28,561 nucleotides of DNA, taken from IMG/VR virus record IMGVR_UViG_3300042295_000056, positions 1 through 28,561 of that record. One strand, written 5' to 3'. Position numbers and translations under genes: made by a program. The DNA is from a virus. Below the pieces are notes generated by a model. The model was not told the origin of the DNA and did no database searches. It saw only the letters and a program-made list of their open reading frames with translations. Positions 1 through 28,561 of this stretch are shown in pieces (the stretch's first letter is position 1; each line of letters starts with the position of its first letter).

Positions 1-147
1 GTCGTGCGGAAGCATGGCTCGCTTCGCCTTTCTATGCAACAAGTATGCCAACTTAAAATAACCCCAAATTCCTAGTCCAACAGCAAACGCGATTACTACG
101 ATAGCAACCCCAATGCCAAAAGTCATCATTGCAAAATCCCAAAACAT
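1..147 (-). CDS. Small membrane protein, partial (3' end beyond window)
   Basis: An open frame of 49 codons starts at ATG 147-145 and runs off the left edge without a stop, so the C-terminus is missing. Residues about 9-36 are a long hydrophobic stretch rich in G, I, V, A and F, consistent with one membrane-spanning helix. A basic segment (HRKAKR) follows. The start lies 2 nt after the stop of the upstream lipoprotein gene, which suggests co-transcription. The ribosome site is weak (GTGAGA). I do not recognise the family. Too little is visible to separate a holin-like protein from any other phage membrane protein. Confidence 0.55.
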   Translation of the reverse strand, partial: MFWDFAMMTFGIGVAIVVIAFAVGLGIWGYFKLAYLLHRKAKRAMLPHD

Positions 148-149
148 TT

Positions 150-506
150 TTATCTCACTTTAATAGGTTCAACGATAGTCGGAAGAATCCAATCCCTACA
201 CAGCTGTTCGTAAGGAACACCAGTGTATTGTTCGTCTTTCATTAATCTTTCAGCACCCGACTTTCTTACTGAAACATATTCTACAATTTTTACAGTAGTG
301 GTATTGGTGGCAGGACATTTGTATTGGCTGTCAAACAACTTGCTACAATTATCATTGTCACAGGTATAGCATGCGACGGATCTGACACAATTTACTTCAC
401 GGACCTCGTCGTAGGTTCTAACATCTACTCTTCGAACTTCATAATCGAATACACATCCACTCAAACATAATAAGGTTGACGCAAATAATACTTTGGCCAA
501 ACCCAT
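150..506 (-). CDS. Cys-rich phage lipoprotein
   Basis: A 118-residue protein with a short lipoprotein signal: a hydrophobic stretch at residues 6-15 and lipobox LSGC with the acylated Cys at 18. It should be exported and anchored in a membrane. The mature part has six more cysteines (40, 46, 49, 54, 64, 103), an even number that would suit disulfides in the periplasm. A GGGGAA ribosome site precedes ATG 506. It sits downstream of the early promoter at 897-925 and a conserved small gene, so early expression is likely. Phage lipoproteins expressed early often act in superinfection exclusion, but no known family is recognised here and that role is only a guess. A long frame overlapping its upstream gap on this strand is a shadow of the neighbouring gene. 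Confidence 0.75.
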   Translation of the reverse strand: MGLAKVLFASTLLCLSGCVFDYEVRRVDVRTYDEVREVNCVRSVACYTCDNDNCSKLFDSQYKCPATNTTTVKIVEYVSVRKSGAERLMKDEQYTGVPYEQLCRDWILPTIVEPIKVR

Positions 507-518
507 TAGAGTTCCCCT

Positions 519-872
519 TTATTTTCTACCCACCCACTTGGCTTGTTCTTCGGAAGCGATATAGGTGTAATTTCCTTTGTTGAAAGCAGGAGCGACACAC
601 TTAGCTTTGCGTGCGATTTCTTCCTGCGCGACTGCTTCACGAATAGCCAACTCACCATCATATTTAGTGGGAATGACGTGCGTTGGTGCGTGCTCGGCGA
701 GGAACGATTCAATTTTAGAGGGGATGTGCGCTGTGTCGGTCGCGCGATATTTACCAGCAGTGAAGTCGATCTCGCGCATAGGTTTGAACGACGGAACGAA
801 CTTCTTGGCTTTGGCAACAGGTGTGCGCTTTTTCTTCTTGGGCTTGAACGACGATTTACAATAGACCAACAT
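519..872 (-). CDS. Conserved small phage protein, function unknown
   Basis: A 117-residue protein with a very basic N-terminus (KPKKKK at about 11-16) and a C-terminus ending in ASEEQAKWVGRK. It resembles, from memory, small proteins found in many T4-like phages that end in a similar EEQA-x-x-(I/V)-x-R segment, but no function is established for them. ATG 872 is preceded by TAGGAG at good spacing and lies about 18 nt below the expected start point of the promoter at 897-925. It is therefore the first gene of a short early operon with the lipoprotein gene. Position 661-667 contains a CTAAATA string, but this encodes T-K-Y and is probably coincidence. Confidence 0.75.
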   Translation of the reverse strand: MLVYCKSSFKPKKKKRTPVAKAKKFVPSFKPMREIDFTAGKYRATDTAHIPSKIESFLAEHAPTHVIPTKYDGELAIREAVAQEEIARKAKCVAPAFNKGNYTYIASEEQAKWVGRK

Positions 873-896
873 AATATACTCCTATCAGATAAGAAT

Positions 897-925
897 ATTA
901 TACCCTAGTTGGAGCCAAAAGTAAA
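897..925 (-). promoter_or_regulatory. Early sigma-70-like promoter P1
   Basis: On the minus strand there is a -35 box TTTACT (925-920), an exact 17-nt spacer and a perfect -10 box TATAAT (902-897). The ATG of the 117-residue gene is at 872. The same box pair and spacer occur at 6774-6802. Repeats of a 13-mer begin just upstream of the -35 box. Confidence 0.85.
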
Positions 926-930
926 GGAAT

Positions 931-978
931 TAAACCCTTACAAATCAATGACTTATAACTCTAATGAAATCAATGCTT
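931..978. repeat. Upstream iterated element, copy A
   Basis: AAATCAATGACTT occurs at 942-954, and AAATCAATGCTT (one base missing) at 967-978, 25 nt apart. The 24-nt block 931-954 matches the block at 26623-26646 in 23 of 24 positions. The second copy runs into the last codons and stop of the L,D-transpeptidase-like gene. The block begins 5 nt upstream of the -35 box of promoter P1, the same offset as at 26589-26617. Confidence 0.8.
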
Positions 979-1473
979 TACAGGAAGCGTGCCATTCTTA
1001 ACTATCAGCCACGCTGAACTGGCGGTAGAGATAAGCGGAACGAGTGTACCTTTAACAAACCCACGATAGACAACGATACAGCCCTGCGAATATCCTGCGC
1101 GATACTTGGTGACATAGTCAGCTTCGTGTAGCACAATCGCACGACCACGCGCATTGCTGTTAGTTTTGTCAAGTCCATCAAGTCTGTAGGCTGGACTCCA
1201 AGAGCCACGATATCTCTCAGCTATTTTATAAACACCCTCGCTGTTGGCATAGGTGTTGTATTTGTTGCTGAATCTATCAATGTAGCCATCACGATTGCGG
1301 TCTGAGCCAATACCATGAGCGGTCTTAGTTCTTTTGACAAGAACAGCTTCTTGCTTATCGTTGACTTTGTAAATATACAGACGATCTTCGTTAATGTGCT
1401 GACTAGCATCCATCACAATTACAACAGAGTTCTGTGGGAAGTCACTTGGTATTGTCGGTGGTAAATCTATCAT
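970..1473 (-). CDS. L,D-transpeptidase-like catalytic domain protein (YkuD_2 type)
   Basis: A 167-residue protein. Residues about 96-135 match what I know of the murein L,D-transpeptidase catalytic family: a YRLDGLD...NARGR stretch, then VLHEADYV with H116, then a GYSQGC stretch with the likely nucleophile C132. Members act on the peptide stems of peptidoglycan. There is no signal peptide or membrane segment, so the protein would stay in the cytoplasm unless released at lysis. It lies at the end of the primase-nrdA-nrdB-RuvC operon and not with the lysis genes. Its first 32 nt overlap the end of the RuvC-like gene; AGGAG 9 nt upstream supports ATG 1473. The family call is fairly firm. Its use as a lysin or as a wall-modifying enzyme is inference. 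Confidence 0.75.
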   Translation of the reverse strand: MIDLPPTIPSDFPQNSVVIVMDASQHINEDRLYIYKVNDKQEAVLVKRTKTAHGIGSDRNRDGYIDRFSNKYNTYANSEGVYKIAERYRGSWSPAYRLDGLDKTNSNARGRAIVLHEADYVTKYRAGYSQGCIVVYRGFVKGTLVPLISTASSAWLIVKNGTLPVKH

Positions 1474-2032
1474 CAGGTTGTTCTCCTGTCGTTGCTAGGT
1501 GGTGCGCATATTTGCACATATAGTATGAATCTATAATGTCACCGCTCGGCGACCATTGTTTCTCAGACTGGCTTAATACCAGCTTAACATCAATGTTGGT
1601 TTCTGCAATAAATGATTCTTGCATTTTTTCTTTGTTCGCATTACCTTTACCAGTTGCGAACTTCTTAATAGCAGTGGGAGCAATTACATCAAACTTGAAC
1701 TTTGCTTCCCACATCTTGTGCTTCAACAATCCAATGTTCTCAGCGATATGAAATACTCGACCAGTAGAACCGAACGAATAACCCTCTAACACAATTCTAT
1801 TCGCATCAACTGGTTGTATGATACTCATCGCCCAGTTTGAGATGTTGTCGTATCGCTGTTCTTCACATGAGTGAATAGGGTGTAGCGTTCCGTTGAATTG
1901 ATTTGTTTTGCCTTCCAGTTTAGGTCTATCTGTGAGAAAATAGAACTGGCAGTTTCGAATAGACCATTCTTCGCCATAATGAACACATATTGAAGGACTG
2001 GTCATCGAATAATCGAGACCGATGGTTTTCAT
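1442..2032 (-). CDS. RuvC-like Holliday junction resolvase
   Basis: A 196-residue protein with the RNase H/RuvC pattern of acidic residues: D7 in IGLDYS, E83 in IVLEGYSFGS and D165/D168 in SGDIIDSYYMC. A GKG...K segment at about 128-135 fits the basic DNA-contact region. RuvC-type enzymes cut branched DNA. In T4-like phages that lack the T4 endonuclease VII type they are thought to resolve recombination intermediates before packaging. The ATG directly abuts the stop of the preceding gene, so it belongs to the primase-nrd operon. Length is close to the usual 160-200 residues. The alternative is a related RNase H-fold nuclease with another branched substrate. Confidence 0.8.
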   Translation of the reverse strand: MKTIGLDYSMTSPSICVHYGEEWSIRNCQFYFLTDRPKLEGKTNQFNGTLHPIHSCEEQRYDNISNWAMSIIQPVDANRIVLEGYSFGSTGRVFHIAENIGLLKHKMWEAKFKFDVIAPTAIKKFATGKGNANKEKMQESFIAETNIDVKLVLSQSEKQWSPSGDIIDSYYMCKYAHHLATTGEQPDDRFTTDNTK

Positions 2033-2314
2033 TTACATTCCGTATGGTAGCTGAGTTTCTGGTGGCTCAGGTTTCTTTTTCTTTGGTTCTTCGACGTTAG
2101 TAGGATCTAGCATGCGGTCGTCTTCACCAAGTGGCTTGACTGGTTTTGCTTCTCTGTTTGTAGCAGCAATAATCTTTTCGCTTTTCTTATCTACTTTTTC
2201 TGCGGCACGTGCATTTGATGCGCGTTTTGCCATTGCTGCACCAGCAGTGCTATTGGTTTTCGAACCAATTGTTCTGCCAGAATACTGTTCCATAAATTGT
2301 TTGTAGGTTTTCAT
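2033..2314 (-). CDS. Small basic protein with T4 internal-protein-like N-terminus
   Basis: A 93-residue, lysine- and alanine-rich hydrophilic protein without a recognisable domain. It begins MKTYKQFMEQ, very like the capsid-targeting start MKTYQEFIAE of T4 internal proteins I and II. The potential prohead-protease site would be F-M-E, so P3 is Phe rather than the usual Leu or Ile. The C-terminus is proline- and lysine-rich. Its ATG overlaps the nrdB stop (ATGA), so it is translated with nrdB from the early operon, which is unexpected for a packaged protein. It may be a packaged DNA-associated protein or an unrelated phage protein with a chance match. Position and start are secure; function is unknown. 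Confidence 0.7.
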   Translation of the reverse strand: MKTYKQFMEQYSGRTIGSKTNSTAGAAMAKRASNARAAEKVDKKSEKIIAATNREAKPVKPLGEDDRMLDPTNVEEPKKKKPEPPETQLPYGM

Positions 2315-3402
2315 AAGCTGAATCCTTGGAATGTTTCGGAAGTAGCATCTTTCTTGACACCACCGACAATGTACGAACTAATCTCTGTTTCCTGTGGTGC
2401 AACCTGAACCTCAGAACCAGCAATCCAACGCTGAGTCCATGGTAGAGGATTCGTACCGCTCTTATATTTAGTCGGTAGACCAATTGAGCGCATGCGCTTC
2501 GCAGCCAGCCACTCAACGTATTCACACAGCATCTGTTCGTTCAGACCAACCATAGAGCCATCCTTGAACAAATACTTCGCCCACGACTTCTCCTGCTCTA
2601 CCGCTGAGTCAAAGATAGCGATGCAGTCTTGCTCGGTTTCGATTGCGATCTTAGCAAAGTCTGGGTCATCCTTTGGTAGCGTCTTTAGCATGTGTTGAGT
2701 AGAAGCGAGGTGTAGGTTCTCGTCGCGCGCAATCAGCTTGATAATCTTAGCATTGCCTTCCATAGATTTCTTCTGTTCGGCGAAAGCCCACGAACAAGCG
2801 AACGACACATAGAAGCGAATACCCTCTAGCACGTTGACAGCATTCAATGCGAGCCATAGTGCTTTCTTGTGTTTGTAGCTTCCGTACTCACCGTGGTTGT
2901 TCCATAGAACCAACTCATCGTAGTATCTACTGATATCCTTGGCGCAGTCGACGATCTCAGCAATAGAGTTGATACCGTCGAACACTTCGCTCGGATTAGC
3001 ATAGACGTTGCGGATGATGTGAGTGTAGCTTCGTGAGTGAATAGTCTCAAAGAAAGCCCACGTCTGAATCCATGTCTCAACTTCAGGAAGCGAAACAATA
3101 GGAAGGAATGCAGTGACTGGACTGCGACCTTGCACGGAGTCAAGCACGATCTGACGTTTCAGGTTGCTGGTAAAGATGTGCTGTTCGTGCGGTGTCAGTT
3201 CCTTGAAGTCCTTAGCATCACGTGTGACGTCGATTTCATCAGGACGCCAGAAGAAGCCGAGGTGGCGATCCGTCATCTTTTCAAAGAACGGATACTTCTG
3301 TACGTCATAACGAGCAATAGCAACTGACTCATCGAAGAACATCGTCTTCTCTTGGTCTGGCTTTACGTTTTCGTGGTTGTAGGTTTTGAATCTCAGTTTC
3401 AT
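2311..3402 (-). CDS. nrdB: Ribonucleoside-diphosphate reductase beta subunit, class Ia
   Basis: A 363-residue protein that houses the diiron centre and tyrosyl radical needed by NrdA to make dNDPs aerobically. The metal ligands can be read: D88 (VLDSVQG), E119 and H122 (FFETIHSRSYTH), E193 (VLEGIRF), E228 and H231 (ARDENLH). The radical Tyr is Y126. The tail ends FQGFSL, an aromatic C-terminal peptide of the type that docks to the alpha subunit. No key residue is missing and no intron is present. It follows nrdA by 9 nt and overlaps the next gene by 4 nt. With nrdA and thyX it supplies deoxynucleotides for phage replication. Confidence 0.97.
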   Translation of the reverse strand: MKLRFKTYNHENVKPDQEKTMFFDESVAIARYDVQKYPFFEKMTDRHLGFFWRPDEIDVTRDAKDFKELTPHEQHIFTSNLKRQIVLDSVQGRSPVTAFLPIVSLPEVETWIQTWAFFETIHSRSYTHIIRNVYANPSEVFDGINSIAEIVDCAKDISRYYDELVLWNNHGEYGSYKHKKALWLALNAVNVLEGIRFYVSFACSWAFAEQKKSMEGNAKIIKLIARDENLHLASTQHMLKTLPKDDPDFAKIAIETEQDCIAIFDSAVEQEKSWAKYLFKDGSMVGLNEQMLCEYVEWLAAKRMRSIGLPTKYKSGTNPLPWTQRWIAGSEVQVAPQETEISSYIVGGVKKDATSETFQGFSL

Positions 3403-3411
3403 TTGTTTTCC

Positions 3412-5709
3412 TTAAATCTTGCAACTATCACAATCAGCTTCATCAGCTTCGACTGGTTTCAACTCTACGTCTACTTCACCAGCACCGTCAGCAGTGTTGA
3501 AGTAGTAAAGTGTCTTGATGCCCCACTTGTAGCACAGCAACAGATGCTGTAACAATTCGCTCATCGGGATTTGTTCTTCGGGATAGAACTTAGGATTATA
3601 GCTGGTGTTGACGCTGATACTCTGGTCGACATACTTCTGTAGCACAGCCATAATCTTTAGATATCCAAGCGGTGACTTCTGATCCCAGAGCAGGTCATAT
3701 TTATTCTTGAGACGACGGATCTCAGGAACAACCTGAGCCAACACACCATCCTTCGATTGCTTGATAGATACCAACGCACGAGGTGGCTCGATGCCGTTGG
3801 TGCTGTTGGATATCTGCGCGGAAGTTTCAGCTGGCATCAGAGCCATGAGTGTGCTGTTACGAATACCATATTCTTTTAGATCTTTGCGTAGCTGAGTCCA
3901 GTGTGCGGTTGGTTCGCTTGCTCCGCTCATACCCATCAGCGCATCAACATCTTTCTTGTAGGTATCAATAGGAAGGATACCTTGTCCGTACTTAGTCTGG
4001 TCGCTCCACTCACACGCACCTTTTTCTTTTGCCAACTTGACGGATGCTTTGATTAGATAGTACGACCACGCTTCAGCCATGCTATCAATTTTCATCAGAC
4101 CAGCTTCATCGATGTCCTGATACTTCAGATCGTTCTTAGCAAGCCAGTAAGCAAAGTTGATGATACCAATACCAAGCGGTCGGCGAGCCTTGTTCGCTAT
4201 CTCTGCTGCTAGAACAGGATAACTCTGGTAGTCAAGCAACGCATCAAGCGCACGAACTGCCATCTCACATGGTTTCTCAAAGTCAGATGGGTCGTCAATC
4301 AAGCCCCAGTTGATAGCTGACAGCGTACATAGCGCGATCTCGCCATTTGGGTCGTTGATATCGTTGAGTGGCTTAGTCGGTAGAGTAATCTCAGCGCATA
4401 GGTTTGATTGACGCACAGGTGCTTTGTCTGCTAGGAACGAGCCATGGTCGTTAGCATGGTCGACGTTCATTAGATAGATGCGACCTGTGTCCTTGCGTTC
4501 CTGCATAAACATAGAGAACAGCTCGACTGCAGGAATAGATTTCTTACGGATGGAGCGAGTGCGCTCAGCTTTCTCGTACAACTCACGGAACTTGTCTTGG
4601 TCGTTGAAAAAGGCTTCGTATAATCCAGGAACATCCTTCGGCGAGAACAGCGTGATGTTTCCGCCAGTCACTAGACGCTCGTACATCAGCTTGTTAAACT
4701 GCACGCCATAGTCCATCTGGCGCAGACGATTCATCTCAGTTCCCTTGTTGTTTTTGAGTACAAGCAGGTCTTCGACTTCTAGGTGCCACACAGGATAGTA
4801 CACGGTCGCAGCACCACCACGCACACCACCTTGGCTGCATGACTTGACTGCTGACTGAAACAGACGTGCGAAAGGAACAACGCCAGTATGTACGGCATCT
4901 CCGCCACGAATAGGTGAACCGATAGCGCGGATAGAACCAAGACCAACACCGATGCCAGCTTTCTGACTGACGTATTTCACGATAGCAGAACTGGTTGCGT
5001 TGATAGAATCAAGCGAGTCATCAGTTTCGATTAGCACACAGCTAGAGAACTGACGTTGCGGTGTACGCACACCTGCCATGATTGGAGTAGGAAGCGACAC
5101 ATAGTGCTGGCTAATCATGTCATAGTAATCTCTGACAAACTTCAACCTTGTTTCTTTCGGGTATGATTGAAACAGAGTCATCGCGATTAGCATGTATGCG
5201 ATCTGCGGTGTCTCAAAGATTTGACCTGTGACACGGTTCTTGACTAGATACTTACCACGGAACTGCTCCATCGCAGCATAGGTGAGTGATAAATCGCGCT
5301 CGTGCTTGATGTACTTGTCTAGCGCATCCCAATCCTCTAGTGTATAAGCAGTAGAAAGTTCTGCGTCATAATAACCTAGTGCTTGAATCTTTTCGTAATG
5401 GTCGTACAGGTTGTCTGGCTCAAACTTACCGAACACCTGCTTGCGTAGATGATAGTTAATCAAACGTCCAGCAACAAACTGATAGTTGGGAGTATCTTCG
5501 CTAATCAACTCGCTCGCAGCCTTGATGATGCACTCCTGAATCTCAGAGGTAGTGATACCATTATAGAACTGAATGTGTGATTTGATTTCTACTTCTGACG
5601 CTGATACACCTGACAAATCGCCGCACGCGAACGAAACAACCTTATGAAACTTATCCAAGTCCATTGGTTCTTTTTCGCCAGTGCGCTTTGTCACTAGAAT
5701 TTGACTCAT
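3412..5709 (-). CDS. nrdA: Ribonucleoside-diphosphate reductase alpha subunit, class Ia
   Basis: A 765-residue catalytic subunit that reduces NDPs to dNDPs. Residues about 1-95 look like an ATP-cone, the allosteric activity site. The active-site residues can be read: C224 (FSSC), N436-x-C438-x-E440 (SNLCAEI), C461 (ALCTLS) and the radical-path pair Y735-Y736 (TLYYFN). The C-terminal CDSC (760-763) supplies the thioredoxin/glutaredoxin-exchanged thiols. I chose ATG 5709 and not the ATG 12 nt further upstream because GGAG lies at ideal spacing before 5709 and this start forms an ATGA overlap with the primase stop. It is uninterrupted by an intron or homing nuclease, which phage nrd genes often carry. 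Confidence 0.97.
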   Translation of the reverse strand: MSQILVTKRTGEKEPMDLDKFHKVVSFACGDLSGVSASEVEIKSHIQFYNGITTSEIQECIIKAASELISEDTPNYQFVAGRLINYHLRKQVFGKFEPDNLYDHYEKIQALGYYDAELSTAYTLEDWDALDKYIKHERDLSLTYAAMEQFRGKYLVKNRVTGQIFETPQIAYMLIAMTLFQSYPKETRLKFVRDYYDMISQHYVSLPTPIMAGVRTPQRQFSSCVLIETDDSLDSINATSSAIVKYVSQKAGIGVGLGSIRAIGSPIRGGDAVHTGVVPFARLFQSAVKSCSQGGVRGGAATVYYPVWHLEVEDLLVLKNNKGTEMNRLRQMDYGVQFNKLMYERLVTGGNITLFSPKDVPGLYEAFFNDQDKFRELYEKAERTRSIRKKSIPAVELFSMFMQERKDTGRIYLMNVDHANDHGSFLADKAPVRQSNLCAEITLPTKPLNDINDPNGEIALCTLSAINWGLIDDPSDFEKPCEMAVRALDALLDYQSYPVLAAEIANKARRPLGIGIINFAYWLAKNDLKYQDIDEAGLMKIDSMAEAWSYYLIKASVKLAKEKGACEWSDQTKYGQGILPIDTYKKDVDALMGMSGASEPTAHWTQLRKDLKEYGIRNSTLMALMPAETSAQISNSTNGIEPPRALVSIKQSKDGVLAQVVPEIRRLKNKYDLLWDQKSPLGYLKIMAVLQKYVDQSISVNTSYNPKFYPEEQIPMSELLQHLLLCYKWGIKTLYYFNTADGAGEVDVELKPVEADEADCDSCKI

Positions 5710-6752
5710 ACCTTTCTCCATGTCGCTAATTTTAATTTCGCTGCCAAACTACTCACAGCGTTCCTGTATATTATACCGCTAATTTCTTCAATAGTAAAGT
5801 TCTCTTTCGTCACCATATCGTTGACGTCTTTGCTTTGTATATTATCAGGAAAAAAGGATACCTGATAGCCAGCATCGATTGCTTTCTCTATTCTTCGTAT
5901 TGTATCTGGGTTTCTTGGCTCGTTGTCGAAAACGAATATTGCTTTGTCTTTGCTTACAACGCGATTAATGTCAGCGTTGTCACCACCAGCAAGAGCAATT
6001 GCGTTTGGAAGGAACATAGAATCAATCGGACCTTCTACAACGATTACATCCTTGGATCTGTCCATCGTATCAAGCCCATAGATTCTTGGAGCTGACTCGT
6101 CGAGCACGATGGTGATGTAGCGCAGTTTGCTGTTCGGGTCAAAGCTACGACCTTGAAAAGCAAAAACCCGACCGTCAGCGTCAATGAATGGAATCACTAA
6201 TCTCGGCTCATCTTTCTTGAGAGCTTCCGCTGAGAACTTGTCGGGAACGATCGAATTAACGAACGTCATATATTTAGTCGCATAGTACAGCTTGTAATGT
6301 AAATTAGAAGGAATCTTTCTCTTCTCAACATACTTGCGTGCTGGGTGGTCAACTGGTAGCTGACTGATTTTCTTTAGTGCTTTGAGTGCATCAAACTTTT
6401 CGAACCTGCGCTTGGCAAACGAGCCGATGTCAGGTTGGAATGTAGTTGACACTTCACGATTAGAACCAGACTCGCGTAGTTTCTCTAGTGTGTATTCTTG
6501 ATACAGAATCGGGTCGATATCTTTGAGAGCACGACCGAACGCAGTTGACTTGCCACAGTTGTGACAGAAGTAGATTAGAAAGTCTGCGCCACCTTTCTCA
6601 ATCAAATAACCACGTGACTTGCCCTTGTTCTTCGCCGAGTCACCGCAATAGTGACAGCGAAAATTAGCAAGAAATGGTTTATTGTTTTTTAGCGAGTATC
6701 GACCTAGACGGTTCGATATCATGTTAGCGTATTTTACATCAATCCAAAGCAT
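5706..6752 (-). CDS. DNA primase, T4 gp61-like
   Basis: A 348-residue primase, close to the T4 gp61 length of about 340. An N-terminal zinc-binding domain has CHYC (33-36) and CHNC (63-66). A TOPRIM-type catalytic core follows, with VVEGPIDS (E240) and the acidic pair D276-x-E278 in FDNE. It makes RNA primers for lagging-strand synthesis and should work with the helicase encoded at 26712-28097, although the two genes are about 20 kb apart. It is first in an operon with nrdA, nrdB and the RuvC-like gene, driven by the early promoter at 6774-6802. GAGGG lies 7 nt before ATG 6752. Confidence 0.92.
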   Translation of the reverse strand: MLWIDVKYANMISNRLGRYSLKNNKPFLANFRCHYCGDSAKNKGKSRGYLIEKGGADFLIYFCHNCGKSTAFGRALKDIDPILYQEYTLEKLRESGSNREVSTTFQPDIGSFAKRRFEKFDALKALKKISQLPVDHPARKYVEKRKIPSNLHYKLYYATKYMTFVNSIVPDKFSAEALKKDEPRLVIPFIDADGRVFAFQGRSFDPNSKLRYITIVLDESAPRIYGLDTMDRSKDVIVVEGPIDSMFLPNAIALAGGDNADINRVVSKDKAIFVFDNEPRNPDTIRRIEKAIDAGYQVSFFPDNIQSKDVNDMVTKENFTIEEISGIIYRNAVSSLAAKLKLATWRKV

Positions 6753-6773
6753 AATATATCCCTCAATGAGAAT

Positions 6774-6802
6774 ATTATACTATATTTTGGTCTATTAGTA
6801 AA
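6774..6802 (-). promoter_or_regulatory. Early sigma-70-like promoter P2 (primase operon)
   Basis: Minus-strand -35 TTTACT (6802-6797), exact 17-nt spacer and -10 TATAAT (6779-6774), 22 nt above the primase ATG. The leader from the -10 box to the ATG is nearly the same as that of P1. Unlike three other early promoters it has no AAATCAATGACTT repeats upstream, where the end of the XhlA-like gene lies. Confidence 0.85.
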
Positions 6803-6803
6803 A

Positions 6804-7121
6804 TTATCCGAAAACAGCTTCCAGAGGGAGTTTTGACAGAATATAGCCAAGTGCCACAGCGCCACCAACTACCATCCAGCGCCATCTTTCTAGTGTTTCA
6901 ACACGACCAGCGAGATTTCGTGTGGCGTCAATTTGAGCAGCATGTTGTTCTTTGTCAGCTTGTGCGAGTTCATCAACTTTATCGTCGATTTTCTCCATGA
7001 TCTCACGGTTGCCAGTTGTGATGCGAGAATGTAGATCTCTAATATCCTGTTTGACAGCCGCAACATCTTCCTTGATTCCCTCAACTTGCGCTTCCAATTT
7101 GGCTACTCTCTCGATTTCCAT
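6804..7121 (-). CDS. XhlA-like holin/hemolysin-type membrane protein
   Basis: A 105-residue protein from ATG 7121. The first 75 residues are heptad-like and charged (MEIERVAKLEAQVEGIKEDV and on), typical of a coiled coil. A single hydrophobic segment (WMVVGGAVALGYILSKL) follows near the C-terminus. This layout is that of the XhlA family, membrane-associated proteins found in phage lysis cassettes. ATG 7121 lies 4 nt after the o-spanin stop, which suggests translational coupling. A longer frame from ATG 7178 would add 19 polar residues over the o-spanin gene with no better ribosome site. With the two spanin genes it forms the lysis cassette; a holin or holin-partner role is inferred from context. 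Confidence 0.75.
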   Translation of the reverse strand: MEIERVAKLEAQVEGIKEDVAAVKQDIRDLHSRITTGNREIMEKIDDKVDELAQADKEQHAAQIDATRNLAGRVETLERWRWMVVGGAVALGYILSKLPLEAVFG

Positions 7122-7125
7122 GAGA

Positions 7126-7404
7126 TCAATCTTTGTTTTTCTTGTCTTGTTCTTTTTTGATGAATCTAATGAGTTCATTGTGCATACTCGCGCAGTCAGC
7201 GTACTGTTTATTTAATGACATTTTCTCTTTATAGAATACTTCAAGAGATACACCATCAGCGGTAGCATCAATTGCTGTTTGTTCTAATTCTTTGCATTCT
7301 TGTAGCACAGTTGGTGGATAGTCTGGCATCTTGACAAACGGATTTGTCGCAGCAGGACAGCCACCAAGCAATAGTAATACTGGGAGAATCAATAGTTGTT
7401 TCAT
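7126..7404 (-). CDS. Rz1-like outer-membrane spanin lipoprotein (o-spanin)
   Basis: A 92-residue lipoprotein: signal MKQLLILPVLLLLGGC with lipobox LGGC and acylated Cys 16. Proline-containing sequence follows, then C37 (LQEC) and C71 (YADC...) before a basic C-terminus. Rz1-type o-spanins sit in the outer membrane and join the inner-membrane partner to disrupt the outer membrane at lysis. The ATG overlaps the stop of the upstream i-spanin-like gene (ATGA), the standard order for separated spanins. Weak sequence conservation in this family means the call rests on lipobox, size and neighbour. Confidence 0.8.
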   Translation of the reverse strand: MKQLLILPVLLLLGGCPAATNPFVKMPDYPPTVLQECKELEQTAIDATADGVSLEVFYKEKMSLNKQYADCASMHNELIRFIKKEQDKKNKD

Positions 7405-7766
7405 TTTATAACCTCACCGCGAATAGATTTGTTTAGTTCTTCAATCTGAGTGTTTAGAATTTCGATACCAGAAGCAGGAACAACGCATTCTCTATAGACT
7501 GGCTTCTCTACTTCTGTTGTAACACGCTCAATAGTGCGTGTTTGAATTGTGTCGTTCTGACCCGCAAGTTCGATAACTTTACCAGACAGCGCATTGTATT
7601 CTTTTTGCAGTCTTTCGTTTTCTGCGATGGCAGCTTTGAGCAATTCGTTTTCTTTCTCAGCAACTTGCATAGTCTTCAGGCGATAACCTGCGCCAAATGA
7701 AAGCGCGATTACTAGAACTGCTGCGCCAATTTTAATGTACATAATGTACGGTGTTAGTGGTCCCAT
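7401..7766 (-). CDS. Rz-like inner-membrane spanin (i-spanin)
   Basis: A 121-residue protein with one N-terminal membrane helix (about 10-28, IKIGAAVLVIALSFGAG), a coiled coil (about 34-70) and a periplasmic end with EKPVYRECVVPASGIEILN. That last stretch matches the (Y)-x-x-C-x-(V/L)-P-x-(S/A)-G-x-x-x-L-N pattern I know from Rz-like lysis proteins. GGAGG stands 9 nt before ATG 7766. The start overlaps the preceding gene stop (TAATG) and the end overlaps the o-spanin start. It spans from the inner membrane toward the outer-membrane partner in the last step of lysis of a Gram-negative host. Confidence 0.85.
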   Translation of the reverse strand: MGPLTPYIMYIKIGAAVLVIALSFGAGYRLKTMQVAEKENELLKAAIAENERLQKEYNALSGKVIELAGQNDTIQTRTIERVTTEVEKPVYRECVVPASGIEILNTQIEELNKSIRGEVIK

Positions 7767-8326
7767 TATTGCTTTCCTCCATTAATAATACCGAGAACGC
7801 GACGAGCGATCTCTTTTGTATCAATTTCATTTTGTGCTTTGTATTTGTTTCTTGGCTTTACAGGTGGTTCGCCCTTAGCACCCACGCCAAGACCAGCGAT
7901 GGCACCACCAGATACGTTGTTGGTTGGTTCGCCCTCTTCTTCAACTTGTTCTTCTTTGAACATTTTTTCAGCTTCTGCTAAACAAATATTGAATTCTTTT
8001 TCTAACCAATCCATGTCAACATAATCATTAAAATCTTCTTTTACTTCTTTCTTGTTATATTCTCTTAGGAGTAGCAATGCTGCAGCATAAGACGCAATAG
8101 CTGATTTACCGCCAGGAAGTTTTCCTAGCAGTTTCTTTAGATTCATTCCAATCAAATCAAAATAACCAAAAGAATCTCTTTGATCTGGTGTTCTATTTTT
8201 CTTTGGAATTAGAATCGCGCCATCTTTATCGATGACGCCAGTTTTATAGGCTTCCCATTTTTCGAATGGTAAAACAAGATTCTTTAAGAATCTATAAGCC
8301 AAATATAAGTCGATTACACCAGCCAT
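7766..8326 (-). CDS. Conserved phage protein, function unknown
   Basis: A 186-residue soluble protein. The N-terminal half (LAYRFLKNLVLPFEKWEAYK, then GVIDKDGAILIPKK) resembles, from memory, a family widespread in T4-like phages next to virion genes. A PGGKSAIASYAAALLLLRE stretch at about 91-110 is the likely conserved core. The C-terminal third is glycine- and glutamate-rich and looks disordered. No catalytic motif is seen. It overlaps both neighbours by TAATG junctions, so it is translationally linked to the gene before it and to the i-spanin after it. A virion or assembly role is inferred only from position. Confidence 0.75.
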   Translation of the reverse strand: MAGVIDLYLAYRFLKNLVLPFEKWEAYKTGVIDKDGAILIPKKNRTPDQRDSFGYFDLIGMNLKKLLGKLPGGKSAIASYAAALLLLREYNKKEVKEDFNDYVDMDWLEKEFNICLAEAEKMFKEEQVEEEGEPTNNVSGGAIAGLGVGAKGEPPVKPRNKYKAQNEIDTKEIARRVLGIINGGKQ

Positions 8327-8718
8327 TAAATATTCCTTAGTCTATTTACTATCTCATCATCAAGAGAAATGTTACTGTCAATTATAACTGCGTGTTGCCC
8401 AATTTCGTATAACCTTTCTGGCATGTAGCCAAGATAGACCAGAAATGGTTTTAGCAATTCCCAATTGCCGTCCAGCTTCAAGAAAAGCATTCTGGTTGTA
8501 GGGATTGCGCCGAACAAATTATAAAGAGCGATTAGGTGGTTTAGAACTAATCGCTCTTTGATTTCACCTGTTTCTTGATACTTCGTAAATAAACGCTTGA
8601 TGTACTTAAAACGATTTAAGTCATCATGAAACTCTTCGATACTCTCGCAGCCAGGATTGTCATAATGTTTGGCTGCGTAGAGCACGAAGTTTTTAGCGTT
8701 CAAATTGTGGTATTCCAT
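8326..8718 (-). CDS. Conserved phage protein, function unknown
   Basis: A 130-residue, probably helical soluble protein. Stretches such as NFVLYAAKHYDNPGC, DDLNRFKYIKRLFTKY and RLVLNHLIALYNLFG are strongly reminiscent of an unnamed family that I recall from T4-like phages, including cyanophages, near structural genes. No active-site motif or membrane segment is visible. It begins 30 nt after the stop of the repeat-containing virion-type gene and overlaps the next gene by TAATG. AGGATT precedes the ATG. Role unknown. Confidence 0.75.
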   Translation of the reverse strand: MEYHNLNAKNFVLYAAKHYDNPGCESIEEFHDDLNRFKYIKRLFTKYQETGEIKERLVLNHLIALYNLFGAIPTTRMLFLKLDGNWELLKPFLVYLGYMPERLYEIGQHAVIIDSNISLDDEIVNRLRNI

Positions 8719-8748
8719 AATAATCCTATAAAGTAGACGAACTACTTA

Positions 8749-9990
8749 TTAGGCATCTTTGAAGACTGCATCTTCTTGGTCACCACCGATTGTACCACCA
8801 GCGACTAGGGTTTCGTAGAACACGCGACCAGCACGACCGCCAGTACCAACAGTGCGCTTCACCCAACCAGCGTGAGCGACGTTCTTGTCACCACCAGAGG
8901 ATAGAACAGCAGCTGCAGTAGCAGTTTCACCAGTTAGACCGTGACCTGTTTCGCCAACACCAGGAACTAGAACAAGAGCAGCACCACCGTTTGTAGCAGC
9001 TATGCTGATTGTGGTCGAGTTCGAAGAAGCAACGTGATAGGTTGTTCCGTCAACAAGTGGCGAGATGGCAGTGTTGCCAGCTTTGACGTCATATACAACT
9101 TTGTCACCAACTTGGAACTTGTTGGAAGCGATTGTGATATAACCCTGACCGACGCGACGTAGAGTGTGACCAGTTTCAGAAACACCAGCAGTCAAGTTAA
9201 GGTTTGCACCACCAGAAGTTAGTGCTAGTTGTAGAGCAGTTGTATTCGAGCTTACTACAAAGTAGCTGGTTCCGTTGACGATACCAGTAATAGCAGTGTT
9301 ACCAGCAGCAACTAGATACTGAACCTTGTCACCGTTAGCTAGACCGTGAGCGGAAGTAGTTGTGATGAACTCAGTAGTATTAGCAACACCAGTTAGCGCG
9401 TTGAAAGTGTTATCTTTGATCAATGCGGTGTTAGCATTGAAAGTTTGCTCGGCTGGTGGATCAACAGTTACAGCTGGAGCAACGGTGTAAGTATTACCAG
9501 CAGCATTAACAGCGATAACCGAGATATAACCAGTGCCGTTAGCAGTTGCAGTTGCGGTAGCATTACCACCAACAGTTACAGTTGGAGCTGAGAAGTAGCC
9601 CGAACCTTTGAAAGTAACGATGTATTGTTGAACAGAAGCGTTACCAGAAACAGTTGCTTCGGTAGTATCGACACCAAAAATTTCATCTAGGTCGCCTTTA
9701 TCTTCCGAACCAATAAACGCTGGTCCTTCTTGAACTGTGAATGTGTTACCAGCATCAACGTTTGCTAGTAAAACACCAGTTAGATCGCCAGCTACAACAC
9801 CAGCAGTATTGCTTGTGATTGCAACTAGAAGATATTTTCTTCCGTCGGCGATAATGTAATTACCTACTTTTACTTCTGTTCCAAGTAGGGTAGAGGTTCC
9901 AGTTAAAGTACCATAGATTGCGTTTGCGTCAACGTTCGCAATCGCAATAGTACCAGTTCCGGATTTAACATCAGTATTTCCCCATAGCAT
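8749..9990 (-). CDS. Probable virion structural protein with tandem beta-rich repeats
   Basis: A 413-residue protein very rich in T, G, A, V and N and poor in charged residues, as in phage decoration or fibre proteins. Residues about 216-279 and 292-354 are two copies of one unit: HGL/FQ...GDKV.Y...AGNTAI...V(D/N)GT(S/T)Y.V.SSN(T/S)T....A.(S/N)GGA.L.L..GV.ETGH. A separate unit at about 128-178 has GSGY/TGY...APTVTV/APAVTV. The C-terminal HAGWVKRTVGTGGRAGRVFYE stretch and the LWGNTD start recall structural proteins of T4-like marine phages. AGGAGAAAG precedes ATG 9990. No signal peptide. A head decoration or surface role is likely but unproven. Confidence 0.75.
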   Translation of the reverse strand: MLWGNTDVKSGTGTIAIANVDANAIYGTLTGTSTLLGTEVKVGNYIIADGRKYLLVAITSNTAGVVAGDLTGVLLANVDAGNTFTVQEGPAFIGSEDKGDLDEIFGVDTTEATVSGNASVQQYIVTFKGSGYFSAPTVTVGGNATATATANGTGYISVIAVNAAGNTYTVAPAVTVDPPAEQTFNANTALIKDNTFNALTGVANTTEFITTTSAHGLANGDKVQYLVAAGNTAITGIVNGTSYFVVSSNTTALQLALTSGGANLNLTAGVSETGHTLRRVGQGYITIASNKFQVGDKVVYDVKAGNTAISPLVDGTTYHVASSNSTTISIAATNGGAALVLVPGVGETGHGLTGETATAAAVLSSGGDKNVAHAGWVKRTVGTGGRAGRVFYETLVAGGTIGGDQEDAVFKDA

Positions 9991-10005
9991 ATTCTTTCTC
10001 CTAAG

Positions 10006-10230
10006 TTATTTTATTAAGTGGCTTACATAATCAGATTCTTTGATACTCAGCCACTTTGAGGAAGGCTGTCTCTTATTATCTATTTTCGTATCTTCAACAA
10101 CAGGCTTTTCAATAACTACTTCCTGTTGTTTATTGCGATTCGCTTGCCATTCACCGAAATTGTTAATAACGGTAGGCTGTTTTTGCTCTACCTTTTCTTT
10201 CTTAACAATGTTCTTGGCTACGATACCCAT
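10006..10230 (-). CDS. Small hypothetical protein
   Basis: A 74-residue, lysine- and glutamine-rich protein with no recognised domain, membrane segment or signal. INNFGEWQANRNKQQ in the middle and a WLSIKESDYV stretch near the C-terminus are its only distinctive parts. The ATG is preceded by CAGGAAT and lies 6 nt after the stop of the two-helix membrane protein gene, inside a tightly packed late operon, which is the main reason to accept it as real. Confidence 0.6.
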   Translation of the reverse strand: MGIVAKNIVKKEKVEQKQPTVINNFGEWQANRNKQQEVVIEKPVVEDTKIDNKRQPSSKWLSIKESDYVSHLIK

Positions 10231-10236
10231 TATTTA

Positions 10237-10509
10237 TTATTCCTGATATGGCTCATCAGCCACAACTGGCTCTTCTTTTTGCTTACCATCACCGCTCAGC
10301 GATAGACCACCAAGCAGACCTACGAATGCACCAATTACGGTGTTAAAAGCTGGACCAATAATGGCAAAGATTTGCTGATTGTCAACAACATCATTTGGCA
10401 TGAAAATACCAACAAGAAGAGCAAGCACAACTACAACGCAGATAGAAGCGAGTGTGCCTACTGTGACCTTTAGAATCCAGCGAATTAGTTTTTGAGAATC
10501 TTTATCCAT
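10237..10509 (-). CDS. Two-helix membrane protein, holin-like
   Basis: A 90-residue protein with two predicted membrane helices (about 10-35 and 46-71), a short loop (MPNDVVDNQQ) and an acidic C-terminal tail. The second helix is glycine-rich (GAFVGLLGGLSL). Similar small proteins occur in T4-like marine phages to my memory, without proven function. Size and topology would suit a holin, but the gene is 2.5 kb from the lysis cassette and is linked to the 758-residue cargo-type gene by a TAATG overlap, so another membrane role is equally possible. Confidence 0.65.
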   Translation of the reverse strand: MDKDSQKLIRWILKVTVGTLASICVVVVLALLVGIFMPNDVVDNQQIFAIIGPAFNTVIGAFVGLLGGLSLSGDGKQKEEPVVADEPYQE

Positions 10510-12785
10510 TACTTTTTATCCTTTGGTGTGTTTAATTTTTGCATGCCTTTGGCAATCTTCTTGACTCGCATAGCAGCTGGCTTTGAAGACTTGACTTCAC
10601 GACCGCCCTCGAATGGAGCTTTTTCTACTTCTTCGTTCTTAGGTTTCTTGCCAGATTTCTTCATAGCAATAGCGATCGCTGCTTGTTGCGCAGGATTAGT
10701 AGCTTCTTCCAACTCTGACATCAGATAGTCATTAGCGGTCTGTAGATAGTCAGTTGCTAGTGTAATCTTTGACTGAACCCACTCTGGCATGTCAGTTTCT
10801 TTGTCAAGAACTTTCATCATTTCTTGGCAGTTGCGGATGATGGTGCGCAGTTGCGACATAGCCATATCACCCTCGTAGCCATACTCGCCTTCGTCTTGCT
10901 TGTCTTTAGCACCGATGGCTTCGCCTAGTGTGCTTTTAGGTTTAGAGTCGCCTTCTGATTTGGGAATTGGTTTCAAATGTTGTTGTGATACAATGTGATT
11001 CTTTCCATCGTGATGGACAGCCATTCCAGCAGTACGTGTGCCATACACCCTACCAGCTCCACCCAGAACAGATACGGGTTTACCATGTAGCGGATGTCCT
11101 GGCTTGTCAACGATGTGCGTTGCTGCTGGTTTAGGTCGTGGCTTGTCACCGATGGCCACGAGGGCTTCGCCTAGTGTTCTTTTAGGTTTAGGGTATGAGA
11201 GAATTGTCCTGCCCAACGGACCATCGTCTTTATTGTCAGTCGTTGCTGCTGGTTTAGGTGTCGCTGGTTTATGCGTTGCTGGAATTTGTCCGTGCGTATC
11301 TTTATCGTAAGAAGCCAAACCACCATGACGTCTGCGAACAACCGAGTCCTTTTTTACATGTCCTACTACTTTTCCTGTTGATTTATGCACCACATGACCA
11401 GTGGATGTTACTACGTGATCTGAAGTAAGTTTTTGTTTTTGCTTGTGACGAAGATTTGCAGAATGATAATGTGTTGGAGATGACTTATTGGCTTCATCCA
11501 ACTCAACTTCTTCTGGCATTTTCATTTTCGCTTTCTGAAAGCCCATCTTGGTTCTTTGTAGAAGCGAAGGATCAGCTGTAGTCAGATTCATCATCTTGTC
11601 AAGCATCGCTAAGATTTCCTGACGAAGTGCTGGATTGGTCAGAGCCTTGTCGCCCATCTTGATTGCGCGCTTCATCTTCATTAGATCGGAAGGATCCTTA
11701 GCCATTGCACGAAGCAACATGTTTTGCTGTTGGTCTTCTGCTTCGTTGAACATAGTTGTGTATGCTTCCCAGAAGTTTTCTAGTTGTTCGTCTAGGTTGA
11801 CTGACTCGTACATGTCTTCTCTTTCTGCTCTATTATAAGAAGAAAGAATGTGCTTTGGATGCGCATGTCCTTTTACTACAAACGTACCACCACCTGCTGG
11901 ATCATGTACATGATTGATTATGGTATGTGTTGTTTTTCCTTTTGAATCTTTGACATGGTGAACGTGCAATGTCGTTCCTCCATGTGTTTCTAGTTCGTGG
12001 TCTGGTTTGCGGTCAGGAATATCGCCATGTTCTTCTGGATCATGATCGTCCAGATTTCTATCAACGTCTGCGCCACTCTTCGTGGTAATTTCTTGCAGGT
12101 TGACTTCTTCTGCACGATAGTTGCTGATTCTGCCACCAGATACATTTTGTTTGCTTAGACGAGCAGCTGCGCTCTTGACGCCAAGAAGACGCTTGAATGC
12201 TTTTTTCGATGCATCCTTGCTTCCGCTTTCGCCAGCAAACTTAGCATCGTTGTGTACATCGACAACGGCTTTGCTGACATAATTGCCTAGTGTCTTGTCG
12301 CTGATTTCATCGATCTGCTCGAACGATTCATTAAACATCTTTTCGCCTTCCGTGTGAGGCAGTGGCTTCGCGCCACGTTTTTTTAATTCAGCCTTAATAT
12401 GTGGAAGATGTGGGTCTTCATGGCCACCGCCACCACTGTATCCCATGTTATGGTGATGTAGATACTGAAGATGCTTCGTAGGAACTTTCTTGATGTGTTC
12501 GATATTTTTTTCGATTTTGTCGCCGTGCTTGGCAGCTGTAGCGTGGTCAGCATCAGTAAATGGCTTCATGGCTTCGTCTAGCTCGACTTCTTCAGCAACT
12601 TTCTTCGCTGTAGCAGTAGCAATCGCCATCTTCTTACCCATGTCCATTCCTGGATTTTCGCGTTCCATGGCTTTTGCGATTTCTTCGCGTTTCTTCATCT
12701 CAGCGTCGGTCAGTTTCTTCTCACCAAGCATAACTTGCTTGATGATATCGACTAGTGGATCTTTTGTGGTAAATGGGTTCGACAT
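10509..12785 (-). CDS. Multi-module protein with repeated L/I-x-E junctions, probable packaged head protein
   Basis: A 758-residue hydrophilic protein made of short modules joined by acidic linkers. The same junction recurs at residues 69-71 (LDE/A), 158-160 (IDE/I), 230-232 (LQE/I), 331-333 (LDE/Q), 429-431 (LDE/A), 538-540 (LGE/A), 620-622 (LGE/A) and 692-694 (LEE/A). Each fits the T4 prohead protease rule of L/I-x-E before the cut. EEVELDEA occurs twice in full. Modules include a Lys/Met helix unit at each end (KREEIAKAM, QQAAIAIAMKKSG), a DKTLGNYVSKA unit (163-173), a His-rich unit (about 271-312) and an MPEWVQSKITLATDYL unit (666-681) that I recall from many T4-like phages. No enzyme motif is seen. 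Position in the late block supports internal head location. Confidence 0.7.
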   Translation of the reverse strand: MSNPFTTKDPLVDIIKQVMLGEKKLTDAEMKKREEIAKAMERENPGMDMGKKMAIATATAKKVAEEVELDEAMKPFTDADHATAAKHGDKIEKNIEHIKKVPTKHLQYLHHHNMGYSGGGGHEDPHLPHIKAELKKRGAKPLPHTEGEKMFNESFEQIDEISDKTLGNYVSKAVVDVHNDAKFAGESGSKDASKKAFKRLLGVKSAAARLSKQNVSGGRISNYRAEEVNLQEITTKSGADVDRNLDDHDPEEHGDIPDRKPDHELETHGGTTLHVHHVKDSKGKTTHTIINHVHDPAGGGTFVVKGHAHPKHILSSYNRAEREDMYESVNLDEQLENFWEAYTTMFNEAEDQQQNMLLRAMAKDPSDLMKMKRAIKMGDKALTNPALRQEILAMLDKMMNLTTADPSLLQRTKMGFQKAKMKMPEEVELDEANKSSPTHYHSANLRHKQKQKLTSDHVVTSTGHVVHKSTGKVVGHVKKDSVVRRRHGGLASYDKDTHGQIPATHKPATPKPAATTDNKDDGPLGRTILSYPKPKRTLGEALVAIGDKPRPKPAATHIVDKPGHPLHGKPVSVLGGAGRVYGTRTAGMAVHHDGKNHIVSQQHLKPIPKSEGDSKPKSTLGEAIGAKDKQDEGEYGYEGDMAMSQLRTIIRNCQEMMKVLDKETDMPEWVQSKITLATDYLQTANDYLMSELEEATNPAQQAAIAIAMKKSGKKPKNEEVEKAPFEGGREVKSSKPAAMRVKKIAKGMQKLNTPKDKK

Positions 12786-12794
12786 AATGGTTCC

Positions 12795-13313
12795 TTATTT
12801 GTTTCTACGAGATTTGGTCCAAGAACCAAAGTCATATTTTTCGTTGATGTCAGCAATACGTTGGTTTACTTCTTCACGGACACCAACTCCAGAAGCGATA
12901 GAGCGAAGCATCCAAGCGTGTTTTTCGTGAGCGTCGATTCTACCACCTAAGAAATCGTTCATGCCGTATTTCTTTACAGCGTTTGACTCGTCGAACGCGC
13001 GAGTCAGGAGATTAATCATTTCAGCGTTGCTTTGATACAAATCCATAATCATATCAACTGGAGTTGTAGCAGTTCCATCGGCAATAGTTCTTAGTGCAAC
13101 GAACTCACTCAGACCAGCTGGAGCGTCGATACCCAGAGTGCGAATTTCTTCAGCAGTAGGATCGATTGCGCCTTCAAAATCTTCGTATAATTCACCAAAG
13201 AACTCATGTAGTTGTGGGAAGAACATGCCTTTAACATTCCAGTGATAGCCCTGCGCTTTGTACTTCAAAACGACAGTATTGGCTAGGATGGTTTTCATTG
13301 TATCTTGTAACAT
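12795..13313 (-). CDS. Dps/ferritin-like DNA-protection protein
   Basis: A 172-residue four-helix protein of the Dps family, which stores iron, detoxifies peroxide and can coat DNA. The signature YHWNVKG...QLHEFF...D...E is clear: H24, H36, D51 and E55 align with ferroxidase ligands of E. coli Dps (H51, H63, D78, E82). The position equivalent to D67 is G40, so one iron ligand seems lost; the neighbouring E41 might substitute. The C-terminus is basic (TKSRRNK), as in DNA-binding Dps proteins. A CTAAATA late box lies about 25 nt upstream, and GGAG precedes ATG 13313. Late timing suggests protection of packaged or replicating phage DNA. It lacks an obvious capsid-targeting start. Confidence 0.88.
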   Translation of the reverse strand: MLQDTMKTILANTVVLKYKAQGYHWNVKGMFFPQLHEFFGELYEDFEGAIDPTAEEIRTLGIDAPAGLSEFVALRTIADGTATTPVDMIMDLYQSNAEMINLLTRAFDESNAVKKYGMNDFLGGRIDAHEKHAWMLRSIASGVGVREEVNQRIADINEKYDFGSWTKSRRNK

Positions 13314-13335
13314 AGATTAATCTCCGTGGGAACCC

Positions 13336-13344
13336 TATATTTAG
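13336..13344 (-). promoter_or_regulatory. Late promoter box CTAAATA (Dps gene)
   Basis: Minus-strand CTAAATATA lies in the 31-nt gap between the 374-residue gene and the Dps gene, about 25 nt above the Dps ATG. CTAAATA fits the late-promoter -10 type of T4-like phages (T4 TATAAATA; CTAAATA in cyanophages as I recall). Five intergenic copies exist in the window. Confidence 0.7.
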
Positions 13345-14469
13345 TTATGCTTCGACCTTAGCTGAAGCTCTCCATTGCCTACAACTCCAGTATCTCGGAG
13401 TCGTTCTATCAGTTGCAGTGTCGCAGTTGTGACGTGCGCGGAAGTTCTTTCTGCGAGCAGGATCGTCGCGTTTGATTTCCATGTTAGGATCGCCGAAGCC
13501 AACCTTTACTACATTTCCTTTTTCATTCCTTACAAACACCTTGAACTTCTTTTTGCCGTCACCAGCGCGCATCACTTTACCTAGTGGCTTGTTCTCGTTT
13601 TCTTCTTCTCTGACTAATCCACCACTAGTACCAATATTGCCAGCTGGCGGAGGAACTACGTTCTTGCCAGCTGTTGGTGATGTTTCTTTGATAGTCTTAC
13701 CATTCATCTCTACGCTGTCGCCCATGTAGCGTTTTCCGCCATGGCTATCTGGATAGTAAGGCATTCCACCGCCAGTTTTTGGTTTGGTCGCAGGAGTTGG
13801 CTTGCTTGGTTCAGCATCTTTGTGGTCAGCTGGTGGCTTCGAGAAATCGTTCTTGACTTTCTCAAGAGCAGCTCTTAATCGCGCATTTCTGTCGGTTTCT
13901 TCAGGAACACAGTTAGGAACCATCTTGTCGCCTTTCTTTTTCATGCCGACTCTTTTGTATCCAGTCCAGCATGCTTCGCCAAACATCTTACGAGCTTTGA
14001 TGGTGTGCTTTGATTCTTTGGTCTTTGCGGTTGCGTCGCCAGGAGCTGGTTCATAGGCAGCAGGATCTTTGTCAGAAAGTTTGTCCATCTTTTCCCAATG
14101 TGCTGCGCGTGCTTTTGCGGTAGATGGCGAAAGACCAGACACATACTTCTTAGGCAGACCTGACTCTTTGTCCTTTGCGACTTCTTCTAGTTCCTCTTCG
14201 CGCAGATCTTTATCAGCACCATGATAAGTTCCCTTACCCTTAGTGATGTAGGAGTTGACGCGAGCCATGCCCCACTGTTGCGGAGTTGTTCCTGGACGGT
14301 GACCTGAGTTCCACGCAGCAACGCCACGCTTGTAAACTTTGCGTAGAGTTGATAGTGGCATGCCAGACTTGTCAGCTTTCGCTGCTAGACCTGAGTCAGA
14401 TTCTTCCATCTCGCTACGTTTTTCGCAAGCAGAGCAACAAGCTTCGTATAGTTCTTTGAATGTCTTCAT
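13345..14469 (-). CDS. Multi-module protein with capsid-targeting-like N-terminus
   Basis: A 374-residue hydrophilic protein starting MKTFKELYEA, close to the T4 internal-protein targeting peptide with a possible cut after L7-Y8-E9. Modules in order: residues 36-92 with VYKRGVAAW...GTTPQQWGMARVNS, paralogous to residues 500-556 of the upstream 1345-residue protein; 104-156 with a YVSGLSPSTAKARAAHW and YEPAPGD pattern; 166-190 with CWTGYKRVG...VPNCVPE, preceded by FGE/A; and 295-368 with KFKVFV...GDPNMEIKRDD, a RHNCD Cys and a YWSCRQW Cys. These modules recur in different orders in T4-like phage head-region proteins to my memory; none has a proven activity. The ATG overlaps the stop of the 1345-residue gene. 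Confidence 0.75.
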   Translation of the reverse strand: MKTFKELYEACCSACEKRSEMEESDSGLAAKADKSGMPLSTLRKVYKRGVAAWNSGHRPGTTPQQWGMARVNSYITKGKGTYHGADKDLREEELEEVAKDKESGLPKKYVSGLSPSTAKARAAHWEKMDKLSDKDPAAYEPAPGDATAKTKESKHTIKARKMFGEACWTGYKRVGMKKKGDKMVPNCVPEETDRNARLRAALEKVKNDFSKPPADHKDAEPSKPTPATKPKTGGGMPYYPDSHGGKRYMGDSVEMNGKTIKETSPTAGKNVVPPPAGNIGTSGGLVREEENENKPLGKVMRAGDGKKKFKVFVRNEKGNVVKVGFGDPNMEIKRDDPARRKNFRARHNCDTATDRTTPRYWSCRQWRASAKVEA

Positions 14470-17400
14470 TTCTTTTTCTCAGGTTGTGTTTTTAGGAAGT
14501 CTTTCATTGACATCATTGGACCGATATCTTTTTCTGGTGTTGGATTCTTTAGGAATTCGCCGACGTCTTCTGGATGTTTTAGATCAGATTGTGAGTATAC
14601 TCGGACTTTCTGACCAGATGCATCAAGATACCAAGAGTTCTCATCACCAGTGTATTTCGGTGTAATCTTCTGCTCGTCGACTGGCTCGCCAGCGTGAATG
14701 TGAGCAAGTTCTTTGCTGTATTTAGCAAACATCTTTTTGGTGGTCGGTGTTGTTCCGACACCAATCTCGTCTGGTATACCAGCTTTTGGCTTATCAAATT
14801 CATCTGTGTCACCATCAATGTCTAGGTCTTTGCGGTCAACTGCGTGCTTGACTTGATGCATCATTCCTAGATTAGGATTGATCATGTGATGAACGTGATA
14901 CTTATGGCCAGATGCTTTGTGGTGAATCGGCTTCGGATTTACAGTTGGCTGATTACCGACTGCCATGTCAGCGGATTCCATTAGGAAGTCACCGAAGGAT
15001 AGGAAGGATTCGTTCTTTTGTTTTTTAGATTTCTTAGGTAATTTAGAAACCTCGCGTGTCATATTATCTTGTCGAGCTTTGGCTTTAGCCCCTTTATTTG
15101 TTGGACTTGCTTTCTTAGCAGGCTTTGGCTTAACAACAATATGTCTCCACAACATTTTTGTTGATCCTCTTTTCTCCGTTTTAAAGTCAAGCTGAAGCAT
15201 TCTTACTGGTTCGTCTCCCTCTGGAGACTCTTCCATGTTTACAACAACTTTAGTTCCGTCAATAGATACTTTGAAATTTCCCTTAGGATTACAGTAGTAA
15301 TCAGGTGGTTTGATTTCGGTTTTATTAGTTTTCTTATTAGTTATCAATGTAGCAACGTCATTTCCACAACCATGAACTTTTAACCATATATCTTTCAATT
15401 GTTCTTGGCCATCTTTAGTTTTTGCTAGATCTGCCATTGATCCACCAAATTCTTTAAGGTAATCTTTTTTCAAGTCTTCTTTACGTCTTTTTACCTCAGC
15501 TTCATCTATGTCATCTGCCCAGTAATTATATTTTGACTTAGATTTCATGTTTTTCAATTTTTCATCTATTTTCTTACCAATTTCTCCGCCGAGCCAAGTT
15601 TCTCCCGCCTTATCTGTACCAGAGTTTTTCATAGTAATGTTGTTTACATTATCGTAAGTCTTGAAAGAAAACTTTTTATTGATTAGATTTCCAGATTTAT
15701 CTTTGATAGTAACGATAACATCAGTAGGATCAGTTAATGGAGTTATACCAAGCTCTTTTAGCTTGTTAGGTCCTAGACCACCGACTTGCTGAGAAGAAAC
15801 TATTTCAGCTCCTTCATGTAGCAATTGTATGTAATCACGAAGTTCTTTTGCAGCATCTTCGTTTTGTTTTTCAGCAATATCCAGATCTCCACCAGCTTTA
15901 ACAAATCTATCGCGCAATTTTTCTGCTGCTTCGGTGTTTTCTGGACTTGGATGTATAAGAGCTGCTATTCCTGCTTCGTGTAGTTTTCCACTTAGGTCAG
16001 CAAGCAATCTGCCAGGATCATCTCCTGGTTCAATCTCTATCCCATATTTTTCGATCAGACGATTTGCTTCTAATGAGAATGTATCTCCTTTATCTGGAGC
16101 CAATTTTTTTCTCAACTCATCATGCACTGTTTCATTTCCTTTCATACCACCTAATACATTGCTATGCACGTAAATCTTTTTACCGCCACTGTGACTGGAT
16201 ATTAGATTATTCTCTGCTAGATAACGAAGAGCTTCAACTCGATCTTCTTCTGTATCAGCATTAACAAAATCTTTGTAACCCTTAATCATAGAATTAAATC
16301 TATCTAAATCTGGACCAGAAATAAAACTTGATTTATGTTTTTCTGCAAGATCTTCTAGTTTTTTGTTCATTTTTTTGGTTGTTGTATCTTGTTCGATCTC
16401 TGCTCCGATTTCTTTTCCACGCTTAATTTTCTGACTAGCTGTTTCAGTACTTTGTTGATCTACGGCTGTTTCAATTTCTTGCGGAGAAAGAGATGCTCCT
16501 CTATCTGGTTGAGCATCAACAGGTTGACTATTTGGTGAATTACTTTGTACACCTGCTGTATAAGTGTTTAGAGCAGACGCTGGACCATCCATTACTTTTG
16601 GCGCTAGGTTTACAGCAGCAGCTGGTTGACCATCACCTTGTGGTGCTTCTCTACCATTAGTAGCTGTTGGCTGCTGCGCTGGTTGTTCGCCACCCAGTTC
16701 TTCTAATTTTTTTGCGGCTGCAGCCTTAACTTTATCAGTCGAACCTCTAGATGCATATTGACCTAACGATAGCTTGTTGTCTGTATCTGCAATTTTGGCA
16801 AGGGCTTCTTCCTCTCCATGAGTTGCAACGTCATCTTGCTCTAACAAATCTCTGTCGGCTGTATGAGCATTGAATCCACCAGCTAAGAATGAATTGACAC
16901 GCGCGAAACCCCACTGTTGTGGAGTTGTATCTTCACGCAAGCCCATGTTCCATGATGCTACACCACGCGCATAGACTTCTTTGATGACCTTGACAGGAAC
17001 ACCAGTTTCATTCGACTTTCTGATTAATGATGCTTGTTCGAGCGGAGCTAAAGAATAGTTCTGCTCTGCGATGATGCGCTTCATGATAGTATTGACTGAG
17101 TGAATCAGATTATCACGTGACATGCTTTCTCTTAGTTTCTTTTTCTTTACTGGCGTCGGACTAAGCGAAATAGACTTGAAGCCCTGACCAGATCTACGGC
17201 GACCTTCAGCTTGACGTAGTTTTGGCTCGATACGTTTTGCTAGACGAGCAATGGCTGTTTTTCTGCGCGCGATCTGACGATCTACTGCTGCGCGCGAGGA
17301 ATAAGAAAGATCTTGATACTTTCTACCACGTAGAATGCGTTTGCGCATCATCTTGATTGCTACGCGCTTAGAGCGTCTACTAATTACCTTAGAGGTGGCT

Positions 17401-18503
17401 TTACGAGCAAGAGCGCGTCTTTGGCCAAGGCGAATCTTACCTTTGACACGACGCATTTGTGTGCGACGCTTTAGACGTTGGCTCAATGTAAGAACTGCTT
17501 CGTCTAGATCTTCAGAAAGATATTGTTTTAATTTATCCATCACAAGTTTAGCAGCAGACTTCAAACGAGAAGGCAGACCTGACTTGAACTTGGCTAGATC
17601 GCCAGCTTTCGCAGCAGCACGCATCTTTGACGCTGACATTCCGCCGACACCTTCTTCGTCTGGGTCGCGCTCGCCAGCGGAAACAACTTCGATTTCTTCG
17701 AACTTATATTCTGAACCGTTGTACTTGTTTGCTAGTGATTTGATATTTGCAAGACGATCGGAACCGACAACGATAATGACCTTATCGTATTTGTCTTCGA
17801 GCATTTTAAGCAAGCCGATAAAGCCAGCAGGATACATACTCTTTGGTGTATCTTGTACGATTCCTGGGAATGCCATCTTGGCTAGTTTTAGTTTATCGGA
17901 ATAAGGCAATGGATTCTTATCATCGCCTTCTGTTCTTGACAAGAAAAGACGAGCGTCTGCTTTGTTAGCTTTAGCGACAGCTTGAATTTTATCTACCAGT
18001 TTTTCATGTCCGACTGTTGGCGGATTCATGCGACCGAACGAGAACACAACTGACTTCATCGCAGCTTCTTTGATACCATCAGCGCGGATGATGTATTGTG
18101 GGTTTAGTTCGATAGCATTTGGCGCATCACCAGAAACGGTTTTGCCTTTCTTGAGATTGTTTAGAATATCTTTGCCAGAACCTTTCTTGAAAGGAGCAAT
18201 TCTATTAGGCTCGACTTCCTTGGTCTTGGTTTCTTTTTCTTGGGCTTGTGCTTGTTCGCCACCGACCTGAGTTTGAGCAGTGTGTACGCTAGGATCTTTG
18301 GGAGGTTGAACATGAGCAGCTGCATCTTGGTCACCAGAATCACGACGACGCTTTAGTTCTTCTTCAGCTGCATTACGTACGACGAGATCTTCGCTTCTTG
18401 CGAGATTAGCGATAGATTTGCTAGAACTCTTTGGATCTTGAATGAACTTGAGTCTAGCTTGAGTTTCGTCTGCTTCTTTGATTACTTCTATAAAGGACTT
18501 CAT
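14466..18503 (-). CDS. Giant multi-domain protein: nucleotidyltransferase plus nuclease-like and basic modules, probably packaged
   Basis: 1345 residues. The start MKSFIEVIKEAD resembles a T4 capsid-targeting peptide (cut after I8-K9-E10). Residues 144-146 form IKE/A just before a cytidylyltransferase-like/NMNAT-like domain (149-325) with GRMNPPTVGH (157-166), a VVGSDR turn and GMSASKMR (288-295). LDE/A (333-335) precedes a very basic, Arg/Lys-rich module (340-440). LRE/S (457-459) precedes the VYARGVASW...TTPQQWGFARVNS module (500-556). After a Q/A/P-rich linker comes an AT-rich part (about 690-1125) with PTDVIVTIKD...KKFSFKTY, possibly a PD-(D/E)XK-type nuclease core. An internal SFLSFGDFLMES (1166-1177) again looks like a targeting peptide. 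GGAG precedes ATG 18503. Confidence 0.75.
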   Translation of the reverse strand: MKSFIEVIKEADETQARLKFIQDPKSSSKSIANLARSEDLVVRNAAEEELKRRRDSGDQDAAAHVQPPKDPSVHTAQTQVGGEQAQAQEKETKTKEVEPNRIAPFKKGSGKDILNNLKKGKTVSGDAPNAIELNPQYIIRADGIKEAAMKSVVFSFGRMNPPTVGHEKLVDKIQAVAKANKADARLFLSRTEGDDKNPLPYSDKLKLAKMAFPGIVQDTPKSMYPAGFIGLLKMLEDKYDKVIIVVGSDRLANIKSLANKYNGSEYKFEEIEVVSAGERDPDEEGVGGMSASKMRAAAKAGDLAKFKSGLPSRLKSAAKLVMDKLKQYLSEDLDEAVLTLSQRLKRRTQMRRVKGKIRLGQRRALARKATSKVISRRSKRVAIKMMRKRILRGRKYQDLSYSSRAAVDRQIARRKTAIARLAKRIEPKLRQAEGRRRSGQGFKSISLSPTPVKKKKLRESMSRDNLIHSVNTIMKRIIAEQNYSLAPLEQASLIRKSNETGVPVKVIKEVYARGVASWNMGLREDTTPQQWGFARVNSFLAGGFNAHTADRDLLEQDDVATHGEEEALAKIADTDNKLSLGQYASRGSTDKVKAAAAKKLEELGGEQPAQQPTATNGREAPQGDGQPAAAVNLAPKVMDGPASALNTYTAGVQSNSPNSQPVDAQPDRGASLSPQEIETAVDQQSTETASQKIKRGKEIGAEIEQDTTTKKMNKKLEDLAEKHKSSFISGPDLDRFNSMIKGYKDFVNADTEEDRVEALRYLAENNLISSHSGGKKIYVHSNVLGGMKGNETVHDELRKKLAPDKGDTFSLEANRLIEKYGIEIEPGDDPGRLLADLSGKLHEAGIAALIHPSPENTEAAEKLRDRFVKAGGDLDIAEKQNEDAAKELRDYIQLLHEGAEIVSSQQVGGLGPNKLKELGITPLTDPTDVIVTIKDKSGNLINKKFSFKTYDNVNNITMKNSGTDKAGETWLGGEIGKKIDEKLKNMKSKSKYNYWADDIDEAEVKRRKEDLKKDYLKEFGGSMADLAKTKDGQEQLKDIWLKVHGCGNDVATLITNKKTNKTEIKPPDYYCNPKGNFKVSIDGTKVVVNMEESPEGDEPVRMLQLDFKTEKRGSTKMLWRHIVVKPKPAKKASPTNKGAKAKARQDNMTREVSKLPKKSKKQKNESFLSFGDFLMESADMAVGNQPTVNPKPIHHKASGHKYHVHHMINPNLGMMHQVKHAVDRKDLDIDGDTDEFDKPKAGIPDEIGVGTTPTTKKMFAKYSKELAHIHAGEPVDEQKITPKYTGDENSWYLDASGQKVRVYSQSDLKHPEDVGEFLKNPTPEKDIGPMMSMKDFLKTQPEKKK

Positions 18504-18542
18504 CTTATCTCCAGGATTGCCTTAGCTTTCTGAGCCACATAC

Positions 18543-18549
18543 TATTTAG
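18543..18549 (-). promoter_or_regulatory. Late promoter box CTAAATA (1345-residue gene)
   Basis: Minus-strand ACTAAATAGT between the 157-residue gene stop and the 1345-residue gene, 40 nt above its ATG. Same sequence as the other intergenic late boxes. Confidence 0.7.
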
Positions 18550-18555
18550 TAAAAA

Positions 18556-19029
18556 TTAATCTTTGTCTTCGAAGTCCAGTTCCTCTGGTGCACCATATTC
18601 GGTGTCTTCTGGATAATCATCAATATCGTCGACATCAATGTCAGATTCTTCGTCATCATATTCGTCATATACTGCATCTGGTTCGTCGAGTTCTTCGATC
18701 TCTGACATATCAATTTCGTACCAGTTAATCATACCTGCTTCGTGGAAGTCGCGGATATAATAGTGCTCTTCTAATTCGCCCAACTCGTCTAGGATTTCTT
18801 CAGCTTGTGACGCATACTCATCAAATTTGTCAAGATCTTGGTCTGTAGTTTTACGACCAAGAGTTGTCTTGCGAACAACAGCTAATGCTTTGTCCAAGTG
18901 TTGAGCAGCTTCACGAACTAAACCTAGTTCTTCATCAAACTTACGCGCAGCCAGAGCAGAGAATGCTTCTGATGCAAGTGGCGAGATGTCAAAGTTTTTA
19001 GTTTCGTAGTTGTCGATGATTAGATTCAT
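18556..19029 (-). CDS. Hypothetical protein with long acidic tail
   Basis: A 157-residue protein. Residues 1-95 look helical. From about residue 108 to the end it is extremely acidic, dominated by D and E (for example DDEESDIDVDDIDDYPED). No motif, signal or membrane segment is visible. AAGGAAA precedes ATG 19029, and it lies 18 nt below the holin-like gene in the late block. Acidic tails occur in DNA-mimic proteins, in scaffold-type proteins and in partners of very basic proteins such as the Arg/Lys-rich module of the next gene. I cannot choose among these. Confidence 0.65.
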   Translation of the reverse strand: MNLIIDNYETKNFDISPLASEAFSALAARKFDEELGLVREAAQHLDKALAVVRKTTLGRKTTDQDLDKFDEYASQAEEILDELGELEEHYYIRDFHEAGMINWYEIDMSEIEELDEPDAVYDEYDDEESDIDVDDIDDYPEDTEYGAPEELDFEDKD

Positions 19030-19047
19030 ACTGCAGTTTCCTTAATT

Positions 19048-19329
19048 TTATTTCTTTGGTGCAGGTGGTTGTTCTGGTTCAGTCTTAGCTTTCATAGCTA
19101 GAGCAGCACCACCAGCAGCGAGAACGATGCCAAGACCAGTTGCCCAATCCATAGCATCAAACTTACCATTGTTGTAAAGATCGTACATTGTTAGGGCGAA
19201 ATAAACAAACACACCCTTTGCCCATAGTAAACGACCTAGATCTAGTGTTTGATTATCTTTACCAGTAAAGGTATTTCTTAACATGTCTTTTAGCGATGTC
19301 ATAAATGTTTTCTCCTTATTGTCGGACAT
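19048..19329 (-). CDS. Small membrane protein, holin-like, two possible starts
   Basis: A 93-residue protein with two hydrophobic segments: about 36-51 (KGVFVYFALTMYDLY) and 61-80 (WATGLGIVLAAGGAALAM), then a polar PEQPPAPKK tail. A DLGRLLWA stretch precedes the first helix and a C-terminal GLGIVLAAGGAALAMK...TEP pattern is common in small phage membrane proteins of unknown function. ATG 19329 and the in-frame ATG 19302 (residue 10) each have a GGAG site upstream at 7 and 9 nt. The extra nine residues include two Lys. A late CTAAATA box lies about 30 nt upstream. Holin-like by size and topology only. Confidence 0.65.
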   Translation of the reverse strand: MSDNKEKTFMTSLKDMLRNTFTGKDNQTLDLGRLLWAKGVFVYFALTMYDLYNNGKFDAMDWATGLGIVLAAGGAALAMKAKTEPEQPPAPKK

Positions 19330-19356
19330 AACAATTCTCCATCACCTTACATGAAA

Positions 19357-19959
19357 CTATTTAGTGGTTTTATACCTTGAGATGGACCCTGAATGGTCAA
19401 CATAAAAGGTCTCAAATTTCATCTCTGGGAACTCAGATTCAAGTTCGTGTAGTGCATCTAGGTTTGATTTGGCGTCGTCAAACAGGCGAACCATTTCATA
19501 CTTACCATCCTTGATTAGTTCTCGGATGACTACCTTTTTGTTTTGGGCTGAGTCAGCGCCACCGACATTACCAGCGCGGTGAACATATACTTTACTTATA
19601 TCGAAGCCATACTTCTTGAATGTATCAAGGAACACGTTCTTGTCGTCTAGATCGCCGCGAGCAGTGACGATGACTATCTTCTTGTTAGCAAATGCGCTGA
19701 ATCGCGAGATGATAGACTTGGCTGTCTTAAACACCGTGGCGATCGGCTTGGCTGTTTTCTGAAACACCTCGGCACTGCGAAAGTCAGAGAAGTCAAGTGA
19801 CTCTCCGCTCTTTACTTTATACACATTGAACTCAGCAGGAGTCAGCGACTTGATGCGCTTGCCACCCTTTACGATATGGATCTTAGTATCTGTGGTGAAT
19901 AGCGTGTCATCAATATCAAATATTGTCAGGCTGGCGGTCTTTGATTCAAACAATCTCAT
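19357..19959 (-). CDS. HAD-superfamily phosphatase with L-x-E N-terminus
   Basis: A 200-residue HAD hydrolase with all four motifs: DIDDTL (nucleophile D15, acid D17), T99 in IVIVTARGD, K141/K142, and LFDD (D161, D162). A cap-like insertion (about 30-75) lies between motifs I and II. Layout and length resemble the phosphatase half of polynucleotide kinase-phosphatases and other phage HAD enzymes; the substrate cannot be read. It begins MRLFES, with a potential prohead-protease site after L3-F4-E5, although that is shorter than a normal targeting peptide. Its ATG overlaps the stop of the Cys-cluster gene (ATGA), so it is translated with that gene and the ligase-like gene from the late box at 21603. 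Confidence 0.85.
   Translation of the reverse strand: MRLFESKTASLTIFDIDDTLFTTDTKIHIVKGGKRIKSLTPAEFNVYKVKSGESLDFSDFRSAEVFQKTAKPIATVFKTAKSIISRFSAFANKKIVIVTARGDLDDKNVFLDTFKKYGFDISKVYVHRAGNVGGADSAQNKKVVIRELIKDGKYEMVRLFDDAKSNLDALHELESEFPEMKFETFYVDHSGSISRYKTTK
19358..19364 (-). promoter_or_regulatory. Late promoter box CTAAATA (holin-like gene)
   Basis: Minus-strand ACTAAATAGT overlaps the stop codon of the HAD gene and lies about 30 nt above the ATG of the 93-residue membrane protein. It could restart transcription for the 93- and 157-residue genes within the late block. Confidence 0.65.
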
Positions 19960-20351
19960 TTAATTGGTCCATTTACTAGCCAAGCGGTGCAAGATCGACT
20001 GGCAGCACACTTGAAGTGAAACAGATTACAATAACCCAGCTCTGCTAAATCAACAGTCTTCTCACCGTCAACGTGCTTAACATCATTGACAATACCAGAT
20101 TCAATACACTTTAACATCTTCGGTGACTCATCAAACGCAGCACAATTTCCACACTTCATAGTTTTGGCAGTAGCTTCGTCAATCTTCCATCGTTTGGCTG
20201 CATCTTTCCAGTAATTTCCTGGCTCGTTAGGATTAGCTGGACCATAATAGTATTCGTCGATTGCATGCTGACGATTTTCTAGGTTTACATGAATATCCTG
20301 TGTAGCAACAGGACAAGATTCTTCAAGTAAGAAAGGAATAAACTTTTTCAT
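19956..20351 (-). CDS. Cys-cluster protein with capsid-targeting-like N-terminus
   Basis: A 131-residue protein from ATG 20351, which overlaps the upstream stop as ATGA; a TTG nine bases further upstream has no properly spaced ribosome site. It starts MKKFIPFLLEES, with a possible cut after L8-L9-E10. After that come YYYGPANPNEPG, then CGNC (67, 70), C82, GYC (108), C115 and C121, ending TAWLVNGPIK. The pattern of C-x2-C followed by single spaced Cys suggests a Zn or Fe-S site; it reminds me of HiPIP-like phage proteins, but the cofactor is not proven. The same sequence style occurs in T4-like phages as unnamed proteins. It is sandwiched between the ligase-like and HAD genes. Confidence 0.8.
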   Translation of the reverse strand: MKKFIPFLLEESCPVATQDIHVNLENRQHAIDEYYYGPANPNEPGNYWKDAAKRWKIDEATAKTMKCGNCAAFDESPKMLKCIESGIVNDVKHVDGEKTVDLAELGYCNLFHFKCAASRSCTAWLVNGPIK

Positions 20352-21580
20352 CTTTGCCAACCTTTTAGTATATCTGGTGAGAAGTTTGCGCGCGAGAACT
20401 CAAGACGATCTACAATTTTGACTGCGTTCTTGCCAGTATGATCAATAGCAACGTATCCTTCTTGACTTGTAGCCATAAATCCTACAGCTGTTTTTAAGAA
20501 TGTACCGATGCCTTCTGCTTTGTTCATTTTAGAAACAATAACAATCTTGGCTTCGACGAGTAGTTTCATCAAGTCAAACACCTTGGCTATTTCCATAGGA
20601 TCGTTGTTGCTGAAGAACTTTAATACTCTTTGTTTTCTTTCACGAACTGCTTGCTTACCAGCTTCAGTTTTCTTTGAGTCTTCATCTTTCTGAAACTTGT
20701 CGGTGATGAACTGAACTAGACCACGAACGTGAGATGCGCCATTATCAATAATAGGTTGACCCATTCTAATCTTGCTGTTGTTAAAAGTCTTAGTCATAAT
20801 AAGCAGTTCTTCATCATTAGCAAAGCCATTTAGAATAGCTGGCTTGATAGTTTGAAATAATGTACCAGCCCTAGAAAGAACCTTTGTAACTTCTTCGGTT
20901 TCAGTTTGCGTCATGGTAGCTGTACCAGTCACATCGCGATAAGTCGCGTCATCAAACCAGACATTTTTGCTTGCTTTTAATTTACTTTTAATGTTTTTAC
21001 CGAAGCTGGCTTTCATTGTTTCAAAAGAACTGCCAGTATAAGTTGTGTGCCAGACGATTCCCATCTTAGCACTCTGAATCTGTTTTGCTAATTTAGTTTT
21101 GGTAGGAACTGCATAGACGATAGTGTTTGGGTGAAATGTCACACAAGATTCACCGCCAATTTCCTGCGTTCTTAAGTCTGACTGAGTAAACATCAGGTCA
21201 CCTTGGATAACACCTTTGATGCCCAACTCAGGTAAATACTTTAGACAGGTTACAAGTTTATCAGCTAGGTCGCCCGATGTATCAGCGCGCACTTCAGCTG
21301 GTGTCTTATAGACTTTAGGATTCTTGTTAAAGATACCTTTCTTGGCTACAAAGAACTTGCCATCACGAGGATCGATGCCAGCAAATACAGCAGGTGCGCC
21401 ATCCCACTTCACAGTGGTGTTTACTTTTACATTGCTATTACCAGCAAGCATGTCGCGTAGTGACTGAAGAAAGTTAATTGATTGTCTTGCTCCATCAACA
21501 CCACCGTTTAGAACATTATCTTCAAGATGTTCCATGTGTGTGTTCTTTGCTTCGACGAGATATTTGTTAAATCCAATCAT
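20348..21580 (-). CDS. Ligase-like covalent nucleotidyltransferase with capsid-targeting-like N-terminus
   Basis: A 410-residue protein. After the start MIGFNKYLVEAK (possible cut after L8-V9-E10) it shows an order of motifs like the ATP-dependent DNA/RNA ligase superfamily: VKWDGAPAVF with K58 as candidate adenylated Lys (motif I, K-x-D-G), IQGDLMF (125-131, motif III-like), EGYVAI (374-379, motif IV-like) and AVKIVDR (386-392, motif V-like with K388). About 200 residues separate the motif III-like and IV-like parts, longer than usual. The substrate could be DNA, RNA or a protein. GGAAG precedes ATG 21580, and a late box lies at 21603-21609. It opens the run of genes with capsid-targeting-like starts. 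Confidence 0.75.
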   Translation of the reverse strand: MIGFNKYLVEAKNTHMEHLEDNVLNGGVDGARQSINFLQSLRDMLAGNSNVKVNTTVKWDGAPAVFAGIDPRDGKFFVAKKGIFNKNPKVYKTPAEVRADTSGDLADKLVTCLKYLPELGIKGVIQGDLMFTQSDLRTQEIGGESCVTFHPNTIVYAVPTKTKLAKQIQSAKMGIVWHTTYTGSSFETMKASFGKNIKSKLKASKNVWFDDATYRDVTGTATMTQTETEEVTKVLSRAGTLFQTIKPAILNGFANDEELLIMTKTFNNSKIRMGQPIIDNGASHVRGLVQFITDKFQKDEDSKKTEAGKQAVRERKQRVLKFFSNNDPMEIAKVFDLMKLLVEAKIVIVSKMNKAEGIGTFLKTAVGFMATSQEGYVAIDHTGKNAVKIVDRLEFSRANFSPDILKGWQR

Positions 21581-21602
21581 AGATCTTCCTTTTTGCGTAA
21601 TC

Positions 21603-21609
21603 TATTTAG
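21603..21609 (-). promoter_or_regulatory. Late promoter box CTAAATA (ligase-like operon)
   Basis: Minus-strand CCTAAATAGA directly after the thyX terminator and about 23 nt above ATG 21580. Terminator followed at once by a late box would separate early thyX transcription from the late packaged-enzyme operon. Confidence 0.75.
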
Positions 21610-21610
21610 G

Positions 21611-21635
21611 TAAAAAGGGAGCCGAAGCTCCCTTT
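21611..21635 (-). terminator. Rho-independent terminator after thyX
   Basis: Minus-strand hairpin with a perfect 9-bp stem (21635-21627 with 21622-21614), a cUUCGg tetraloop (21626-21623) and a following U-run that begins inside the stem (five T, 21616-21612). It starts 2 nt past the thyX stop. Confidence 0.9.
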
Positions 21636-21636
21636 G

Positions 21637-22521
21637 TTACTTTTTGTAGGACCAGCAGGTGTGGTCTTCAATCAATTGACGGTGTTGTATCCACTGTCGG
21701 AAGTTGCCAGACCAAGCATTACCTTTGTTGTCAAATCCAGTCGTTCCTTTCACTTGAACATCACCAGCCATACCATACGTCAGCGGTGTAGCCTGATGCT
21801 CAAACGGCGAAGCATGAACTGGCTTTGATTCTACCAGACGCTTAAAGATATCGCGAGCCTTCTCAAGCGAGTCATCTAGTCTGCGGTAGGATACCTGAGC
21901 GCAACAAGACGACGAGATAGCCAGCGCGTCTTCTAGTGTATCCTCTGAATCGAACGACCACTTACCGTCAGCGTAGTAAGGAACGTGCCATTCATTAGCA
22001 CCAATATTCTGAATGTTGCTCTTGTTGTATTCTTCCCACATCACAACAGCTAGTTCGTGAATCTCTGGTTGCGCGTCAGGATGATTGCGTAGCCAGAAGA
22101 AATTGTCAAACTCAGTAGCGGTACAAACAACTTTAATCATAGTAAATGGTTCAAGGATGCGATTCACTAGCTGTTTGTGATAGCCAGCAAACGCATAACG
22201 ATTAGCATATTCAACCGCAGACTTCATAGCCTGCAACCAAATCATCGTTCCTTCTTCTGCGCTTAGTTCTTCCTTCGCACTCATTCCTGGCTGGTTCTTG
22301 CCCCAGTGAATAGGTTTGGCTGTATTGCTTTCTACCAAGTCAATCATCTTGCTGACTGGAATGGCACGAGAACTCGCAGCATTGCGCGAGAATAGGCGGT
22401 GCGTCATGAACTCTGCGTGAATAAAGCGCGGATACTCAAGTTCGAATGTTGTGAGTCTCACGTCATCAGGTGAGATAGAGTCAGCGATAATCTTCGCCGA
22501 GATGTTTCCTTTGCCAATCAT
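21637..22521 (-). CDS. thyX: Flavin-dependent thymidylate synthase
   Basis: A 294-residue ThyX that makes dTMP from dUMP with FAD and methylene-tetrahydrofolate. The family motif is at residues 40-52, THRLFSRNAASSR, with Thr in place of the first Arg of the classical RHR-x7-S motif, a variant I know from phages. I chose ATG 22521 because GGAG sits just upstream and because a frame extended to 22575 would be translated through the terminator hairpin at 22541-22560. It is isolated between two terminators, and works with NrdA/NrdB in nucleotide supply. Confidence 0.95.
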   Translation of the reverse strand: MIGKGNISAKIIADSISPDDVRLTTFELEYPRFIHAEFMTHRLFSRNAASSRAIPVSKMIDLVESNTAKPIHWGKNQPGMSAKEELSAEEGTMIWLQAMKSAVEYANRYAFAGYHKQLVNRILEPFTMIKVVCTATEFDNFFWLRNHPDAQPEIHELAVVMWEEYNKSNIQNIGANEWHVPYYADGKWSFDSEDTLEDALAISSSCCAQVSYRRLDDSLEKARDIFKRLVESKPVHASPFEHQATPLTYGMAGDVQVKGTTGFDNKGNAWSGNFRQWIQHRQLIEDHTCWSYKK

Positions 22522-22534
22522 AATTTCTCCAAAC

Positions 22535-22560
22535 AAAAAGGAGCCACCCGAAGGTGGCTC
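22535..22560 (-). terminator. Rho-independent terminator after the AAA+ gene / hairpin in thyX leader
   Basis: Minus-strand perfect 8-bp GC-rich stem GAGCCACC/GGTGGCTC (22560-22553 with 22548-22541), cUUCGg tetraloop, then C and five T. It lies 22 nt past the AAA+ stop and 19 nt before the thyX ATG. Confidence 0.9.
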
Positions 22561-22575
22561 AAGTACCACTACCAA

Positions 22576-22582
22576 TATTTAG
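22576..22582 (-). promoter_or_regulatory. Possible late promoter box CTAAATA (thyX)
   Basis: Minus-strand ACTAAATATT immediately after the AAA+ stop codon. If active, transcription would start near 22569 and the cUUCGg hairpin would form at the 5' end of the thyX transcript. No other promoter is seen for thyX. Confidence 0.5.
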
Positions 22583-23803
22583 TTAGAAAGCAATAGCGTC
22601 TTCTGCGGTTTCCACTTTAGGTTCAGTCGCAGAAGCATCAGGCTTCTTCTTGCTTGTGGTCGGATCGATCTTGGTGTAAAGGTCAAGCCAGCTGTCACGA
22701 GTGTCAGTATCGAAGCGAGCAACGCACAGCTTGATAGCTTTCAGTCGGTCTTTGAACATCACATACGCACGAGCGATATGAAGCAGACGACGAGTAGACA
22801 TGGTTTCGTTAGCACCACCATCATCGAAAGTCTTACGGATAGTTTCAGCCCAGTCGGTCAGATAGCCGACGAACTCTTCTTGCTTGTCACCAAGGGTGTC
22901 AAAGAATTCTTGAGTCAGGATGTTAGCTTCGGTTTTCTTGGTCGGATATTCCTGCTCCATGGTGATAGAGAATCGCTCAAGGAATGCTTCGTTCAGGAAC
23001 TGCGTACCAACGAAACGACCGTCTTCCGAACCTTTACCTTTGGTGTTCGCGGTAGCGATGACGTTGAATCCAGGAACAGGATACACCATCTCACCAGTCT
23101 TCTTGTTAAGGAACGGTTTACCTTCGAGAATAGATTGCAGAGCAGTAAAGCCTTGCGCGGTTGCGTAGTCAACTTCGTCGAGCAACAGGATGGCGCCACG
23201 TTTGGCAGCAGTGATAACAACACCCTCTTCGAAGATGACGTTGCCATCGACCAGCGTCTTGTCGCCGAGCAGGTCAGACTCGTCGGTCAGCGGAGTGAAG
23301 TTGACGCGATACATTTCGCGCTTCAGTTCGGCGCAGATTTGCTCGACCATCGCGGTCTTACCATTACCAGATTGACCAGTAATAAAGACAGGATAGAACA
23401 TGTTGGAGTCGATGATACGTTTCAGGTCAGCATAGTGACCGAACTTGACGTAGTTCTTGTTCTTCTCAGGAACGTTGGTGTCAAAAGTATTAGAAGCGAC
23501 ACGACGTTCAGTGTGAACGATATTCTCAACGACAGGAGCAGTCACTTTGGCTGCGCGTTTGAGTTCTTCTTGTTTCGCGATACTCATCGGAACTTTCACA
23601 GGCTGAGTGTTGTTGACAGCGAGGTGCATACTCGGAAGCATGTAAGTACCGCGACCGACACGCAGAGATTTATCGTTAGCGATAAACCCATAAGAACGAC
23701 CGCATTGTTCTTCAACAGCAGACAGTTCGGCGCGAGTGAATTCCGTTTTATTCGGAAACATTTCCGCAGCTTTTGACAAAAATTCGATTTGATTAACTTT
23801 CAT
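22583..23803 (-). CDS. MoxR/CobS-like AAA+ ATPase
   Basis: A 406-residue AAA+ ATPase. Walker A is GQSGNGKT (143-150), Walker B is LLLDE (206-210), and a sensor-1-type ATANTKGKG stretch and arginine-finger region follow. A roughly 110-residue N-terminal extension is specific to the phage type. In T4-like phages such genes are often labelled cobS, after a cobaltochelatase subunit, but MoxR-type ATPases typically work with a VWA-domain partner to remodel proteins. The VWA gene at 24421-26562 is that partner candidate. Early promoter P3 (23847-23875) and AAGGA before ATG 23803 support its expression early in infection. A role in cobalamin synthesis is unlikely, since no other such gene is here. 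Confidence 0.88.
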   Translation of the reverse strand: MKVNQIEFLSKAAEMFPNKTEFTRAELSAVEEQCGRSYGFIANDKSLRVGRGTYMLPSMHLAVNNTQPVKVPMSIAKQEELKRAAKVTAPVVENIVHTERRVASNTFDTNVPEKNKNYVKFGHYADLKRIIDSNMFYPVFITGQSGNGKTAMVEQICAELKREMYRVNFTPLTDESDLLGDKTLVDGNVIFEEGVVITAAKRGAILLLDEVDYATAQGFTALQSILEGKPFLNKKTGEMVYPVPGFNVIATANTKGKGSEDGRFVGTQFLNEAFLERFSITMEQEYPTKKTEANILTQEFFDTLGDKQEEFVGYLTDWAETIRKTFDDGGANETMSTRRLLHIARAYVMFKDRLKAIKLCVARFDTDTRDSWLDLYTKIDPTTSKKKPDASATEPKVETAEDAIAF

Positions 23804-23846
23804 AGTATATTCCTTGGTAGAGGTGTGGTTTTCAACTTACAAACAT

Positions 23847-23875
23847 AGTATAACTGAATTAGACTGCGAAGTAAA
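23847..23875 (-). promoter_or_regulatory. Early sigma-70-like promoter P3 (AAA+ gene)
   Basis: Minus-strand -35 TTTACT (23875-23870), exact 17-nt spacer, -10 TATACT (23852-23847). The ATG lies 44 nt below. The 159-nt gap that holds it contains no gene, only this promoter and the repeats at 23907-23944. Confidence 0.8.
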
Positions 23876-23906
23876 ATAATACACAGTAATTCTATAATAT
23901 CTAGCA

Positions 23907-23944
23907 AAATCAATGACTTAAAGTTCTAATGAAATCAATGACTT
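23907..23944. repeat. Upstream iterated element, copy B
   Basis: Two exact copies of AAATCAATGACTT at 23907-23919 and 23932-23944, 25 nt apart, as in copy A. The sequence between them (TCTAATG next to the second copy) is shared with copy A. It is 31 nt from the -35 box of P3, about 15 nt further than in the other two sites. Confidence 0.8.
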
Positions 23945-23962
23945 AGCAGACTACGGCTCCTG

Positions 23963-24412
23963 TCAGACATCCCAGAACAAGCGGTTCAGACAGTATTGAT
24001 ATCCGTATGCTTCAACTTCCCATGGCTGAAGAAAATACTCAAACTCCTTCAGGTCATAGTTCTTTCTTCCATACTTTGCTACACGATAGTTTTTGATTAC
24101 AAGTTTGCCAGTTGCGAACTGCCAAGCATGAGTCAATTCGTGGAATAAGATTTCCGTATATTGTTGCGGAGTCAAGTCTTTCTTAAACATCTTCTGGTTT
24201 ACTTCGATGCTAAACTCTTCTGGTTTAGTACCGTGGTCTGGAATGTGCGGATCGCACCATGCTTCAGCATGAGTGTTGCTTGACACAAACTCAACATGAA
24301 CGTGACCAAACGCAAACTTCTTATCAGAAGGAATATTGTCTACGAAAAACTTAACTGCTTTCCTAGTGTATGGTTTTAGTTTCTTTGGTACTTTACAAGA
24401 TGTGATTCGCAT
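23963..24412 (-). CDS. SprT-like zinc metalloprotease domain protein
   Basis: A 149-residue protein with zincin motif HELTH (H91, E92, H95) in ILFHELTHAWQFATG, followed by a likely third ligand in WEVEAYGYQY (E132 or E134). This arrangement is that of SprT-like proteins, some of which cleave DNA-bound proteins. There is no signal peptide, so it is cytoplasmic. It starts 8 nt after the VWA gene stop with TAAGGA at the junction, so both are translated from the early promoter at 26589-26617. Substrate unknown; host DNA-bound proteins are a reasonable guess. Confidence 0.8.
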   Translation of the reverse strand: MRITSCKVPKKLKPYTRKAVKFFVDNIPSDKKFAFGHVHVEFVSSNTHAEAWCDPHIPDHGTKPEEFSIEVNQKMFKKDLTPQQYTEILFHELTHAWQFATGKLVIKNYRVAKYGRKNYDLKEFEYFLQPWEVEAYGYQYCLNRLFWDV

Positions 24413-24420
24413 GGTTATCC

Positions 24421-26562
24421 TTATACAATTTTAGCAGCGATGTCATCAATGAATTTCGACAGAATGACGCGGTTATCTCGTTTAGATTGAGAGTGTGAAG
24501 CAAAAGATTTTTTGATTTCTTTGACGATAGCTTCCTCGTTCTTGATAACTTTTTGTTTCTTCGGAGGAACAGGTGCAGTCGGATCGTGTTCCTGTTCTTT
24601 ACCACCGACGACATAATCATCAAAGTCAAAATCCCATTCGTCGTTGACAACAATGTTCTTGTTAGACACGAGGAAGAAACGGTCAGCACGGAACGTTTTG
24701 GTTTTATGAATTACAGCAAACCCATTCTTGAGTTTGGCGGAGTAGTCACCGCTCCACTGACGCGCAGTGTTTAAGACAGAGCGAGTGTCGGAGATGTAAT
24801 AACCGATAATGTTTACACGACCATGATTGCGGTCGCGAATCAAATCAAAACCCAGATGCGTTTCACAGTTGCGGTCGTGAGCAGTTCGATAGGTGACACC
24901 AGTTTTCGGATCAAAGATGTGATACGAACTACCCCACCACAGATTGCGATTGCTACCAGATTCACCATCAGTCAGAACAATAACGTTGGTGACTTCAGAT
25001 TTGTGCTTGGCGCGGAACTGCTTTACATACTCAGAGGTGATAAACAGCGCAGCATTCAGCGGAGTACCGTTGAGATGGAAACAACTAAAGTCACCATCAC
25101 GAATAACGCTGTCGCGCGGAAGCCAACTATATTTGGCTTGCAACTCGCTGTCCCAGTAGTTGGCACCCTCGTACACAGAGATTGCATAGAAGTTAGCGAT
25201 GTGTTGTTTGAATTCAGAAGCAGTAGATTCAGAAGACAGCATCTCAAACATAGTCACATTATTATGTACACCGTAGTCTCCGTCTTGCTCTTGCGGTTTA
25301 CCAGTTGAGAAACTAGGAATGCGATTAGCGAAGATCTGAACCGAGAACGGAATACCAACCTTGCGACAGAACATAGCGAGGTTGATAGTTTGAATGACGG
25401 TGTCAATAAGCTGGTTGCTCATAGAGCCAGACCAGTCAACAATCATTACCATCGAGTGGTTCTTACCTTTGTGTTCGATAATGTTGCGACGGAAGATGTC
25501 ATCTGACAACTGATACTTGGAAAGTTTCTTCATATCAAGACGACCAGATTTAGAATACTGAGTGCGAGCATACGAAGTTGCGCGTTTCTTGGACTCAAAT
25601 TCCTTCACCATCGTATTCACGATGACAGTTTGTTGAGCCAACATTTCGTTGGTGGAATTGTTGATGCCAGAAGTAAGGTTAGAAAATGCGTGGTTGAGAA
25701 CTGCATGCGATTGTTTAGCAGGAATCACCCAGTCTTTCAGATTCACATTACCAACTTTCATAAAGGTATCTTTGTTACCTTTCTGTGCTGCGTTGTTCTC
25801 GAGGTTAAACATGCGTTCGCGGTATTCTTTATCAGTGACAGAACTGATACCGTCAACTGAAGCATCTTTACCAGTAGCTTCGTTCGGATCTTCATCGTCT
25901 GATTCAATTCCGTCACCACTGCCTTTGCTTTCTTTAGCACCACCAGAAACTTCCTGCATCAGCATTTCAGTTTCGTTGGTCTGAGCCTGTTCCTTAGCGT
26001 ATGCGTACAGTTCGCGAGCAATGCGCTCAACATCTTCCCAAGTTTCAGCTTGGTCGATTTTGAATAGCCAGTCGCGCTCTTCGTCGTTAAACGGAACGTG
26101 CACGAGCGAGCCAAGTTTGTAGTAGATATTGATGCGGTCAATAAGCGAAGCAGTATTGACATCGACGTTGTGTTTCTTTATGCCGAAGAAGTCGTCTTGG
26201 TTCAGGCGACCATAACCCTCGCGGAAAGTGTTAGATGCGCCAGCGAAACGACGTTTGATAGTTTTCTCAATGCGAGCATCTTCGATGATATTGAGATAGC
26301 CTTTAAGGTTCGGGTCATTAACAACCGCAGTGTGCCAGCCATCAGCTGGAGTATAGAGCGCATGCGCCATCTCGTGAATAGTCAGCAGGTCATAAACTTC
26401 CTCGCTGGTTTTCCAGATTGGCATATACATCGTGCGCGTCTTCGGATCGAAGGACGCAGTAGCGAAGTCGGGCGAGCGGACAATGTTGATATTCTCGGTT
26501 GCGATTAGACGCGCGAGATATTCTTTAGATGAGTTGTATTCGTAAAACGATTGTTCGGACAT
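24421..26562 (-). CDS. VWA-domain protein with HExxH motif (CobT-like)
   Basis: A 713-residue protein. The N-terminal part has HEMAH (H63, E64, H67) in LTIHEMAHALYTP, followed by NIIEDARIEK, a zinc-protease-like arrangement. An acidic linker (about 205-235) leads to a C-terminal VWA domain with the metal-binding MIDAS motif VDWSGSMS (D376, S378, S380) and a later VLTDGESGS. It resembles the CobT-like partner of the CobS/MoxR ATPases. I moved the start to ATG 26562: the early promoter -10 box lies at 26589-26594, so an ATG at 26586 would be above the transcript start, while GGAG sits 8 nt before 26562. It is co-transcribed with the SprT-like gene. Confidence 0.87.
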   Translation of the reverse strand: MSEQSFYEYNSSKEYLARLIATENINIVRSPDFATASFDPKTRTMYMPIWKTSEEVYDLLTIHEMAHALYTPADGWHTAVVNDPNLKGYLNIIEDARIEKTIKRRFAGASNTFREGYGRLNQDDFFGIKKHNVDVNTASLIDRINIYYKLGSLVHVPFNDEERDWLFKIDQAETWEDVERIARELYAYAKEQAQTNETEMLMQEVSGGAKESKGSGDGIESDDEDPNEATGKDASVDGISSVTDKEYRERMFNLENNAAQKGNKDTFMKVGNVNLKDWVIPAKQSHAVLNHAFSNLTSGINNSTNEMLAQQTVIVNTMVKEFESKKRATSYARTQYSKSGRLDMKKLSKYQLSDDIFRRNIIEHKGKNHSMVMIVDWSGSMSNQLIDTVIQTINLAMFCRKVGIPFSVQIFANRIPSFSTGKPQEQDGDYGVHNNVTMFEMLSSESTASEFKQHIANFYAISVYEGANYWDSELQAKYSWLPRDSVIRDGDFSCFHLNGTPLNAALFITSEYVKQFRAKHKSEVTNVIVLTDGESGSNRNLWWGSSYHIFDPKTGVTYRTAHDRNCETHLGFDLIRDRNHGRVNIIGYYISDTRSVLNTARQWSGDYSAKLKNGFAVIHKTKTFRADRFFLVSNKNIVVNDEWDFDFDDYVVGGKEQEHDPTAPVPPKKQKVIKNEEAIVKEIKKSFASHSQSKRDNRVILSKFIDDIAAKIV

Positions 26563-26588
26563 AAGCGATACTCCTTTCAGATACACCT

Positions 26589-26617
26589 ATTATACCGCGA
26601 AACGCACACTGAATAAA
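26589..26617 (-). promoter_or_regulatory. Early sigma-70-like promoter P4 (VWA operon)
   Basis: Minus-strand -35 TTTATT (26617-26612), exact 17-nt spacer and -10 TATAAT (26594-26589), 27 nt above the chosen ATG. The -35 box is one base away from the TTTACT of the other three early promoters. Confidence 0.8.
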
Positions 26618-26622
26618 ACAAT

Positions 26623-26708
26623 AAAACCCTTACAAATCAATGACTTGCAAGGGTCTTAAAATAGCTAGGAAAATCAGTGGGTTGAAAACCCTTATAAATC
26701 AAGGACTT
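26623..26708. repeat. Upstream iterated element, copy C
   Basis: This gene-free stretch between the helicase and VWA genes holds two 24-nt direct repeats (26623-26646 and 26685-26708, 22 of 24 identical). Each contains the 13-mer, the second with one change. A degenerate 13-mer lies at 26671-26683, 25 nt from the last one. Small inverted repeats are also present: ACCCTT...AAGGGT (26626-26654) and GGGTT-GAA-AACCC (26679-26691). The block starts 5 nt above the -35 box of P4, exactly as copy A does at P1. Confidence 0.8.
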
Positions 26709-26711
26709 ACA

Positions 26712-28097
26712 TTAGAACTGAAGTTCCTTGAATTTTCCTTTGTTTTCGCTAGTTTTCATTCTTGTTCCGAATTCACTATTATCGAACGCAGGTTTATCCT
26801 CTTCGTTGCTTAGGGATTGCGCCGATTGTTCGACGTCATACAGGCGCATCTTTGCGCGGTCAACACCAACAACAAATCGTTTGTGGAATGTCGGATCGTT
26901 ATAACGGTTCTTCAACTGCTTAATCATCAATTGACCAAGGGACTCTAGTTGCTCGGATGAAATCAAAGCGAACATCAAGTCAGCGGTCGCTGGCAAACCA
27001 AAAGACTCAGAAGTGTCTTCCAATCCTACGTCGGTGTTGCTGTATCCACCTCGTGTAGTTTGGGTCGCAGATACAACTGGTACATTAAATTCTACGGCAA
27101 GACCGCGAAGTTCTTCAGCGATAGCCTTAATGTAAGTGTAGCTGTTGACATTGGCGCCAGACTTAATTCTGGACGAACAACAAATGTTAAGATAATCGAT
27201 ATAGATAATATCTGGAACGAAGTTCTTCTTTAGACGAAGCTCGTTCAACAAATGACGGAAATGTCCAGAGCCAGCCGAAGCGGTTGGGAACTCCTTGACA
27301 ATTAGTTTACCAACAGTCTTTTGACGGACTCGGTCAACTTTCTTTTGATAGGTGTCGCGTGGCAGCGATTCAAGATCTTGAATATTCGTATCGAGTAAGT
27401 TTGCGTCAATTCTTTCAGCAATCTTCTCTTCTGCCATCTCCATAGTAATATAGAGCACATTCTTACCTTTAATCAGGTTAGCCGAAGCAAAGCTACACAT
27501 AGCGAGGGACTTACCCACACCTGTACCAGCAAGAATGATATTCAAGGTTTTCCTCGGAAGTCCACCTTTAGTGATACGATTCAAGTAATCTAAGTCAAAT
27601 TCGATACGCTCTTCTCTGCGATGATAAAAGTCAAAACGAGATTCATAATCTTCAAGGAAGTCGTGACCGATGTTAGTGTCAAAGCTGACACCGAGAGCGT
27701 CCGAAAGAAGCTTCGGAATCGCGCCACGCGACGATTCGGTTTTGTCGTCCATAATTTTAATGGACTGCATAATCGCGTTATAGATTGCCTTATCCTGACA
27801 GAACTTCTCAGTCTTGTCAACCAGCCAATCCATTGTGTGTTCTTCGGTAGCCAAGTCGCCGATTAGTTTCTTGGCTTGCTCAAAGCGCACGCCATTGACT
27901 CCGTCTTTACCAGACAGGTCAATAGCCAACGCTTCCCGAGTAGGAAGCGCGTTGTACTTGTCGATGTATTCCTTTACGATTTGATAAACAAGTCGCTGGG
28001 AATCATCTGCAAAGTATTCTTCTCGAACAAAGGGTAGAGCCTTGCGACTATACTCTTCGTTGAATGCAAGATTCGACAGTATTAGTTGTTCAATCAT
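26712..28097 (-). CDS. dnaB: Replicative DNA helicase, gp41/DnaB-like
   Basis: A 461-residue hexameric helicase of the T4 gp41/DnaB family that unwinds DNA ahead of the fork and works with the primase. Walker A is AGTGVGKS (190-197), Walker B ends at D301 in IIYIDYLN, and SATQTTRGGY matches the helicase H4 region. The N-terminal roughly 140 residues form the usual helical domain. It overlaps the end of uvsX by TAATG. The C-terminal tail is charged. No intein or intron is seen. Confidence 0.95.
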   Translation of the reverse strand: MIEQLILSNLAFNEEYSRKALPFVREEYFADDSQRLVYQIVKEYIDKYNALPTREALAIDLSGKDGVNGVRFEQAKKLIGDLATEEHTMDWLVDKTEKFCQDKAIYNAIMQSIKIMDDKTESSRGAIPKLLSDALGVSFDTNIGHDFLEDYESRFDFYHRREERIEFDLDYLNRITKGGLPRKTLNIILAGTGVGKSLAMCSFASANLIKGKNVLYITMEMAEEKIAERIDANLLDTNIQDLESLPRDTYQKKVDRVRQKTVGKLIVKEFPTASAGSGHFRHLLNELRLKKNFVPDIIYIDYLNICCSSRIKSGANVNSYTYIKAIAEELRGLAVEFNVPVVSATQTTRGGYSNTDVGLEDTSESFGLPATADLMFALISSEQLESLGQLMIKQLKNRYNDPTFHKRFVVGVDRAKMRLYDVEQSAQSLSNEEDKPAFDNSEFGTRMKTSENKGKFKELQF

Positions 28098-28561
28098 TAA
28101 TCTTCAATTCCATCAAACACTTCGCTGACTTCATCATCACTCATGATGGCACCGTTAGCGATCTGATAATTTTGTTTAATCCAGTCTTGGAAAGTTGGGT
28201 CGCCGAGTACTGGTAGCCAGAACTCTTTGCTATCTGTATCTTTAATACGGAACTTCTTCTCTTCAACTTCACCAGTTGTAGTATTGACGCGCGAGTACCA
28301 GCCATTACTTGGCTTGACTACGTGACCTGATTCGGTTGCCATATCTAGCAGACCAGACCAAGTAGAGATACCACCATCAAACGAAACTGTCACTGGAATC
28401 TTCGACTTCTCGCGAACATAGCGCGACTTCTCAACGTTGATAATGAAGTTGTAGCCAATCAAATCAGTACCATCTTTATCTTGCTGACGACCGACGATGT
28501 AGATATTCTGAGCGGAATAGTAGATACCTGTACCACCAGATACGATAGCTTTCGGGAACAT
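28097..28561 (-). CDS. uvsX: UvsX recombinase (RecA-like), C-terminal part
   Basis: 154 residues reach the window edge. The Met at 28561 is internal, since the sequence starts in the middle of the core (VSGGTGIYYSAQNIYIVGRQ) and lacks the Walker motifs. Segments such as INVEKSRYVREKSKIPV, FDGGI and GLLDMA...GHVVKP match T4 UvsX as I remember it. The acidic C-terminus (DDEVSEVFDGIED) is also UvsX-like. UvsX performs strand exchange in recombination-dependent replication. At least half of the protein lies outside the window. Confidence 0.92.
   Translation of the reverse strand: MFPKAIVSGGTGIYYSAQNIYIVGRQQDKDGTDLIGYNFIINVEKSRYVREKSKIPVTVSFDGGISTWSGLLDMATESGHVVKPSNGWYSRVNTTTGEVEEKKFRIKDTDSKEFWLPVLGDPTFQDWIKQNYQIANGAIMSDDEVSEVFDGIED

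Follow-up and report, generated by a model that had tools for sequence, protein, structure and literature searches.

Does the gene island at positions 13345-21580 of the window (the whole 28,561-nucleotide stretch of viral DNA analyzed here) encode enzymes that travel inside the phage head and enter the host with the DNA? Such a cargo had been proposed from the start peptides of the island proteins, which recall the capsid-targeting sequence (CTS) of the T4 internal proteins (IPs). In the mechanism that we favor, a start peptide of ∼10 residues (M-x-x-[F/L]-x-x-[F/Y]-[L/I]-x-E, the tag) would act like the T4 CTS. F4 and the aromatic residue at position 7 would bind the prohead core, the gp21 protease of the phage would cut after L/I-x-E, and the freed enzyme would stay in the head and be ejected with the DNA. 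The cargo would comprise a DUF6267 protein, an NMNAT/PPAT-type adenylyltransferase within a multi-module protein, a Cys-cluster protein, a 374-residue protein, and perhaps a HAD phosphatase.

We assign a probability of roughly 0.84 to the island encoding late, tag-addressed, and protease-released head cargo. The proposal is backed by conservation of the peptide among homologues, recovery of virion proteins in the cyanophage S-CREM2, a contig carrying gp21, and late-promoter-like motifs. That the proteins are packaged, cleaved, and ejected in this phage is inferred, as are the roles of the enzymes in the host; proteomic data on its virions are lacking, and no homologue has been shown to have a cleaved N terminus. 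Given a T4-like address tag on enzymes, the phage, an environmental relative of T4, probably injects these enzymes ready-made with its DNA.

Genes of the island

Four island proteins, all encoded on the minus strand, carry a 9–10-residue start peptide ending in L/I-x-E, with open reading frames and starts as the earlier note had described them.

20348-21580, minus strand: DUF6267 protein, 410 residues; putative ligase-like covalent nucleotidyltransferase, predicted head cargo
21551-21580, minus strand: start tag MIGFNKYLVE of the DUF6267 protein, continuing AKNTH; predicted cut after E10
19956-20351, minus strand: 131-residue Cys-cluster protein, function unknown; tag MKKFIPFLLE (20322-20351), then ESC
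19357-19959, minus strand: HAD phosphatase-like protein, 200 residues; start MRLFE, then SKT
19048-19329, minus strand: untagged 93-residue protein; hydrophobic stretch by eye
18556-19029, minus strand: untagged 157-residue protein; a homologue adjoins DUF6267 in DLP6
14466-18503, minus strand: multi-module protein, 1345 residues; start tag MKSFIEVIKE (18474-18503), then ADE
13345-14469, minus strand: 374-residue protein; contains DUF5824 and ends in a weak DUF5754-like match; start peptide MKTFKELYE (14443-14469), then ACC
12795-13313, minus strand: untagged Dps/ferritin-like protein (Pfam Ferritin, 7e-21)

The 131-residue gene likely starts at the ATG at 20351; the TTG at 20360 given in the list of open reading frames makes it three codons longer. 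Because its five homologues are all at least 94% identical, conservation of its tag says little. The 374-residue protein matches Pfam PF19141 (5e-20) and, less well, PF19058 (0.012, under the cut-off for PF19058), and its end module occurs as separate tagged genes at three other loci (L045, L057, and L064). The HAD protein does start with MRLFE, as had been pointed out, but this is only a five-residue remnant of the tag. Among its 11 homologues, four carry the full tag (L032, L063, L071, and L080), four close relatives have MRLFE, two show a partial form, and one has none. The protein matches Pfam Acid_phosphat_B at 1.8e-4 (under the curated cut-off) and PHROG 415, polynucleotide kinase, at 3e-8. 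Its DIDDT motif, as read in the sequence, is of the HAD DxD type, and activity as a Pnkp-type 3'-phosphatase on polynucleotides is inferred at most. A sequence search of the HAD protein and the adenylyltransferase domain against solved structures gave nothing significant, and a DNA-level search of the phage collection gave no match. The "nuclease-like" protein of the earlier note is unsupported, as neither Pfam nor PHROGs points to one among the island proteins.

The cargo may also be only part of the island, a narrower form of the head-cargo reading rather than its opposite, to which we give a little less than an even chance. The DUF6267 protein, the NMNAT, and the 131-residue protein would then be packaged by the tag, and the HAD, 157-residue, 93-residue, and Dps proteins would be ordinary late or host-takeover proteins. 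The last three lack a tag and the HAD protein has only MRLFE here, as this restriction would have it, whereas the four fully tagged HAD homologues and the flagging of untagged island neighbors as virion proteins in S-SCSM1 count against it.

Conservation of the tag

Homologues without a conserved N-terminal peptide would have refuted the proposal. Instead, the tag stands at the start of 79 of 81 DUF6267 homologues examined (74 with the 9–10-residue form and 5 with a longer form). This set consists of 80 loci kept from at least 588 found, plus named phages, and some members are near-identical. One of the two exceptions lies on a truncated contig; the other, S-SZBM1_141, begins at the predicted cut (MAKNTHLEHLED). 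Methylophilales phage Melnitz, which is in culture, has a tagged DUF6267. Across 57 distinct 10-mers, positions 4, 7, 8, and 10 carry 3.4, 2.7, 3.1, and 3.9 bits, respectively, and positions 2, 3, 5, 6, and 9 carry 1.2–1.8 bits each, computed without a motif filter. The conserved positions are those found by experiment to be critical in the T4 CTS: targeting of IPIII resides mainly in positions 4 and 7 and processing in positions 8 and 10, according to the accessible part of a review (PMC9026906).

The earlier note had ascribed the start MKTYQEFI(A/N)E to T4 internal proteins I–III. This holds for IPII and IPIII, which begin MKTYQEFIAE and match the tag pattern, but not for IPI, which begins MKTFKEFTSTTTPVSTITE. 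Like IPII and IPIII, the proteins described here have a ten-residue start with critical positions 4, 7, 8, and 10, an L/I-x-E end, and a gp21-type protease in the phage. However, F4 and F/Y7 are preferred here, whereas T4 has Y4 and F7; the predicted cargo consists of multi-domain enzymes instead of small basic proteins; and the tag is found on many unrelated families, with tag-like sites inside polyproteins.

Of 1506 genes called in 84 loci and the window, 157 have, close to their start, a pattern of residue classes at the critical positions of T4 IPIII, compared with 6.0 expected from internal methionines (13/6543). The loci were picked for DUF6267, which is the source of 72 of the 157 matches. 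Among the non-DUF6267 genes, the native placement (4,7,8,10) fits 79 of 1424 and ranks first of 3024 placements, for which the median is 2 and the 95th percentile is 8. Judged on sequence statistics alone, the tag is more than chance. The same contigs contain 85 tag-bearing non-DUF6267 genes that form 30 further clusters, some of them doubtful; of ten tagged neighbor proteins compared with Pfam, six matched no family and another two gave only weak matches under curated cut-offs.

A profile trained on DUF6267 tags reaches only 7.1, 7.0, and −1.4 for the tags of the 1345-, 131-, and 374-residue proteins of the window, and only 4.9 for T4 IPII and IPIII, below two probably spurious open reading frames. 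In cyanophages, DUF6267 is mostly untagged: 33 of 60 phage rows among the matches listed (466 records) align only from query residue 10, and four cyanophage sequences begin at or near the protein body.

Enzyme folds and module layout

The 410-residue protein matches Pfam PF19782 (1.8e-112). K57xD59G60, E373G374xV376, and K387 are invariant in 37 sequences, and we take KxDG to be motif I, EGxV to be motif IV, and K387 to be the motif V lysine of the RNA/DNA ligase superfamily. When the DUF6267 model is compared with structures by VIA, 50 among the matches listed are all RNA/DNA ligases or ligase complexes, although the best Z is 7.8 and the best Foldseek E only 0.16. The tag region (residues 1–14) has a pLDDT below 50. 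By motifs and predicted model, the protein appears to have a ligase-like fold of the covalent nucleotidyltransferase superfamily; its activity is inferred. Motifs I, IV, and V and, as far as the model shows, the core fold are common to T4 Rnl1 and Rnl2, which differ from DUF6267 in lacking its ∼130-residue helical insert (residues 224–354), its start tag, and its late head-cargo context. Our literature search found nothing on DUF6267.

The 1345-residue protein joins an adenylyltransferase, DUF5824, and other modules, as assigned by Pfam and PHROGs; its injection is inferred.

18066-18074, minus strand: I-K-E, putative protease site directly preceding the adenylyltransferase domain
17529-18059, minus strand: NMNAT/PPAT-type adenylyltransferase domain, cytidylyltransferase in the annotation of relatives
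17511-17540, minus strand: internal tag-like site MDKLKQYLSE, then DLDEA; end of the adenylyltransferase domain
14976-15005, minus strand: internal tag-like site FLSFGDFLME, then SADM; ahead of the C-terminal module
10509-12785, minus strand: 758-residue protein in which L/I-x-E sites recur (ELDEA, QIDE, TLGEA)

The adenylyltransferase domain is recognized by PHROG 3041 (4e-80), and its model by Foldseek (E 2.5e-6) and VIA (Z 14.3, rmsd 2.8 over 152). Within its TxGH and SxSxxR-type motifs, T24, G26, H27, S151, and R156 are invariant in 39 sequences. Motifs and modeled fold place it in the NMNAT/PPAT (HxGH) family, but PPAT, NadD, and NadM structures tie within ∼1 Z unit, which leaves the substrate unresolved and at most inferred. 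Directly before the domain, [LIV]xE is found in 26 of 28 homologues that possess an N-terminal extension (L or I in 23); nine NMNAT homologues begin at the domain itself, without an extension.

At L078, a stand-alone gene (11495-11935) begins with MKSFKEYIAE, a start tag to which the site MDKLKQYLSE aligns, and part of the C-terminal module (residues 1218–1272) occurs as separate tagged genes at L008, L009, and L018. In the 758-residue protein, the module after TLGE/A (10920-10928) has stand-alone counterparts: the one in L033 is tagged, and the one in L045 has a variant of the tag with V at position 8. As the tag is found in many unrelated families and tag-like sites lie between modules, genes appear, from these alignments, to move between the states of tagged gene and polyprotein module. 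L/I-x-E sites number 21 in the 1345-residue protein (12.1 expected) and nine in the 758-residue protein (6.0 expected by composition). The mechanism looks like that of T4, and the cargo, the tag exchange, and the polyprotein layout look new. Polyvalent proteins (Iyer et al. 2017, PMC5512222), as far as that source was available, likewise combine unlike activities in multi-domain proteins predicted to be packaged and injected; their processing is ascribed to built-in peptidase domains, in contrast to the tag-like and predicted prohead-protease sites between modules here.

Virion proteins, head genes, and late-promoter-like motifs

A targeting-peptide profile search had been suggested as a check, and it picked virion-detected enzymes in an independent phage. 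Among 219 coding sequences of S-CREM2, the profile trained solely on DUF6267 tags ranks gp154, gp13, gp6, and gp14 highest (at least 13.9; next 6.1). All four are among the 52 virion proteins (Table 3, PMC10665884), gp13 by a single peptide, and they include an NMNAT-like adenylyltransferase, a SAM hydrolase, a kinase, and one small protein. The enrichment is significant at score cut-offs of 8 and 10 (Fisher P 0.0029) and 5 (P 0.012); over all S-CREM2 proteins, the scores fail to separate virion from non-virion proteins (Mann-Whitney P 0.36). In the three cyanophages tested by mass spectrometry (S-CREM2, S-SZBM1, and S-SCSM1), six of nine proteins scoring at least 10 are listed in virions (binomial P 0.0018 against 130/719); S-SZBM1_191, S-SZBM1_192, and S-SCSM1_30 are missing. 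In all three, the adenylyltransferase is tagged, as here, and present in the virion, whereas DUF6267 is untagged, unlike here, and absent from the published virion lists.

The domain of the 1345-residue protein resembles the NMNAT/cytidylyltransferase of S-CREM2, S-SZBM1, S-SCSM1, and S-SM1 virions, and in S-SZBM1 and S-SCSM1 the adenylyltransferase lies in the same neighborhood as here. The accessible portions of the literature on cyanophage virion NMNAT name no packaging signal. Because many virion-detected proteins of these neighborhoods are untagged (S-SCSM1 89, 90, 92, 93, 95, and 97; S-SZBM1_136 and S-SZBM1_139; S-CREM2 gp155, gp156, and gp160), the tag is not the sole route into the virion. 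The NMNAT versions of P-HM2 and Syn1 are also untagged, and their gene cluster has been found in S-SM1 virions, according to a partly available source. S-CREM1, for which the accessible text of PMC9964418 gives 14 virion proteins, was left out of our tallies, and no virion proteomics was found in the available part of the DLP6 paper (PMC5349666).

The authors of the S-CREM2 and S-SCSM1 studies, in the portions available, considered carry-over of such proteins possible, with soluble proteins conceivably present in CsCl preparations. The peptide might then be merely an N-terminal habit of the lineage (e.g. for translation initiation or as a membrane-seeking helix), as MK starts are common, and the virion detections would reflect abundant proteins. 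We regard this as scarcely credible in view of the position-specific conservation with a nearly invariant final E, the placement control, the fit to T4 IPII and IPIII, the S-CREM2 top-four recovery, and the fact that untagged DUF6267 is unlisted in the same preparations.

The prohead protease and scaffold, which the earlier note had wished to see located, are found, together with capsid genes, on the longer contig G001, which matches the window at 99.9% identity across 10,072 bases. It carries gp21 (PF03420), as do all eight genomes searched, this contig included; the identities of gp20, gp22, and gp23 rest on the order of the genes and on a reading of their sequences. A tagged 126-residue protein lies between gp21 and gp20, the place of the T4 core genes.

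In T4, gp22 and gp67 are cut up and expelled during head maturation. Tagged proteins could likewise bind the prohead core through their start peptides and be scaffold or core parts that never reach the host, and both the tagged 126-residue protein and the many L/I-x-E sites of the 758- and 1345-residue proteins would fit. As a general explanation this is improbable, as both DUF6267 and the adenylyltransferase have conserved enzyme folds whose motifs are intact, and an adenylyltransferase, a SAM hydrolase, and a kinase are listed in mature S-CREM2 virions; it may well hold for the 758-residue protein.

The late promoters expected for head cargo have a counterpart in late-promoter-like motifs before island and head genes, a match of motif only.

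21614-21635, minus strand: hairpin, then CCCTTTTTA on the minus strand; terminator-like, after thyX, T-run read by eye
21603-21609, minus strand: CTAAATA late-promoter-like motif, 22 nt before the DUF6267 gene and just after the thyX terminator
19358-19364, minus strand: CTAAATA, 28 nt upstream of the 93-residue gene
18543-18549, minus strand: CTAAATA, 39 nt before the 1345-residue gene
13338-13344, minus strand: CTAAATA, 24 nt upstream of the Dps gene

CTAAATA also precedes head and tail genes, and TATAAATA precedes gp22 and gp23, without expression data. CTAAATA occurs 20 times on the coding strand and 0 times on the other, and nine copies lie 70 nt or less from a possible start (mean for permuted 7-mers, 1.4). 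The motif was chosen after looking, as it emerged from the head genes of the longer contig, and ACTAAAT, the same motif in shifted form, comes close to its score (8 versus 9). TATAAATA has no exact copy in the window and 13 one-mismatch copies (24.4 expected); the 17 sigma-70 promoters found (22.3 expected) are uninformative.

If the head-cargo reading is true, ten residues readable from sequence would predict virion cargo for marine and freshwater T4-like phages that are mostly ungrown. The tag also offers an explanation for cyanophage virion enzymes that their discoverers could not distinguish from contamination, and one enzyme that occurs in nature both with and without the tag is available for direct tests. 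No description of such tags in cyanophages or marine T4-likes was found in the open-licence literature, largely titles, so that absence is unproven. The N-terminal signal that sends the large anti-restriction protein DarB of phage P1 into the head is comparable, but according to the accessible part of that work it lies within 30 residues, without a Dar consensus, and no L/I-x-E tag was found.

The tag yields candidate injected counter-defense enzymes. It is conceivable, though doubtful, that the head carries a pre-made counter-defense kit that works before expression of any phage gene begins, with the exchangeable tag turning the head into a general and evolvable protein-delivery device whose cargo is readable from genomes. 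DUF6267, the HAD phosphatase, and a tagged P-loop kinase of relatives might repair host RNA, such as tRNAs cut by anticodon nucleases, NMNAT might restore NAD, and the SAM hydrolase of other phages might starve restriction enzymes. The tag also makes T4 gp61.1 a new candidate, on which the accessible part of PMC9697503 yielded nothing.

One further T4-IP-like start lies outside the range given by the earlier note, with a profile score of 1.2.

2033-2314, minus strand: 93-residue protein with start MKTYKQFMEQ; T4-IP-like targeting positions, without L/I-x-E at positions 8–10

Start peptides of DUF6267 and other genes

Our best reading of the island (window ~13345–21580, − strand) is that its proteins are head cargo addressed by a start peptide. 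This peptide, here called the tag, comprises 9–10 residues ending in L/I-x-E and resembles the capsid-targeting sequence of T4. The five island protein starts on which the earlier note had based its claim are real, as checked against the open reading frames. We traced the DUF6267 protein (410 residues) in the best 80 of at least 588 virus contigs and in several named phages. A tag of 9–10 residues was found at the start of 74 of 81 homologues, some of them near-identical; five others have a longer tag form, one lies on a truncated contig, and one (S-SZBM1_141) has no tag. Among 57 distinct start 10-mers, collected without a motif filter, positions 4, 7, 8, and 10 hold 3.4, 2.7, 3.1, and 3.9 bits of information, and the variable positions hold 1.2–1.8 bits. 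According to a review, residues 4 and 7 of T4 IPIII serve mainly targeting and residues 8 and 10 processing, and gp21 cleaves after L/I-X-E (PMC9026906).

The corresponding pattern of residue classes at these four positions occurs near the start of 157 of 1506 called genes in virus loci chosen for DUF6267 versus 6.0 expected. Without DUF6267, it is found in 79 of 1424 genes and ranks first among the 3024 ways of placing these residue classes. Grouped by the remainder of the protein, 85 tagged genes form 30 clusters in addition to DUF6267. These include an adenylyltransferase, a HAD protein, a zeta-toxin/AAA_33-type kinase, and an HD_4 hydrolase; many are nameless, and a few are single short or doubtful ORFs.

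As a positive control, the pattern scan of T4 recovered IPII, IPIII, gene 61.1, gp2, ORF 107323–108606 (which we take to be gp24), and three other ORFs. IPI is similar to IPII and IPIII in its first seven residues, with L/I-x-E displaced to residues 17–19. In a profile trained only on DUF6267 tags, IPII and IPIII score a low 4.9 each, because none of the training tags has tyrosine at position 4, and are outscored by two GTG-start ORFs (5.8 and 5.4). The top score among the T4 starts scored (17.0) belongs to gp61.1, which has a full capsid-targeting tag (the arrow marks the predicted cut):

T4 gene 61.1, NC_000866 18966–19130, − strand: 54 residues, annotated as hypothetical, start MKTFKEFIKE↓D

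However, most of the cyanophage DUF6267 proteins seen have no tag, which speaks against tag-addressed head cargo. Among 60 matches listed from 466 records of a phage collection, 33 align only from query residue 10 onward. In five further phages, the protein either has a shortened start (HTVC008M, MYNDLLVE↓DKNTH, profile score −25.8) or begins at or near its body (P-HM2, Syn1, S-PM2, and P-RSM6). The P-RSM6 gene after DUF6267 starts with MITFHVFITE (profile score 13.0).

Tagged proteins in cyanophage virions

The profile was compared with the virion proteomes of three cyanophages, for which the sources were available in part. Of 219 coding sequences of S-CREM2, the four top scorers (gp154 adenylyltransferase, gp13, gp6 SAM hydrolase, and gp14 APH/ChoK-like kinase) are all among the 52 listed virion proteins (PMC10665884; Fisher P = 0.0029), gp13 by a single peptide; gp175, fifth with a score of 6.1, is absent from the list. 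Three starts of S-SZBM1 score at least 10, of which _140, the adenylyltransferase, is listed in the virion and _191 and _192 are not (PMC9146016). For S-SCSM1 (PMC9602691), 281 of 282 coding sequences were scored and virion flags were taken from the GenBank record; the NMNAT _91 is flagged, and _30 is not. Pooled over the three phages, six of nine high scorers are virion-listed versus a background of 130 of 719 (binomial P = 0.0018). The tag could explain the virion location of gp6, gp14, and the Cas9-like gp12 of S-CREM2, whose packaging was left open by the authors. Nevertheless, three high-scoring proteins are unlisted, and untagged island neighbors are also present in virions, both of which count against the tag as the address.

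The adenylyltransferase is tagged and virion-listed in all three phages tested by mass spectrometry. Its cluster, T4-GC190, was reported in S-SM1 virions in the accessible part of a further study (PMC3037559); the start sequence in S-SM1 was not seen, and the members of P-HM2 and Syn1 are untagged. The untagged DUF6267 proteins of the three tested phages (gp87, S-SZBM1_141, and S-SCSM1_257) do not appear in the virion lists, and such absence is weak evidence. No start-codon-led tag was seen in an in-frame search upstream of these three genes; two of the three copies are short and located elsewhere in the genome.

In gp12 (OR473000), LRFASFMAE↓AA occupies residues 17–25, a displaced tag variant with M for L/I. 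Tag-like starts were also noticed between the small and large terminase genes of the three cyanophages (S-SZBM1_191, S-SCSM1_30, and S-CREM2 gp136); of these, only gp136, which has a low profile score of 2.6, is virion-listed.

Modular proteins and predicted enzymes

The 1345-residue island protein contains two further tag-like sites at residues 322–331 and 1167–1176, with profile scores of 12.5 and 10.8; when the protein is shuffled, 5% of the resulting sequences have a top score of 10.6 or more. A stand-alone gene of locus L078 (146 residues, MKSFKEYIAE↓E) aligns from residue 1 with site 322–331, and part of the module that follows site 1167–1176 recurs in tagged stand-alone genes of loci L008, L009, and L018. 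Modules of the 374- and 758-residue proteins also occur as single genes with a tag or tag variant. An N-terminal extension is present in 28 adenylyltransferase homologues, and in 26 of these [LIV]xE (L or I in 23) lies within the 8 residues that precede the domain (P = 3e-19 for a null rate of 0.16; the sequences are related). Of the other homologues, two are without an [LIV]xE site and nine begin directly at the domain; that these nine need no N-terminal tag is a further point against addressing by the tag.

The AlphaFold model of DUF6267 has a mean pLDDT of 85.7, with residues 1–14 disordered. Foldseek matches are weak; the 50 matches listed by VIA, of which the best has a Z of 7.8 over 178 residues, are RNA/DNA ligases or ligase complexes. 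This model, together with the invariant residues K57, D59, G60, E373, G374, V376, and K387, supports a putative covalent nucleotidyltransferase, with the acceptor (RNA, DNA, or another) undecided. The adenylyltransferase domain clearly adopts an NMNAT/PPAT fold in structure comparison (Foldseek E 2.5e-6, VIA Z 14.3; substrate undecided), so that its annotation as “cytidylyltransferase” is probably a misnomer. The HAD protein has weak family matches and a PHROG of polynucleotide-kinase type.

Among relatives, locus L036 encodes a tagged HD_4 protein (13785–14360, + strand, start MKTFKKYIAE↓D); its signature is presumably that of (p)ppGpp hydrolases, and a packaged alarmone hydrolase is possible. 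Tagged zeta-toxin/AAA_33-type P-loop kinases are found in locus L065 (7470–8147) and contig G002 (37744–38805), and a similar sequence is present in HTVC008M, two genes past DUF6267.

Proposed route, gene order, and upstream motifs

As head cargo, the island proteins would be synthesized late, the tag would bind the prohead core, and gp21 would cut after L/I-x-E both at the protein start and between modules; once released, the enzymes would stay inside the head until they reach the cell together with the DNA. The first of these steps are inferred from T4 biology and sequence. For packaging of tagged proteins, support comes from homologues in other phages, and neither cleavage nor ejection has been shown. 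As far as the available parts of the sources go, the nearest known strategies outside T4 are P1 DarB (PMC9024508) and polyvalent proteins (PMC5512222). Surveys of NAD networks and jumbo phages deal with proteins related to NAD and ADP-ribose that are packaged or injected; the accessible portions of these surveys do not mention this start tag (PMC9503650, PMC7824862).

On the − strand of the 28,561-base virus record, a T4-like replication block (uvsX, gp41, a PHROG “peptidase,” a cobS-type ATPase, and thyX) is followed by the island, a Dps-like gene, spanin-like and other small genes, and then a gp61-type primase, nrdA, nrdB, and a RuvC-like gene. Contig G001 (72,883 bases), 99.9% identical to window 18490–28561, carries gp23, gp22, gp21, a tagged 126-residue protein (MKSFSEFMTE↓A), and gp20; except for gp21, these head genes were named from gene order and reading of the sequence.

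A terminator-like hairpin follows thyX, and CTAAATA lies 22 nt upstream of DUF6267, the first island gene. In the window and G001 together, this motif has 20 copies on the coding strand and none on the opposite strand. Nine copies lie at most 70 nt upstream of a possible start codon (permuted 7-mers, mean 1.4 such places; CTAAATA ranks highest of 105), among them copies preceding DUF6267, the 93- and 1345-residue proteins, Dps, and genes for head and tail. A doubtful case among the nine is the copy that touches a TTG start of thyX. Upstream of gp22 and gp23 is TATAAATA. On the − strand in this phage group, TATAAATA and CTAAATA appear to be two separate late-promoter-like elements. By eye, several replication genes have TTTTACTAAT...TATAAT-like leaders in place of both motifs. 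The Dps/ferritin-like gene (window 12795–13313) adjoins the head-cargo genes and has its own upstream CTAAATA and no tag.
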